From Bosea sp. 685 (GTDB lineage: Bacteria; Pseudomonadota; Alphaproteobacteria; Rhizobiales; Beijerinckiaceae), in assembly GCF_031884435.1 (NCBI RefSeq), contig NZ_CP134779.1, positions 2,232,001-2,296,000 of the forward strand: a DNA stretch of 64,000 nucleotides, read 5' to 3'. How positions within the stretch are numbered: position 1 is the stretch's first letter; the number at the start of each line of letters is the position of its first letter. Made by a program: the position numbers and the translations under genes. The notes below the pieces were generated by a model. That model saw only the letters and a list, made by a program, of their open reading frames with translations. It did not search any database and was not told where the DNA came from. Below are positions 1-64,000 of the stretch, piece after piece.

Positions 1-1112
1 AGGCCCGAGGCGAGCACGACGCGCCCGTCCACGGTGCGGTCGAGCACGACGGTGCGCGCTTTGGCGATGTTGTCTTCGACGACGAAGACGAAGGGACCGT
101 TCTGGCCGTTCTGGACCGCCTCGCGCGGTACGGTCAGCGCCTCGGGCTCGACGCGCAAGGTGACGCGGACCTGGCAGAGCGCGCCCGGCCAGAGCATCTC
201 GGCTGCATTGTCGAAGATGGCGCGCAGCTGGATCGTTCCGGTGGTGGCGTCGACCGTGTTGTCGACCACCGCGATCTTGCCCTCGACGCCCTTGGCCACG
301 CCCTGCTGCGTCGCCAGGACCGTGGCCGTGTTGGCGTTCATCGCGGCGCGGATTTCCGGCAGATAGCGCTGGGGCAGGGCGAAGCTGGCATAGATCGGGT
401 CGATCTGGTTGATCGTCGCCAAGGCGCCGGAGGTATCGCCGACCTTGGCGATATTGCCTTCCTTCAGCGCCGCGACGCCGATGCGGCCCGAAACCGGCGA
501 GATGATGGTGTAGTAGCTGAGCTGGACTTTCAGCCCGTCGACTGCCGCCTCGCCGCCGCGGATCGAGGCCCGCAAGGTCGCGGCCGCGGCGCGCGCCGTC
601 TCGAGCCGCTGGTCGGTGGCGAAGTCGCGCTTGGCGAGTTCCTCGGCGCGGCGCAGATCGGCCTCGGCCGAGACCAACGAGGCCTTGTCGCGCACGACAT
701 TCGCCTCGGCCTGCCTGAGCTGCGTTTCGAGCTGGCGGGAATCAAGCCGGAAGAGCAGGTCGCCCTTCTTGACGTAATCGCCGTCCTTGAAGCCGACCTC
801 CATGATCTGGCTTTCGACGCGGGAGCGCACCGTGACGGCCGAGAGCGTCTGCACCGTGCCGATGGCATCGAGCCGCACGGGCATCGGCATCCGCTCGGCC
901 TTGGCAGTGACGATCGTCACCGGCGGCCGTTGCGGGGCTGCTGCGCGCTGCACGGGCTGCGTGGCTTCCGTCAGAGGTGGTATGACCTTGCCGTAAGGTA
1001 TCTTGTCGAGAGGCCATGGTGCTGGCTTGCCGGCATAATGAAGACCCGCGCCTGCGCCAACGGCGCCGACAACGGCCAAAAGAGCCACGCGCCCAAAAGT
1101 CAGAACTGCCAT
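1..1112 (-). CDS. RND efflux periplasmic adaptor (MdtA/AcrA type), 3' end outside window
   Basis: The frame is open from an ATG at 1112 to the left edge, about 370 codons, so the C-terminus is missing. It has an N-terminal membrane anchor or signal segment (about residues 5-25), a first lipoyl half-motif around VGFKDGDYVKKGDLLFRL, an alpha-hairpin rich in Ala, Arg and Glu, then the second lipoyl half (YYTIISPVSGRIG) and beta-barrel sequence. Such proteins link an inner-membrane RND pump to an outer-membrane channel. The pump gene would be expected beyond the left edge. The family is clear; the substrate cannot be inferred. Confidence 0.9.
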   Translation of the reverse strand, partial: MAVLTFGRVALLAVVGAVGAGAGLHYAGKPAPWPLDKIPYGKVIPPLTEATQPVQRAAAPQRPPVTIVTAKAERMPMPVRLDAIGTVQTLSAVTVRSRVESQIMEVGFKDGDYVKKGDLLFRLDSRQLETQLRQAEANVVRDKASLVSAEADLRRAEELAKRDFATDQRLETARAAAATLRASIRGGEAAVDGLKVQLSYYTIISPVSGRIGVAALKEGNIAKVGDTSGALATINQIDPIYASFALPQRYLPEIRAAMNANTATVLATQQGVAKGVEGKIAVVDNTVDATTGTIQLRAIFDNAAEMLWPGALCQVRVTLRVEPEALTVPREAVQNGQNGPFVFVVEDNIAKARTVVLDRTVDGRVVLASG

Positions 1113-1319
1113 GTCAAGCCTTGCGCCAGAGGGAGGACGAGCCTCTGCACCCAACCAAACGGTTGTCCCCAAACCGCTACCGCCGCAAGCATTTAGCATG
1201 CCGACGCTGGGTCAGGTGCGCAAGCTGTAAACACGGTTTATCGCGGCATGTAGCGAGGATGTGACAGGCGTCCAAGCGGGATATATCAGGCTCGCGGATC
1301 GCCTCTGGCGTGCGTCGTC

Positions 1320-1730
1320 TCAGACGACGGCGAGGACCACCCCGATCCACATCAGGAACAGGATCAGCACGCCGAGCGCGAACACGCCGGCGCGCGGCTT
1401 CATCGCGTTCGAGCCGACATGGATCAATGTGTGGACGATGCGGGTGGCGACGAAGGCCCAGGCCAGCCCCGCCATCGCATAGCCGCTCGCGCCGACCTCC
1501 ATCGCCAGCATGATCAGCGCGAAGAAGACGACCGGCGTCTCGAACTGGTTCGAGAAGTTCGCCGCCGCCAGCCGGGCGGGCTCGGGATAGCCCTCGGCGG
1601 AGACGGCGATATCGGCCAGGCGCACCTGCTTGCTCTTGAAGGCGGCCTGGCGGCGCAGGAAGACGATGACGAGCACGACGAAGATCCACAGGATCATCGC
1701 CAATGTGGGGTAGACCAGTTTCAACGTCAT
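1320..1730 (-). CDS. MAPEG family membrane protein
   Basis: This 136-residue protein has four hydrophobic segments. It carries the family-typical FETPVVFFA stretch after the first loop and RIVHTLIH in the third helix, as in bacterial MAPEG proteins related to microsomal glutathione transferase and eicosanoid enzymes. The length matches the family. A GGAG Shine-Dalgarno lies 6 nt before the ATG. It is downstream of guaB on the same strand but separated by a palindrome array, so it is probably transcribed separately. The substrate is unknown. Confidence 0.85.
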   Translation of the reverse strand: MTLKLVYPTLAMILWIFVVLVIVFLRRQAAFKSKQVRLADIAVSAEGYPEPARLAAANFSNQFETPVVFFALIMLAMEVGASGYAMAGLAWAFVATRIVHTLIHVGSNAMKPRAGVFALGVLILFLMWIGVVLAVV

Positions 1731-1789
1731 CGCGCGCTCCCGTTCCCGGTTTTCATGAGACTACGGCACAGGCTGTGCCAGGGCCGGAT

Positions 1790-1828
1790 GATTTCAGCTG
1801 GGATCACAGAGCGATCCCAGCTGAAATC
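1790..1828. repeat. Perfect 16-bp inverted repeat, 7-nt loop
   Basis: Arms 1790-1805 (GATTTCAGCTGGGATC) and 1813-1828 are exact reverse complements around ACAGAGC. There is no T-tract on either side. It sits downstream of guaB and upstream of the MAPEG gene, next to a second hairpin (1838-1857, CTCTCA/TGAGAG arms) and a longer palindrome. It may act as an mRNA 3'-end or terminator-like structure. Confidence 0.8.
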
Positions 1829-1853
1829 TGAATCCGTCTCTCATCCAAAAGTG

Positions 1854-1905
1854 AGAGCAGGATCGATTGCGAAAAACCGGTTCCCACTTTTTCGCATCCT
1901 GCTCT
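1854..1905. repeat. Dispersed palindromic element, copy 1
   Basis: Outer arms AGAGCAGGAT/ATCCTGCTCT enclose TGCGAAAAA...TTTTTCGCA around a CCGGTTCCCAC core. The core recurs in inverted orientation at 42158-42186 and with two changes at 61928-61956. All three copies are intergenic. This is a type of short intergenic palindrome common in Hyphomicrobiales genomes. Confidence 0.85.
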
Positions 1906-1910
1906 TGCGC

Positions 1911-5163
<3,253 letters not shown>

Positions 5164-5218
5164 CGAGGTTCACCGCCGGGGGCTTCGCTCCGGGCGTTCG
5201 CGACAAGAACGCTTCCTC

Positions 5219-5950
5219 CTAATGCTCGGGCTCGCGCTCATAGAGACGTTGGGTCTCCGCGAGAGCTTCGTCCAGCCGCGCGCCTTCGCCGTAGGCTGAC
5301 AGGCTCTCCGGCCGCGACAGACCCGGCAGCAATCGCGGGCAGGGCTCCTCGGCGCCGACAACTGTTCTGACCGGGATCACGCCTGCCCAGACGGGATGAT
5401 CATAATCCTCCTCGTCGTCGCCCACGCCCTTGGCGCGGGTTTTTGCCGAGGCATCCTCGATGCGCATGCCGATGACCATCGTGGCCTTGGTCTCCTGCGT
5501 GCTGATCGGGCGCAGTGTCTCGGCCCGGCCGGGATAGAACCGGTTGACGACGCCCAGCAGCGCATGCGCCTTCTCCTCGGGATCGTCGATGATCCGTGCC
5601 GTGCCGAAGCACATCGCCGAGCGGTAGTTGGCGGAATGATTGAAGCCGGATCGCGCCAGCACGAGGCCGTCGAGATGGGAAACTGTCAGGCAGGCCGGCG
5701 TTCCCGCGCGCAGGTGGCGCAGCATGCGGCTGGCCGAGGAGCCATGCCAGTAGAGGACATCGTCCTCGCGCCAGTGAATCGTCGGGGTGCAGTAGGGCTG
5801 GCCGTCGAGCACATAGGCGACGTGGCACAGAAGCCCCGCATCGAGGATCGCGAAGACGGCGGCCCGGTCGTAGCTGCCGCGTTCATGCAGGCGCTTCACG
5901 CGGTTGCGGCTTGTGATGGGGAAGGCTTCGTCGATCTGAGTATCGGTCAC
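5219..5950 (-). CDS. Pyridoxamine 5'-phosphate oxidase-related flavoprotein
   Basis: The protein has the split-barrel FMN-binding pattern of the Pyridox_ox_2-like family, with CHVAYVLDGQPYCTPT early and SHLDGLVLARSGFNHSANYRSAM in the middle. It is divergent from a MocR-type regulator, a common pairing. The frame reaches an ATG at 5992, but that overlaps the divergent gene. A GTG at 5950 preceded by AAGGA at about 10 nt is preferred, giving about 243 residues. The role in B6 or other flavin chemistry is unproven. Confidence 0.82.
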   Translation of the reverse strand: MTDTQIDEAFPITSRNRVKRLHERGSYDRAAVFAILDAGLLCHVAYVLDGQPYCTPTIHWREDDVLYWHGSSASRMLRHLRAGTPACLTVSHLDGLVLARSGFNHSANYRSAMCFGTARIIDDPEEKAHALLGVVNRFYPGRAETLRPISTQETKATMVIGMRIEDASAKTRAKGVGDDEEDYDHPVWAGVIPVRTVVGAEEPCPRLLPGLSRPESLSAYGEGARLDEALAETQRLYEREPEH

Positions 5951-5995
5951 TGTACTTGCATCCTTCTGTCGTGCCTGTGCAATCTGCGGCATGAT

Positions 5996-6017
5996 ATTGG
6001 CTCATAAAAGAACCAAT
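5996..6017. promoter_or_regulatory. Candidate MocR operator in divergent promoter
   Basis: ATTGGCTC-N6-GAACCAAT is an inverted repeat with one mismatch, followed by a third CCAAT half-site at 6036-6040. It lies between the preferred starts of the PPOX and MocR genes. MocR/PdxR-type regulators commonly bind such repeated half-sites in a shared divergent region. Assignment is by position and symmetry only. Confidence 0.5.
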
Positions 6018-6020
6018 CCT

Positions 6021-7433
6021 GTGCTGAAAAAGCCAACCAATCTGCCGGACTGGTCGGCGCTCATGCCCGTGCTGCCGGGCGAGGGCCCTCGCACCAGGGA
6101 GCTCTACGCGGCCATCAGGCGATTGATCGAAGCCGGGCTCGTGCCGGCAGGGGCCAAGCTGCCGACGACGCGCGATCTTGCACGGCGTTTTGGCCTCTCG
6201 CGTGCTTCGGCGGTCGCGGCTTTCGAGATGCTGACGGCCGATGGTTTTGCCGAGGCCAGGATCGGCGCCGGAACCTTCGTCGCGCCGCAGGTTCCGCATT
6301 TGCCGGTGGCGGCCGTCATGGATCGCGGGCCGGATCTCGAGGTCTCGCCGCCTCTGCCTTGCGCTCTCGGCGTAGCCACACTCGATGCGCGGACGCTGCG
6401 GGTGTTCCGGAGCCTGCTGGCCAGGCGTCTGGCCCGGCCGGGGCCGGAGCATTTCCACTATGGCGATCCGCGCGGCGGGCTCGCGCTTCGCCAAGCCATC
6501 GCCTCTTATCTCCGCTCGGCGCGGGGCGTCCGCTGCGATGCGGAGCAGATCATCGTGACCTCCGGCTCCCAGCAGGGGCTCGATCTGCTGATCCGCGCCG
6601 CGATCCGCCCAGGCGACGCCGTCTGGATCGAGGATCCCTGCTATCCCATGGCGCATGCGGCGCTCGCCAATTCCGGCGGCCATGTCGTCGGCGTACCCGT
6701 CGATTCCGAGGGGCTGGATCCCGTTCTCGGCGAGGCGCTCTGCCCAAGGGCGCGGGCCGTCTACGTCACGCCCTCGCATCAGTTTCCGCTTGGCATCACG
6801 ATGACGATGCGCCGCCGCCTGGCCCTGATCGAATGGGCGCGGCGCAACGAGGCCTGGGTCATCGAGGACGACTACGACAGCGAGTTCCGCTATGCCGGGC
6901 CGCCTCTCACCGCCTTGCAGGGCATGGACGCCTCGGGCCGGGTCGCCTATCTCGGCACCTTCTCAAAAGTACTGTTCCCGGGGTTGAGGGTGGGCTACGC
7001 CGTTGTGCCGGAGCCGCTGCTCGATGCTGTGCTCGAGCTGCGCGCTCGCACGGACAGGCATCCGCCGAGCCTGGCCGAAGGCGCGCTGGCGGATCTGCTG
7101 AACGAGGGCCATTTCGCCGCGCATCTGCGCCGCAGCCGCCGGCGGGTCCATGCGGCACGCGATGCGCTGGTGGCGGGACTTCAGGCTTGCCGCGCTGGCG
7201 TTCTGGATGTGACCGTGCCGGAGCAGGGGCTGCATCTGGTGGCGAAGCTCACATCCGCGCGCTGCGATGTCGATATCGTCGCGGCCGCGAAGGCGGCAGG
7301 CGTTGGCGCGCGGGCGCTGTCATCGATGTTCGTAACGGCTCAACCACAGCAGGGGCTGGTTCTGGGATTTTCTGGGTTTGCGGATGGCGAATTGCGCGCC
7401 GCGGCGGCCAGGCTCGATGCGCTCCTGCAATGA
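6021..7433 (+). CDS. MocR/PdxR-like regulator: GntR helix-turn-helix fused to aminotransferase fold
   Basis: An N-terminal winged helix (PTTRDLARRFGLSRASAVAAFEML, split here by domain) is joined to a type I PLP-aminotransferase domain. The aminotransferase part has SGSQQGLDL, DDYDSEFRY and the PLP-lysine region LGTFSKVLFPGLRVGY. PLP binding usually makes this family a sensor of B6 or amino compounds. GTG at 6021 is preferred because an ATG at 5991 would overlap the PPOX frame and the operator-like repeat; the start is uncertain by 10 codons. It likely controls the divergent PPOX gene. Confidence 0.88.
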   Translation: MLKKPTNLPDWSALMPVLPGEGPRTRELYAAIRRLIEAGLVPAGAKLPTTRDLARRFGLSRASAVAAFEMLTADGFAEARIGAGTFVAPQVPHLPVAAVMDRGPDLEVSPPLPCALGVATLDARTLRVFRSLLARRLARPGPEHFHYGDPRGGLALRQAIASYLRSARGVRCDAEQIIVTSGSQQGLDLLIRAAIRPGDAVWIEDPCYPMAHAALANSGGHVVGVPVDSEGLDPVLGEALCPRARAVYVTPSHQFPLGITMTMRRRLALIEWARRNEAWVIEDDYDSEFRYAGPPLTALQGMDASGRVAYLGTFSKVLFPGLRVGYAVVPEPLLDAVLELRARTDRHPPSLAEGALADLLNEGHFAAHLRRSRRRVHAARDALVAGLQACRAGVLDVTVPEQGLHLVAKLTSARCDVDIVAAAKAAGVGARALSSMFVTAQPQQGLVLGFSGFADGELRAAAARLDALLQ

Positions 7434-7486
7434 ACGAGCTCCGACCGGCAGCAACTCGCGCCGGAGACTGCCGCGAACAGATTTCT

Positions 7487-7514
7487 TTGACCGCATAACG
7501 TTATGCGTTATACT
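7487..7514 (+). promoter_or_regulatory. higBA promoter with palindromic operator
   Basis: TTGACC (7487-7492) and TATACT (7509-7514) are separated by 16 bp. The spacer contains the perfect 14-bp palindrome GCATAACGTTATGC (7493-7506), a plausible site for HigA autorepression. The expected transcription start (about 7520) coincides with the higB ATG, so the mRNA could be leaderless. Confidence 0.7.
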
Positions 7515-7519
7515 TGCTT

Positions 7520-7809
7520 ATGATCGTCAGCTTCCGGGATAGCGAGACTGCGAGACTGCGAGGATCTGGGATGGCGAGCGGTCGCGGCGGCTTCCGCCGG
7601 ACATTCAGGCGACGGGACTGGTCAAGCTGCGCTTGCTCAATCGCGCCAAGCACCTCGACGATTTGAGAGTGCCGCCCGGCAACCGCCTCGAACTGCTGCG
7701 GGGCAATCGCGCCGGCCAGCATTCTATCCGGATCAACCAGCAGTGGCGGATTTGCTTCCGCTGGACAGAAGGAGGGCCCGCCGATGTCGAAATCGTCGAT
7801 TACCACTAA
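7520..7809 (+). pseudogene. higB: HigB-family toxin, frameshifted by 8-bp tandem duplication
   Basis: Reading begins MIVSFRDSETA at ATG 7520, then a duplicated GAGACTGC unit (7544-7551, 7552-7559) shifts the frame, and translation would stop after about 49 codons. Removing one unit restores a 93-residue RelE/ParE-superfamily HigB protein. It then contains RIWDGERS, LRVPPGNRLELL, HSIRINQQWRICFRW and the terminal VEIVDYH. The restored frame ends at TAA 7807-7809, overlapping higA by 26 bp, the normal higBA arrangement. HigB toxins are ribosome-dependent mRNA endonucleases. The allele as read should be inactive. Confidence 0.9.
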
Positions 7810-8098
7810 AGACCTGCTGCTGAACCCGCATGCTGGGAGCATCCTCCTGGACGAGTTCATAAGACCGATGGGCCTCAGCCAGACGGCCCTGGCGCATGCG
7901 ATCGGGGTGTCGCCCAGGCGCATCAACGAGATCGTTCTGGGCAAGCGCGCGGTAACGGCTGACACCGATCTGCGGCTTGCGCGCTATTTCGGCATGTCGG
8001 ACGGGTTCTTCCTCGGGCTGCAGATCGACTACGACCTGATGGAGGCGAAGCGCGCGATCGGGGCGACTCTGGCTGCGATCACGCCCCGCGCGGCCTAG
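7784..8098 (+). CDS. higA: HigA-family antitoxin
   Basis: A 104-residue Xre-type helix-turn-helix protein with LSQTALAHAIGVSPRRINEIVLGKR as the DNA-binding core, quoted here as two adjoining halves. The HPG-like entry region NPHAGSILLDEF and the C-terminal tail typical of HigA are present. It neutralises HigB and represses the operon, probably at the palindrome in the promoter. It starts inside the 3' end of the broken toxin gene. It looks intact and so would be an orphan antitoxin. It overlaps the convergent phosphotransferase gene by 4 bp. Confidence 0.9.
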   Translation: MSKSSITTKDLLLNPHAGSILLDEFIRPMGLSQTALAHAIGVSPRRINEIVLGKRAVTADTDLRLARYFGMSDGFFLGLQIDYDLMEAKRAIGATLAAITPRAA

Positions 8099-9069
8099 AG
8101 GCTGTCATGAACCATGGCGTCGAGCGGCCACAGCATGCGTTCAAGCTCAGCCAAGGTCGCCGCCTTGTGATGCCAGCCCGGGATGGCGATCTTGCTCATG
8201 GGATCGCTGGCGCGATGCAGGAAGGTCAGCGTCAATAATCGCCGCGTCAGGGCCGGATCGATCTCGGCGGGCGAATAGCCGAAACCCTGCAGCAGGTTGC
8301 GCACGCGGCCCGGCCGCCCCTCGGTCATGAAGGCGCTGGGGCCCAGAAGATCATATTCGCCCCAGCCGGCGAGGACGTCTCCGAAATCGAAGAGGCCGGC
8401 GAGCTGCCAGCCGTCACCCGCGGGCTCAAGCAGGAAATTCTCGGGAATATATTCGCCGGTCAAGATGACGGGGGCAGTATTCATCGGGATCAGGGACGAG
8501 GCGGCGGCGACCAGCGCGTCGAGTTCGTCCCAATATTTCTCCGGTAATCCGAGGCGGATCTGGCGCGCCCGGCAGCCGGCGATCTGCCGGGACATGAACT
8601 CGGCCCAGCCGGGCTCGAGGAGCGCGAGCTCGCCGATCGGTGCCCGCTGGACCTGAGCGATCGTCTCGCCGATCTGACGGAGAACGGTTTCCTTCCAGCT
8701 TTCGGGCAAAACGGGCCAGACTTCTGAGCCAAGCGTGCCACTGAGGCGGGTCATTGCGAGATAGGGCCACTGATCCCGCTCGCCTTCGAGGACGATCTCG
8801 GGCGTCGGGATCTCGAGCCGTCCGCGCAATTGCTTCAGCGTCGCGCGCTCGGAGATGAACTGGCTCCTGAGGGCCGGGGGAAAGATCTTCAGGACGAGAT
8901 CTGGGCCGAGACCCAGGACGAGATTGGTGCCCGTGGCAAAGATATGAGGATCGTTCGCAGGCAGGCCATGGCTGCGCGCGATGTCGAGCGCTGCCGGCAA
9001 CCAGCGTACCGTGTCCCTACGCCAGGCCGCGAAAGCCTGCCCGGTCTCCAACAAGGGAAGGCCCGTCAT
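8095..9069 (-). CDS. Aminoglycoside-phosphotransferase-like (APH) protein with altered catalytic loop
   Basis: A 324-residue kinase-like fold protein. The N-lobe nucleotide region is around ATGTNLVLGLGPDLVLKIF, including the lysine of VLKIF. The usual catalytic loop HGDxxPxN is replaced by TGEYIPENFL, so the catalytic Asp is Glu and the preceding His is Thr. The metal-binding Asp in LFDFGDVLAG is kept. It lies one base after the rlmE stop on the same strand, suggesting co-transcription. The substrate is unknown. It could be a divergent kinase or a non-catalytic relative. Confidence 0.8.
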   Translation of the reverse strand: MTGLPLLETGQAFAAWRRDTVRWLPAALDIARSHGLPANDPHIFATGTNLVLGLGPDLVLKIFPPALRSQFISERATLKQLRGRLEIPTPEIVLEGERDQWPYLAMTRLSGTLGSEVWPVLPESWKETVLRQIGETIAQVQRAPIGELALLEPGWAEFMSRQIAGCRARQIRLGLPEKYWDELDALVAAASSLIPMNTAPVILTGEYIPENFLLEPAGDGWQLAGLFDFGDVLAGWGEYDLLGPSAFMTEGRPGRVRNLLQGFGYSPAEIDPALTRRLLTLTFLHRASDPMSKIAIPGWHHKAATLAELERMLWPLDAMVHDSL

Positions 9070-9070
9070 C

Positions 9071-9805
9071 TCAGGCGGTCGGCGCTGCGTCGCTGGGTTC
9101 AGGCTTGCGCCGAAATCCCGTCGCCAGCACGTAAAGCTCCGAGGAGTCGGGACGGCTTGCCGCTGGCTTGACGTTGCGCACCAATGTGAAATCGCGCTTG
9201 AGCTGCTTGAGCAATTCGGCGCTGTCGCCGCCCTGGAAGAGCTTCGCCAGGAAGAAGCCGCCCGGCGCCAGGATGTCGTTGGCGAATTCGAGCGCGGCCT
9301 CGGCCAGCGCGATGATCTTGAGATGGTCGGTCTTCTTGTGGCCGGTGGTGTTGGCCGCCATGTCGGACATCACGCCGTCGGCGCGCCCGCCAAGGCGTTC
9401 GGTCAGGAGGGCGGGGGCCTCCTCTGCCATGAAGTCCATCTCGATCAGATCGACGCCGGGGATCGGATCGACATGGAGCAGATCGATGCCGACGATGCGG
9501 CCCTTGCCCTGTTCGAGGCCGATGCGCTTGGCTGCGATCTGGCACCAGCCGCCGGGGGCGCAGCCGAGATCGATCAGCCTCTGTCCCGTCTTGAGGAACT
9601 TGTAGCGGTCGTCCATCTCCTCGATCTTGAAGGCGGCGCGCGAGCGATGGCCGAGCTCGCGGGCCCGCTTGACATAGGGGTCGTTGAGCTGGCGCTCGAG
9701 CCAGAGCTGCGAGGAATGCTTGAGCTTCCCCGCCTTCTTGACCTTGACCCGCAGGTCGCGGGCTCCGGCGACATTCGATTTGCCACCCAGTTTGCCGACA
9801 CTCAT
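9071..9805 (-). CDS. rlmE: 23S rRNA (uridine-2552-2'-O)-methyltransferase
   Basis: FtsJ/RrmJ family protein that methylates U2552 in the A-loop during late 50S assembly. The SAM motif is LIDLGCAPGGWCQIA. The catalytic K-D-K-E set is visible as SRAAFKIEEMD, VMSDMAANTTG, FLAKLFQGG and SSELYVLATG. At 244 residues it carries a basic N-terminal extension common in alphaproteobacteria. It lies 58 bp after the Ppx/GppA gene on the same strand, an arrangement often seen in this class. Confidence 0.96.
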   Translation of the reverse strand: MSVGKLGGKSNVAGARDLRVKVKKAGKLKHSSQLWLERQLNDPYVKRARELGHRSRAAFKIEEMDDRYKFLKTGQRLIDLGCAPGGWCQIAAKRIGLEQGKGRIVGIDLLHVDPIPGVDLIEMDFMAEEAPALLTERLGGRADGVMSDMAANTTGHKKTDHLKIIALAEAALEFANDILAPGGFFLAKLFQGGDSAELLKQLKRDFTLVRNVKPAASRPDSSELYVLATGFRRKPEPSDAAPTA

Positions 9806-9863
9806 GGCTGTTCGCCCATATCCTTTTGCCGGCGCTCAGCCAGCTTTCATCGTCGTGCCGGCC

Positions 9864-10979
9864 TCATGCCTGCCTGCGCCGCCACCAGGCGCGATCCTCG
9901 TGCATCATCCTGAGCAGGATGCCCTCGCGCAGGCCGCGATCGGCGATGCGGACGCGGTCGCTCGGAAAGGCCCGGCGGATCGCCTCGAAGATGGCGCAGC
10001 CCGCGAGCACCAGATCGGCGCGTTCACGGCCGATGCAGGCATTCGCCGCCCGAGCGGCATAGTCCATCTCGACCAATTGGTCGATGACCGTCAGGATATC
10101 TTCCTGCCGCATCCATAAACCATCGACGACGCGGCGATCATAGCGGGCTAAGCCGAGATGGATGCCGGCGACGGTGGTCACGGTGCCCGAGGTGCCGAGC
10201 AGATGGAAGCTCTTGGCGCAGCGCACTGCCGAGGCCTTCTTCGCGAAGGGCTCCAGCGCCTGCGTGCAATCCTCGACCATGCGCTCGAAGAGGGCGCGAT
10301 CGACATCGACACCGCCATAGCGCTCGGCGACTGTGACGACACCGATCGGCAGCGAAGCCCATTCGCGGATACGCGCGGCTGGATCACGCGCCTCGTTGCG
10401 CCCGCCCATCCAGATGATCTCGGTCGAGCCGCCGCCGATGTCGAAGACGATGACGCCTTCGGCGGCCGGGTCGGCGAGCGCGGCGCAGCCAGAGACTGCG
10501 AGCGAGGCCTCGGTGCGCTGGTCGACGATCTCGAGTTCGAGCTCGGCTTCGTCCGCGACGCGGCGGACGAATTCGAGCCCGTTGGTCGCGGCGCGGCAGG
10601 CTTCCGTCGTCACCAACCGGGCGCGGGTGACGCCGCGATTCGTCATCTTGGTCTGGCAGACCTTCAACGCCTCGACGGCGCGATCCATCGCCGCCTCGCC
10701 GAGCTTGCCGCTCGCGGCCAAGCCCTCGCCGAGCCGGACGATGCGCGAAAAGGCGTCGACGACGCGAAAGCCGTGCTGCGCGGGCCTGGCGATCAGCAGG
10801 CGGCAGTTATTGGTGCCGAGGTCGAGCGCGGCATAGGTGGCGGCGGGCGGGCGCTGCGCATAGGCGTGCACGGGCAAGGGGGCGAGCGTGTCATGAGGCA
10901 TCGTGTCATGGGGCATCACGTCACGGGGCATCGCGCCGATCATGAGCGAATCGACGCTATGGGCCTGCACCGGCGCCAT
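9864..10979 (-). CDS. Ppx/GppA exopolyphosphatase-like phosphatase
   Basis: A sugar-kinase/HSP70-fold enzyme acting on polyphosphate or (p)ppGpp. Phosphate-loop motifs are YAALDLGTNNCRLLI, VIVFDIGGGSTEIIW and LLGTSGTVTTVAGI. The ATG at 10979 with AAGG about 10 nt upstream is chosen; a TTG at 11027 is also open. Residues before the domain are low-complexity and encoded by three 15-bp tandem units (10892-10936), so translation may begin later. It likely forms an operon with rlmE. Exopolyphosphatase versus pppGpp hydrolase cannot be decided from sequence alone. Confidence 0.9.
   Translation of the reverse strand: MAPVQAHSVDSLMIGAMPRDVMPHDTMPHDTLAPLPVHAYAQRPPAATYAALDLGTNNCRLLIARPAQHGFRVVDAFSRIVRLGEGLAASGKLGEAAMDRAVEALKVCQTKMTNRGVTRARLVTTEACRAATNGLEFVRRVADEAELELEIVDQRTEASLAVSGCAALADPAAEGVIVFDIGGGSTEIIWMGGRNEARDPAARIREWASLPIGVVTVAERYGGVDVDRALFERMVEDCTQALEPFAKKASAVRCAKSFHLLGTSGTVTTVAGIHLGLARYDRRVVDGLWMRQEDILTVIDQLVEMDYAARAANACIGRERADLVLAGCAIFEAIRRAFPSDRVRIADRGLREGILLRMMHEDRAWWRRRQA
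10892..10936. repeat. Three 15-bp tandem units in the Ppx/GppA N-terminal coding region
   Basis: Units start at 10892, 10907 and 10922 (consensus CATGGGGCATCRYGT on the plus strand). On the coding strand they give MPRDV/MPHDT/MPHDT-like pentapeptides, each beginning with ATG. They keep the reading frame and vary only the non-conserved N-terminus. Confidence 0.85.
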
Positions 10980-11266
10980 GGTCGCGACACCTTGCTCTTG
11001 CCGGTCCTCCACCGCCACCGCTTCCAATCCCCTGACCGCCCGCAGGCGCTTTCACGCCGCGGCGGGAGCCGGACAACACGCCCGGCCGCTTGCTTCGGAA
11101 GCGAGCGTAACAACAGCACGATGGCAGTGCCAAGCGGAACCTTTCGCCGCAGTCGACCCCGGCCATCATGCTGTCCATCATGCTCTTGCCGCGCGCTCCC
11201 GGTTTCGGCCAGTCTGCGGGCAGGTCGCGGCAAGTCGATCATCAACTGGGCAGGGACGGAAGCCTC

Positions 11267-12769
11267 ATGGGCGCAGCACGCCATATCCTCGCGATCGACC
11301 AGGGAACGACCTCCTCGCGCGCGATTCTGTTCGATGAGGGATTGCGCGCCGTCGCCAGCGCCCAGCAGGAATTCACGCAACATTTCCCTGCCTCGGGCTG
11401 GGTCGAGCATGAGCCGGAAGACCTGTGGGAGAGTGTGCTGGCGACCTGTCGCGAGGCGATCGCGAAGGCGGGCCTCAGTGCGGGCGATGTCGCTGCGATC
11501 GGAATCACCAATCAGCGCGAGACCACGCTGGTCTGGGACCGCAGCACGGGCCACGCTATCCACCGCGCCATCGTCTGGCAGGACCGGCGCACGGCGGACG
11601 CTTGCGCGAAGTTGGTCGAGGCAGGGCATGAGGCGCTTGTCGCCGAGCGGACGGGCTTGCGGATCGACCCCTATTTCTCTGCGACCAAGATCGCCTGGCT
11701 GCTCGACAATGTGCCAGGCGCCCGCCGCCGGGCGGAGGCCGGGGAACTCGCCTTCGGGACGGTCGATTCATTCCTGCTCTGGCGGCTGACCGGTGGGGCG
11801 GTGCATGCGACCGACGCGACCAATGCCGCGCGCACCATGCTGTTCGACATCAGGCGCGGCGCCTGGGATGCGGAGCTGCTGGCGCTGTTTGGGGTTCCAG
11901 CAGCGCTCCTGCCCGAGGTCAAGGATTGCGCCGCGCTGTTTGGCGAGAGCGCGCCGGAGCATTTCGGCAAGCCGATCCCGGTGCGCGGCATCGCTGGGGA
12001 CCAGCAGGCGGCGACGATCGGGCAGGCCTGCTTCTCGCCCGGCATGGTGAAGTCGACCTATGGCACGGGCTGCTTTGCCTTGCTCAATACGGGGGCTGCG
12101 CCGGTTGCCTCGAAGCACCGGCTGCTCAGCACCATTGCCTACCAGTTCGGCGGCGAACGAACCTATGCGCTGGAGGGCTCGATCTTCATCGCGGGAGCGG
12201 CGGTGCAATGGCTGCGTGACGGGCTCGGCATCATCGAAAAGGCGAGCGAGACCGGGCCCCTGGCGCAAGCGGCCGATCCGGCGCAGGAGGTCTATCTGGT
12301 GCCGGCCTTCGTCGGCCTTGGCGCGCCGCATTGGGATGCGCAGGCGCGCGGCGCGATGTTCGGACTGACGCGCAACAGCGGTCCGCGCGAATTCGCCCGG
12401 GCTGCGCTCGAAAGCGTCTGCTACCAGACACTCGACCTGATCGAGGCGATGCGGGCCGACTGGCCGGCAGCGGGGCAGGGCCAGTCGGTATTGCGTGTCG
12501 ATGGCGGCATGGTGGCCTCGGACTGGACGATGCAGCGGCTGGCTGACATTCTCGACCTCGCCGTCGATCGCCCCTCGGTGCTGGAGACCACGGCGCTGGG
12601 CGCGGCCTATCTCGCCGGGCTGGATGCGGGGCTGCTGCCGGAGCCCGATCGTTTCGCCGATCTCTGGCGGCTCGACCGGCGTTTCTCGCCGGCGATGGCC
12701 GGGAGCGAGCGGGAGCGTAAGGTCGCAGGTTGGCGCGACAGCGTGCGCCGGACCTTGAGTGGAGCGTGA
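11267..12769 (+). CDS. glpK: Glycerol kinase
   Basis: FGGY-family kinase converting glycerol to glycerol-3-phosphate. At 500 residues it is the standard length. It begins [20 protein letters not shown], with [38 protein letters not shown] and [20 protein letters not shown]. The frame is open from 11168, but ATG 11267 matches family N-termini and has purine-rich GGACGGAAG upstream. No glpF or glpD is adjacent, so glycerol metabolism is dispersed here. It is convergent with the Crp-like gene, separated by a hairpin. Confidence 0.97.
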
Positions 12770-12778
12770 GCTCCACTC
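12757..12778. terminator. Hairpin between convergent glpK and crp-like genes
   Basis: A perfect 9-bp stem GAGTGGAGC/GCTCCACTC surrounds a 4-nt loop that holds the glpK stop codon. The crp-like stop follows at 12779. There is no long T-tract, so bidirectional termination is likely but not certain. Confidence 0.55.
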
Positions 12779-13456
12779 TCAGCCTTGAGCCAATGCCTCG
12801 AGCTTTTTGAGGTCGGTGATGGTCATGGTCTTGCCGTCGACCGCGATGCCGTGCTCGCGCAGGACATTGAACAGCCGCGACAGATTGGCCGGGGACATGC
12901 CGAGTTCATAGGCCAGGGCGCGTTTCGAGAAGACGATCTCGACGGTCGCGGAGCGACCGCTCGGGTCCATCTCGGCCAGAATCCATTGCGAGAGCCGCTG
13001 TTCCGCCGTCCGCAGCTTCTGATCGAGAAGCCGGTGCGTCATCGCCAGATAGGTCCCCGAGACATGAACCAGCGCGGCGTTGCAGACGGACTGGTCGTCG
13101 CGCACCGCCTTCAGGAAGGCCGCCGCTTCGATGGCGATGGCTTCGCAAGCCTCACGCGTGACGATCGACAACGCGGCGGGTTGATTTCGCATGGTCGCGG
13201 CGACCTCGAACACCATCGGCGCCGTTGTCGTGGCGAGGATGGTTTCGGCATCGTTCAACCGGGCCCAGGCTTCGATGGAGCCGGAGCGCAGGCAGTAGAT
13301 GTAGCGCGGAACCTGGCCGACCTGGTTGATCTCGATGCCGGCCGAAAAGGACTGAAAGATGCAGCTTGGCGCGAGATCGCGCAGCGTGGCTTCCTGTGCG
13401 CCGGAGAACATGGCGAATGTCCTCAGCGCCGATATGGCGATGTCAGGCATCATCAT
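12779..13456 (-). CDS. Crp/Fnr-family transcriptional regulator
   Basis: A 225-residue protein with an N-terminal cyclic-nucleotide-binding-like beta-barrel (SAGIEINQVGQVPRYIYCLRSG) and a C-terminal winged helix with recognition segment RALAYELGMSPANLSRLFNVL. It lacks the clustered N-terminal cysteines of FNR-type [4Fe-4S] sensors. The phosphate-binding cassette Arg-Ser of true CRP is not evident, so the ligand is unknown. Three consecutive ATGs start the gene; the first is used. The target regulon is unknown. Confidence 0.85.
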   Translation of the reverse strand: MMMPDIAISALRTFAMFSGAQEATLRDLAPSCIFQSFSAGIEINQVGQVPRYIYCLRSGSIEAWARLNDAETILATTTAPMVFEVAATMRNQPAALSIVTREACEAIAIEAAAFLKAVRDDQSVCNAALVHVSGTYLAMTHRLLDQKLRTAEQRLSQWILAEMDPSGRSATVEIVFSKRALAYELGMSPANLSRLFNVLREHGIAVDGKTMTITDLKKLEALAQG

Positions 13457-14307
13457 GCTCGTGACGTTTTGCCTGGCCGAGCTTCATTCGATCCGGCGAG
13501 AAGTTGGCCCAGACCGCCGGCCGCGACGCGCTGCAATGATGCCGCCGCGGCCGCCGCGGCAGATCTGTCAGATCAGTAGTCAGAAATTGGTTATATAGAG
13601 TAGACATCTTCACTTTTCGAAGATTTCGAGCGTGTTCGGAAAGCCCGCGATTCATTTATGCAGGTATAATATCAATCCTGCGTTGCGCTACCTCATCACG
13701 GTTGCAGCATCGCCTTTCGTCATGCGTTGCAGCATTGGGCGCAGGCCTATTTTGCAGGGATGGAGGCAGGTTCCTTCCGGAGCGCTCCATGGTTTGCCTG
13801 TCCGCCCCACCGTGCCGAGGAGGGGATTGCGGGGGCGTAGTTGATGGGCTTGCAAGGGCGCGCGGCCGTCCCCTGCATTGAACGGGCGCCGGGCTGTGTT
13901 GCGCGCAGGCCTGTGCAGTGTCCGGTTCGGAATTCCAGGCTTCTCTGGAATCGATATAAACTACTGTTGTTGCAGAAGAAATTTCGATTTGCTATGGCAC
14001 GTCGCAGTGCCGCCGAGTTGCCGTGACCACGCGGATTGCGCGTGGTTCGGCAATGTCCGAGCCTTCACAGCCAGCCCGTTTTGGGGTGAGCGAGCCGTTT
14101 CTTGGATATGCGCCCTCCGCTCGGCCGTGTCGGATTTAAGCCGCAACGGGACCGTAAGGACCCAGGGCGCTGACGATTGGGACCAGACTCCGCGATGGAT
14201 CGCAGGAATCGTATCATCCGCCTGGAAGCGAACCGGCAGGCCAAGGCCGGCCGTTGCGAGCAGGCGCGTTGCGATCTGGATTGCCGCGCAGCGTCGATGC
14301 GGCGGCC
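13457..14307. other. 851-bp intergenic region upstream of tonB
   Basis: It separates the divergent crp-like gene and tonB. A GATCTGTCAGATC near-palindrome lies around 13562-13574. A consensus -10 TATAAT is at 13665-13670 without a clear -35. An inverted repeat ATTCCAG-N6-CTGGAAT is at 13932-13951, just before TATAAAC. Short frames here show no recognisable protein features. I see no gene; it probably holds regulatory DNA for tonB and crp. Confidence 0.45.
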
Positions 14308-15213
14308 ATGAGCTTGGGTCGTGATGTGGGCATGGGTCGCGATGTGAACATCTCGCGCTTCTGGCCGGGCGCCCTGCGCTGGAGCGTGGCGGCGCTCGTC
14401 GTCGTCGGCGCCCATGCCGGGGCCGGTTGGACGATCCTGAACTGGCAGCAGGCCGAGGCCGCGGTGGGTGAGCCGCCGGCGGCCGTGATGATCGAACTCG
14501 CGCCGATCGCGGTCGCACCCGAAGCGCCGCCGCAGGAGGTCGCTCCCGGTCCCGAAATGGTCGAGGCCCAGCCGGAGCCTGTACCTGAACAGGTCGTCGA
14601 GAAGCCGCCCGAGGAGACGCCGCCCGAGCCTGAGCCGGCGGTGAAGCCGGTCGAGCCGACGCCGGAGGTTCCGCTGCCGGTGGTGCATCCCGAGCCCGAG
14701 ATCAAGCTGCCTGAGGCGCCGCAGATCGCCGATGCTCCGGTGGTGCTGCCGCCACCGCCGCCGCGCCCGGTGGTGCAGCGCAAGCCGCCTCCGCCGAAGC
14801 CGCGCGTGGCCGAGAGGCGCAAGCCGATCGAGCCCGACCGCCCGCAGATGCGCCAGACATCCGCGCCGCCGAGCGCACAGGCCCAGACAGCGCCCAGCAT
14901 GGCCGCGCCCTCGGCGGGGGCTGCCTCCACGCCGTCGGTGTCGCCGGCGAGCTGGCGCGGCACGCTGATCGCCCATCTCAACCGCTACAAGCGCTTCCCC
15001 GGCGGGGCGAGCCCCGGCACGGTGCAGGTCGCCTTCAGCATTGATCGCGGCGGGCGCGTGCTCTCGGCGCGCCTGGCGGGTTCCTCGGGCGATGCGATCC
15101 TCGACGAGGAGGCCGTCGCGATGGTCCGGCGGGCGAGCCCGGTGCCGGCGCCGCCGCAGGGCGTCGGCGGCGGGACGATCACTCTGGCCGTGCCGGTCCG
15201 GTTCTCGCGCTGA
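14308..15213 (+). CDS. TonB-family energy-transducing protein
   Basis: About 301 residues. A short cytoplasmic start is followed by one transmembrane helix (about 20-43) and a long Pro/Glu- then Pro/Lys-rich periplasmic spacer. The C-terminal TonB domain has LIAHLNRYKRFPGGASPGTVQVAF (as two halves) and GDAILDEEAVAMVRRASPVP. It couples the proton-motive force through ExbBD to outer-membrane receptors. No exbB, exbD or receptor gene is in the window. The start is uncertain: ATG 14308 is used, 14254 and 14329 are also in frame. Confidence 0.88.
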   Translation: MSLGRDVGMGRDVNISRFWPGALRWSVAALVVVGAHAGAGWTILNWQQAEAAVGEPPAAVMIELAPIAVAPEAPPQEVAPGPEMVEAQPEPVPEQVVEKPPEETPPEPEPAVKPVEPTPEVPLPVVHPEPEIKLPEAPQIADAPVVLPPPPPRPVVQRKPPPPKPRVAERRKPIEPDRPQMRQTSAPPSAQAQTAPSMAAPSAGAASTPSVSPASWRGTLIAHLNRYKRFPGGASPGTVQVAFSIDRGGRVLSARLAGSSGDAILDEEAVAMVRRASPVPAPPQGVGGGTITLAVPVRFSR

Positions 15214-15237
15214 GTTGGCGAATCTAGAGCCGATTCC

Positions 15238-15251
15238 GATCCAATTGGATC
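15238..15251. repeat. Palindrome GATCCAATTGGATC in intergenic repeat
   Basis: A perfect 14-bp palindrome within the 138-bp gap between convergent tonB and the EamA transporter gene, followed by a CGCGTTTTATTCACGCG inverted repeat (15280-15297). It resembles dispersed intergenic elements of Hyphomicrobiales and may serve as a bidirectional 3' boundary. Confidence 0.6.
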
Positions 15252-15351
15252 GTTCAACAGATCTAACCCTTTGTTTTGACGCGTTTTATTCACGCGAGCC
15301 GGCGACGACTTCGCTCGAAAACGCTCTCGTCGGTTTCGGCTCGCCTGAAGG

Positions 15352-16311
15352 TCAGGGCGGGGAGGGGCTGTCGGCCCGGCCAAGCCGGGGACCGGGGGCT
15401 TGCCGGCTGGCGGTCGCGACGGCAAAGCCTGCCAAGATCAGCACGATCCCGATGAGATGGAACGAGCGGACGGGCTCGCCCAGCAGCAGGAAGGCGAGCG
15501 TCGCCGTGAACAGCGCGACGAGGTGGAAGGACGCGCCGGTGACGGTTGCTCCCAGCATGGCGACGCAACGGTTCCAGAGCACGAAGGCCAGGAGCGAGGC
15601 GAAGACGCCGATATAGAGCACGGCGGCAATCGAGCCTGCGTCGAGCGGGATCGTCGCGCCGCGGGCGAGCTCAGTCACCCAGAACGGCATCAGCACGAGC
15701 AAGCCCGTCACCATCGTCGCGGCGAGGAAGACGAGCGGGTCAAGCGCGGCGGGCTTGCGCCGGATCAGGACCGAGTAGAGCGCGTAGTTCGCAACCGCGA
15801 TCAGGACCAGGATCTCGCCGCCGCCGAGCGAGAGATGCCCGAGGCTGCCAAGATCGCCGCGCGACACGATCCAGGTGACGCCCAGGAAGGAGAGGGCGAT
15901 GCCGAACAGGGTTTTGGGCCGCACGGGCTCGACACCGAGCGCGAAGGCGGCGAGCGGCACCATCAGCGGCAAGGTCGAGTTCAGGAAGGCGACGCTGGCC
16001 GCCGGCACGGTCTGGAGGGCGAGGTAGCCCAGTGCATTGTAGCCGGCGACGCCGAAGGCTCCGCAGGCGAGAATAAGGAGAGCGTGCTGACGCAGCAGCT
16101 GCCGCTGCTCATAGGCGCGCCGCGCCACGAAAGGGGCGAGCACGACGAACGCCACGAGCCAGCGCCCGACGGCGAGCGAGACCGGCGGGAAGGTCGGCCC
16201 GAGCGCCCGGCCGAGCACGAGGTTGCCGGCCCAGAACAAGGGCGGCAGCCACAGCAGAAGCGCAGGACGCGCCCAGAGGCGAGCGGCGAGTCCCGGGACG
16301 GGATGTGTCAT
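15352..16311 (-). CDS. EamA/DMT-family transporter
   Basis: A 319-residue protein with ten predicted hydrophobic helices in two EamA repeats. The first ends near the AFALGVEPVRPKTLFG loop, and the second contains FLLLGEPVRSFHLIGIVLI, the typical ExxxxxxxxG loop. The family exports amino acids or metabolites. Its ATG overlaps the alaX stop (16308-16311), indicating translational coupling with the upstream alanyl-tRNA editing gene. The substrate is not determinable. Confidence 0.9.
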   Translation of the reverse strand: MTHPVPGLAARLWARPALLLWLPPLFWAGNLVLGRALGPTFPPVSLAVGRWLVAFVVLAPFVARRAYEQRQLLRQHALLILACGAFGVAGYNALGYLALQTVPAASVAFLNSTLPLMVPLAAFALGVEPVRPKTLFGIALSFLGVTWIVSRGDLGSLGHLSLGGGEILVLIAVANYALYSVLIRRKPAALDPLVFLAATMVTGLLVLMPFWVTELARGATIPLDAGSIAAVLYIGVFASLLAFVLWNRCVAMLGATVTGASFHLVALFTATLAFLLLGEPVRSFHLIGIVLILAGFAVATASRQAPGPRLGRADSPSPP

Positions 16312-17033
16312 GCCGCACCATCGAGGCCGATGCGCAGGCGGCGGTTGTGGCGGCCCTTGTTGTCGATCTTGAGGATGCGGATCGGGCGTGACGCCCCGGT
16401 CGTGGCGAGATGGGTCCCGCCGCAGGCCTGGCGGTCGAGCCCCACGATCTCGACCACGCGGATCGTGCCGTCGGAGGCAGGAGGTGGCGCGACCGAGCGC
16501 GAGCGGATCAGGCCCGGTTCGTCGAAGGCCGCGCTTTCGGTGACGTAAGCATCGCGGACGGGCAGGTTTTGCCTGATGACGTCGTTGATCGCCGGCTCCA
16601 ATGCGCGCAGGCGGTCATTGTCGGCCTCGGGCAGGTCGAAATCGATCCGGGCGCTGCCGTCCTCGTTCATCTGGACGCCGGTGACGAGCGCGCCGTTGAA
16701 GGACTGGTAGACCAGCGCGTTGACGACATGGAGGCCGGTGTGGAGCTCGCGCATGAGCTGGCGGAAGACCGGATCCACGACGGCCTCGACCGGGCCCGCG
16801 GGCAGTTCGACGGGCTCCGCCAGGATGTGCCAGAGCTTGCCTCCCTGCGCCTCGAAGCCGACGACACGGCTCTCGCCGCCGGCCCAGCGCAGGAGACCGC
16901 GATCGGGCAATTGCCCGCCACCACCCGGGTAGAACGGGCTTTCATCGAGGAGCAAACGCCCGGGCGCTGTTTCCGTCACCGCGGTGGTGAGCGTGAACAT
17001 GTCCGGATTGTCGAGGCAGTAGTGGCGGGCCAT
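16308..17033 (-). CDS. Stand-alone alanyl-tRNA editing hydrolase (AlaX)
   Basis: Trans-editing factor that deacylates mischarged Ser- or Gly-tRNA(Ala). At 241 residues it has the AlaRS editing-domain signature FYPGGGGQ at 34-41. The zinc site is His98-x3-His102 (HTGLH) and Cys204-x3-His208 (CGGTH). This is the longer AlaX-M-type form, including a partial glycine-rich N-terminal subdomain. It lies first in a two-gene unit with the EamA transporter. Confidence 0.93.
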   Translation of the reverse strand: MARHYCLDNPDMFTLTTAVTETAPGRLLLDESPFYPGGGGQLPDRGLLRWAGGESRVVGFEAQGGKLWHILAEPVELPAGPVEAVVDPVFRQLMRELHTGLHVVNALVYQSFNGALVTGVQMNEDGSARIDFDLPEADNDRLRALEPAINDVIRQNLPVRDAYVTESAAFDEPGLIRSRSVAPPPASDGTIRVVEIVGLDRQACGGTHLATTGASRPIRILKIDNKGRHNRRLRIGLDGAA

Positions 17034-17157
17034 GCCGTTGATATCCTGAGGCTTGAGCCGGCGACCATCGCTCCATAGCGGCAGCCGGCGGCCCGGTGTT
17101 CAGGGCAGTCTGGCAGAATCGCGGCGGGCGCTATTGGCTGGAATTGCGCGGCGGCGT

Positions 17158-17988
17158 TCAGCCCCGCGCCGCGCGCAGCCATTGCAGCGGCGTGATGCCG
17201 AAGCAGCGCTTGAAGTGCTTGTTGAGCGCGCTCTGGTCGCAGAAACCGGCGGCGAGGGCGGCCTCGACGATCGGCGTGCCGGCCTTGAGCTCGCGGAATG
17301 CGGCCTTGAGCCGGACCTGCGTCAGATAGGCGTGGGGCGTCAGGCCAGTCGCCCGCTTGAACAGTCCGATGAGCTGGAACGGCGTCAGGCCGACGACCGC
17401 GCCCATTTCGTCGAGTGTGAACTCTTCAGTGTAGCGCTCGTTCATCAGCGCCTGGACAACGCCCGCGAGCTCCCGGTCGCGCGGCGCGGCGGGAATGGGC
17501 TCGCCGCCGCTGCCATAGCGGCGGAACAGCACGCCGAAGCTGCTCACGAGCAGTTCATGCTCCTCCAGCGCGTCGCGGCCGTCGTCGAGCGCCTGGTGCA
17601 AGGCTAGGAAGGAGGCGACGAGGGCCTCGTCCCTGAAGGCGTTGGCGGTGAAATAGGGCGTCGCTCCGATGCCGAGCGAACGGCCCACCGCCTCGATCGC
17701 GGGCTTACTCAGATAGAGCCCGCGATAGCGCCAGCGCTTGCTCCAGCCCATGCGTCCCGAATGGGGCTCGGCCGGGTTGAACACCAGAAGCGTGGCAGCG
17801 CTCGCCTCCTCGGTCGAGCCGCGGCTCTTGAATTCCGAGCCGCCGGCCTCGGTGACCGCGACGACGAAGGCGTCATGGCTATGCGGCGCGTATTCGTGGC
17901 TGGTGAAATCGGCCGCAAGGCAGCTCAGGCCGGGAACATGGGGATCCCGCCAGTAACGTGAGCTGTTGCGCGTATCGATGCGAGCCAA
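17158..17988 (-). CDS. AraC-family transcriptional regulator
   Basis: A 276-residue protein. The N-terminal cupin sensor region has the HEYAPHSHDAFVVAV metal/ligand-like motif. The C-terminal pair of helix-turn-helices carries LDEMGAVVGLTPFQLIGLFK and IVEAALAAGFCDQSALNKHF, ending with FGITPLQWL. It lies between alaX and aidB, all leftward. The target is unknown. Confidence 0.9.
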   Translation of the reverse strand: MARIDTRNSSRYWRDPHVPGLSCLAADFTSHEYAPHSHDAFVVAVTEAGGSEFKSRGSTEEASAATLLVFNPAEPHSGRMGWSKRWRYRGLYLSKPAIEAVGRSLGIGATPYFTANAFRDEALVASFLALHQALDDGRDALEEHELLVSSFGVLFRRYGSGGEPIPAAPRDRELAGVVQALMNERYTEEFTLDEMGAVVGLTPFQLIGLFKRATGLTPHAYLTQVRLKAAFRELKAGTPIVEAALAAGFCDQSALNKHFKRCFGITPLQWLRAARG

Positions 17989-18054
17989 ACCGCCAATCTC
18001 CCAGATCGCAGCATAACCAAAGCCGGCCGCCGCCGCGACCTCTCGTTCAGCAGC

Positions 18055-19728
18055 CTATTGCAGCCGGGCCCGCGCGATGATCGCCGCAGCATCGACCCCG
18101 CGCGGCAGGCTGCCAAAAGCCCGGTTCGACAAGCCGTCCAGCCGCGAGGCGAGATAGGCATCGGCCACGGCGGGGATCGAGTGGCGCACCAGCAGCGAAG
18201 CCTCCATGACGGTTGCGATCATCGCCGTGACCTGGCGCGCGCGGTGCTCCAGTTCGAGCGGGTCGGAGAGTTCGACTTCCAGGGCATCGATCGCGGTGTC
18301 GAGACGATGGTCGACGCCCCGCGCCAAGGCGAGTTCATCGAGCAATGCCGCAACAGAGTCGGGCTCGCGCTGCAAGGCGCGCAGGACGTCGAGGCAGATG
18401 ACATTGCCCGTACCCTCCCAGATCCCATTCAGTGGCGCCTCGCGATAGAGCCGCGCCATCGGCTGCTCCTCGATGAAGCCGTTGCCACCATGGCATTCGA
18501 GGGCTTCGGCGATGAAGGCCGGCACGCGCTTGCAGTTCCAGAATTTCGCAACCGGGGTGAGGATGCGCTCCAGGAGGCGGGCCTGTTCCGAGCCTGCTGC
18601 GCTCTCGTCCACGGCGCGGGCGAGGCGGAAGGCGATCACGGTTGCGGCTTCCGATTCGAGGCAGAGATCGGCCAGCACATTGCGCATCAATGGCTGGTCG
18701 GCGAGCACGCGCTGAAAGACCCGGCGGCCATGCGTATGGTGCAGCGTCAGGTTCAAGGCCCAGCGCATCAGCCCGGCCGAGCCGATGGCGAAGTCGAGCC
18801 GGGTCAGATGGGCCATCTCGATCGCGGCCCGGACGCCGCGCCCTTCCTCGCCGAGCAGGACGGCATAGGTATCGTCATATTCGATCTCGCTCGAAGCGTT
18901 GGAGCGGTTGCCGCATTTGTCCTTGAGCCGCTGGATGAAGAAGCGGTTGCGCGTCCCGTCCGGCAATGAGCGCGGCACGAAGAAGCAGGATGGCCCCTGC
19001 TCGGTTTGGGCGAGTGTCAGGAAGGCGTCGCTCATCGGCGCCGAACAGAACCATTTATGGCCGGTCAGCCGGTATTCGCCGCCGGTTCCGCCGCCATCGA
19101 CCGGCATGGCCTGCGTCGTGTTGGCCCGCAGATCCGAGCCGCCCTGCTTCTCGGTCAGGGCCATTCCAATCGTGACGGCGGCCTTGTCCGTCGCGGGAAT
19201 GGCGCGCGGATCATAGGCTTCCGCGAGAGCCTTGCCTTCCCACATCGTACGAATGGCGGGCACGAGGCGCAGGCTTGGTATCGCCGAATAGGCCATTCCG
19301 GTGGGGCAGCCGACGCCATTCTCGATTTCGTTCCAGAGATAGCTGAGCGCGGCCCTGGCGGCATGGGCGCCGGGCCGCTTGGCGGTCCAGGCGAGGGAAT
19401 GCACGCCCGACCCGAAGGCTAGTCCCATCAAGGCGTGGTAGCTCGGGTGAAACTCGACGGCATCGATCCGGTGCCCGAAGCGGTCATGGCTCTTCAACGT
19501 AGGGCCGTGCTTGTTGGCGAGATGGGCATGCTCCTGAATCTCCGGGTCGCCAGCGGCGGCGCCGAGCCTTGAGGCGCGGTCTGCAACCCATCCCGCTCCT
19601 TCGCGATCGACTGCCTCGCGCAGGATCCGGTCCGCCTCGAAGAGATTGATGCCGGTCAGAGCGCCGGACTGGTTCGTGACCTCATGTGTCGTCGCCGGAT
19701 AAATCCGCGCATCGATCATCGACGGCAT
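18055..19728 (-). CDS. aidB: AidB-like acyl-CoA dehydrogenase-family protein
   Basis: A 557-residue flavoprotein of the AidB subgroup, longer than typical acyl-CoA dehydrogenases. FAD-contact motifs are IGMALTEKQGGSDLRANTTQ and GHKWFCSAPMSDAFL. ALECHGGNGFIEEQPMARLY and IWEGTGNVICLDVLRAL form the C-terminal core. AidB is induced in the adaptive response to alkylating agents in E. coli and binds DNA; whether that holds here is inference, as no ada gene is near. ATG at 19719 is an alternative start. Confidence 0.92.
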   Translation of the reverse strand: MPSMIDARIYPATTHEVTNQSGALTGINLFEADRILREAVDREGAGWVADRASRLGAAAGDPEIQEHAHLANKHGPTLKSHDRFGHRIDAVEFHPSYHALMGLAFGSGVHSLAWTAKRPGAHAARAALSYLWNEIENGVGCPTGMAYSAIPSLRLVPAIRTMWEGKALAEAYDPRAIPATDKAAVTIGMALTEKQGGSDLRANTTQAMPVDGGGTGGEYRLTGHKWFCSAPMSDAFLTLAQTEQGPSCFFVPRSLPDGTRNRFFIQRLKDKCGNRSNASSEIEYDDTYAVLLGEEGRGVRAAIEMAHLTRLDFAIGSAGLMRWALNLTLHHTHGRRVFQRVLADQPLMRNVLADLCLESEAATVIAFRLARAVDESAAGSEQARLLERILTPVAKFWNCKRVPAFIAEALECHGGNGFIEEQPMARLYREAPLNGIWEGTGNVICLDVLRALQREPDSVAALLDELALARGVDHRLDTAIDALEVELSDPLELEHRARQVTAMIATVMEASLLVRHSIPAVADAYLASRLDGLSNRAFGSLPRGVDAAAIIARARLQ

Positions 19729-20168
19729 GCCCGATCCTCCCCTTCGCTATGGATCGGGGGAGTGTAGGCCCGTGCGAGCATGGTTATTGGCTAAATTTGC
19801 AAAGAGGGGTCGCTCTTGCCGGAGCCGCGCGGCCTCAGGGGCGGCGCTTTCCGGGAGGTCGCAAAGACGTGCTCGCTCCAGGGCATCGATAAATTTGAAT
19901 AAAATCTGAATTAATTCAGTTCTATCATCGTCGCGCCGACCGGCAATATGTGAACAATCGCCGGCGATCCATGATGTGGATCGCGGCCGATCAAGCTGTC
20001 AGACACTATGAGAATGGCCCGTTGGTGTTGTATCCGGTTCTGTGTTCTGTAACCTAATCTAACGATGGCGATGGTTTCCCGCTTTGCATCCCGTCGCGGC
20101 CTCAATTAGTATTGAATCTAGCGTAGGAAGCCGGTTGGCGGGGCTGGCACGATCAGGGGTCTGTATTG
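19729..20168. other. AT-rich intergenic region with palindrome CTGAATTAATTCAG
   Basis: A 440-bp gap between divergent aidB and a small hypothetical gene. It holds the perfect 14-bp palindrome at 19906-19919 in a locally AT-rich stretch. A 64-codon leftward frame (19911-20105) is open, but it lacks a convincing ribosome site or family features and is not called. It probably contains promoters. Confidence 0.5.
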
Positions 20169-20477
20169 ATGTTGAGAGGAACTGAACCTCTCCAGATTTG
20201 GGAAATCATATCCTCCCCCGCCGGGAATGCTGCGTTGCAATACGCAGCGGAAGGGGGCGCTCCTTCACTTGAGCCTTTGATCGGATTGATTGAAGAGTGG
20301 TGGGGCCAATGGCTGGACGATGATCGCGAAGATCACCTGCGGCGGCTACATGACATGGTTGCACGCCTCATGGCCGCCAATGGCTGGGAGGAGGCCGGCT
20401 TCAGGCCGGTGCGCAGCGGGCGCTTCATCACCGAGGCGATGACGTTCCGCCGGGCGGGGATGGGGCGGCTGCAATAG
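20169..20477 (+). CDS. Small hypothetical protein
   Basis: A 102-residue acidic, Trp-rich soluble protein (WEIISS, EEWWGQWLDDD), followed by a basic C-terminal section. AGGGG lies 9 nt before ATG 20169. Codon use matches the neighbours. No family recognised. It lies between aidB and the glycosyltransferase gene, convergent with the latter. Confidence 0.6.
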   Translation: MLRGTEPLQIWEIISSPAGNAALQYAAEGGAPSLEPLIGLIEEWWGQWLDDDREDHLRRLHDMVARLMAANGWEEAGFRPVRSGRFITEAMTFRRAGMGRLQ

Positions 20478-20519
20478 CGCGACAAGAGGGCCTGATAGCC
20501 CGTCAGGCCAGATAGCCCG

Positions 20520-21734
20520 TCACGCCAGGAGCAGGTCGTCCTGCGCGACGAGGCGCGCGATCAGGCCGCGCTGCCGGTCGAGGCAGGCCTGGAGATCGTA
20601 TTTCGCCACGACCGAGTTGCGGGCCGCCTGGCGCAGCCCTGCGAAGGAGGCTTGCTTCTCAAGCGCCTCATGAATGGTCCCGGCCAGCGCCGCTTCATCG
20701 AAGAACGGCACCAGCAGGCCGTTGACCCGATCCGTGATCACCTCCTGGACCGGCGGCGTGCGCGAGCCGATGACGAGGCTGCCACAGGCCATCGCCTCCA
20801 GAACCGACCAGGACAGCACGAAGGGCGTGCTCAGATAGACATGGGCGGCCGAGACCTGGAACAGCCGGATCAGCGCCTCATAGGCGAGCCAGGGGATATG
20901 GACGATCTGTGCGCCGAGTTCGGTCTCCTCCAGCATGGCCTGGCGCCAGGGCCGCCCGTCCGGACGCGGCCGGCCGTAGCCGGGTCCGTCACCGCCCACC
21001 GCAACGAAGATCGTGTCGGGTCGTTTGCGCGCGACGAGAGCCGCTGCGCGCATGAACTGTGGATAACCGCGGTAGGGGTCGAGATCGCGGGCCGCGAAAG
21101 TCACGATCGGATCGCCACGCCGCAGCCTGCGCCCGTCGGGCAAGGTGAAGCTGGCGTCCGGATTGGGGTGGCATGCCGTCATGTCGATGCCGTCATGGCA
21201 GATCGCGATGCGCGAACGCAGGCTGCGGGGATATTGCAGCTGTTGCCAGCGCGTCGGCGCATAGGCGGCGTCGAGCGTCTCCAGCGTGACGAGCTGGGCT
21301 GCGTTGCGCATGCGGATGCGCCGGCGCTCCGCATCGGAGACCGGCGAAGACGGATCGAAGTCGAGATCCGAGCCGGCTCCGTTGTAGTAATATTCGCAAT
21401 AGCCGATCAGCGGCACGCCCGGCATTGCATCCTTCGCGAAGAGCAGGCCGCCCCAGCCGATATGGCCGATGACGGCGTCGGGCGGATCGTGGCGCCGCAG
21501 CCGTGCAAGTTCGGCCGCCACGGCCTCGCCGGTCCGGACATGGTAGTCGGTTGCCGCCAGGGTGGCATGGGCCGTCGACGGCTCGCCGACGGAATAGATC
21601 ACCTGCCTGAGGCCCGGGCGCTCCTGCTCGGCCCGTTCGGTGATGAGCGTGACCTCGGCGCCGTCGGCGACGAGGCGCGCGATCAGGTGAGCAAATTGAC
21701 CTGATCCTGAACGATGAACGAATAAGATGTGCAT
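20520..21734 (-). CDS. GT4-family glycosyltransferase
   Basis: A 404-residue GT-B retaining glycosyltransferase. The N-terminal domain begins MHILFVHRSGSGQFAHL. The donor-binding half has FAARDLDPYRGYPQFMRAA and AHVYLSTPFVLSWSVLEAMACG, the usual sugar-nucleotide E-motif region, then SRTPPVQEVITDRVNGLLV. ATG 21734 is chosen by homology; the frame opens at 21779. It overlaps the upstream MarR-type gene by 52 bp, so the two are co-transcribed. It is probably part of the surface-glycan cluster to the right. Substrates are unknown. Confidence 0.88.
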   Translation of the reverse strand: MHILFVHRSGSGQFAHLIARLVADGAEVTLITERAEQERPGLRQVIYSVGEPSTAHATLAATDYHVRTGEAVAAELARLRRHDPPDAVIGHIGWGGLLFAKDAMPGVPLIGYCEYYYNGAGSDLDFDPSSPVSDAERRRIRMRNAAQLVTLETLDAAYAPTRWQQLQYPRSLRSRIAICHDGIDMTACHPNPDASFTLPDGRRLRRGDPIVTFAARDLDPYRGYPQFMRAAALVARKRPDTIFVAVGGDGPGYGRPRPDGRPWRQAMLEETELGAQIVHIPWLAYEALIRLFQVSAAHVYLSTPFVLSWSVLEAMACGSLVIGSRTPPVQEVITDRVNGLLVPFFDEAALAGTIHEALEKQASFAGLRQAARNSVVAKYDLQACLDRQRGLIARLVAQDDLLLA

Positions 21735-22303
21735 GAGGCGAGCAGGACCCCTCCATAGCGCAACGCATCGCTCCACCATTGTTCCAGGCGGCGCAGCGTG
21801 TCGTGGGTGGTCTGAAGATCGGTTTCGAGGTCGATCTCCGGATTCTGGCCGAACTGGCTGGTCTCGTCGAGCAGGCGCAGCCGCTCGCAGAGAAGCTGCC
21901 CCTTGGGCGAGAGCGAGATCCGGGCGAGGCGCCGGTCGCGCGGCGAGGCGCCGCGATCGAGATAGCCGCTCTCGACCAGCTGCTTGAGATTGTAGGACGC
22001 GTTCGACCCGACATAGTGGCCCCGGTCGAGCAGGTCGCGCACCGCAATCTCGCCCGCACCGATCGTCAGCAGCACCATCACCTGTGACGGCGAGATGTCG
22101 TCGACCCCAAGTTTGGTCAATTCGAGCCGCAAATAGTCGAGGAAGCGCCGGCTGACCCGCTCGATCATGCGAGCAAGGTCGAGCTGGGAGACCAAGCCGC
22201 GCATCGGATTAGTGTCTGCGTCGCTTCGTCTGGCCGGACTCCTGTGATCGCCGTTGAAAGCCCTGCCTAGGATTTGATCGCCGCTGTGCGGTTTGGAATG
22301 CAT
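21683..22303 (-). CDS. MarR-family regulator (LdtR-like)
   Basis: A 206-residue winged-helix protein. The DNA-binding region is VRDLLDRGHYVGSNASYNLK with wing YLDRGASPRDRRLARISLSPKG. GSNxSYNLKxLVExGYLDR resembles the LdtR group described in Rhizobiales, which controls cell-envelope genes; this is recalled family resemblance, not a search result. GGAG lies 6 nt before ATG 22303. It is divergent from the type I secretion operon and may act on the palindrome between them. Confidence 0.82.
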   Translation of the reverse strand: MHSKPHSGDQILGRAFNGDHRSPARRSDADTNPMRGLVSQLDLARMIERVSRRFLDYLRLELTKLGVDDISPSQVMVLLTIGAGEIAVRDLLDRGHYVGSNASYNLKQLVESGYLDRGASPRDRRLARISLSPKGQLLCERLRLLDETSQFGQNPEIDLETDLQTTHDTLRRLEQWWSDALRYGGVLLASCTSYSFIVQDQVNLLT

Positions 22304-22498
22304 TCCCTACTCCGCCTGATTTCAAAATGTGCAATCTGTCCCCCGAGAATCCCATCCCACCATCGAATAGCCTATACGCAAAGCACATGCCATCCAAGAT
22401 GTCGCAGGTGTAAGATTTTAGCGATCTGTGGATAGATCTGAACTGTTTCGAAATTCAAACTATCGCATCTTTTTGACTTAATTGTCGGCTTTGTTCGA

Positions 22499-22526
22499 TT
22501 GTTATGACAACCTATTCTGTCATACT
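22499..22526 (+). promoter_or_regulatory. Promoter-like sequence with TATGACA/TGTCATA palindrome
   Basis: TATGACA (22503-22509) and TGTCATA (22518-22524) form a perfect 7-bp inverted repeat with an 8-nt spacer. It overlaps a possible promoter TTGTTA (22499-22504), 16 bp, CATACT (22521-22526) reading toward the secretion genes. It is placed in the AT-rich gap shared with the MarR gene, so MarR binding is plausible. Confidence 0.5.
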
Positions 22527-22629
22527 CTCGACACGAGCCGAATAGCATGCTGTTAATTGTGCATGCAAACTGTCGCTTCGGTTCTAGGGCTCGCGTCCGG
22601 CCGTCGTAGATTCTCATCCGGAGATGTGA

Positions 22630-24381
22630 ATGAAGGCTGCAACGCAGGCGCCCGACGCCTTGATCCGAGATTTGCAGCGCTCTTTTGCGGGAGGTTTGGC
22701 CTATGCCGGCTTCCTGAGCTTCTGCGTCAATATCCTGCTGCTGACCGTGCCGCTGTTCATGATCCAGGTGCAGGAACGCGTCGTGGTCAGCCGCAGCCTG
22801 GATACGCTGACCATGCTCCTGGTGATCGCGGTCGGGGCGCTCGCGCTCTATGGCACGATCGAGTTCATCCGCTCCCTGACTTTCCAGGCGATGGCGAGCA
22901 TCTTCGCGCGCCGGCTCAACCTGCCGGCGCTGCAGGCGGCGGTCACCGCCTCGCTCGAGCAGGGTTCCGGCCAGTCCACGCAGGCGATCCGCGACCTCAA
23001 CGACATCCGCTATTTCATTGCGAGCTCGGCGATCGCGACGCCGCTGGAGGCGGCCTGGTCGCCGATCTTCCTGGCGGTGCTGTTCATCTTCCACCCGATC
23101 TACGGCCTCGTCGGCGCCGTATCGCTCTTGATCCTGCTCATCCTCGGTGTGCTCTCCGACCTGCTGACGCGGCGCATCCTGAAGGAGGCCAACGAGGCGG
23201 GCGTCGCCAGCATTAACGAGGTCGGCGCCAGCCTGCGGCACGCCGAGACGATCGAGGCGATGGGCATGCTTCCGGCGCTGGCCAAGCGCTGGCGCGGCCA
23301 GCAATTGGCCATGATCGAGCATCTCGACCTCGGCACAAGGCGCGGCAAGTTCATCGCCGCGCTGACGCGCTCTTCGCGCATGACCATGCAGCTGGCGATC
23401 TACGCCACCGGAGCCGTGCTGATCATCCGCAACGAGGTCTCGGCAGGCACGCTGATGGCGGCGAGCATCCTGCTCGGCCGGTTGCTCGCACCCTTCGATT
23501 CGATGATCTCGGACTGGCGGCAATGGGTGCTGGCAGCCTCCGCCTGGAAACGGGTGCGCGATCTGGTGCAGTCGCGCGTCTCGCAGCGCCAGACCGTGCC
23601 GACGCCGCGGACGCAGGGCGATCTCGTCATCGACCGCGTCGTCTTCGCGCCGCAAGGCTCCGAGCAGACCGTGATCAAGAGCGTTTCCTTCACGCTCGAG
23701 CCGGGCGAGGTCCTGGGTATCGTCGGGCCGTCGGGCGCCGGCAAGTCGACCCTGGCGCGATTGCTCGTCGGCGTGCTCAAGCCGAATGTCGGCGGGGTCT
23801 ATCTCGACGGCCACAATGTCTTTCTCTGGGAGCGCAGCTCCTTCGGCGACATGGTCGGCTATCTCCCGCAATCGGTCTCACTGCTGAACGGCACTATCGC
23901 CGAGAACATAGCGCGCATGCGCAATCCCGATCCGCACGCCATCCTGGAGGCCGCGCGCATCGCCGGCGTGCACGAGCTGATCGGCCGCATGCCGCTCGGC
24001 TACGACACCAATGTCAATGACGGCGATTTCAAGCTTTCGGGTGGCCAGCGCCAGCGCATCGGGCTGGCGCGCGCGCTCTACGGCTCGCCGCGCCTGGTCG
24101 TGCTCGACGAGCCCAACGCCAATCTCGATGCCGAGGGCGAGCAGAGCCTGATCCGCGCGGTCAATGCGGCGCGCGAGAGCGGCGCGATCGTGGTGCTGAT
24201 CGCGCACCGGCCCTCGATCATGCAGGTGGTCGACAAGATCCTGGTGCTGCGCGAGGGCCGCATCAACCAGTTCGGTCCGCGTTCCGCGATCGCCGGCATG
24301 ATCACGCCCAGTGGCCTGGTCGAGATGGAGCCGGCCAAGCAAGCCGAGCAGCCCAAGCCAGTGCGCGAGGTGACGGCATGA
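22630..24381 (+). CDS. Type I secretion ABC permease/ATPase (PrtD-like)
   Basis: A 583-residue inner-membrane exporter half. Six transmembrane helices lie in about 1-300 and there is no N-terminal C39 peptidase or C39-like domain, as in the PrtD/AprD group. The ATPase has Walker A GPSGAGKST, signature LSGGQRQRIGLARAL, Walker B LVVLDEPNANLD and the switch His in IAHRPS. It powers one-step export of RTX proteins with uncleaved C-terminal signals. It overlaps the fusion-protein gene by 4 bp. The RTX gene downstream is the obvious substrate. Confidence 0.95.
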   Translation: MKAATQAPDALIRDLQRSFAGGLAYAGFLSFCVNILLLTVPLFMIQVQERVVVSRSLDTLTMLLVIAVGALALYGTIEFIRSLTFQAMASIFARRLNLPALQAAVTASLEQGSGQSTQAIRDLNDIRYFIASSAIATPLEAAWSPIFLAVLFIFHPIYGLVGAVSLLILLILGVLSDLLTRRILKEANEAGVASINEVGASLRHAETIEAMGMLPALAKRWRGQQLAMIEHLDLGTRRGKFIAALTRSSRMTMQLAIYATGAVLIIRNEVSAGTLMAASILLGRLLAPFDSMISDWRQWVLAASAWKRVRDLVQSRVSQRQTVPTPRTQGDLVIDRVVFAPQGSEQTVIKSVSFTLEPGEVLGIVGPSGAGKSTLARLLVGVLKPNVGGVYLDGHNVFLWERSSFGDMVGYLPQSVSLLNGTIAENIARMRNPDPHAILEAARIAGVHELIGRMPLGYDTNVNDGDFKLSGGQRQRIGLARALYGSPRLVVLDEPNANLDAEGEQSLIRAVNAARESGAIVVLIAHRPSIMQVVDKILVLREGRINQFGPRSAIAGMITPSGLVEMEPAKQAEQPKPVREVTA

Positions 24382-25736
24382 GCGGGCTTCCGATGCTGAA
24401 AGAGCCTGGCCGGTCGCTCGTTCCGTTCTCGCAAGCCGAGGAGCCGGACGATGAGCGCGTGCCGACGCTGCGCAGCCTCATCCTCGCTGGGGTGGCGGCA
24501 ATCGCTGTCGGCTTCGGCGGTTTCAGCGCCTGGGCGCTGACCGCCCATCTCGACAACGCCGCGGTCGCAGCCGGCACCGTCATCGTCGACAGCAAGCGCA
24601 AGACGGTGAGCCATCTCGAGGGCGGCGTCCTCAAGATGCTGCTCAAGGGCGAAGGCGATCGCGTCACCCAGGGCGAGCCGCTGCTACGTCTGGAGGATGC
24701 CCGCGCCAAGGCCGAGTTGCAGCAGCTCCAGGGCAAGCGGGTCGGTTTCGAGGCCAAGCTCGCCCGGCTCAAGGCGGAACAGACGGGTACCGCCGAAATC
24801 GATTTTCCCGACGATATCGATAGGGCGCAAACGCCGATCGCGCGCGAGGTCATGGTGGCCGAGCGCACGCTGTTTCGCGCCCGTGCGCAGGTCTATGACG
24901 GAAAGATTCGCATCCAGCAGCGCGTCATCGAGCAGTATCAGGCCGAATCCGAGGCGCTTCAGGCCCAGATCGACGCAACGCGCTATCAACGCACGCTGAT
25001 CGACGAAGAGACGCGCGTCGTCGGCGAGCTCTATGAGAAGCGCTACGCCAAGCGCACCCAGCTCGTCGATCTCCAGACCAAGCAGAGCGAGTTGACCGGG
25101 CGCGCCGGCGAGATGGCGGCGCGCAAGGCCAAGGCCGAGCAAGCGGTGGCCGGCGCCAATCTCGAGATCCTCTCGATTGGGCTCGATCGCCAGAGCGAGA
25201 TCGCCAAGGATCTGCAGGATACTCAATTGTCGCTGTCGGAAGTGGTCGAGCGGATCATCCAGGCGCAGGATATCCTGCGGCGTCTCGTCGTCCTCTCGCC
25301 GCAGGAGGGCATCGTCGCCAATATCCGGATGCGCACCGCCGGCAGCGCCATCGCTGCGGGCGAGGCCATTCTCGACATCGTGCCCGAGCATGAGCCGCTG
25401 ATCGTCGAGGCCAAGGTCGATCCGCGCGACATCGATGTCGTGCGGATGGGGGCCGAAACCCGTATCCGGCTCACGGCCTTCAACGCCCGGCTGCTGCCGC
25501 CCCTGCTGGCAACGGTCAACTATGTTGCCGCCGATCAGCTCGTCGACGACAAGACCGGCGCGGCCTACTTCATCGTGCGCGCCGAGATCAGGCCCGAAAG
25601 CCTCGCCGAAAATAAAATCTCGCTGCAGGCCGGCATGGCGGCCGAGGTGCTGATCGTCAACGGCTCGCGCCGCGCGGTCGACTATCTGCTTTCGCCCATC
25701 ACCGACAGCTTCCATCGGGCCTTCCGAGAGGACTAA
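24378..25736 (+). CDS. HlyD-family type I secretion membrane-fusion protein (PrtE-like)
   Basis: A 452-residue protein with a cytoplasmic N-terminus and one transmembrane helix (about 35-57). A lipoyl half-motif is around KTVSHLEGGVLKMLLKGEGD, followed by a long coiled-coil hairpin (about 110-290). The second lipoyl and beta-barrel follow with VLSPQEGIVANIRMRT, then PGM-type AGMAAEVLIVNGSR. It bridges the ATPase to TolC. No tolC gene is in the window, so a shared TolC elsewhere is expected. It starts in the ATGA overlap with the ATPase gene. Confidence 0.95.
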   Translation: MSGLPMLKEPGRSLVPFSQAEEPDDERVPTLRSLILAGVAAIAVGFGGFSAWALTAHLDNAAVAAGTVIVDSKRKTVSHLEGGVLKMLLKGEGDRVTQGEPLLRLEDARAKAELQQLQGKRVGFEAKLARLKAEQTGTAEIDFPDDIDRAQTPIAREVMVAERTLFRARAQVYDGKIRIQQRVIEQYQAESEALQAQIDATRYQRTLIDEETRVVGELYEKRYAKRTQLVDLQTKQSELTGRAGEMAARKAKAEQAVAGANLEILSIGLDRQSEIAKDLQDTQLSLSEVVERIIQAQDILRRLVVLSPQEGIVANIRMRTAGSAIAAGEAILDIVPEHEPLIVEAKVDPRDIDVVRMGAETRIRLTAFNARLLPPLLATVNYVAADQLVDDKTGAAYFIVRAEIRPESLAENKISLQAGMAAEVLIVNGSRRAVDYLLSPITDSFHRAFRED

Positions 25737-26063
25737 TTTCTTCAGCGAAAACAATGGCTTGGATGGTATTTGTTGGATATTTCGCGAATTTTAGAAGATT
25801 GCTACGGATATATCGTTTCGAATTTCGAGATTATTTTGGAGCGTTTTCCAGATTAAATCGCGATACTTAAAGTATAAATCTTGCTGCATCGCAAAATGGT
25901 CACAATAAAATGCTTGCTGCGCTGCACATATTGGCTAGTCTCTGTCTTGTCGAGCGATGGCGTGCTTCTTTAGCGTCCATCGGAACGGCACCGAAACCCA
26001 GGGGGCGCTGCGGCTTGGTTCCGTAGACCTGGCGGTGCTTTCAGATCGCCTAGGAGGTGACTA
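25737..26063. other. AT-rich leader region of the RTX gene with very strong Shine-Dalgarno
   Basis: This 327-bp gap is markedly AT-rich at 25737-25930, unlike the flanking genes. It ends in AGGAGGTGA (26052-26060), a near-complete complement of the 16S 3' end, 3 nt before the RTX ATG. This predicts high translation and probably a dedicated promoter. No clear -35/-10 pair could be fixed. Confidence 0.6.
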
Positions 26064-26885
26064 ATGGCCACGATAGAAGGAAGTGCATTCGACGACTTTT
26101 TGATAGGCAGCCGGTTTAGCGACGTCATTCATGGCGCCGCCGGGCATGACCTCATTCACGGTGGCGGCGGAGACGATTTTCTCTTCGGCGACAGCGGCAA
26201 TGACGTGATCTTCGGTGATACCGGCGATGACGCCATCTTCGGCGGCAGCGGTCACGATGTCCTCTTTGGCGGGCATGGCGACGACTTCCTGTCCGGCGAT
26301 GCGGGCAATGACGCCCTGTTCGGCGATGACGGCTCCGATTTCCTGAGCGGTGGAGCCGGCGACGACATCCTGGATGGGGGCGCGGGGGACGACATCCTGC
26401 AGGGCGGCGCCGGCAATGACATCCTGCTCGGCGGCGCCGGCAACGATATCCTGCAAGGTGGTGCCGGCAACGACCTGCTCCTCGGCGGTGCAGGTAACGA
26501 CCTTCTGCAGGGCGGTGCGGGCAATGACGTGCTCATTGGCGGCGCCGGCAATGACATCCTGCAAGGTGGGGCGGGTGATGACCTGCTGTTCGGCGGCGCG
26601 GGCGACGACATCCTTTCGGGTGGCGCTGGCCATGACGTCTTCGTCTTCGCCGGTGGCGGCGGCAACGATGTCGTGCTCGATTTCCAGGCCGGCTCGGACA
26701 TGCTGCAGATTGCCTCGGACATCAACGGCACGGGCGTTCACTCCGCCGAGGATGTGGCGGCGCGTGCGACGACGGTTGGCGGCAACGCCATCATCGATCT
26801 CGGCCATGGCGATACGCTGACCCTCGTCGGCGTCACGGCCGAAGACGTCCAGAGCGATCCACACGCTTACTTCTCGGTCGCCTGA
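26064..26885 (+). CDS. RTX-only calcium-binding protein, type I secretion substrate
   Basis: 273 residues. Residues 6-194 are 21 uninterrupted GGxGxDxLx nonapeptides, the parallel beta-roll that folds on calcium outside the cell. Residues 195-273 (VFVFAGGGGNDVVLDFQAGS onward, with IIDLGHGDTLTLVGV) match the C-terminal region of serralysin-type RTX proteins that carries the secretion signal. There is no enzymatic or adhesive N-terminal domain. It directly follows the exporter genes. It may be a structural coat, matrix or calcium-binding protein. Function is inference. Confidence 0.93.
   Translation: MATIEGSAFDDFLIGSRFSDVIHGAAGHDLIHGGGGDDFLFGDSGNDVIFGDTGDDAIFGGSGHDVLFGGHGDDFLSGDAGNDALFGDDGSDFLSGGAGDDILDGGAGDDILQGGAGNDILLGGAGNDILQGGAGNDLLLGGAGNDLLQGGAGNDVLIGGAGNDILQGGAGDDLLFGGAGDDILSGGAGHDVFVFAGGGGNDVVLDFQAGSDMLQIASDINGTGVHSAEDVAARATTVGGNAIIDLGHGDTLTLVGVTAEDVQSDPHAYFSVA
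26079..26645 (+). repeat. 21 tandem 27-bp RTX codon units
   Basis: Each 27-bp unit encodes one nonapeptide. Units encoding residues about 96-185 (26349-26620) are near-identical at DNA level, alternating ILQ/LLL-type ends, while the first nine are diverged. This fits recent expansion in the middle of the array. Confidence 0.9.
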
Positions 26886-26892
26886 CGAAACT

Positions 26893-26921
26893 GCGACGCC
26901 GGCCTCACCGGCCGGCGTCGC
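26893..26921 (+). terminator. 12-bp GC hairpin just after the RTX gene
   Basis: Perfect arms GCGACGCCGGCC (26893-26904) and GGCCGGCGTCGC (26910-26921) with loop TCACC, starting 8 bp after the RTX stop. No U-tract follows. It could be an mRNA-stabilising or partial-terminator structure uncoupling abundant RTX mRNA from the glycosyltransferase genes. Confidence 0.65.
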
Positions 26922-26946
26922 GCCCAGCTCAGTCGGATGTCGCCTC

Positions 26947-29229
26947 ATGCTCACACTTGCGCCCGCCCAAGCGGTGGACACTGCATCAACGCATCTCGAC
27001 CTGTTCCGGCTCAGCGGATCGGTCTTCCTGTTGTCGTGGACGCTCGATGCGCCGTCTTTCGGCCGTCCCGGCGTCTCGCTGGTCGGTGGTGGCAGGCGCC
27101 TGGCCTCTGCTGCGGTCACGCTCGGTTTGAGTGACGGCCGCGAGCGCGTCGTCGTCGCTTTCCGCCATGGCGGGCATGACGGCATCGTCGCGACGCTTTC
27201 AGATCAAGGCACGGCCGGCGACATCACCGCGCGGTTCGATCCGGCCCTGGTCCATGGCATGACCGAGCCTCAAGAGATTCTGCGCGACCTGACGCCGAAG
27301 GCGAGGCTGGCGCTTGCAAGCGCGCTTGTCGGTCCCTGGCCGTCATTGTTCGGCCTGTCCACGACGGCGAGCTATCTCTCGTTCCTGCGCCAGTTCCTGC
27401 TCTGCCTTTCGCCCAAGCCCGCACCGGCCTTGCCCGTGGCCGTGCTGGTCGAGGGCAAGATCCTTGTCGAAACCTCGGTGCAAGGCGGGCTCAGCCCGAT
27501 CAAATCCATCCACCGGCTCGACAGCGCGGGCCTCAACCGCCTCGACGCCCGGCCACGCCTGGGGGCCATCGACCGGGCGGGGCAGCGTGCCTTGCATTTC
27601 ATCCTGGATGAGGGGCCGGCGCGCAGCGCTGGTCTGCTCCTTCTCCAGGGCGAGACCGGTTTCGTCATTCGTGCCTTGCCGGCCCGCCAGGCGGCCCCGT
27701 CGCTCGGCCGATGGTGGGCCGGCAAGTCCAGCACGCGCGACGGATTGCGCAACTGGATCGTCGAGCAGCTCTCCGGGCTATCGGAGCAGGGCAGGCTGCT
27801 CGCAATCGAGATGCAGCGGCGCTCGCCGCTCGCGGTGCAGAATGTCCGCCGCAGCGACGACCTGCCTTCGGCGGAGCTCGATATCGCGCTGTGCAATGCC
27901 GGCGGCCTGCTGCTGGGTGGCTGGTTCCGCGATCCCGACGGCCTGCTCGATCAGATGCTGCTTCATCGCGGCGAGGGGGCCGCGACCCCGATCCTTGACC
28001 GCCTGGAGCGCTTTCCGGCGCTGTTGGCGGGAAGCCCCGGCAATGAGCCTCGTGCCGCGACGGGGTTTGCCGCCCTCGTTCCCGGTTACGCGGCCGGCGC
28101 GCCGGTTCTGCAGCCGCGCTGCGAATTGAAGCTGAAATCCGGCACGTCGCTGTTCCTGCGTCCGGCCCTCCAGCCGGCCGATGCTGTTTCCGTCCGCGCC
28201 CGGGCGCTCGCCGCGATCCCGCCTCAGCATCTGACGGCCGAGATCATGGAGCGGACGCTGGCCCCGATGCTTGCCGCCTGCCAGGCGCAGCTGCGCGAGG
28301 ATCGGCCGGAGCCGCGCATCAAGCGTTTCGGTAAGGCCCCGGCGCGTCCAGCCGCTTCGGTCGTGATTCCGCTCTATCGCGCCTACGAGTTCCTGCGCGT
28401 CCAGATTCCGGCCTTCGCCGGGGATTCCTGGTTCGCTGACAAAGCCGAGCTGATCTATGTGCTCGACTCGCCCGAGCATGAAGCCGAGGTCGCGCATCTC
28501 CTGGGCGGGCTTTACCTGGCTTATGGCCTGCCGATGCAGCTCGTCGTGATGGGCCGCAATGGCGGCTTCTCGGCCGCCTGCAACGCAGGCGCGAACCTGG
28601 CGCGCGGCGAGGCACTGGCGCTGGTCAATTCCGATGTGATCCCGGCCCGCGACGGCTGGCTGCCGGCGCTGATCCGCAAGCTCGACCGGCGCAATCGCGT
28701 CGGCGCCGTGGGGCCAAAGCTGCTCTACGACGACGGCTCGCTGCAGCATGCGGGGCTCTACTTCAAGCGCGACAGCAAAGGCTGCTGGCTCAACCATCAT
28801 TACTTCAAAGGCATGCCGGGCCATTACGCTCCGGCGAATGTCGAGCGGCCGGTGCCGGGCGTCACCGGTGCGTGCATCGTCATGTCCCGGGCGCTGTTCA
28901 CCGAGATCGGCGGCTTCGACGACGCGTATGTCATCGGCGATTACGAGGACAGCGATCTTTGCCTGAAGATAAGGCGCGCCGGCTTCAACATCGTCTATGC
29001 GCCCAGCGTGGCGCTCTACCATCTCGAGCGGCAGTCGATCTCGAAGAGCCTCGACTACACGCGCGGCGTTGCCTCGCAGCATAATTCCTGGCTCCAGACC
29101 CGGCGCTGGGACGCGCAGATCGAATTGCTGATGGGCGAGATCGACGCCCCGGCCTTGGCGCGCAAGCCGTCCCTGCGCGAGCCCGACATCCTTCCCCGCG
29201 CCAATCTCAGGAGAGCGACAGCAGCATGA
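26947..29229 (+). CDS. GT2-family glycosyltransferase with large N-terminal extension
   Basis: 760 residues. The first about 460 residues are not enzymatic and include an LLLGGWFRDP module near 315. The C-terminal GT-A domain (about 470-730) has SVVIPLYRAYEFL, the metal-site-like LVNSDVIPARDGWLP and the catalytic-base region VIGDYEDSDLCLKIRRAG, as in rhamnosyl-type GT2 proteins. It is the first gene of the glycosylation run, and its stop overlaps the methyltransferase ATG by 4 bp. Acceptor and donor are unknown. Confidence 0.88.
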   Translation: MLTLAPAQAVDTASTHLDLFRLSGSVFLLSWTLDAPSFGRPGVSLVGGGRRLASAAVTLGLSDGRERVVVAFRHGGHDGIVATLSDQGTAGDITARFDPALVHGMTEPQEILRDLTPKARLALASALVGPWPSLFGLSTTASYLSFLRQFLLCLSPKPAPALPVAVLVEGKILVETSVQGGLSPIKSIHRLDSAGLNRLDARPRLGAIDRAGQRALHFILDEGPARSAGLLLLQGETGFVIRALPARQAAPSLGRWWAGKSSTRDGLRNWIVEQLSGLSEQGRLLAIEMQRRSPLAVQNVRRSDDLPSAELDIALCNAGGLLLGGWFRDPDGLLDQMLLHRGEGAATPILDRLERFPALLAGSPGNEPRAATGFAALVPGYAAGAPVLQPRCELKLKSGTSLFLRPALQPADAVSVRARALAAIPPQHLTAEIMERTLAPMLAACQAQLREDRPEPRIKRFGKAPARPAASVVIPLYRAYEFLRVQIPAFAGDSWFADKAELIYVLDSPEHEAEVAHLLGGLYLAYGLPMQLVVMGRNGGFSAACNAGANLARGEALALVNSDVIPARDGWLPALIRKLDRRNRVGAVGPKLLYDDGSLQHAGLYFKRDSKGCWLNHHYFKGMPGHYAPANVERPVPGVTGACIVMSRALFTEIGGFDDAYVIGDYEDSDLCLKIRRAGFNIVYAPSVALYHLERQSISKSLDYTRGVASQHNSWLQTRRWDAQIELLMGEIDAPALARKPSLREPDILPRANLRRATAA

Positions 29230-30071
29230 TGGCGACACTGGCCTTGAGACCCATTGCGCCCGAACCGGCGCTTCCCAGCTGCCCGGTCGGGCCGGAGTTC
29301 GACTGGCTGCTGGCCTCGGTCCAGACCAACCGCTTCCTGCCGCATCCGCCGCCGGACAGTATTTTTGTCGGCGATGGCGATTATCGTACGATCGGCGCGG
29401 AATTCCTCGGTCATTTCGTCCGTCTGGGCCGGTTGTCGCCGACGGAACGCGTCTTCGACATCGGCTGCGGCATCGGCCGCATGGCGGTGCCTCTGACGCA
29501 ATATCTCGACCCCGAGCGCGGCAGCTATGACGGTGTCGACCCCGTCATGGACGGCATCCTGTGGTGCGCCCAGACGATCACGCCGGCCTATCCGCGCTTC
29601 CGCTTCCAGCGGCTCGACATCGCCCATCCGCTCTACAACCCGCAAGGCTCGCTGCCGGGCACGGAGGTGCAGTTCGGCTTCGCCAATGGCAGCTTCGATT
29701 TCATCACGATGGTGTCGGTCGCCACCCATCTGCCGCCCGACGAGCTGGTGGTCTATGTCAACGAGGCCTCGCGGCTGCTGGCTCCCGGTGGCCGGCTCTT
29801 CCTGACCGCCTTCGCGCTCGACGGCCAGAGCACGGGGCAGGAGCGCCTGAAGTTCAAGCGCTGGCAGGACGGGCCGGGCTGGTACGCGATCGAGGAGGCG
29901 CCGCTGGCAGCTGCCGGCATCGACGCGGACTTCCTGCTCGAAACGACGCAGAATGCCGGCCTGGCCGTCTCCAGCCTGAGCCGCGGCCATTGGCGCGGGA
30001 TCAGCGCGGCGCATTACCAGGACCTGCTGATCGCCATCAAGCCGGAGCGTGGCCCGGAGCACAACCTATGA
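29226..30071 (+). CDS. SAM-dependent class I methyltransferase
   Basis: 281 residues. Motif I is RVFDIGCGIGRMAVPL, followed by the acidic end of strand 2 (YDGVDPVMDG), motif II region FDFITMVSVATHLPPDE and post-motif LAPGGRLFLTAF. It is embedded by ATGA overlaps between two glycosyltransferase genes, so it likely methylates a sugar residue or glycan end. The target is inference. Confidence 0.9.
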   Translation: MMATLALRPIAPEPALPSCPVGPEFDWLLASVQTNRFLPHPPPDSIFVGDGDYRTIGAEFLGHFVRLGRLSPTERVFDIGCGIGRMAVPLTQYLDPERGSYDGVDPVMDGILWCAQTITPAYPRFRFQRLDIAHPLYNPQGSLPGTEVQFGFANGSFDFITMVSVATHLPPDELVVYVNEASRLLAPGGRLFLTAFALDGQSTGQERLKFKRWQDGPGWYAIEEAPLAAAGIDADFLLETTQNAGLAVSSLSRGHWRGISAAHYQDLLIAIKPERGPEHNL

Positions 30072-31321
30072 CGCGCCGCATCCTCGTCGTCGCGCATAAT
30101 CATCCGGACCTGCATCCCGGCGGGACCGAGATCTTCGCTCATGACCTCGCCCAGAGCTATCGCGAGCAGGGCTGCGAGGTGCTGTTCCTGGGCGCCACCA
30201 ACAGCATTCACCGGCAGCCCCATCCCGGCACCGCCCTCCAGGCGACCGGCGAAGGCGGCGACGTGCTGCTCTGGAGCGGCCATTTCGACCGCTTTCATCT
30301 CAGCCAGATCGACCATTACGGCACGCTGCAGGATCTTGCGACGCTGCTGCAGGAATTCCGGCCGGACGTCATCCACATCCACCATCTCGTCCTGATCGGT
30401 GCGGAGTTCCTGCCGCTGGCGCGCCGGCTGCTGCCGAACGCGACGATCGTGATGACGCTGCACGACTATTATCCGATCTGCCACCATGACGGGCTGATGG
30501 TGCGGCCGACCGACAAGCAGCGCTGTTCCGGCGCTTCGCCGACGGCCTGCCATGGCTGCTTCCCCGAGATCGGCTCGGATCGCTTCCTGCTGCGTGAGCG
30601 CTTCCTCAAGACGCATCTGGCCGCGGTCGATCGCTTCGTCGCGCCGAGCCATTTCCTGCGCCAGCGCTATCTTGACTGGGGACTGCCCGGCGAGAAGATC
30701 GAGGTCATCGCCAATGCCCGGCCGGCGCAGGACGCGGTTGCGCACCGCCCGACGCAGGGACGCAGGACGAGCTTCGGCTATTTCGGCAACATCAATCCCT
30801 GGAAGGGGGCCTTGCCCCTGCTGCAGGCGGCGAAGCTGATGAAGGCCGCCGGCGAAACCGGTTTCGAACTGCGCATCCATGGCGGCGCGCCGTTCCAGAC
30901 CGAAGCCTTCACCACCGCTTTCAGCCAGGCGCTGGCGGCAGCCGGCGGCGTGGTGACCCATTGCGGTCCCTATCGCCGCGAGGACGTGCCGGCCCTGATG
31001 AGCGAGATCGACTGGGTGGTGATGCCCTCGATCTGGTGGGAGAACGCGCCGCTCGTCATCCAGGAGGCGTTCCAGCATCGTCGCCCGGTGATCACGAGTG
31101 GCATCGGCGGCATGGCCGAGATGGTGCGCGACGGCGTCGACGGCCTGCATGCGCGGCCGGGCGACCCGGCGCATCTTGCCCGCATTTTGCGCCGCGCGAT
31201 CGAGGAAGACGGGCTCTGGCAACGCCTCGTCGAGGGCATCGCGCCGCAGCCCGGCATGGCCGATTGCGCGCTGACGCATCTTGGTCTGTTCGACAGGCTC
31301 AAGCTCCCGGTGGCGGCATGA
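30068..31321 (+). CDS. GT4-family glycosyltransferase
   Basis: 417 residues, starting MTRRILVVAHNHPDLHPGGTEIF, here quoted to show the GGTE loop of GT-B enzymes (24 residues abbreviated: GGTEIF is the key part). The C-terminal donor domain has FGYFGNINPWKGALPLLQAA and VVMPSIWWENAPLVIQEAF with the ExxxxE-type pair, then GGMAEMVRDGVDGLH. ATG 30068 overlaps the methyltransferase stop; GGAG is 9 nt upstream. It is a clear paralogue of the gene at 34262. Cysteines around CHHDG and ACHGCFPEIG suggest a possible metal-binding insert. Confidence 0.92.
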   Translation: MTRRILVVAHNHPDLHPGGTEIFAHDLAQSYREQGCEVLFLGATNSIHRQPHPGTALQATGEGGDVLLWSGHFDRFHLSQIDHYGTLQDLATLLQEFRPDVIHIHHLVLIGAEFLPLARRLLPNATIVMTLHDYYPICHHDGLMVRPTDKQRCSGASPTACHGCFPEIGSDRFLLRERFLKTHLAAVDRFVAPSHFLRQRYLDWGLPGEKIEVIANARPAQDAVAHRPTQGRRTSFGYFGNINPWKGALPLLQAAKLMKAAGETGFELRIHGGAPFQTEAFTTAFSQALAAAGGVVTHCGPYRREDVPALMSEIDWVVMPSIWWENAPLVIQEAFQHRRPVITSGIGGMAEMVRDGVDGLHARPGDPAHLARILRRAIEEDGLWQRLVEGIAPQPGMADCALTHLGLFDRLKLPVAA

Positions 31322-32070
31322 CGATGGCGCAGAACCAGGACGACACGACCCGCATGCCCAATGTCACGCCGGCCCGCCTGAACGGCCGTGTCGATGCGCT
31401 CGACGGCAACCGGCTGCATGGCTGGATCTGGGACGAGGCGCGCCCCGAGGAGCGTCTGACGGTCAAGCTGCTGCGCGATGGCGCGCCGGTCCAGGAGGCG
31501 ACGGCCGATCAGGCTCGGATCGATTTGCGCCGCAACGGCATCGGTGACGGCAAGCACGCCTTCGCCATGGAACTCGACGATGCCGTCGCCGCGGCGCGCG
31601 ATCACCTGACCATTGTCGGCGTCTCGCCGAGCACCGGCGCGGAGCTCGAACTCAGATTGCCACCGCCGGCGGAGCTTGCGGCGGAGGCGGCGATCGCGGT
31701 GCCGCTGGCCCGTTTCTTCGATCGCGTCGAGGCTTTGATCGCGCTGAACCGGCGCACGCAGATCGCGCAGAAGGAGCTTGGCGAAAAGCTCGACCAGATT
31801 GCCCTGCGCCTGAACGAGGACCGCGCCCCGGCGCGGGATACCGAGGCGGAGGCGGTGCGGGAGGATCATATCACCCGGCGTCTCGCCGAACTCGACATCT
31901 TCCAGCTGCGCTTCGACGCAACCTTGGCGAGCTTCGACGAGCGGCTGGTCACCATCCGCAAGGAAGCGCGTGCTCCGCTGCGGCAGGTCACTGTCATTCT
32001 CGGCTTTCTGTCGGGGCTTGCCGCTCTCCTGTCCTTTGTCACGCTCGCCGTGACGCTGGTTGATCGGTGA
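31318..32070 (+). CDS. Coiled-coil, tail-anchored protein with sugar-cluster GW module
   Basis: 250 residues, no enzyme motif. Residues 14-80 form a module (LNGRVDAL, LHGWIWDEARPEE, GIGDGKHAFAMEL) that resembles accessory domains in alphaproteobacterial glycosyltransferases. A helical, charged region follows (about 130-215, likely coiled coil). The final about 25 residues are one hydrophobic helix (VTVILGFLSGLAALLSFVTL), giving a C-terminal membrane anchor with the bulk in the cytoplasm. It could scaffold the soluble glycosyltransferases at the membrane; this is inference. Confidence 0.75.
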   Translation: MTMAQNQDDTTRMPNVTPARLNGRVDALDGNRLHGWIWDEARPEERLTVKLLRDGAPVQEATADQARIDLRRNGIGDGKHAFAMELDDAVAAARDHLTIVGVSPSTGAELELRLPPPAELAAEAAIAVPLARFFDRVEALIALNRRTQIAQKELGEKLDQIALRLNEDRAPARDTEAEAVREDHITRRLAELDIFQLRFDATLASFDERLVTIRKEARAPLRQVTVILGFLSGLAALLSFVTLAVTLVDR

Positions 32071-34259
32071 TGTCCATGAGCGAAGTCATCGTTCCCGAAC
32101 GAACGCGCCTCAGTCCCGCTCCAACCGTCGCCTGGACGCCGCTGGGCGAGAACGCGATCCTGATCATGAGCGCTTGCGACGCGATACCGGGCAAGGTTCC
32201 GGTCGCCGTCGACGGCAATCCACGCAACAAGGTCGAGACCATGGCGCTGACCTGGCGCCGGCCCCAGGCCGAGCCCGCCATGGCGGTGGGCTTCCTGTGC
32301 CTGGCGCCCGCGCCGTCAGCCGACCGCGCCGAACCGGGCGCCATCCTGCTTGGGCGCCCGGGTCGGCCGCTGCGCCTGATCCTGTCGCCGAAGCCACTGC
32401 CGCTGCAGGCCTTCCTGGCCGCGCTGGCGGAGGAGGCGGGCCAGTCCTTCCCGACCGTGGTCGATGGCTTGCTGGAGATCCTGCTGGCGGGCAAATCCAA
32501 CCCGCGCCGCCTGCGCGCGGTCGGGATGCTGCTGCAATCGATCGCCAAGCCCGGCGGTTTCGTCGAAGTGATGGGCGCGCTCGACGAGGGCGTCTTCCTT
32601 CAGGGCTGGAGTTCGAACTTCGCCCCCGGGCGCACCAAGCTGCTGATCGCCAATGGCGGCCTCACGCCGGCGGCGCTGGAGGCCGGCACCTTCGAGCGTG
32701 ACGATCTCGGCGAGGGTGCGCGTGGCTTCTTCGGCATGTTGGAGGATTGCGCCATCCGCCATCCCAGCGAGATCGAGCGCCTGTTCTTCCGCGGCACCGA
32801 TGGCTGGCGCGCGCTTGAAGTCTATGAGCGCTATGTCCTGCTCGAACCGATCACCGTTCCCGGCCATCTGCGGGATGGCCTGCAGCGCGGCACGGCCCCG
32901 CAGGCGACGATCGACAAGCTGCGCCGTGCTTCGCAGCGCTTCGACGGCCGCGACACGGTCTGCCTGCTGGACGTACCCGTGCGCGCCGGCATCGACAGCG
33001 CCACCATCATCGAGAGCGCCGGCGTCTTGATCATCGGCTGGCTGTTCGATCCGGAGCGCAAGGTCAGTGCGGTCACCTTGCGCAGCGGCGCGCAATCCTG
33101 CGTCATCGACCGGCTCTGGACGCGCGTGACGCGGCCCGACGTCTCGGCGGCCTTCATGGAGGACCCGCGTTTCGGCCCCGCTCTCGCCGCGCGCCGCAGC
33201 AGCCACGGCTTCATCGTCTTTGCGCCGAAACTGATCCCGGAGCCCGGACAGCCGCTCTATCTGGAGTTCGAGATCGAAAGCTCCGGCCCGGCCTTCCTGC
33301 CGCTGGAGCCTGGCCGCGGCCAGGCGCGCCCGACGCTGGAGCGCATCTTCGGCCTGCTCGATCCGCGCTCCTCGACGGCAAACCTCGTGGTCGAGCGTCA
33401 GGTCGCCCCGGCCCTGCAGGCGGCCGAGATCGCGCCGCCGCGCGTGGTCGAGACCTTCGATGTCGGCGCCTTCGACCCGGAGGCGCCGCTCGGCCTGGTG
33501 ATCGGGCTCGATCATCGTCATCGCGAACTCTCCGCCTTGTTCGCGTTGCTCGCGATCGATCCCGAGATCCGCCCGATTCCGATCGTGCTGGCGGCGCCGG
33601 GCGAGAGTTTCGACAAGATCGGCGCGGAGGCGCGGCGTCTGGCGCGGTTCTACGGGCTCTCCGTCAGGCTCGTCCTGGTCGAGGGCGTCGAGGATGCCTG
33701 CGACGCGCTGGAGGCTGGCGTGCGCGCCTGCCGTTTCCAGACCGTGGCCCTGCTCTCGGGCGCCGCGCAGATCAGGATGCCAGGCTGGCTCGGCCGGCTC
33801 GAGCGCGCCTTCCGCGGGCGAGGGGGCCAATGCGTTGCGAGCCCAACCCTGCTTTTCGAGGATAATTCGATCCGCTGGGCCGGAGCCTGGCTCGACGGCG
33901 AGGGGGCGAACCGGCGCGTCTCCAACCGCTATGTCGGCTATCCCTTGGAGGCTATCGGCAATCTCGGGCCGATGGAGGTCGCGGCCGGGGCGACGGAATG
34001 CTGCGTCCTGTCGCGCGCCGCTTTCATCGAAGCCGGCGGCTTCGCGCGCAACTACTTCACCACCGGCGAGAAGGGGCTCGATCTCTGCCTCAAGCTCAGG
34101 ATGGGCGGCGCGCCGTCGCTCTGGGTGCCCGAGGTCGAGGTCTATGTCGTCGACGACGGCGAAATGGCGCGGCCCCATATCGGGGCGCTGGCGCAGCTCG
34201 CGGACCGGACCAGTTTCGACCGCCGCTGGGCGCTCGCAATCTCGAACATGAGAGGATGA
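32070..34259 (+). CDS. Large protein with degenerate GT2 domain (probable pseudoenzyme)
   Basis: 729 residues, co-linear with the 760-residue GT2 protein upstream. There is a long N-terminal region, a VLIIGWLFDPERK module near 320, and a C-terminal GT-A-like fold. Where the active paralogue has LVNSDVI, this one has LLSGAAQI, and EDSDLCLK is replaced by EKGLDLCLK, so metal and base residues are missing. GTG 32067 or ATG 32070 starts in the overlap with the preceding stop. It may be a binding or scaffold subunit for glycan assembly. Confidence 0.75.
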   Translation: MSMSEVIVPERTRLSPAPTVAWTPLGENAILIMSACDAIPGKVPVAVDGNPRNKVETMALTWRRPQAEPAMAVGFLCLAPAPSADRAEPGAILLGRPGRPLRLILSPKPLPLQAFLAALAEEAGQSFPTVVDGLLEILLAGKSNPRRLRAVGMLLQSIAKPGGFVEVMGALDEGVFLQGWSSNFAPGRTKLLIANGGLTPAALEAGTFERDDLGEGARGFFGMLEDCAIRHPSEIERLFFRGTDGWRALEVYERYVLLEPITVPGHLRDGLQRGTAPQATIDKLRRASQRFDGRDTVCLLDVPVRAGIDSATIIESAGVLIIGWLFDPERKVSAVTLRSGAQSCVIDRLWTRVTRPDVSAAFMEDPRFGPALAARRSSHGFIVFAPKLIPEPGQPLYLEFEIESSGPAFLPLEPGRGQARPTLERIFGLLDPRSSTANLVVERQVAPALQAAEIAPPRVVETFDVGAFDPEAPLGLVIGLDHRHRELSALFALLAIDPEIRPIPIVLAAPGESFDKIGAEARRLARFYGLSVRLVLVEGVEDACDALEAGVRACRFQTVALLSGAAQIRMPGWLGRLERAFRGRGGQCVASPTLLFEDNSIRWAGAWLDGEGANRRVSNRYVGYPLEAIGNLGPMEVAAGATECCVLSRAAFIEAGGFARNYFTTGEKGLDLCLKLRMGGAPSLWVPEVEVYVVDDGEMARPHIGALAQLADRTSFDRRWALAISNMRG

Positions 34260-34261
34260 AG

Positions 34262-35566
34262 ATGCGGGTTCTTGTTGTGTCCCATGCGCACCCGTCGTTT
34301 TCGCTCGGAGGCGCCGAGATCGCGTCCTACAACCTGCATAAGGGCCTGCAGGCCCATGAGGGCGTCGATACGCATTATCTCGCCCGCGTCGGCGCGCCCA
34401 CGCCGCGCCATGCCGGTACCGCGCTGATGAGCCTGCGCCAGCAAGGCGGCGAACTGCTCTATTATGCCGAGGATTACGACCACTTCCTGATCTCGAACCG
34501 CGCCACGGAGGAGATCGAGCGCGATTTCGTCCGGGCCTTGCGCGACCTCAAACCTGATGTGGTGCATTTTCACCATTTCATCGGGCTCGGGCTCGAATGC
34601 ATCTTCGCCGTGCGCGACACGCTGCCCGACGCGCTGATCGTGGTGACATTCCACGAATATCTCTCGATCTGCCACCATCACGGCCAGATGGTGAAGACCG
34701 GTGCCTTCAAGCTCTGCTACCGGGCCTCGCCGACGGATTGCAACGCCTGTTTCCCTGATATCTCGCCGGCCCGCTTCCTGGCGCGGGAGACCTTCATCAA
34801 AGGCGTGCTCGGCCTCGCCGACCACTACATCTCGCCGAGCCGCTTCCTCGCCAAGCGCTACCAGGATTGGGGACTGCCGGAGGAGCGCTTCTCGGTGATC
34901 GAGAACGGGATCGACGTGCCCGAGGTCGCGCCGCCGCGCCCGCTGCCGGAACCGACGGCGCGGCGTTCGCGCTTTGCCTATTTCGGACAGCTCACGCCCT
35001 ATAAGGGCGCCGATGTGCTGATCGACGCCGTGACGCGCATTCCCGATGCGGTCTGGGGCGAGGATTCGATCCTGCTGGTCTATGGCGGCAATCTCGAGCG
35101 CCAGCCGCAGGCCTATCAGGACAAGTTCGCCAAGCTCGTCGAGAGCGCCGGCCGGCGCGTGCGCTTCTGCGGCGCCTTCCAGAACCATGAGATGCCGAAC
35201 CTGATGCGCTCGGTCGACTGGGTGGTGATGCCCTCGGTCTGGTGGGAGAACTCGCCGATCGTCATCCAGGAAGCCTTCTTCCACGGCCGGCCGATCCTCT
35301 CCAGCAATCTCGGCGGCATGGCCGAGAAGATCACCGATGAGGTCAGCGGCCTGCATTTCCGCTCCGGCAGCCCAGAGGATCTCGTCGACTGCATGACCCG
35401 GGCGCTGAGCGAGCCGGATCTGTGGTCACGGTTGCGCGGCGGCATCACCCCGCCGCTCAACCATGTCGAATGCGCCGCGACCCATGTCTCGCTCTACCAG
35501 CGTCTGATCGCGGAGCGAGGCATGCCTATGCCGGCAAGCCGCACGGCGACGCCAATGATCGCCTGA
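34262..35566 (+). CDS. GT4-family glycosyltransferase
   Basis: 434 residues. It begins MRVLVVSHAHPSFSLGGAEI, with the GGAE loop. The donor domain has RFAYFGQLTPYKGADVLIDA and VVMPSVWWENSPIVIQEAF, and GGMAEKITDEVSGLHF follows. AGAGG is 6 nt before ATG 34262, which is preferred over ATG 34256. Paralogue of the enzyme at 30068, with the same Cys pattern (SICHHHG, CNACFPDIS). It likely adds a different residue to the same glycan. Confidence 0.92.
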   Translation: MRVLVVSHAHPSFSLGGAEIASYNLHKGLQAHEGVDTHYLARVGAPTPRHAGTALMSLRQQGGELLYYAEDYDHFLISNRATEEIERDFVRALRDLKPDVVHFHHFIGLGLECIFAVRDTLPDALIVVTFHEYLSICHHHGQMVKTGAFKLCYRASPTDCNACFPDISPARFLARETFIKGVLGLADHYISPSRFLAKRYQDWGLPEERFSVIENGIDVPEVAPPRPLPEPTARRSRFAYFGQLTPYKGADVLIDAVTRIPDAVWGEDSILLVYGGNLERQPQAYQDKFAKLVESAGRRVRFCGAFQNHEMPNLMRSVDWVVMPSVWWENSPIVIQEAFFHGRPILSSNLGGMAEKITDEVSGLHFRSGSPEDLVDCMTRALSEPDLWSRLRGGITPPLNHVECAATHVSLYQRLIAERGMPMPASRTATPMIA

Positions 35567-35598
35567 TGCCAAGCGGACAGAACAAGGGAAAAGCAAAG

Positions 35599-36783
35599 AT
35601 GGCCCGCATCCTCGTTATCAGCCCATCCGGGGAGGTTTACGACCACGATAATGTGCGCTGGTACGACCACAGTCAGCTCGCCAGCCACATCAACCACTAT
35701 CACAATATCGGCGACGCCTTCGTCTTCGATTCCTCGCTGAAGCTGTTGAACTTCGAGCAGCTCGACGCGTTGCCGATCAGCCATGTCGACCCGGCGGCGA
35801 TCGACCGCCTGAATGCCGAATACGACTACGTCTTCCTGCGCGGCTCCAACTATGTCCATGCCGAAATGGACTGGGAACAGACGGCTCACGTTCTGCGCCG
35901 GCTCAAGATCCCGGTGATCGCCTTCGGCATCGGCGCGCAGGCGCCCGTCAGCGGCAAGCTCGAGCTGAGCCAGGATACCAAGACCGTGCTGCGCTTGATC
36001 GCGGATTCCACCGTCTCGCTTGGCGTGCGCGGCACCTATTCGGCCGAGGTGCTCAACGAGCTCGGCATCAAGAATGTCCGCATCATCGGCTGCCCGACGG
36101 CATTCCGCGCCAACAACCCCAATCTCGCGATCCGCCTGCCGGCGCTTGACCAGGTCAAGACGGTCGGGGTGACGATGCGGCGCGAGGTCTCCAGGGACTA
36201 TGCCCAGGACATCCAGCGCTACCTCACCTTCCATCGCGATCTGGTCAAGGCGATGGCCGAGCGCTTCGACGTGACCCTGATGGCCCAGGGTGAGGTCGAG
36301 GAAAAGAAGCTCGCGCTCGGCACGCCCGAGCAGAAGGAGGAGGCGATCGCCGCGCTGCGTGAGAATGGCTGGGCGAGTGAATGGTTCCTCGATGAGGAGA
36401 TGGAGCAGCTCTATCGCAGCCGGATGTTCTATTCCGACGTGGTCGCCGAGTATGAGCAGCTCGTGCGCGGGCTCGACCTCGTGCTCGGCTATCGCCTGCA
36501 CGGCAATCTGATGGCGCTCGCCAATGGCACGCCGTCGATTTACTTCACCTATGACAGCCGCACCGTCGAATTCGCGGAAACCTTCAAGATCCCGAGCTTC
36601 GACGTCTTCTCCGGGCAGGAGTTCCGCCTGGAGGCGTATTGGGAGCAGGCGCGCTTCGACCGCTTCAACGCCAACTACACCCAGGTCTACGGCGCGATGC
36701 GCGACTTTCTGGTCGAGAACCGCGTCGACAACAAGATGCTTGGGCAGCCGGCCGCTGCCGAGCCGGAGCGCAAGGTCGCATGA
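35599..36783 (+). CDS. Polysaccharide pyruvyltransferase-family protein
   Basis: 394 residues of the PS_pyruv_trans (CsaB/WcaK-like) family, which adds pyruvate ketals to sugars. Visible are SPSGEVYDHDNVRWY at the start, VFLRGSNYVHAEM, VIAFGIGAQAPVSG, SLGVRGTYSAEVLNELGIKN, GCPTAF and the C-terminal LGYRLHGNLMALANGTPSIY. AAGGGAA lies 8 nt before ATG 35599. It is paralogous to the protein at 37961. Some family members are not pyruvyltransferases, so the exact reaction is uncertain. Confidence 0.87.
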   Translation: MARILVISPSGEVYDHDNVRWYDHSQLASHINHYHNIGDAFVFDSSLKLLNFEQLDALPISHVDPAAIDRLNAEYDYVFLRGSNYVHAEMDWEQTAHVLRRLKIPVIAFGIGAQAPVSGKLELSQDTKTVLRLIADSTVSLGVRGTYSAEVLNELGIKNVRIIGCPTAFRANNPNLAIRLPALDQVKTVGVTMRREVSRDYAQDIQRYLTFHRDLVKAMAERFDVTLMAQGEVEEKKLALGTPEQKEEAIAALRENGWASEWFLDEEMEQLYRSRMFYSDVVAEYEQLVRGLDLVLGYRLHGNLMALANGTPSIYFTYDSRTVEFAETFKIPSFDVFSGQEFRLEAYWEQARFDRFNANYTQVYGAMRDFLVENRVDNKMLGQPAAAEPERKVA

Positions 36784-37964
36784 TGAGGCGATGTCGCGCC
36801 AAGCTCGCGGGTTCGCTGGCGGCGCTGCTGCTGGCAGTGCCCTCCGCCTTGTCCGCCCAAGTGCCTGGCTACCGCGTCGAGATCGCGCCCGGCGCGCAGG
36901 AGGAGACCGTCTTCGACTGGGCCCGTCAGCGCTGCGAGCAATGGGACATCCCCGACGCGCCGCTGCGGGCCTATCGTGACGACCGCGGCGAGGTCGTCGC
37001 CTTTGCCAGCCACCATCGCAGCCGCGCCATGATCGGCCGCGGGCTCGACCGGGTCGCCTCGTCCTGCGCCATCTCCTTCCAGGCCAAGCGCAGCGCCAAC
37101 CCCGGCGATTTCAGCGATTTCAGCTGGATCGGCGCGACCTGGACCGGCAATGGCCGTGACGTCTTCGCGCTGATGCATGACGAGTATCACGCCAATGAGC
37201 ATCCCGGCGCCTGTCGCTTCAAGGAGGCGATGAGCTGCTGGTACAATGTCGTGACCGCCGCTCGCTCGCACGATGGCGGGCGCAGCTTCGCGCCCGATCA
37301 GCCGCCGACGGTGGTCGCGGCCCCGACCTTTCGGCAGGATGTCGGGCAGGGGCGCCATCGCGGCTTCTTCAACCCCTCCAACATCGTCCAGCGTGACGGC
37401 GCCTGGTATGTGCTGATCGCGACGACGGGCGGCGAGGGGCAGAAGCCCGGCGTCTGCCTGTTCAAGACGACGACTATCGAGGATGCGACCAGCTGGCGGG
37501 CCTATGACGGCGCGGATTTCACCCTGCGCGCGGTCGATCCCTATCGCGGGGACCTGTCGCAGGCGAAACCCTGCCAGCCCCTTAAGGAATTGCCGACGAC
37601 GGTCGGCTCGGTGACGCGGCACGAGGCAAGCGGGCGCTGGCTCGCGATCTTCCATCTCGGCCCCGACCCGGCCAAGGGCGTCGTCGGCGGGCGCGTCGCC
37701 TATAGCTGGTCGAGCGACCTGCTGAATTGGACGCCGCTGCAGACGCTCACCACGCATCCGACGATGTGGAGCAAGGATTGTAGCGACCAGCAGCGCTACG
37801 CCTATGGCGCGATCGCCGACCCGGCCTCGCCCTCACGCAATTTCGAAACGACCGGCGACGAGGCCTTCCTGTTCATGACGAAGCTACATGTCTCCGGCTG
37901 CAAGATCGGGCCGGAGCGGGACCTCGTCCGGATCAAGGTCCGGATCGTGAAGGAGACACCATGA
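36780..37964 (+). CDS. Secreted beta-propeller-like protein
   Basis: 394 residues with a cleavable signal peptide (RRCRAKLAGSLAALLLAV, cleavage near ALSAQ). Repeated W/F-rich blocks resemble five-bladed propeller sugar-binding or hydrolase folds (SRSHDGG-like AARSHDGGRSF, FFNPSNIVQRDGAWYVLIA, VGGRVAYSWSSDLLNWTPL). About eight Cys in the mature part suggest disulfides in the periplasm or outside. It starts in the ATGA overlap with the pyruvyltransferase gene. It may trim or bind the glycan made by the cluster. No catalytic triad could be assigned. Confidence 0.7.
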   Translation: MMRRCRAKLAGSLAALLLAVPSALSAQVPGYRVEIAPGAQEETVFDWARQRCEQWDIPDAPLRAYRDDRGEVVAFASHHRSRAMIGRGLDRVASSCAISFQAKRSANPGDFSDFSWIGATWTGNGRDVFALMHDEYHANEHPGACRFKEAMSCWYNVVTAARSHDGGRSFAPDQPPTVVAAPTFRQDVGQGRHRGFFNPSNIVQRDGAWYVLIATTGGEGQKPGVCLFKTTTIEDATSWRAYDGADFTLRAVDPYRGDLSQAKPCQPLKELPTTVGSVTRHEASGRWLAIFHLGPDPAKGVVGGRVAYSWSSDLLNWTPLQTLTTHPTMWSKDCSDQQRYAYGAIADPASPSRNFETTGDEAFLFMTKLHVSGCKIGPERDLVRIKVRIVKETP

Positions 37965-39421
37965 ACGCGCCCGTCCTCAACCTCACTGCTGCCAGCTCGA
38001 CAGGGCAGGCCATGAAGATCCTGCGCGCAACGACGAACGAGATCGTCGTCTCGGTTGCTCGCCGGCCGGAGGGCGGCTGGCCGGACCTGCGCCTTCTGCT
38101 CGATGGGCAGGACTACGCCACGATTCATCCAGGCTCCCTGGTGCCCGGCGATGCGACCGTCGCCGAGCTCACCATACCGCTGCCGCGCCTGCCCGACGGG
38201 CGCCCGCATGCGGTCGCGGTGATGGATGCGGCGACGGGAGCGCTCGCCCCGGGCTCGTATCTGAGGCCTGTCGCGACCACGAAGGCGCTCAGGGCACTGG
38301 TGATCTACCCGGCGGGCGAGGTCTACGACCATGACAAGGTGCGCTGGTACCGCGCGCCGATGGAGAAGCTGCTCTCCGACTATTTCAACATCGGCGACAT
38401 GATCGTCTACGATTCGACGCTGAAGCTCCTGCGCTACGCGCATCTCGAGCCGATGAAGATCATGAACCCGACCGAGGCCGATATCGAGCGCTACGCCAGC
38501 GAGTTCGACTATGTCTTCGTGCGCGGCTCGAACTTCATCCATGAGAAGATGGAGTGGTTCCGCGCCGTCGAGGTGCTGGAGCGCGTCAAGCTGCCGGTCT
38601 ACGCCATCGGCGTTGGCGCGCAGGCGAGCCTGAACCGCGCGATCGAGCTCTCCGAGGGCTCGAAGCGGTTCTGGAGCATCGTCGGGGATCGCTGCGCCGC
38701 CATCGGCGTGCGCGGCGCCTTCAGCGCCGAGACCCTGCGGCATAACGGCGTCAGGAATGTCGAGGTCGTCGGCTGCCCCTCGATCTTCCGCACCCGCAAC
38801 CGCGACCTCGCCATCAAGATTCCCGACCAGCGCGAGATCCGTAAAGTGGCCTTCAGCCTGCGCCGCGAGTTCGACGCGAGCTACACGGCCAATCCCGAGA
38901 CCTATATCCGCAACCAGCGCCAGGCCCTGCTCAAGGTCGACAGCCAGAGCGAGATGGTGATGTCCTCGCATGGCGAGCAGGAGGAGAAGGCCTTCTTCCT
39001 GCGCGACGATGCCGCCAAGGAGAAGGCTGTCGCCGAATTCGTCCATTCCGGCTGGTGGGACGGGCCGAACGATGCGCGCATGCGCGAGATCTACGAGAAG
39101 AAGCTGTTCAGCTTCTTCGATGTCGAGCGCTACGACGAATTCGCCCGCGGCCTCGACCTCGCGGTCGGCTACCGCGTCCATGGCGTTCTGCCGGCGGTGG
39201 CGCATGGCGTGCCCGGCGTGCTCGTCGCCTATGACACGCGCAGCCAGGAACTGGCGGAGACGCTGAAGATCCCTGTCGTGCCGGAAGCGGCGCTGGCGGA
39301 GGGCGGCTGGCGCGCCGTCTACCAGGAGGCGGCGCTGAACGCGCTCTCGAAATCCTATGCCCAATCCTATGACCGCATGCGGAATTTCCTGGTGGCGAAC
39401 GGCGTGCCGCACCGGATGTGA
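37961..39421 (+). CDS. Polysaccharide pyruvyltransferase-family protein with N-terminal module
   Basis: 486 residues. Residues 1-105 form a beta-rich extension (RATTNEIVVSVARRPEGGW). The rest aligns with the neighbour at 35599: VIYPAGEVYDHDKVRWY, VFVRGSNFIHEKM, YAIGVGAQASLN, GVRGAFSAETLRHNGVRN, GCPSIF and VGYRVHGVLPAVAHGVPGV. The tandem pair separated by a secreted protein suggests stepwise or two-site glycan modification. It overlaps the preceding gene by 4 bp. The exact substrate is unknown. Confidence 0.87.
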   Translation: MNAPVLNLTAASSTGQAMKILRATTNEIVVSVARRPEGGWPDLRLLLDGQDYATIHPGSLVPGDATVAELTIPLPRLPDGRPHAVAVMDAATGALAPGSYLRPVATTKALRALVIYPAGEVYDHDKVRWYRAPMEKLLSDYFNIGDMIVYDSTLKLLRYAHLEPMKIMNPTEADIERYASEFDYVFVRGSNFIHEKMEWFRAVEVLERVKLPVYAIGVGAQASLNRAIELSEGSKRFWSIVGDRCAAIGVRGAFSAETLRHNGVRNVEVVGCPSIFRTRNRDLAIKIPDQREIRKVAFSLRREFDASYTANPETYIRNQRQALLKVDSQSEMVMSSHGEQEEKAFFLRDDAAKEKAVAEFVHSGWWDGPNDARMREIYEKKLFSFFDVERYDEFARGLDLAVGYRVHGVLPAVAHGVPGVLVAYDTRSQELAETLKIPVVPEAALAEGGWRAVYQEAALNALSKSYAQSYDRMRNFLVANGVPHRM

Positions 39422-39522
39422 GCAGGCAGGGCGGCCGGCTCCTACCGGTGCCCTTCCGATGGGTTTTCTAGAGGGGGCCCGCGGCGGCGACGCCGGCGGT
39501 CCGTAGCGGCAGGAGCATACCG

Positions 39523-40560
39523 ATGAAGATCGAATACGACGCAGGCACCGCGCTCTCGATCATGCGCGGCAATTCCGCCCGCGGCTGGACCTCGGGCAAG
39601 GCCGAGCGGATGGCGAAAACCCGGCTGACCACTGGCGATTTCATCCAGATCGAGCACAAGCCGAAATTCCAGATCGATCCGTCCTGGCCGATCTTCACCA
39701 TGGGCTCCTGCTTCGCGCGCGAGGTCGAGAATGTCCTGATGATGCGCGGCCTGTCGCTGGTCACCAGGGGCCATGGCGTGCCGGCCGAGCATTTCGAGAC
39801 CTGGGACGCCACGACCGGACGTGGCGGCGGGGCCGCGGGCGGCGAGTTGAGCCGGGGCGCGCTGAACAAATATTCGGTGCGCTCGATGACGCATGAATTG
39901 AAGCGCGTGCTGCTCGACGAGAGCTACCCGCATGACGGCTTGATCGAACTCGCGCCGGACCAGTGGTTCGATCCGCATGCCAGCGGCCTGCGCCTGCTCG
40001 ACCGCGAGACCGCCTTCGCCAACCGCAAGCGCTTGAGCGCCGCGACCGCGACGATCAAGCAGGCGCGCATCTGCTTCTTCACCCTGGGCCTGACCGAGAC
40101 CTGGCTCGATGCGGAGACCGGGCTTGCAATGAACGCCCATCCCGGCCCGGCCTGGCTCGCGCGTATGCCGGAGCGCTTCCGCTTCATCGACTACGGCTAT
40201 GAGGCGACGCTCGCCGACATGCTGCAGATCATTGCGATGATCCGCGAGCATTGCCATCCGGAGATGCGCTTCGTCGTCACCGTCTCGCCGGTGCCGCTGG
40301 GCGCGACCTTCAAGGACGCCGATGTCATCGTCGCCAATAGCGGCTCGAAATCGGTGCTGCGGGCGGTCGCCGAAGAGCTCTTCCGGCGCTTCGACTTCGT
40401 CGACTACTTCCCGAGCTACGAGATCGTGCTCAACTCGCCGCGCGCTCTGGCCTTCCAGGAAGACCAGCTCCATGTCGCGCGCGACATGGTCTCCTGCGTG
40501 ATGAGCCATTTCGAGCGCAGCTATCTCAGCGGCGAGGTGGCGCGCTCGGAAGCGGCTTAA
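39523..40560 (+). CDS. GSCFA-domain protein
   Basis: 345 residues. The defining GSCFAREVENVL motif is near residue 61, with LGLTETWLDAETGLAMN and FVVTVSPVPLGATF later, matching the GSCFA family related to SGNH-type esterases/acyltransferases. A CAGGAG ribosome site is 9 nt before ATG 39523. It ends the glycosylation run, 101 bp after the second pyruvyltransferase-family gene. A role in acylating or deacylating the glycan is plausible but unproven. Confidence 0.88.
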   Translation: MKIEYDAGTALSIMRGNSARGWTSGKAERMAKTRLTTGDFIQIEHKPKFQIDPSWPIFTMGSCFAREVENVLMMRGLSLVTRGHGVPAEHFETWDATTGRGGGAAGGELSRGALNKYSVRSMTHELKRVLLDESYPHDGLIELAPDQWFDPHASGLRLLDRETAFANRKRLSAATATIKQARICFFTLGLTETWLDAETGLAMNAHPGPAWLARMPERFRFIDYGYEATLADMLQIIAMIREHCHPEMRFVVTVSPVPLGATFKDADVIVANSGSKSVLRAVAEELFRRFDFVDYFPSYEIVLNSPRALAFQEDQLHVARDMVSCVMSHFERSYLSGEVARSEAA

Positions 40561-40578
40561 TTAGACTCAGAACCACCG

Positions 40579-40680
40579 CGGTCATCCTGGCCGAAGCGAA
40601 GCGGAGCGCCGGGATCCATCATAGAGCGCTGAGCCCTACGATGGATCCCGGAGTTGTGTCCTTAGGCCGGCCGCAGGCCG
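40579..40680. repeat. GTCATCC...GGGATCCAT intergenic repeat (diverged copy)
   Basis: Contains GTCATCCTGGCCGAAGCGAA, CGGGATCCATCATAGAGCG and the inverted CGATGGATCCCGGAG. Related copies lie at about 45628, 49212, 50366, 60387 and 63419, always between genes. Confidence 0.7.
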
Positions 40681-40703
40681 CGCTGCCAGTGCTGCTCGAC
40701 GAG

Positions 40704-40748
40704 TTGACCGCAATGCGCGTCGCCTGATATCTATCTTTGGTAGATATC
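40704..40748 (+). promoter_or_regulatory. vapBC promoter and operator
   Basis: TTGACC (40704-40709) and TATCTA (40728-40733) have an 18-bp spacer. GATATCTA (40726-40733) and TAGATATC (40741-40748) form a perfect 8-bp inverted repeat with 7-nt spacer covering the -10. This fits VapBC autorepression. Confidence 0.7.
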
Positions 40749-40761
40749 GAAGGATCGCGCG

Positions 40762-41037
40762 ATGTCGACTGCAGCCGAAAAACCCACTGCGAAGCTGTTC
40801 ATGCATGGTCGCAGCCAGGCGGTACGTCTGCCCAAGGAGTTCCGCTTCGAGGGCAAGGAGGTTCGCGTCAGCAAGGTCGGCGACAAGGTGATCCTTGAGC
40901 CTATGGAGAAGCCGCCGATCGACCTCGACCGGTTCTGGGCGGAGCTCGACGCGATGGGCGCGAAGGACTTCCTGCCCGAGGGCATCCCGGAGGATGCGCC
41001 TGTTGATCCCGATCCGCGCGTGTTCTTCGACGGATGA
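40762..41037 (+). CDS. vapB: VapB-type antitoxin (AbrB/SpoVT fold)
   Basis: 91 residues. The swapped-hairpin DNA-binding part is [19 protein letters not shown] followed by [17 protein letters not shown]. The acidic C-terminal tail ([20 protein letters not shown]) is the toxin-binding region. AAGGA is 7 nt before the ATG. It overlaps vapC by 4 bp and sits under the palindromic operator. Confidence 0.92.
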
Positions 41038-41441
41038 TCTGCCTCGACACCAACATCGTCATCTGGATCGTCAATGGCCGCAGCTCGGCGCTGCGCCACC
41101 GGCTTGGCGAGCAGCTGCGCACCGGCACGCCCATCGCCTTGCCGGTCGTCGCGCTCTACGAGCTGCGCTACGGCTTCGCTAGGAGCGAGCGGCGCGAGGC
41201 GGCGGAACAGCTCCTGGAGAAGTTCCTGAGCCTCGGCATCGCCGTCCTTCCCTTTGATGAGGACGATGCTGCCCATGCCGGCGAAATCCGCGCCGCGCTG
41301 GAAATGAGCGGCATGCCGATCGGCCCATACGACTACCTCATCGCCGCCCAGGCCCGTCGCCACGGCGCCGCGCTGGTGACGCTGAACAAGAAGGAGTTCG
41401 AGCGCGTGCCGGGACTGTTGGTGACGGACTGGGCGGTATGA
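41034..41441 (+). CDS. vapC: VapC-type PIN-domain ribonuclease toxin
   Basis: 135 residues. PIN acidic residues are visible: Asp5 (CLDTN), Glu43 (YELRYG) and Asp100 ([11 protein letters not shown]), with [13 protein letters not shown] near the end. VapC toxins cleave tRNA or rRNA. All key residues are intact, unlike the broken higB at 7.5 kb. It lies 260 bp from tRNA-Gln; whether that tRNA is a target cannot be inferred. Confidence 0.93.
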
Positions 41442-41700
41442 AGGTGGTGGTCCTGAGCGAATTCAGGCACGAGCCGGGCAGCTACTGGCTTGGGCAACTC
41501 CCGTCAGGCTGAATCTGGTTACGATTGAGGCCGTTGTGCAGCTTCATCGGTCGAGGTCGTGGCTCAACCTATCGCGCCAGCCTGTGGAACGTCGCCACGC
41601 GAGTTCACGCGCCTGCCGCCTCCGTCAGGAGTGCGAAAGCTCTAAAACATCAGCGTATACGTTGGAAACTGGAGCCATCTTCCTCACGAAATAGAGAAGA

Positions 41701-41774
41701 TGGCTGGGGGACTAGGATTCGAACCTAGACAACCAGAGTCAGAGTCTGGGGTCCTACCGTTAGACGATCCCCCA
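41701..41774 (-). tRNA. tRNA-Gln (anticodon CTG)
   Basis: 74 nt on the minus strand including encoded CCA. The acceptor stem TGGGGGA/TCCCCCA, D-arm with GTCTAACGGTAGGAC, anticodon stem CCAGA/TCTGG around loop CTCTGAC (anticodon CTG) and T-arm with GGTTCGAATCC are all present. Confidence 0.97.
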
Positions 41775-41920
41775 ACGGCGCGGTGCGTTCGCGTTGGTGA
41801 GCCGGGGTCTAATCAAACCGAGCCCGGATGGCAAGTGCAGAATGCGAGCTTGTGGACGATCCGCCGCGACGACGGATTATCGTGCCTTTCGCGCAGCCGA
41901 ATGCGCCGCGTATAGCCCCG

Positions 41921-42045
41921 AAAGAAAAAAGGGCTACGCCGAAGCGCAGCCCGAAGTCTAGGGAGGAAACGCCCAAGGAGGGCGACACAGCATCTCTGCT
42001 GCGGTGCACAAGAGATAGGACTTCTTTTGGTCCTGCACAAGAGGA
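41921..42045 (-). ncRNA. Candidate anti-Shine-Dalgarno small RNA with intrinsic terminator
   Basis: On the minus strand there are, in order: hairpin AGGAC/GTCCT, hairpin CAGCA-GAGA-TGCTG, hairpin CGCCC-TCCTT-GGGCG with an anti-SD loop (41970-41984), an unpaired TTTCCTCCC anti-SD stretch, and a terminator. The terminator stem is GGGCTGCGC-TTCG-GCGTAGCCC (41931-41952), followed by TTTTTTCTTT (41921-41930). No protein frame explains it. CCUCC loops resemble alphaproteobacterial sRNA families that block ribosome binding. The 5' end is not defined; 42045 is a guess. It lies between tRNA-Gln and the ABC exporter gene. Confidence 0.7.
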
Positions 42046-42157
42046 AAGGGACAGCACGGCTGTCCCTAATTTAATCTTCTTGCCCATAAATGCGCCATTT
42101 TGTCATATTTGGCAGGGCAGGGCACTAAAGAGGCAGTTTGAGCAGGCCAGAGCCGGA

Positions 42158-42186
42158 TGCGAAAAAGTGGGAACCGGTTTTTCGCA
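42158..42186. repeat. Dispersed palindromic element, copy 2 (inverted)
   Basis: TGCGAAAAAGTGGGAACCGG followed by TTTTTCGCA is the exact reverse complement of the core at 1868-1896. It lies upstream of the ABC exporter gene. Confidence 0.85.
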
Positions 42187-42274
42187 TCGATCCGGCGCTC
42201 GGCCCTCGTTCCGGCATGCCGGCCCGGCATGAAAAACCGGGCACAAGCCGGGCGCAAGCTGCTATGAGAGCGCC

Positions 42275-44017
<1,743 letters not shown>

Positions 44018-44382
44018 AGCTCGGCCAGGCGGCCTGTCCGGAGCCTGGACAGCGCCTTGAGAGCTTGGCCCGAAACTCTACTCCGGAGGCCGTCGGACGC
44101 GGCTTTCTGCGCTTCCGGTGCTCACGGACATGAAGTCCGCTGTGCTCCGGTTCTCGAAATCCGCGCCAGCCGACTCACCGGAGCGAGTTTCGAAACAGGC
44201 TCTGAAAACTGCCTCCGGCTTGCGCAGAGGCTGACGTTTTTTAGGCGTTGACAAGCGATTTAGGGCTCTTCAAATTCATAAGTACACAAATGAATATGCC
44301 GGCTGACGCAGCGGCGTCGGCATGCGACATCTGTCAACGAGCATCGGGGCGTTTCGCCACCGGGCCAGAACGGGGAACAGCG
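44018..44382. promoter_or_regulatory. Liv operon upstream region with promoter and operator-like palindrome
   Basis: TTGACA (44248-44253) is followed after 17 bp by CAAATT (44271-44276). The imperfect palindrome at 44275-44294 (TTCAT...ATGAA) shares 15 of 20 positions with the sequence before the ferredoxin-reductase operon (57226-57245). The first 200 bp contain only GC-rich inverted segments around CTCCGG. This suggests control by the MarR protein encoded at 57.3 kb. Confidence 0.55.
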
Positions 44383-45600
44383 ATGACGATCGACCGTCGG
44401 TCACTTCTAGCCGGCGCCTCCGCCGGCGCTGCCTTGATCGCTGCGCCCGCCCTGGTGCGGGCACAGGGGGCAGGGCCCATCAAGGTGGGCGAGATCAACA
44501 GCTACACGGCGCAACCCGCCTTCCTGAAGCCCTATCGCCAGGGCTGGGAGCTGGCGCTGGAGCAGATCAATGCGGCGGGCGGCGCGCTCGGTCGCAAGAT
44601 CGAGACGATCTTCCGCGACGATGGCGGCAAGCCGGAAGACGCGGTGCGCCATGCCGGCGACCTGATCAACGCCGAGAAGGTCGATCTGCTCTCGGGCGGC
44701 TTCCTCTCCAATGTCGGGCTCGCGATCGCCGATTTCGCCGCCCAGAACAAGCGGCTCTATGTCGCGTCCGAGCCGCTTTCGGACGCCGTCGTCTGGGCCA
44801 AGGGCAACCGCTACACCTTCCGCCTGCGCCCCTCGACCTACATGCAGGCGGCGATGCTGGTCGAGGAAGCCGCCAAGCTCCCGGCCAAGAAATGGGCGCT
44901 GGTCGCGCCGAATTACGAATATGGCCAGTCCGGCGTGAAGTGGTTCAAGGAGCTGCTGAAGAAGGCCAAGCCCGATGTCGAGTTCGTCGCCGAGCAGTTC
45001 CCGGCGCTCGGCCGCATCGATGCGGGTGCGACCGTGCAGGCGCTGGAGGCCTCCAAGCCCGACGCGATCTTCAACGTCACCTTCGGCGCGGACCTTACGA
45101 ACTTCGTCCGCCAGGGCAATACGCGCGGATTGTTCGAGGGCAGGGCGGTCGTCTCGATGCTGACCGGCGAGCCTGAATATCTCGATCCGCTCGGCGCGGA
45201 AGCGCCTGTCGGCTGGATTGTCACCGGCTATCCCCATGCCGACATCCAGACGCCGGAGCATGTGAAGTTCCGCGACGCCTACAAGGCCAAGTTCAACGAC
45301 TACCCGCGCCTCGGTTCGGTCGTCGGCTTCGATACGATGAACTCGATCGCGGCCGGGCTCGCCAAGGCCGGCTCGACCGACACCGAGAAGCTGGTCGATG
45401 CGTTGAAAGGCCTGAAATTCCCCTCCGCCTTCGGCCAGGCCGAATATCGCGCCATCGACCACCAGTCGACGCTGGGCGCCTTTGTCGGCAAGACCGCGGT
45501 CAAGGACGGCAAGGGCGTGATGGTCGATTGGCGCTATGCCGACGGCGCGAAATACCTGCCAAGCGATGCCGAGGTGAAGACGCTGCGTCCGGCGGGGTAG
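44383..45600 (+). CDS. Branched-chain amino-acid-type ABC substrate-binding protein (LivK-like)
   Basis: 405 residues with a twin-arginine-like signal (MTIDRRSLLAGASAGAALIA, processed near VRAQ). It is a Leu/Ile/Val-binding-protein fold: IKVGEINSYTAQPAFLKPY, ETIFRDDGGKPEDAVRHA, DLLSGGFLSNVGLAIADFAA. GGGGAA precedes ATG 44383. Many such proteins bind aromatic or heterocyclic acids instead of amino acids. The neighbouring catabolic genes and shared operator suggest it imports their substrate. Confidence 0.92.
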   Translation: MTIDRRSLLAGASAGAALIAAPALVRAQGAGPIKVGEINSYTAQPAFLKPYRQGWELALEQINAAGGALGRKIETIFRDDGGKPEDAVRHAGDLINAEKVDLLSGGFLSNVGLAIADFAAQNKRLYVASEPLSDAVVWAKGNRYTFRLRPSTYMQAAMLVEEAAKLPAKKWALVAPNYEYGQSGVKWFKELLKKAKPDVEFVAEQFPALGRIDAGATVQALEASKPDAIFNVTFGADLTNFVRQGNTRGLFEGRAVVSMLTGEPEYLDPLGAEAPVGWIVTGYPHADIQTPEHVKFRDAYKAKFNDYPRLGSVVGFDTMNSIAAGLAKAGSTDTEKLVDALKGLKFPSAFGQAEYRAIDHQSTLGAFVGKTAVKDGKGVMVDWRYADGAKYLPSDAEVKTLRPAG

Positions 45601-45627
45601 TCGCTCTCTATTGCCGTATAACGTCCG

Positions 45628-45775
45628 TCATCCCGGACAAGCGGCGAAGCCGCGCCGATCCGGGATCCATGCCGGAACGATCGTCGTCAATGTTCAGGCA
45701 TGGATCCCGGGTCTCCCGGAGCCTGCCGTCGGGCCGGCTGAAAGCCGGACCCGGTGGGTCGCCCGGGATGACGGC
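45628..45775. repeat. GTCATCCCGGACAAGC-type intergenic repeat
   Basis: Begins GTCATCCCGGACAAGCGGCG, includes GATCCGGGATCCATGCCGGA, and ends with the inverted CGCCCGGGATGACGGC, forming a long imperfect palindrome. It sits inside the Liv operon between the binding-protein and permease genes. There it could modulate relative mRNA levels. Confidence 0.85.
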
Positions 45776-45801
45776 CCCATTTTGTCTTGAGGTTCAGCTT
45801 C

Positions 45802-47691
45802 ATGATCGACCTCATCCTCACCCAGACGCTGAACGGGCTGGCCTCGGCCTCCTCGCTCTTTCTCGTTGCGTCGGGGCTGTCGATCATCTTCGGCGTCACG
45901 CGCATCGTGAATTTCGCGCATGGCTCGCTCTATATGCTGGGCGCCTATCTCGCCTGGACGCTCGTAAGCTATTTCGGCGCGGCGGAGCCGCTCGGCTTCT
46001 GGGGCGGCGTGCTGCTCGCGGCGCTCCTCGTCGGGCTCCTCGGCGTCGTGGTCGAGGTCCTGGTTCTGCGCCGGATCTACCAGGCGCCTGAGCTGTTCCA
46101 ATTGCTCGCGACCTTCGGCGTCGTGCTGATGCTGCAGGACCTGACGCTTGCGACCTGGGGGCCGGAGGACAAACTCGGGCCGCGCGCGCCGGGCCTCAAG
46201 AGCTTCGTCATCCTGTTCGACAACCGCTTCCCTACCTATGAGCTCTTCCTGATCGCGGTCGGGCCACTGGTGCTGCTCATCCTCTGGCTGCTGTTCCAGA
46301 AGACGCGCTGGGGCACGCTGGTGCGGGCTGCGACGCAGGACCGCGAGATGGTCGGCGCTCTCGGCGTCAACCAGCGCCTGCTCTTCACCTCGGTCTTCGC
46401 CTTCGGCTCGATGCTGGCAGGTCTTGGCGGCGCGCTGCAGCTCCCGCGCGAGGCGGTCAACCTGCATATGGACCTGTCGATGATTTCGGAGGTCTTCGTG
46501 GTCGTGGTCGTCGGCGGCCTGGGCAGCGTGACGGGGGCTTATCTCGCCGCCGTGCTGATCGGCATCCTGCACGCCTTCGGCATCCTGATCTTCCCCAAGA
46601 TCACGCTGGTGCTGGTCTTCCTGGTGATGGCGGTGGTCCTGGTGGTCAAGCCCTATGGCTTGATGGGCAAGGCGCCGATCGGCGGGGCGCGCGGCCATGG
46701 TCCAGCCGAGCCGCTGCTGCTGCCGGCCGACAAGCTGACCAAGCTTGCCGGCCTGGTCGCGCTCCTGCTGCTCGTGCTCGCGCCGCTGGTCGCGCCAGAC
46801 CATATCCTGCTGACGCTGACCGAACTCGTGATCTTCGCGCTCTTCGCCGCCTCGCTTCATTTCATGATGGGGCCCGGCGGCATGGCCTCCTTCGGCCACG
46901 CCGCCTATTTCGGGCTCGGCGCTTATGGCGCGGCGCTGGCGGTGAAATGGTTGGGCGCTTCGATGGAGCCAGCCCTGATCTTCGCGCCGTTCCTGGCGGG
47001 TATCGCCGGCGTCGTCTTCGGCTGGTTCTGCGTGCGCCTCTCGGGCGTCTATCTCGCCATGCTGACGCTCGCCTTCGCACAGATCGCCTGGGCGACCGCC
47101 TTCCAATGGGTCGAGCTGACCGGTGGCGACAACGGCATTCTCGGCGTCTGGCCTTCGGCCTGGGCCGTCTCGAAAACCGGCTTCTACTACCTTACGCTCG
47201 GCGTCTGCGTGCTCTCGATCCTCGCCTTGCGCCTGACGATCTTCTCGCCGCTCGGCTATGCCTTGCGGGCCGGGCGCGACAACCCGCTGCGGGCCGAGGC
47301 GATCGGCCTCGACGTGATGCGCATCCAATGGGTCGCCTTCGCGGTCGCGGCCTTTGCCGCGGGCATCGCGGGTGCGCTCTTCGCCTTCTTCAAGGGCTCG
47401 GTCTTCCCGACCTATATGGCGATCCCGCGCTCGGTCGATGCTTTGCTGATGGTGCTGCTCGGCGGCGTGCAGACCGTGGCGGGTCCGGTCATCGGCGCCT
47501 TCGCCTATGCCGGCCTGAGCGAGCAATTGATGAAGGCGACGATGTATTGGCGCTTCGGGCTCGGGCTCTCGATCGTGCTGCTCGTCATCCTGTTCCCGCG
47601 CGGGCTGGTCGGCGCGTCGCTGATGCTGCGCGAGCGCTGGACGAGGCGGCCTGAGCCTGCTGCCCGGCTGGCAGTGGAGGGCGGGCGATGA
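45802..47691 (+). CDS. Fused LivH-LivM permease
   Basis: 629 residues. Residues 1 to about 295 are LivH-like (GLSIIFGVTRIVNFAHGSLY, VVVVVGGLGSVTGAYLAAVL). Residues about 315-629 are LivM-like (GPGGMASFGHAAYFGLGAYG, RAGRDNPLRAEAIGLDV, LMVLLGGVQTVAGPVIGAF). The two are normally separate genes. ATG 45802 has GAGG 9 nt upstream. Its stop overlaps livG by 4 bp. One polypeptide would supply both membrane subunits. Confidence 0.93.
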   Translation: MIDLILTQTLNGLASASSLFLVASGLSIIFGVTRIVNFAHGSLYMLGAYLAWTLVSYFGAAEPLGFWGGVLLAALLVGLLGVVVEVLVLRRIYQAPELFQLLATFGVVLMLQDLTLATWGPEDKLGPRAPGLKSFVILFDNRFPTYELFLIAVGPLVLLILWLLFQKTRWGTLVRAATQDREMVGALGVNQRLLFTSVFAFGSMLAGLGGALQLPREAVNLHMDLSMISEVFVVVVVGGLGSVTGAYLAAVLIGILHAFGILIFPKITLVLVFLVMAVVLVVKPYGLMGKAPIGGARGHGPAEPLLLPADKLTKLAGLVALLLLVLAPLVAPDHILLTLTELVIFALFAASLHFMMGPGGMASFGHAAYFGLGAYGAALAVKWLGASMEPALIFAPFLAGIAGVVFGWFCVRLSGVYLAMLTLAFAQIAWATAFQWVELTGGDNGILGVWPSAWAVSKTGFYYLTLGVCVLSILALRLTIFSPLGYALRAGRDNPLRAEAIGLDVMRIQWVAFAVAAFAAGIAGALFAFFKGSVFPTYMAIPRSVDALLMVLLGGVQTVAGPVIGAFAYAGLSEQLMKATMYWRFGLGLSIVLLVILFPRGLVGASLMLRERWTRRPEPAARLAVEGGR

Positions 47692-48494
47692 ACGCGGTCC
47701 CGCAGCTGCAGGCGGCGATTCCCGCCGCGACGCCAGGTCCGGTCCTGGTCGTGCGCGATCTGCAGAAATCCTTCGGCGGCGTGCGCGCGGTCGACGGCGT
47801 CTCCTTCTCCGTCCAGGCCGGTACGATGCTGGCGCTGATCGGCCCCAATGGCGCGGGCAAGACGACCTGCTTCAACATGCTCAACGGCCAGCTCAGGCCC
47901 GATGGCGGCGAGGTTTTGCTGGCTGGGCGGCCGATCACCGGCATGAAGCCGCGCGCGGTCTGGCGCATGGGCGTCGGTCGCACCTTCCAGATCACCGCGA
48001 CCTTCACCTCGATGACCGTGCGCGAGAATGTCCAGATGGCGCTGATCTCCCATGCCGGGGGGATCTGGAGCCCGTTCGGGCGCGCCCGAGATCGCCATGT
48101 CGAGGCCGCCGATGCGTTGCTCGCCCAGGTCGGCATGCTGGAGCAGGCAGAGCGAGCCTGCGGCGTGCTCGCTTATGGCGATCTCAAGCGCGTCGAACTT
48201 GCGGTTGCGTTGGCCAACCAGCCGAAACTCCTGCTGATGGATGAGCCGACCGCCGGCATGGCGCCGCGCGAGCGTATCGAATTGATGGCACTGACCGCCG
48301 ATATCGCTGCCGCCAAAGGCATTGCCGTGCTTTTCACCGAGCACGACATGGATGTCGTCTTCACCCATTCCGACAGCGTCATCGTGCTCGATCGCGGCCG
48401 GCTGATCGCCCATGGCACAGCCGAGGAGGTGCGGCGCGACCCCAATGTCCGCGCCGTCTATCTCGGCTCCGGCGCGACTTCGGGAGGGCATTGA
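47688..48494 (+). CDS. ABC transporter ATP-binding protein (LivG-like)
   Basis: 268 residues. Walker A GPNGAGKTT, signature-like LAYGDLKRVELAVALA, Walker B LLLMDEPTAGM, switch His in FTEHDMD, with the LivG-type ending DPNVRAVYLG. It energises the importer with the LivF partner 1 bp downstream and is translationally coupled to the permease gene. The N-terminus carries about 20 extra residues before the domain. Confidence 0.95.
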   Translation: MNAVPQLQAAIPAATPGPVLVVRDLQKSFGGVRAVDGVSFSVQAGTMLALIGPNGAGKTTCFNMLNGQLRPDGGEVLLAGRPITGMKPRAVWRMGVGRTFQITATFTSMTVRENVQMALISHAGGIWSPFGRARDRHVEAADALLAQVGMLEQAERACGVLAYGDLKRVELAVALANQPKLLLMDEPTAGMAPRERIELMALTADIAAAKGIAVLFTEHDMDVVFTHSDSVIVLDRGRLIAHGTAEEVRRDPNVRAVYLGSGATSGGH

Positions 48495-48495
48495 G

Positions 48496-49206
48496 ATGAG
48501 TGCGCTACTCGAAATCGCCGGTCTCGACGCCTATTACGGCCGCGCTCATATCCTGCAGGGCCTCGGCTTCACGATGAATCGGGGCGAGGTGCTGGCGCTG
48601 ATGGGCCGCAACGGTGCCGGCAAATCGACCACGATGAAAGCGATCATGGGCCTGGTGCCTCCAACTGGGGGGACCGTGACCTTCGAGGGGCGGGCGATTC
48701 AGGGGCGCGAGCCCTTCGAGATCGCGCGGCTCGGCATCGGCTATGTGCCGGAGGACCGGCGCGTCTTCTCCGAACTCAGCGTGATGGAGAACCTGTCGGT
48801 CGCGCAGCGTCCGGCGCGCTCTGACGCACCGCACTGGACGCCGGAGCGGCTGTTTGCGCTCTTCCCCAATCTCGGCCGCATGCGCGACCGGCCGGGCGGG
48901 GCGATGTCGGGTGGCGAGCAGCAGATGCTGACGATCGCGCGGACCCTGATGGGCAACCCCAAGCTCGTGCTGCTGGACGAACCGTCCGAGGGGCTGGCGC
49001 CGGTCATCATCGAGGAGATGGCCAAGACCATCCTGGCCTTGAAGGCGGAGGGGCTTTCGGTGCTGATCTCGGAGCAGAACCTCCACTTTGCCGGCAATGT
49101 CGCCGACCGCGCCGCGATCATCGAAAAGGGCATGATCCGCTTCACCGGCACGATGGATGAGCTGAAGGGCAATGAGGCGGTCAGGACGCAGTATCTGTCG
49201 GTGTAG
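48496..49206 (+). CDS. ABC transporter ATP-binding protein (LivF-like)
   Basis: 236 residues. It starts MSALLEIAGLDAYYGRAHIL, with Walker A GRNGAGKST, signature MSGGEQQMLTIARTL, Walker B LVLLDEPSEGL and the LivF-typical VPEDRRVFSELSVMENL. GGGAGGG lies 10 nt before ATG 48496. It is the last gene of the Liv operon. Confidence 0.95.
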   Translation: MSALLEIAGLDAYYGRAHILQGLGFTMNRGEVLALMGRNGAGKSTTMKAIMGLVPPTGGTVTFEGRAIQGREPFEIARLGIGYVPEDRRVFSELSVMENLSVAQRPARSDAPHWTPERLFALFPNLGRMRDRPGGAMSGGEQQMLTIARTLMGNPKLVLLDEPSEGLAPVIIEEMAKTILALKAEGLSVLISEQNLHFAGNVADRAAIIEKGMIRFTGTMDELKGNEAVRTQYLSV

Positions 49207-49480
49207 GTGGGGCGTCATTCTCGGGCGGAGCCCTCGGGTCCGGCCTTTGGCCGGCCCAAGGACAGGCTCCACGCAGACACAGGGGATCCATGCCGGAGCG
49301 TTTCCCACAGGCTGCGACGGCCTCTTCCCTTCTCCCGGATGGGAGAAGGTGGCGCGGAGCGCCGGATGAGGGTGTGCCCTTTCAATAGAAGGCGCTGCGG
49401 CGCAGTTGCGCCCTAACAATCAGCGGCGGGCCCTCACCCCTGCCCCTCTCCCATCCGGGAGAGGGGTTCCCCGCGCCCGA
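49207..49480. repeat. Intergenic repeat block after the Liv operon
   Basis: It contains a GTCATTCTCGGGCGGAGCCC/GGGATCCATGCCGGA element. It also has an inverted pair, CTCCCGGATGGGAGAAGG (about 49331) and CCCTCTCCCATCCGGGAGAG (about 49444). It separates convergent livF and the UPF0280 gene and may terminate both. Confidence 0.75.
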
Positions 49481-50341
49481 TCATGACGGATTGGTCGCCC
49501 CACCCACGCTGCGCCATTCATCCGCCAGGGCCAGCAGGGCGCCCTCGATCAGCCCTTCGGACAGCAGCGTCTCAGCGACCCTGACGCCATTCCCCAGCGC
49601 CGTCGCCACTGCCGTGGGCGACAGCGGCCCCACTTCAACCGTCACCAATAACCCGCTGAGATCGCTGTCGGGATCGAGTTCCCGCGCCGGCCGCCGCAGG
49701 ATCGCCGCGTCCTTCACATCGACGGCGTTGGCGATGATGGTCGCGGCTGCATCGGCTTCGGCTGCCGAGCGCGCCAGCACGGTGACCGCGTCGGCGATGC
49801 CGAGCGAGAAGGAGCGCCCGCGCCAGCCGCTGGTCGCGACGCCCCGCGCCGGGCTTGCCGCATCGAGCCGCAGAAAACCCTCCGGCCGGGCGCGGGCGAG
49901 CGAGGGCACGACGCCGATGTCGAGCGGATGACCGGGCGTGACATGCAGCGCGATATCGCCGCCATTATTGACATAGGCGCGCTCGAGCCGGGGTTCGGCG
50001 GCGAGCATCGCGGTGAGGGCCGTATCGGCCACCGCGCCGGCGACCGCTGCCATCGGCGTGATGTATTGCGACCGGAAGGCCCAGCAGGCGCGCGCCATGC
50101 GTTGCGCGGTCGCACCTCTCAAGGAGGGTGGCTGGTGGTCGAGCGGCTGGCGCAGCAGGCGCAATTCGCCGGCGAGTTCGGTCAAAAGCCCGTCGAAGCG
50201 CGCCTCGGCTGCGGCATAGGCCCGCTCGACCCGCGGCTTGGGACCGAAGGCTGCGATGACGAGATCGCTCGGCCCCTCCTGCAGATGCAGCCGGTTGCCG
50301 GGCAGGCGGGAGACGCGATGGGTTTTCAATGAGGGGCGCAT
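49481..50341 (-). CDS. UPF0280 family protein (ApbE-like fold)
   Basis: 286 residues from ATG 50341; the frame continues to 50401 across a repeat element, so the inner start is preferred. Family-typical stretches are GPKPRVERAYAAAEARFDGL, SQYITPMAAVAGAVAD, RAYVNNGGDIALHV and VATSGWRGRSFSLGIADAVT. UPF0280 belongs to the ApbE-like superfamily, whose best-known members attach FMN covalently to proteins. It is the last gene of the leftward Mo-hydroxylase/reductase operon, so it may mature the reductase flavin. That role is inference. Confidence 0.85.
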   Translation of the reverse strand: MRPSLKTHRVSRLPGNRLHLQEGPSDLVIAAFGPKPRVERAYAAAEARFDGLLTELAGELRLLRQPLDHQPPSLRGATAQRMARACWAFRSQYITPMAAVAGAVADTALTAMLAAEPRLERAYVNNGGDIALHVTPGHPLDIGVVPSLARARPEGFLRLDAASPARGVATSGWRGRSFSLGIADAVTVLARSAAEADAAATIIANAVDVKDAAILRRPARELDPDSDLSGLLVTVEVGPLSPTAVATALGNGVRVAETLLSEGLIEGALLALADEWRSVGGATNPS

Positions 50342-50365
50342 GGTGACTTCATATGGAAACACCAT

Positions 50366-50494
50366 GTCATTCCGGACAAGCCGCGCCGATCCGGGATCCA
50401 TCGTAGAGCGTCATTCTCGGGCTTGTCCCGAGAATCTCGTGACCAGAGGGCTCTGGTTTACGAGATGGTCGGGTCAAGCCCGAGAATGACGCGC
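50366..50494. repeat. Composite intergenic repeat, left flank of catabolic cluster
   Basis: It starts GTCATTCCGGACAAGCCGCG. Positions 50406-50494 match 60436-60524 in the same orientation at 81 of 89 positions. It contains the hairpin ATTCTCGGG-N5-CCCGAGAAT. It lies between the UPF0280 and Hnr-like genes. Confidence 0.85.
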
Positions 50495-50525
50495 TCCGGC
50501 ATGGATTCCGGGTCTGCGTGAAGCG

Positions 50526-52058
50526 CTACCCCGCATCCCGCCTGAGCGGCCAGGGGTTCTCCGCTACCGCGCTCTCGATCCGCGCTTGCCCGCCATGGGC
50601 GCGCAAGATCTCTTCCATCGGGACGATCTCGTCGGCATGCCCACCCGAGGCCAGATAGAGCTCGCGCGGCAGGGTGAATTCGATCGGCGCGACGATGGCC
50701 GGCGTCGGCACATAGCCGAAGGCGTTTTTGGGCATGCGCAGCACATCGACCATCACGGTGATGCCGCCGCCCGGCCAGACATAGACCGGTGCGCCGCCCA
50801 TCGTGACCCGCGTCGTGCCTGATTGAACCGAGCGCGTCAGCAGCACGGGGTTTTCGGTGACACCCGCCCGCAAGCTGCCGCCGGCGCCGGCCATGAAGGT
50901 GACCGTGCAGAGCGAGGGCTCGCAATTTTCGCCGATGCGCTCGACGACCTGCCGCACGGCAGCCGGCATCTCGGCTTCGACGGGCAGCAAGTTCTCGTCG
51001 AGCACGCAGTAGAGCGAATCCTCGCCGGTGGTCGATGTCATCAAGAGGCGCATGCCGGGCCAGGCGAGGGCTGCGTCGATCTTCTGGATGATCGAGAGCG
51101 GTTCGGTGATGTCGGTGCCGCCCCAGCCGAGCCCGGGTTGTGCGACCTGGAAATAGCGACCAGGCGTCGATTTGCGCCCGCGCACGCGAATGCCGGCGGG
51201 CTTCATGTCGAGCACGCGGCCGGCCTGATGCTCGGTCAGCACGCCGGTGATGTGGTCGTCGACGACGATGACCTCGTCGACATGACCCTGCCACTGCTTG
51301 GCGAAGATGCCGATGGTGGCCGAGCCGCAGCCGACGCGCATGCGCGTCTCCGGCTTGCCGTCGACGATCGGCGCGTGGCCGGCCTGCACGATCACGCCAT
51401 GGCCGCCATCGATGGTCAGCTCGACCGCCTCGCCATTGCTGAGCTTCAGCATCGCCTCGCAGGTGGCGTTGCCTTCCTTCTTGGAACCGCCGGTGAGGTG
51501 GCGCACGCCGCCGAGCGAGAGCATCTGCGAACCGTATTCGGCCGTGGTGACATGGCCGACCTGCTCGCCATTGGCTCGCACGGCCGCCGTCTCCGGGCCG
51601 AGATGGCGGTCGGTGTCGATCTTCACCTTGACGCCGCAATACGAAAAGATGCCCTCGGTCACGACCGTGACGGTGTCGACCCCCTCATGCTGCGAGGAGA
51701 CGATGAAGGGGGCGGGCTTGTAGTCGGGATAGGTCGTGCCCGAGCCGATGCCGGTGACGAAAGTGCGGTTCGCCGGCAGGATCTTGCCGTCCCAATCCTC
51801 GGCATTCTCAGCAAACGGCACGACAGGACCGCCAAGCTCGACAGCCTCCGCCAGCAGCACGACCGGGTCGGTGCGGATCAGCAGCCCGTTGTCATTGGCA
51901 TAGCGCGAGCAGGCGCCGGAGCGGCCGGGGCGAATGCGGCACAGGACCGGGCAAGCGTCGCAGCGGACGATGCCTTCGCTGCCTTCTGAGGCGCCAAATT
52001 TGCGCGAGCGCTCGGCGAGAGCCGCATCCGCTGCGGGAACGGGGTTGAGTTCGTTCAC
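50526..52058 (-). CDS. 6-hydroxynicotinate reductase-like Fe-S protein
   Basis: 510 residues. A cysteine cluster at Cys33, 36, 40 and 50 (CDACPVLC...GAC) could hold an Fe-S cluster. The body has VTGIGSGTTYPDYKPAPFIV, VTEGIFSYCGVKVKID, MRVGCGSATIGIFAKQW and PGGGITVMVDVLRMP, which I recognise as resembling the Hnr protein of Eubacterium barkeri nicotinate fermentation. Hnr reduces 6-hydroxynicotinate to the tetrahydro-6-oxo compound. GTG 52058 overlaps the Mo-subunit stop by 4 bp and has GAGGAGA upstream. Reductant could come from the ferredoxin in the same operon. Confidence 0.78.
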   Translation of the reverse strand: MNELNPVPAADAALAERSRKFGASEGSEGIVRCDACPVLCRIRPGRSGACSRYANDNGLLIRTDPVVLLAEAVELGGPVVPFAENAEDWDGKILPANRTFVTGIGSGTTYPDYKPAPFIVSSQHEGVDTVTVVTEGIFSYCGVKVKIDTDRHLGPETAAVRANGEQVGHVTTAEYGSQMLSLGGVRHLTGGSKKEGNATCEAMLKLSNGEAVELTIDGGHGVIVQAGHAPIVDGKPETRMRVGCGSATIGIFAKQWQGHVDEVIVVDDHITGVLTEHQAGRVLDMKPAGIRVRGRKSTPGRYFQVAQPGLGWGGTDITEPLSIIQKIDAALAWPGMRLLMTSTTGEDSLYCVLDENLLPVEAEMPAAVRQVVERIGENCEPSLCTVTFMAGAGGSLRAGVTENPVLLTRSVQSGTTRVTMGGAPVYVWPGGGITVMVDVLRMPKNAFGYVPTPAIVAPIEFTLPRELYLASGGHADEIVPMEEILRAHGGQARIESAVAENPWPLRRDAG

Positions 52059-54856
52059 GGCTGAGTCTCCTCGCCAATATCGTTCGCCCGCAGCAATTCC
52101 CACAAACGATGCGGCAGCACCGGGACCTGCCGGGGCGTCACGCCGGTGGCGTGGCGGATCGCGCCGAGGATGGCTGGGGCGGTCGGCACCAAAGCCGGCT
52201 CGCCGATGCCCTTGGCGCCGGAGGGGCCGAGCGGCTCGGCGTCCTCGACCAGGATGATGTCGATCGGCGGTACATCGCCGGCGGTCGGGATCAGGTAATC
52301 GTGCAGATTCTCGGTGCGGCCGGGCAGGTATTCCTCCAGCAGCGCGAGTCCAATGCCCTGGGCGATGCCGCCATGGATCTGGCCTTCGACCAGCATCGGG
52401 TTGACCGCGCGGCCGACGTCATGGGCCGCGACGATGCGGTTGAGCTTGATCGTGCCGAGATCGAGATCGACGTCGAGCGAGGCGATCTGCGCCGCAAAAC
52501 CATAGGTGGCGTAAGGGATGCCCTGGCCTTTTTCGTCCAAGGGCACGGTCGGCGGGTCGAAGCTCCCGATGCCCTCCAGTACGATGCCATCGGCCTTGGC
52601 GGGAAGGGCGGCGAGGTCGATGCGCGCGATGACGCCATTCTCCTCGACCAGCAGCTGCGTGCCCGCGAGCTTCAGGGTCGCGGTCGGGCCCGCATTGGTC
52701 AGGCGCAGGATCTCGGCGCGCAGCGCGGCGGCGGCAGCCTCCGAGGCGCGACCGGAGACGAAGGTCTGGCGCGAGGCCGAGGTCTTGCCGGCGTCGAAGG
52801 TTTTGAAGGTGTCGCCGATGACCAGCGTGAAGGCCTCGACCGGCAGGCCAAGCGCGTCGGCCGCGATCTGGGTCAGCACCGTGGTCGAGCCCTGGCCGAT
52901 ATCGACCGCGCCGTTCCAGAAGGTGAGCCGGCCCGTGGTGTCGAGCGTGATTCGCATGGTCGAGGGGTTCGACATGCCGGTGTTGCCGATGCCGTACCAC
53001 ATGCAGCCGATGCCGACGCCGCGGCGCGTGCGGCCCTCGCTCTCATTGAAAGCGGCCGCATCCGCGAGCAGGGCTTGCCAGTGAGGTTTGAGCTTCTCCA
53101 GGCATTCGGCCAGGCCGGCGCTGGCCTGCAGGACCTGGCCGGTCGGTGTCGTGTCGCCGGCACGGATGGCGTTGATCAGGCGGAATTCCAGCCGGTCGAG
53201 GCCGGCAGCGGTGGCGAGATCGTCGAACAGGCTCTCCTGCGCGATCGCCGCCTGGGGCACGCCGAAGCCGCGAAACGCGCCTGCTGGCGGGCCGTTGGTG
53301 TAGACCGCGCGCGACAGGTTGCAGACATTGGGCACCTTGTAGGGGCCGGTCGCATGCACCGGCACGCGGCCTGCCACCGTCGGCCCCCAGGAGGAATAGG
53401 CGCCGGTGTCGAAATCGCCCTCCATGGCGAAGGCGACGAGATGGCCGGCCGCATCGCAGGCGGCCTTGGCCTCGATCGCGGAGGGGTGGCGCTTGGTCGA
53501 GGAGATCATCGATTCGATGCGGCTGAAGACGCAGCGCACCGGCTGGTCGAGGACCCAGGCCGCGACCGCCAGCATCGGCTGCAGCGAGACGTCGAGCTTG
53601 CCGCCGAAGCCGCCTCCGCAAGCCGAGGGGATGATGCGGACATCCTCGAGCTTCAGGCCGAGCACGCGGGCGACCTCGTCGCGGTCCATATAGGGCGCCT
53701 GGGTGCAGGCAAAAACCTCGATCGTGTCGCCGACGCGCCGGGCATAGCCGGCCTCGGGCTCGATATAGGCGTGCTCGACGAAGCCGGTCTCGAAGCTGCC
53801 TGCGGCGACATGAGCGGCCTGCGCGAAGCCGGCCTCGACATCGCCGCGCTCGACGCGGCCGCGCGTCAGCACATTGTCAGGCGCGAAGTCGTGCAGGATG
53901 AAGGCGCTCTCGCCCAGCGCCGCCTTGACGCCGACCATCGGCGGCAGCGCCTCCCAGGCAATCGGGAACTCGCTCAGCCTGATCGCCTCGACCGCATCCT
54001 TCTCGCCGACGATGGCGAGCACGCATTCGCCGCGATAGCGGGTTTCGCCGGTGGAGAAGACCGGCTGGTCCTTGAGATGCGGGTAGATGCCGAAGGAATT
54101 CTCGCCCGGCACATCCTTCGCGGTGAAGATGCGCACGAGGCCCGGGTGGCTTGCGATGAAGGCGTCGAGATCACCCAGGGTGAAACGCGCGCGGGGATGG
54201 GGGCTTCGCACGGCGCGCAGCCAGAGCGCGTCGACCGGCGCGGCATCGGCGCCATAGATCTCCGTACCGGCGACCTTCGGCTCGCCGTCGAGGCGGGGCA
54301 TGCGCGCGCCGACGGACGCACTGCTCGCGGCAGGCGCGATCGGAGCGGGCTCGATGAAAAGATGCGCGTCGCGCACGGCCTCGACGATCTTGAGATAGCC
54401 GGTGCAGCGGCAGAGCACGCCGCCGAGCGCATCCTGCGTCTCGGCCTCGTCGGGCTGCGGGTTGCGCTTGAGCAGATCATAGCCCGCCATCAGCATGCCG
54501 GGCGTGCAGATGCCGCATTGGGCCGCGCCATGCGCGTGGAACGCCTTCTGCAGGGCTGAGCCGAGCGCGTCCTTCGCCAGGCCTTCGACGGTGATGATCT
54601 CGCGGCCTTCCACTTGTCCGATCGGCGTCAGGCAGGCGCAGGCCTGTGCGCCGTCGATCAGGATCGTGCAGGCGCCGCAATCGCCGGCGTCGCAGCCGAT
54701 CTTGGTGCCGGTGGCGCTGAGGCTCCCGCGCAGCGCCTCGCTCAACCGGGTGTCGGGCGCGTCGCCCAGATGGACGTTGGCGCCGTTGAGCCGGAAGGCG
54801 ATGCCCTCAGTGGCCGGGGCCGAGGCGCTGAGGGTGGAGCGATCATGGACGTTCAC
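52055..54856 (-). CDS. Molybdenum hydroxylase, [2Fe-2S] domain fused to molybdopterin subunit
   Basis: 933 residues. Residues about 20-165 carry two [2Fe-2S] sites: GCDAGDCGACTILIDG with CACLTP, and CGICTPGML with CRCTGYLKI. The rest is a xanthine-oxidase-family Mo domain: ACGGGFGGKLDVSLQP, GAFRGFGVPQA, DIGQGSTTVLTQIA and EGQIHGGIAQGIGLALLEEY, with catalytic Glu in GAKGIGEPALVP. It hydroxylates an N-heterocycle next to nitrogen, using water oxygen. It overlaps the FAD subunit upstream and the Hnr-like gene downstream. The substrate, possibly nicotinate, is inferred from context. Confidence 0.92.
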   Translation of the reverse strand: MNVHDRSTLSASAPATEGIAFRLNGANVHLGDAPDTRLSEALRGSLSATGTKIGCDAGDCGACTILIDGAQACACLTPIGQVEGREIITVEGLAKDALGSALQKAFHAHGAAQCGICTPGMLMAGYDLLKRNPQPDEAETQDALGGVLCRCTGYLKIVEAVRDAHLFIEPAPIAPAASSASVGARMPRLDGEPKVAGTEIYGADAAPVDALWLRAVRSPHPRARFTLGDLDAFIASHPGLVRIFTAKDVPGENSFGIYPHLKDQPVFSTGETRYRGECVLAIVGEKDAVEAIRLSEFPIAWEALPPMVGVKAALGESAFILHDFAPDNVLTRGRVERGDVEAGFAQAAHVAAGSFETGFVEHAYIEPEAGYARRVGDTIEVFACTQAPYMDRDEVARVLGLKLEDVRIIPSACGGGFGGKLDVSLQPMLAVAAWVLDQPVRCVFSRIESMISSTKRHPSAIEAKAACDAAGHLVAFAMEGDFDTGAYSSWGPTVAGRVPVHATGPYKVPNVCNLSRAVYTNGPPAGAFRGFGVPQAAIAQESLFDDLATAAGLDRLEFRLINAIRAGDTTPTGQVLQASAGLAECLEKLKPHWQALLADAAAFNESEGRTRRGVGIGCMWYGIGNTGMSNPSTMRITLDTTGRLTFWNGAVDIGQGSTTVLTQIAADALGLPVEAFTLVIGDTFKTFDAGKTSASRQTFVSGRASEAAAAALRAEILRLTNAGPTATLKLAGTQLLVEENGVIARIDLAALPAKADGIVLEGIGSFDPPTVPLDEKGQGIPYATYGFAAQIASLDVDLDLGTIKLNRIVAAHDVGRAVNPMLVEGQIHGGIAQGIGLALLEEYLPGRTENLHDYLIPTAGDVPPIDIILVEDAEPLGPSGAKGIGEPALVPTAPAILGAIRHATGVTPRQVPVLPHRLWELLRANDIGEETQP

Positions 54857-55728
54857 GCGGCGACCTCCAGCGGCGAAGACAGCAAACCGGCGAGCGCGCG
54901 CCGCACCAGGACTAGCGCGGCGTCGCGGCGATAGGCGGCGCTGGCGCGGACATCGTCGATCGGCGATAGAGGCGCGAGATCGGAGGCACTGATGCTCTCG
55001 GCCAGCGCAGGCGAGGGCAACTGACCGAGCAGCCGGGCCTCAATCGCGCTCAATCGTTGCGGCGCGGCCGCGCAAGCTCCGACGGCGATGCGAAGCGAAG
55101 CGACGCGCCCCTGCTCATCCAAGGCGAGATTGATGGCGACGGAGGCGATCGAGATCACCAGATAGGCGCGCGCGCCGAGTTTTTTGAACGTCGAGCGTGC
55201 ATGCGCCGGCTGTGCCGGCACATGGATGGCGACCAGCAATTCATCGGGAGCAAGCGCGGTCTTGCGGTTCCCAAGCACGAATGAAGCGAGTGGCAATCGC
55301 CGACTTCCGCGGCGGCCGGCGAGTTCGACCTCGGCTTCCAATGCGAGCAGCGGCGGCACCCCGTCAGCGGCGGGCGAAGCGTTGCAGAGATTGCCGCCGA
55401 TCGTCGCCCGGTTCTGGATCTGGACGCCGCCGACCTGCCGGCTTGCCTGTTTTAAGGCGTCGAAGGCAGGCGGGACATCGGCCTGGGCGATCGCGCTCCA
55501 TGTCGCCATCGCGCCGATACGGATGCCGTCTGGGCCATGATCGATGCCGGCGAGCTCCGGGATGAGGCTGAGGTCGAGCAGATCGCGATTATGGGGCTCG
55601 AACCAGGCGGCGCGCTGGGTGCGGACGGGATAGACGTCGGTGCCGCCCGCCAGGGCAGTCAGCGGGCCGTCGCCGGCTCTGAGCGCCAGAGCCTCATCGA
55701 GTGTTCGGGGGCGAAGATAGCGCGTCAT
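54853..55728 (-). CDS. FAD-binding subunit of molybdenum hydroxylase
   Basis: 291 residues of the CoxM/XdhB type. FAD-binding motifs are ALAGGTDVYPVRTQ and NRATIGGNLCNASPAADGVP, followed by the C-terminal CO-dehydrogenase flavoprotein domain (FKKLGARAYLVISIASVAIN). It passes electrons from the Fe-S centres of the fused partner to NAD or another acceptor. It starts 30 nt after the ferredoxin stop and overlaps the Mo-subunit ATG by 4 bp. Confidence 0.93.
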   Translation of the reverse strand: MTRYLRPRTLDEALALRAGDGPLTALAGGTDVYPVRTQRAAWFEPHNRDLLDLSLIPELAGIDHGPDGIRIGAMATWSAIAQADVPPAFDALKQASRQVGGVQIQNRATIGGNLCNASPAADGVPPLLALEAEVELAGRRGSRRLPLASFVLGNRKTALAPDELLVAIHVPAQPAHARSTFKKLGARAYLVISIASVAINLALDEQGRVASLRIAVGACAAAPQRLSAIEARLLGQLPSPALAESISASDLAPLSPIDDVRASAAYRRDAALVLVRRALAGLLSSPLEVAA

Positions 55729-55757
55729 GACCGTCTGCTCCTCGTCAGCGTGCTCTC

Positions 55758-57223
<1,466 letters not shown>

Positions 57224-57225
57224 TT

Positions 57226-57245
57226 ATTGTTAGTATACAAATGAA
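57226..57245. promoter_or_regulatory. Candidate MarR operator before ferredoxin-reductase operon
   Basis: ATTGTTAGTATACAAATGAA. Its first 14 bases match 57885-57898 upstream of the enamidase gene at 12 of 14 positions, and the whole shares 15 of 20 with the Liv site at 44275-44294. It overlaps a TATACT -10-like element on the minus strand. Confidence 0.6.
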
Positions 57246-57260
57246 ATTGCGCAAGCGGAT

Positions 57261-57301
57261 TTTGCAGGCAGACCTTGCTCATTTGCAGGCAGGTCTTGCT
57301 C
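57261..57301. repeat. 20-bp tandem direct repeat
   Basis: Copies 57261-57280 and 57282-57301 (TTTGCAGGCAGACCTTGCTC and the same with AC to GT) differ at two positions and are separated by one base. They lie between the MarR stop codon and the reductase operon promoter. Confidence 0.9.
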
Positions 57302-57806
57302 AATCGAGGCGCGCCAGCAGAGCGAGCAGGCGCTCGGCCTCTTCGCGCGAGAGCGGCGCCAAGGTCGCGGCGGTGATCGCCTTCGCCTTCTCGAGCAGGC
57401 CGGGAATCGCCTCGTGCCCCTTGGCGCTGAGCCGGACGCGAACGCGGCGCTGATCGTCGGGATCGGGCAGGCGCTCGACCAGCCCGCGCTCTTCCAGCCG
57501 CGCGATTACGCCCTTGATGGTGGCGGGGTCCATCGCCGTCATGCGGCCGAGCAGATTCTGCGAAATCTCCTCGCCAGCGCTCAGTTTCGACATGGCGGCG
57601 AATTGCGTCGGCGTCGGGCCGTCATCGCCCATGATGCGCTGGAAGATCGAGATATGGCGCTGCTGGGCGCGGCGCATCAGGAAGCCGACCTGTTCGTCGA
57701 GGATATAGCCCATGGGTGCGGCGGTGCTGGCCGAGGACGGCTTGCGCTGCCTTGCGGTCGGCTTGGCGGCTGTGTCGGCCACGCTGTCCTGCCTGCTCAT
57801 CCTCAT
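57300..57806 (-). CDS. MarR-family regulator of the catabolic cluster
   Basis: 168 residues. Winged helix: ISQNLLGRMTAMDPATIKGV then wing GLVERLPDPDDQRRVRVRLS, with dimer helices on either side. The N-terminal 30 residues are Ser/Ala/Lys-rich and disordered. It lies between the reductase operon and the divergent enamidase operon, each with a related operator-like sequence. In Pseudomonas putida the MarR protein NicR senses 6-hydroxynicotinate; a similar role here is inference. Confidence 0.9.
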   Translation of the reverse strand: MRMSRQDSVADTAAKPTARQRKPSSASTAAPMGYILDEQVGFLMRRAQQRHISIFQRIMGDDGPTPTQFAAMSKLSAGEEISQNLLGRMTAMDPATIKGVIARLEERGLVERLPDPDDQRRVRVRLSAKGHEAIPGLLEKAKAITAATLAPLSREEAERLLALLARLD

Positions 57807-57884
57807 CCCCTGATCGCCGCCGCGCGGACCGCGCCGCCGGCCCTATCGCATCGCCTCTTGCCAGCCGCCGAAACGCTGTCCATG

Positions 57885-57898
57885 ATTGTTATTACACA
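57885..57898. promoter_or_regulatory. Candidate MarR operator before enamidase operon
   Basis: ATTGTTATTACACA shares 12 of 14 positions with 57226-57239. It lies in the divergent gap between marR (start 57806) and the enamidase ATG (57958), where a repressor could control both. Confidence 0.55.
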
Positions 57899-57957
57899 TT
57901 CAAACATCGCCTGTCTCGCAGGCATGATTGCGCTCCATATTGGCAGCGGAGGACCAG

Positions 57958-59154
57958 ATGGCTCACGACGTCGCGGCAGGCCCGGCCAAAGGCAAGCTCG
58001 TCATCCGCAATCTCGGCCTGGTGCTCTCGGGCGATCTCAACCAGCCGATCCTCGACGCCGATACGATCATCGCGGCCGATGGCCGCATCACGGCCATCGG
58101 CCGGGCTGCCGATCTCGATTGCGAGCGCGCCGACAGCATCATCGATGCGCAGGGATCGCCCGTTGCGCCCGGGCTGATCGACAGCCATTGCCACCCGGTC
58201 TTCGGCGACTGGACGCCGCGGCAGGGGCAAATGGGCTGGATCGATTCCTGCGTCAATGGCGGCGTCACCACCTTCGTTTCCGCAGGCGAAGTGCATCTGC
58301 CCGGCCGGCCGAAGGATCCCATCGGCGTCAAGGCACTCGCCATCACGGCGCAACGTACCTTCGCGAATTTCCGGCCGACCGGGGCGAAGATTCACGCCGG
58401 CGCGCCGATTGCCGAGACCAGCATGGTCGAGGAGGATTATGCCGAGATGGCCCGCGCCGGGGTCAAGATGATCGGCGAGATCGGGCTCGGCACCGTCAAC
58501 ACCGGGCCTGAGGCGAAGAAACATGTCGATTGGGCGCGCAAATACGGAATGGAGACGATCATCCATACCGGCGGGCCCTCGATCGCCGGTTCGAGCCTGA
58601 TCAGCGAGGATATCGTGCTGGAGGCCCAGCCCGATGTGATCAGTCACATCAATGGCGGCCATACCTCGATCCGCTTTTCCGGCATCTGCAGGCTCTGCGA
58701 GCAGGCGAGGGGCGCAATCGAGATCGTCCATAACGGCAATGAGCGCGCCGCGCTCGAAGCCATCAAGACCGCCACCGAACTCAACCTGACCTACAAGGTC
58801 ATCCTCGGCACGGACGCACCGGCGGGTTCCGGCGTGCAGCCGCTCGGTATCCTCAGGATGATCGCCTTCCTGTCGAGCCTCGGCGACGTGCCGCCCGAGG
58901 TCGCCTTCTGCATGGCGACCGGCAACACGGCGCGGGTGCGCAAGCTCGATGCCGGCTTCATCGCGGTCGGGATGCCGGCCGATCTCGTCTTTCTCGACAA
59001 GCCGCAGCACTCGGCCGGAAAGCATCTGCTCGACGCCGTCTCGCTCGGCGACATTCCAGGCATCGGCATGGTGGTGATCGACGGCATCATCCGCACCGGC
59101 CGCTCGCGCAACACGCCGCCATCACACACCGCGCCCGTTCTGGTCGGGCATTGA
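57958..59154 (+). CDS. Enamidase-like amidohydrolase
   Basis: 398 residues of the amidohydrolase superfamily. Metal residues are visible: His77 and His79 (DSHCHP), Glu174 (GEIGLGT), His203 (IIHTGG), His230 (ISHINGG) and Asp286 (LGTDAPAG). The overall pattern, including HLPGRPKDPIGVKALAIT and ending SRNTPP, strongly resembles E. barkeri enamidase. That enzyme opens 1,4,5,6-tetrahydro-6-oxonicotinate to 2-formylglutarate plus ammonia. GGAGGA lies just before ATG 57958. First of a three-gene rightward operon. Confidence 0.87.
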   Translation: MAHDVAAGPAKGKLVIRNLGLVLSGDLNQPILDADTIIAADGRITAIGRAADLDCERADSIIDAQGSPVAPGLIDSHCHPVFGDWTPRQGQMGWIDSCVNGGVTTFVSAGEVHLPGRPKDPIGVKALAITAQRTFANFRPTGAKIHAGAPIAETSMVEEDYAEMARAGVKMIGEIGLGTVNTGPEAKKHVDWARKYGMETIIHTGGPSIAGSSLISEDIVLEAQPDVISHINGGHTSIRFSGICRLCEQARGAIEIVHNGNERAALEAIKTATELNLTYKVILGTDAPAGSGVQPLGILRMIAFLSSLGDVPPEVAFCMATGNTARVRKLDAGFIAVGMPADLVFLDKPQHSAGKHLLDAVSLGDIPGIGMVVIDGIIRTGRSRNTPPSHTAPVLVGH

Positions 59155-59162
59155 GGCGCATC

Positions 59163-59750
59163 ATGACCGATCTCATCGATATCCGTCGGGTCCAGACCAG
59201 CGTGGAGGAGATCTTCCACGAGTTCGGCCCGCGCCCCGGCCGCACGGAGCGCATCGCTTGCGTCTGCGCCGTGCTGACCAATCCTTATGCCGGGCGCTAC
59301 GAGCCCGACATCCTGCCGATGATGGAGGCACTGAAGGCTGCCGGCCTCGACATGGCGACGCGTTGCCTCAACGCGCTCGGCGGCGATCCCGCGACCGTCG
59401 AGGGCTATGGCAAGGGCGCAATCGTCGGCTCCGCCGGGGAGCTGGAGCATGGCGCGCTCTGGCATGTGCCCGGCGGCTACGCCATGCGCGAAATTCTCGG
59501 CAATGCGAAAGCGATCGTGCCCTCGACCAAGAAGGTGGCGGGGCCGGGCGCGCGCATCGACATTCCCGTCACCCATATCAACGCGTCTTATGTCCGCAGC
59601 CATTTCGGCGCGGTCGAGATCGGCGTTCCCGGCTCGCCGCAAGCGGACGAACTGGTCTTCATCCTGGTGATGACGACGGGCGCGCGCATCCATGAGCGCG
59701 TCGGCGGCCTGCGCGCCGATCAGATCAGCGTTGGCGACGGGCAGCGCTAG
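59163..59750 (+). CDS. PF06684 (DUF1185, amino acid synthesis family) protein, copy 1
   Basis: 195 residues. Family-conserved blocks are LTNPYAGRYEPDI, GYGKGAIVGSAGELEHGA, IVPSTKKVAGPGARIDIPV and THINASYVRSHFGAVEIGVP. Reported structures of the family show a chorismate-mutase-like fold; the biochemical function is not established to my knowledge. ATG 59163 has GAGG 8 nt upstream. It follows the enamidase gene by 8 bp. The adjacent second copy suggests a heteromer. A pathway role after ring opening is plausible. Confidence 0.88.
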   Translation: MTDLIDIRRVQTSVEEIFHEFGPRPGRTERIACVCAVLTNPYAGRYEPDILPMMEALKAAGLDMATRCLNALGGDPATVEGYGKGAIVGSAGELEHGALWHVPGGYAMREILGNAKAIVPSTKKVAGPGARIDIPVTHINASYVRSHFGAVEIGVPGSPQADELVFILVMTTGARIHERVGGLRADQISVGDGQR

Positions 59751-59783
59751 AGGCCCTGTCTTTTACCAAACCGAGGACGAGAC

Positions 59784-60368
59784 ATGCCCGCAGACATCCG
59801 CAAGATCTTGACGCAAGTCGATGAAATCCATATCGAAATGGGCAAGACGGTCAGCCCGCCGACGCGGCGCGCCGTGGCCTGCGCCGTGATCGCCAATCCC
59901 TTCGCCGGGCGCTATCAGGAAGACCTTTCGGAGCTGACCGAGATCGGCGTCGAGCTCGGCGATCTCCTGACCAAGCGCTGCCTTGCAGCACTGAACATCG
60001 CGCCCGATCAGGCCGAGAGTTTCGGCAAGGCGGCGATCGTCGGCGAGGGCGGCGAGCTGGAGCATGCAGCCGCCATCCTCCATCCTAAGCTCGGCACCCC
60101 GGTGCGTGCGGCACTCGGCAAGGGGCCGGCGCTGATCCCCTCGGCCAAGAAGCGCGGCGGGCTCGGCACGCCGATCGACGTGCCGCTCGGCCACAAGGAC
60201 GCAGCCTTCGTGCGCTCGCATTTCGATGCGGTCGAGGTCCGGATCACCGACGCGCCGCGCGCCGGCGAGATTTTGGTCGCGATCGCGATCACCGATTCCG
60301 GCCGCCCGCTGCCGCGCATCGGCGGCTTGCAGAAGCACGAGATCAAGGGCGAAGACGGGCTGCGCTGA
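59784..60368 (+). CDS. PF06684 (DUF1185, amino acid synthesis family) protein, copy 2
   Basis: 194 residues, paralogous to copy 1: IANPFAGRYQEDL, SFGKAAIVGEGGELEHAAA, LIPSAKKRGGLGTPIDVPL and DAAFVRSHFDAVEVRI. GAGGACGAGA precedes the ATG. The two copies keep the same invariant Lys, Glu-His and Arg-Ser-His residues, so both may be catalytic. Last gene of the enamidase operon, followed by a repeat and the convergent oxidoreductase gene. Confidence 0.88.
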   Translation: MPADIRKILTQVDEIHIEMGKTVSPPTRRAVACAVIANPFAGRYQEDLSELTEIGVELGDLLTKRCLAALNIAPDQAESFGKAAIVGEGGELEHAAAILHPKLGTPVRAALGKGPALIPSAKKRGGLGTPIDVPLGHKDAAFVRSHFDAVEVRITDAPRAGEILVAIAITDSGRPLPRIGGLQKHEIKGEDGLR

Positions 60369-60386
60369 GGGAAATCCACCCGCGCC

Positions 60387-60530
60387 GTCATTCCGGGCAA
60401 GCCGCGCAAGCGGCGCTGATTTGGAATTCATCGAAGAGCGTCATTCTCGGGCTTGCCCCGAGAATCTCATGACCACAGCGCTCTGGTTTTTGAGATGGTC
60501 GGGTCAAGCCCGACCATGACGCGCCTCGGA
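60387..60530. repeat. Composite intergenic repeat, right flank of catabolic cluster
   Basis: Begins GTCATTCCGGGCAAGCCGCG. Positions 60436-60524 match 50406-50494 in direct orientation with eight mismatches. It sits between convergent genes and contains the ATTCTCGGG/CCCGAGAAT hairpin. Confidence 0.85.
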
Positions 60531-60592
60531 TCCCGAGACGCCCTTCGGGCGCTCAGGATGACCTTGCGCATTTTGGAGCAAGCGGCGCGCCG

Positions 60593-61894
60593 TCAGGCCG
60601 CCGTGTTCTTCATCCCGCCATCGGTCAGCCGGTACCAGCTGATGATCGCCGAGACGTAGAGCTCGTTCAGCGCGTGCAGCGGCAGCGGCTTGATCGGCAC
60701 CACGGGGAAGGGCAGGCGGCTCTTGTCGCCGCTGGCGAGATACTCCGCCATCGCCTTGCCCATCGCGCTCTGCAGGCCGACGCCGCGGCCCATGCAGCCG
60801 ATATCGACCAGCAGCCCGGGCTCGGGCTCGTGGAGATGCGGCAGGAAATCGCGCGTCAGCGCGACCCGGCCGCACCAGCGATAGTCGAAGCCGATCCCCT
60901 TGGCCTGCGGATACATCTTGCCGATGACGCGTTCGAGATGGGCCCAGTCGGAGGCGTCCTTCGGTTCCCGGAAGGGGCCGCGGCCGCCCATCAGGAGGCG
61001 ATTGGTGTGGTCCTTGCGGAAGTAGAGCAGCAATTGCCGCGTATCCGAGGTGACCTGGCCCTCGGGCAGGATCGTGCCGGCGATGTTGTCCGAGAGCGGC
61101 TCGGTCGCGACGATGAAGGTGTTCGGCCGGATCACGGTCTGGCGCAGTTTTGGGATCAGGTCGCCGGTATAGCCATTGGTCGCGACGACGACGCGCGGCG
61201 CGGTGACGCTCCCGCCCTGGGCGGTGCGGACGACCCAGGTCTCGCCTTGGCGCTTCAGCGAGACGACGGGGCTCTTGCCATGGATCGTGGCGCCAGCCTT
61301 GAGCGCGGCCTTGGCTAAGCCGCGCGCATAGGCGAGTGGCTGCACGCCGCCGGCGCGCCGGTCGATCCAGCCGCCGAGATAGCGTTCCGTGCCGAGCAGG
61401 CGCGCGACGCTGTCGCTGTCGAGATACTCCGCATCGACACCGCGCGCCCGCCATTCACCGGCGCGGCGCTTCACCGTCTCGAGCATGGCTGGCGTATGCG
61501 CGCCCTGGATCCAGCCGGCGCGCTTATGCGGCACGTCCATGCCGTGCTTGGCGATCAGATCGAAGACGAGATCGGCGGTCGAGCCGACGAAGCGCGTCAG
61601 CGCCTCGCCCGCGACGGGGCCGAATTTCGCGGCGATCTCGCTGGGATCATATTTGATGCCGGGAATGACCTGCCCGCCATTGCGGCCCGAGCCGCCCCAG
61701 CCCGGCTCATGCGCCTCCAGTACGATGACGGAGACGCCGGCCTCGGCGAGATGGAGCGCGGTCGAGAGTCCGGCATAGCCGGCGCCGATCACGCAGACAT
61801 CGGCGCTGGCGTCAGAGGCGAGCGGCGGTGTCGGAGCGGCGGCGGGCGCCGTCGCATGCCAGAGCGAGGGAGCGAGCGGGAACGGTTCGGCCAT
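60593..61894 (-). CDS. FAD-dependent oxidoreductase (DadA/PuuB-like)
   Basis: 433 residues. N-terminal FAD dinucleotide motif VCVIGAGYAGLSTALHLAEA, then GGSGRNGGQVIPGIKY as in glutamylputrescine-oxidase-like proteins, and C-terminal GCMGRGVGLQSAMGKAMAEY. It probably oxidises an amine or amino acid at the membrane or with oxygen. AAGGAGG lies 5 nt before ATG 61894. It is on the same strand as, and downstream of, a polar amino-acid ABC transporter, so the transported compound may be its substrate. Confidence 0.9.
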   Translation of the reverse strand: MAEPFPLAPSLWHATAPAAAPTPPLASDASADVCVIGAGYAGLSTALHLAEAGVSVIVLEAHEPGWGGSGRNGGQVIPGIKYDPSEIAAKFGPVAGEALTRFVGSTADLVFDLIAKHGMDVPHKRAGWIQGAHTPAMLETVKRRAGEWRARGVDAEYLDSDSVARLLGTERYLGGWIDRRAGGVQPLAYARGLAKAALKAGATIHGKSPVVSLKRQGETWVVRTAQGGSVTAPRVVVATNGYTGDLIPKLRQTVIRPNTFIVATEPLSDNIAGTILPEGQVTSDTRQLLLYFRKDHTNRLLMGGRGPFREPKDASDWAHLERVIGKMYPQAKGIGFDYRWCGRVALTRDFLPHLHEPEPGLLVDIGCMGRGVGLQSAMGKAMAEYLASGDKSRLPFPVVPIKPLPLHALNELYVSAIISWYRLTDGGMKNTAA

Positions 61895-61927
61895 GACGGC
61901 CTCCTTGGGCGTTGAAAGCATGGCTCA

Positions 61928-61956
61928 TGCGAAAAACCGGTACCCACTTTTTCGCG
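61928..61956. repeat. Dispersed palindromic element, copy 3
   Basis: TGCGAAAAACCGGTACCCAC followed by TTTTTCGCG, two changes from copy 1. It sits between the ABC ATPase stop and the oxidoreductase start, flanked by GCATGG/CCATGC. Confidence 0.85.
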
Positions 61957-61963
61957 CCATGCT

Positions 61964-62707
61964 TCAGATCGGCTTGAGCACGCGCCGCAGGAAATCCTGG
62001 GTACGCGGGTGGCTCGGCGCGCCCAGCACATCGCGGGCAGGTCCCTGTTCGACGATGACGCCGCCGTCGAGGAAGAGCACGCGGTTGGCGACCTCGCGGG
62101 CGAAGCCCATCTCATGGGTGACGACGAGCATGGTCATGCCGTCCTCGGCCAGGCTCTTCATCACCTGCAGAACCTCGCCGACGAGTTCGGGATCGAGCGC
62201 CGAGGTCGGCTCGTCGAACAGGATCGCCTTGGGCTGCATGGCGAGTGCGCGCGCAATGGCGACACGCTGCATCTGGCCGCCCGAGAGCTGGCCGGGATAA
62301 GCGTCGACCTTGTCGGCGAGGCCGACGCGGGCGAGCAGGTCGCGGCCCCGCGCCATCGCCTGCGCCGGTGGCTCCTTTTTCACGAAGATCGGGCCCTCGA
62401 CCACGTTTTCCAGCGCCGTGCGATGCGGAAACAGGTTGAAGCGCTGGAACACCATCGCCATCGCGGTGCGGATGCCGATGATCGAGGGCTTGTCACGCTC
62501 GACGCGGGCGCCGTCGATGCTGATCGTACCGCCATCATAAGATTCGAGCCCGTTGATGCAGCGCAGGATGGTCGACTTGCCCGAGCCGGACGGGCCGATC
62601 AGGCAGACGACTTCGCCTTTGTCGACGCTGGCCGTGATGCCCTTGAGCACCGGGAAGGCGCCGAAGCTCTTGGTGACGCCAGCGATCTCGATCATCGGAG
62701 CGCTCAT
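61964..62707 (-). CDS. Polar amino-acid ABC transporter ATP-binding protein
   Basis: 247 residues of the GlnQ/HisP type. Walker [11 protein letters not shown]-loop [11 protein letters not shown], signature [15 protein letters not shown], Walker [14 protein letters not shown] and [14 protein letters not shown] 62707 overlaps the permease stop by 4 bp. The upstream open frame to 63220 is an artefact of GC bias over the permease. Confidence 0.95.
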
Positions 62708-63366
62708 CGCCTCGTCCCCTTGCCGAAGCGTCGTTCGAGCCAGCTGACGAAGCCCATCAGAGGCAGGCACATCGCCAGATAGAGCAGGGCGACGAGCGAA
62801 TAGACGGTCATGTTCTTGAAGGTCGAGGAGGCGATCAAAGTGCCCTGCAAGGTCAGTTCGGCGACCGTGATGGTCGAGGCTTGCGAGGAATCCTTCAGCA
62901 TCATCACCATGATGTTGCCGTAGGGCGGCAGGACGAGCCGGATCGCTTGCGGCAGGATCACGCGGCGCATGGTCAGGCTCCAGCCCATGCCAATCGATTG
63001 CGCCGCCTCGACCTGGCCATGGTCGATAGCCTCGATGCCGGCGCGGAAATTCTCGGACTGATAGGCCGAGTACGCGATGCCGAGGCCGATGATCGCGGCC
63101 TGCAAGGCCGAGAGCGCGATGCCGAATTCGGGCAGGACGAAGTAGATGTAGAAGAGCTGCACCAGGATGGGGATGCCGCGCAGGGTGTTGACGATCACCT
63201 TCGCGATGGTCCCGAGCCAACCGATGCCTGACACCCGCATCAAGGCCCAGACGAGGCCGAGCACCGTCGAGAGCGCAAGCGAACCCAGCGCCACGATCAG
63301 CGTGAACTTCACGCCCTGGAGCAGGAGAGGCAGGAACTGGGTGGCGTCGCGCAGGAAGGTCTGCAT
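62704..63366 (-). CDS. Polar amino-acid ABC transporter permease
   Basis: 220 residues of the HisM/GlnP family with about five transmembrane helices. The EAA loop is [39 protein letters not shown] is typical near the second helix. It couples to the ATPase gene by ATGA. With the substrate-binding gene 218 bp upstream it makes a complete uptake system; a single permease would work as a homodimer. Confidence 0.95.
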
Positions 63367-63418
63367 AGGGGTTCTGATTGTCGGAGGAATTGGTCAGGAC
63401 GACGTTTGGAACCTCAGC

Positions 63419-63557
63419 GCGTCATCCCGGACAAGCCGCGAAGCGGCGCTGATCCGGGATCCATGCCTGAACCGTCCGGCATGGCTCCCGGATCTCCGCT
63501 GAGTTTATCCTTGGGCCGATCGAAGATCGGACCCGAGGGCTGCGTCCGGGATGACGG
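63419..63557. repeat. GTCATCCCGGACAAGC-type repeat inside ABC operon
   Basis: GTCATCCCGGACAAGCCGCG, then GATCCGGGATCCATGCCTGA, and inverted CGTCCGGGATGACGGCG at the far end. It is the same family as 45628-45775 and likewise sits between binding-protein and permease genes. Confidence 0.85.
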
Positions 63558-63584
63558 CGCGTGGAGGCTATCGTCGATGCTCGT

Positions 63585-64000
63585 TCAGGCCAGGCCCCAT
63601 TTCGCCAAAATCTTGTCGACGGTGCCGTCGGCCTTGAGCTTGGCGAGGCCGGTATTGATCTTCTTGAGCAGTTCGCCGTCGCTTTTGCGCACGCCGATGC
63701 CAACCGAGCCGGAGATCACCGGCTTGTAGGATTTGACGATGCGGACTTTCGGGAACTGCCCCTGCGACAGGTTGTAGGCGATGATTGGCAGGTCGAAGAC
63801 GGCGGCCTGGACGCGCGCCGCGTTCACGTCGGCGAGGATGTCGGGCAGGGTCTTGTAGAGCTTGACCTCGGAGAACAGGCCGGATTTCTGCAGCACATCG
63901 ACATAAGCCGTGCCGATCTGCACGCCGATCGTGACGCCCTTCAAATCCTCGAGGGTGACGTAGTCCTTGGTGTCGGTGGCCGGTACGATCAGGCCTTCGC
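63585..64000 (-). CDS. Polar amino-acid ABC substrate-binding protein, 5' part outside window
   Basis: The frame is open to the right edge; about 138 C-terminal residues are seen. It has the SBP_bac_3 second-lobe pattern: LEDLKGVTIGVQIGTAYVDV, ARVQAAVFDLPIIAYNL, GSVGIGVRKSDGELLKKINT and the terminal DKILAKWGL. It delivers a polar amino acid or related compound to the downstream permease and ATPase. Confidence 0.94.
   Translation of the reverse strand, partial: EGLIVPATDTKDYVTLEDLKGVTIGVQIGTAYVDVLQKSGLFSEVKLYKTLPDILADVNAARVQAAVFDLPIIAYNLSQGQFPKVRIVKSYKPVISGSVGIGVRKSDGELLKKINTGLAKLKADGTVDKILAKWGLA

Follow-up and report, generated by a model that had tools for sequence, protein, structure and literature searches.

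A putative nicotinate-type pyridine degradation cluster in Bosea sp. 685 and the modules that its relatives exchange

In Bosea sp. 685 a molybdenum hydroxylase, a protein resembling 6-hydroxynicotinate reductase (Hnr) and an amidohydrolase resembling enamidase are encoded side by side, which raises the question of which ring compound these genes attack and by what route. They lie in a window of 64,000 nucleotides (contig NZ_CP134779.1, positions 2,232,001 to 2,296,000 of the forward strand), the whole stretch of DNA that was analysed, and all positions given here are those of the window. We consider it likely that the cluster encodes an aerobic, oxidative-then-reductive pathway for a pyridine carboxylate, most likely nicotinate, with the steps proposed below. 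The genes are the following.

44248-45600, plus strand: Liv-type ABC transporter substrate-binding protein (PF13458, 7.1e-69)
45787-47691, plus strand: Liv-type permease, a single 634-aa protein with two PF02653 stretches (domain scan)
47688-48494, plus strand: Liv-type ATPase, LivG-like (PF00005 and PF12399)
48412-49206, plus strand: Liv-type ATPase, LivF-like (PF00005; the true start is possibly downstream of 48412)
49481-50401, minus strand: UPF0280 / COG2122 protein (NF003322, 361 bits, above cut-off; ApbE fold)
50526-52058, minus strand: hnr, 6-hydroxynicotinate-reductase-like protein (GTG start; N-terminal CxxCxxxCx9C motif)
52055-54856, minus strand: moL, fused [2Fe-2S] and molybdopterin subunit of a Mo-hydroxylase (PF02738, PF20256, PF01799, PF01315)
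54853-55728, minus strand: moF, FAD subunit of the Mo-hydroxylase (PF00941, PF03450)
55758-56075, minus strand: fdx, [2Fe-2S] ferredoxin (PF00111)
56072-57223, minus strand: fnr, thioredoxin-reductase-like (TrxR-like) flavoprotein without CxxC (PF07992; TIGR01292 below cut-off)
57300-57806, minus strand: MarR-family regulator (PF01047), divergent from the enamidase operon
57958-59154, plus strand: ena, enamidase-like amidohydrolase (2VUN, 2.3e-110, query residues 13-392)
59151-59750, plus strand: aa1, PF06684 paralogue 1, BB2672-type (PF06684, 1e-65; 3BYQ, 5.1e-62)
59784-60368, plus strand: aa2, PF06684 paralogue 2, SPO0826-type (PF06684, 2.3e-72; 2QTP, 1.4e-81)

All genes that an earlier, sequence-only reading had listed between 49481 and 60368 were recovered as open reading frames at these positions, and their identities were confirmed by domain and structure-sequence matches. 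Its range, however, left out the Liv-type transporter (44248-49206), which we count into the cluster because it is conserved at Hnr loci: among the best 80 of 329 loci, relatives of the substrate-binding protein occur in 40 and of the permease in 45. The transporter genes are convergent with the catabolic genes. The latter form a minus-strand run of open, tightly packed frames from the MarR gene (57806) to the UPF0280 gene (49481), with 4-base overlaps between hnr and moL, moL and moF, and fdx and fnr, while ena, aa1 and aa2 run in the opposite direction from 57958.

The analysis shows gene identities, conservation, co-occurrence and module exchange; reactions, substrate, electron path and regulation are what we infer. 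The Liv-type transporter is probably responsible for uptake of the pathway substrate, and the FAD/[2Fe-2S]/Mo hydroxylase would place a hydroxyl group on C6 to give 6-hydroxynicotinate. Electrons would pass from NADPH through the TrxR-like reductase and the ferredoxin to Hnr, which would reduce the ring to 1,4,5,6-tetrahydro-6-oxonicotinate (THON), and the enamidase would hydrolyse THON to 2-formylglutarate and ammonia. From there the carbon would follow the published route of Azorhizobium, which, as Kitts is said to have described in 1992, continues with a decarboxylation, oxidation to glutarate and then glutaryl-CoA. To our knowledge, genes have been only partly assigned to the aerobic Azorhizobium-type pathway. 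The UPF0280 protein would probably mature Hnr, the two PF06684 proteins would probably work on the product of ring opening or at a later step, and the MarR protein is the candidate regulator.

Clusters of this kind are already in the literature. According to passages of Shettigar 2012 (PMC3511419), a conserved cluster of A. caulinodans ORS571, B. japonicum USDA110, R. palustris HaA2 and strain SG-6C encodes, besides the enzymes for steps one to three and an ABC transporter, two conserved proteins of unknown function, and serves the THON route. From these passages (PMC3511419) the Bosea cluster has in common with it the Hnr and enamidase homologues, an ABC transporter (Liv) and unknown conserved proteins, which presumably correspond to UPF0280 and PF06684. 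The earlier view of the locus as one of hydroxylation, ring reduction and enamide hydrolysis fits the protein families, but it is not new in the light of the same passages (PMC3511419). The Bosea cluster belongs to the published kind and differs in its Mo-hydroxylase and electron chain. The loci of Bradyrhizobium, Xanthobacter and Rhodopseudomonas that were compared have a Mo subunit that carries fused cytochrome c domains (hereafter MoCyt) and mostly a plant-type ferredoxin-NADP reductase (FNR), whereas Bosea has an FAD subunit with a fused FeS/Mo subunit, and a ferredoxin with the TrxR-like reductase. No Mo subunit with cytochrome c domains was found in the Bosea cluster, the best match to the MoCyt Mo part elsewhere in the genome (C2:1440178) having 43% identity.

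The nicotinate fermentation of E. barkeri, which Alhapel reportedly described in 2006 with Ndh, Hnr and Ena, likewise combines a hydroxylase of FAD, FeS and Mo parts with Hnr and an enamidase, whereas Bosea has in addition the PF06684, UPF0280 and Liv genes in a host presumed to be aerobic. Its later steps are the reduction of 2-formylglutarate, a dehydratase and a B12 mutase. These enzymes had been called absent from the Bosea locus, and indeed no such families were found among the 20 ORFs scanned at 42275-63220.

By its sequence the Bosea amidohydrolase is a true relative of enamidase. It matches the E. barkeri enamidase (2VUN) with 372 bits, and the second-best solved structure reaches 30 bits; the better match to an unrelated family, named beforehand as the outcome that would speak against an enamidase, did not appear, and 2VUN is matched over its full length. 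Compared with 2VUN the protein retains the HxH, GE-GLGT, HTGG, SHINGG and DAP stretches, and such stretches carry metal ligands in amidohydrolases generally. It is moreover 62-63% identical to the enamidases of MoCyt loci (L092, L095, L100, L101, L103, L107, L109, L121).

The Hnr-like protein, encoded by the only Hnr gene of the 6.8 Mb genome, matched no Pfam or NCBIfam family at E<=0.001, and its AF2 model, of moderate confidence (pLDDT 76.9), gave no clear fold match in the structure search. We use the name Hnr because of public annotation (17 of 26 matching plasmid records call it "6-hydroxynicotinate reductase") and because its homologue in the Bradyrhizobiaceae strain SG-6C is given as 42% identical to E. 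barkeri Hnr in the published passage (PMC3511419). The protein is 64-98% identical to 58 aligned relatives, with which it shares invariant cysteines at 33, 36, 40, 50, 200, 244 and 379, and 67-70% identical to four members of the MoCyt group (L092, L095, L100, L101). The closest named Hnr among the best 80 of 329 matches is that of Bosea psychrotolerans (98%).

In a sample of 190 alphaproteobacterial genomes, which are not independent of one another, Hnr (E<1e-100) was present in 28 and UPF0280 (E<1e-30) in exactly these 28. Weak matches had been dropped before counting (Hnr in G096, 6.4e-4; UPF0280 in G099, G109, G121 and G143; PF06684 in G056), and hnr is split over two frames in G028 and carries one internal stop in G080. 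The Bosea-type Mo subunit was present in 27 of the 28 genomes and PF06684 in 26, as well as in 11 others of the 190. Three orphan families, namely UPF0280, PF06684 and Hnr, the last of which falls in no recognised domain family, are in this way tied to one widespread catabolic route (28 of the 190 genomes).

This co-occurrence bears on the role of UPF0280, whose AF2 model (pLDDT 90.8) retrieved with Foldseek both 2O34 (DVU1097) and the flavin transferases ApbE, Ftp and FmnB, all with probability 1.00. Since it has the same fold as these flavin transferases and E. barkeri Hnr is said, after Alhapel in 2006, to carry a covalent flavin, we propose that UPF0280 flavinylates Hnr. The protein probably matures Hnr, a role that we hold less surely than the two proposals on the ring and on 6-hydroxynicotinate made below. 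A part in sulfur or persulfide chemistry instead of flavin attachment, in line with the homocysteine-synthesis role put forward for COG2122, is a serious though lesser possibility. It would agree with the profile alignment (hhalign) of UPF0280 and the ApbE of five relatives, in which the ATSG and ADAxAT motifs are aligned but the match (probability 57.5, E 1e-4) is confined to 98 columns in the later part, the N-terminal part of ApbE having no counterpart and its SHTMDP segment falling in a gap. Published passages (PMC5764234) also state that the similarity of UPF0280/COG2122 to ApbE stops short of the flavin-binding region and assign COG2122 to homocysteine synthesis together with DUF39. Against this stand the fold itself and the search for DUF39 (PF01837), which gave no hit in any of the 190 genomes but was positive in 3 of 14 control genomes, a result that makes a role of UPF0280 in homocysteine synthesis unlikely here.

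In relatives, another ring opener, HyuA/HyuB, sits in Hnr clusters that have no enamidase; it resembles caprolactamase CapAB, 5-oxoprolinase and N-methylhydantoinase (HyuAB) and is absent from the Bosea stretch, where the enamidase is present. Caprolactamase models gave the best scores for the HyuA and HyuB that were scanned (1e-149 and 2.5e-91, below the cut-offs), which fits an ATP-dependent opening of a lactam. When orthologues are taken at >=60% identity, 10 of the 28 Hnr genomes have an enamidase and the other 18 a HyuA that resembles caprolactamase; the cut was chosen post hoc (the next enamidase match has 42%, the next HyuA 58%, in G182, which is without Hnr). With fixed margins and independence such a split has a probability of 7.6e-8, a value to be read with the post hoc cut and the relatedness of the genomes in mind. 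HyuA paralogues of 42-49% occur in several enamidase genomes (G000, G001, G065, G148), and enamidase-like matches of 39-42% are present in G064 and G104, which were counted as Hyu. Outside the Hnr genomes there is an enamidase orthologue in G082 and HyuA orthologues in G114 and G127 (partial). The opener shares a contig with hnr and is within 25 kb of it in 8 of the 10 enamidase and 12 of the 18 HyuA genomes; in the remaining ones it is further away or on another contig. Neither this split nor the Hnr/UPF0280 co-occurrence nor the lack of DUF39 was found described in the open-licence literature searched, a body that leaves most subscription papers and preprints outside its coverage.

The combinations were read from named Hnr loci, the best 80 of 329 confirmed, a set biased to near relatives, and from 10 plasmid loci picked for variety among the 26 matching records. 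UPF0280 is present in 77 and the Bosea-type Mo subunit, called at >=50% identity, in 67 of the best 80 of 329 loci (69 when called by bit score), so that the grouping seen in Bosea is not due to chance. Within this set the Bosea-type Mo subunit is combined with an enamidase at 16 loci and with HyuA/HyuB at 28, and MoCyt with an enamidase at 7 and with HyuAB at none. Among the plasmids the same four combinations are represented by L118 and L120, by L114, L119 and L122, by L121, and by L116, L117 and L123, respectively. Neither hydroxylase type was seen at one enamidase and two HyuA/B loci of the 80, nor at the HyuAB plasmid locus L115. No opener was seen at 26 of the best 80 of 329 loci (23 Bosea-type, 2 MoCyt, 1 neither), part of which are at contig ends and part have full flanks. 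The two openers were never found together, neither in the 80 named nor in the 10 plasmid loci. Three plasmid clusters illustrate the exchange. HyuAB is the opener in Sagittula and Pseudosulfitobacter (L119, L122), the enamidase in Sulfitobacter pontiacus (L120); in other respects the three are alike, each with hnr and UPF0280, a hydroxylase, the two PF06684 genes, Liv and MarR genes, a plant-type FNR and a Rieske oxygenase.

Mapped on the Hnr tree, the openers require 7 changes, at least 4 of them forced by well-supported branches, when undetermined loci are omitted and L031, at a contig end, is scored as enamidase like Bosea; the Bosea clade itself is sister to a Hyu clade. These changes indicate that the opener was replaced several times, which argues against mere descent. 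If enamidase and HyuAB act on one and the same reduced lactam, they would be expected to replace each other repeatedly around a single core without occurring together, as is seen here, and we infer that they do open the same reduced ring. In the same way, the exchange of hydroxylases is expected if both make the same hydroxypyridine.

The closest solved relatives of the Bosea Mo-hydroxylase are the aldehyde oxidoreductases 1DGJ and 1SIJ, so nicotinate cannot be deduced from its sequence alone, and because of the homologue at C2:1440178 6-hydroxynicotinate could also come from another enzyme. That the Bosea enzyme acts on nicotinate is proposed mainly because hydroxylase and opener modules exchange on the Hnr-UPF0280 core; it is thus a putative nicotinate 6-hydroxylase that would make 6-hydroxynicotinate. 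The MoCyt pair of L116 is annotated nicA/nicB. In the Bosea-type Mo subunit, the enamidase and Hyu groups have similar catalytic-region motifs (GAFRGFG, and GGGFGGKLD or a near variant). Columns 465, 540 and 544, which lie outside these motifs, differ in composition between the groups, and a difference in substrate is conceivable.

Electron supply varies as well. The [2Fe-2S] ferredoxin and TrxR-like reductase of Bosea are common to 3 of the best 80 of 329 Hnr loci; in their place, plant-type FNR (an NF008178 match below the cut-off) is found in 9 of 24 enamidase and 1 of 30 Hyu loci of that set and in 8 of the 10 plasmid loci. This looks like another module replacement and is compatible with NADPH as the donor.

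The chief rival explanation is that some or all clusters carry out the same three reactions on a different but related pyridine, such as picolinate, a substituted nicotinate or an N-methylpyridinium compound (trigonelline or homarine), in which case nicotinate would not be the natural substrate. It draws on the difference between the Bosea Mo-hydroxylase and the MoCyt type of the Bradyrhizobium and Xanthobacter loci, and on the Rieske oxygenase, a potential demethylase, of clusters L058, L064, L108, L119, L120 and L122, that of L119 having dicamba O-demethylase as its closest solved relative. A homarine pathway has, according to a citing passage, been reported in marine bacteria. Nevertheless each Mo-hydroxylase type is combined with each opener around a common Hnr-UPF0280 core, the Bosea enamidase is close to those of the MoCyt loci, and no Rieske family was found among the ORFs scanned at 42275-63220, and we regard this explanation as less likely. 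The substrate had earlier been left open; some doubt remains, but nicotinate is favoured, the modules being exchanged on one core. That the proteins merely resemble Hnr and enamidase and serve an unrelated function, for example cyclic-amide or amino-acid metabolism, as the name "amino acid synthesis" of PF06684, the lack of a Pfam family for Hnr and the usual amino acid cargo of Liv transporters might suggest, is very improbable given the 2VUN score, the exact Hnr/UPF0280 co-occurrence with the opener partition in 28 genomes, and the published cluster context as far as its passages go (PMC3511419).

Although the Bosea cluster is known in kind, it offers testable roles for HyuAB on THON, for UPF0280 on Hnr and for the Mo-hydroxylases. 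Taken jointly, we would only tentatively propose a modular catabolism in which an Hnr-UPF0280 core is served by two nicotinate hydroxylases and by two non-homologous openers, the enamidase and the ATP-dependent HyuAB, both acting on the same THON-type lactam, with UPF0280 attaching the flavin of Hnr and PF06684 proteins (2QTP, 3BYQ) processing the ring-opened product.

For this last step we suggest, with low confidence, that aa1 and aa2 may act on the ring-opened formyl acid. A passage on the PF06684 homologue TgnF states that it stimulates the oxidation of succinate semialdehyde during trigonelline breakdown. Of the two Bosea paralogues aa1 corresponds to the BB2672 structure and aa2 to that of SPO0826, which, according to a passage of the PF06684 structure paper, is flanked by the branched-chain-amino-acid-type ABC transporter genes SPO0822-0825. 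As described there, these transporter genes resemble the Liv genes of the Hnr clusters.

In some Hnr-UPF0280 clusters of relatives the enamidase is replaced by a caprolactamase-like HyuAB, the alternative proposed ring opener. This was observed in the loci L116, L117, L119, L122 and L123, which come from plasmid records, and also in Hnr-UPF0280 loci such as L035-L043. A Rieske oxygenase was found in L058, L064, L108, L119, L120 and L122, where enamidase and HyuAB clusters are both represented, and it is possible that this enzyme acts as an N- or O-demethylase supplying the pathway.

Genome G082, a member of the sample of 190 alphaproteobacterial genomes, encodes an enamidase at 63% identity and a Mo subunit at 53%, together with PF06684, while searches of this genome for Hnr and UPF0280 matched neither. 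Another reductase may take the place of Hnr in G082, or the pathway may have decayed.

In Hnr itself (50526-52058), residues 141-229 showed a weak yet consistent likeness to the C-terminal barrel of the glycine-cleavage T-protein.

Two adjoining genes lie beside the cluster:

60593-61921, minus strand, FAD-dependent oxidoreductase, scoring highest with L-pipecolate oxidase AmaA (355 bits against a cut-off of 600)
61964-63220, amino-acid-type ABC ATPase

Since a relative of this oxidoreductase occurs in one of the best 80 of 329 confirmed Hnr loci, it is probably a unit separate from the Hnr cluster.

Elsewhere in the window, the region 22630-40560 is likely to be a polysaccharide locus. Several glycosyltransferases and two polysaccharide pyruvyl transferases are encoded there, alongside an ABC ATPase, an HlyD-type protein and a GSCFA protein.
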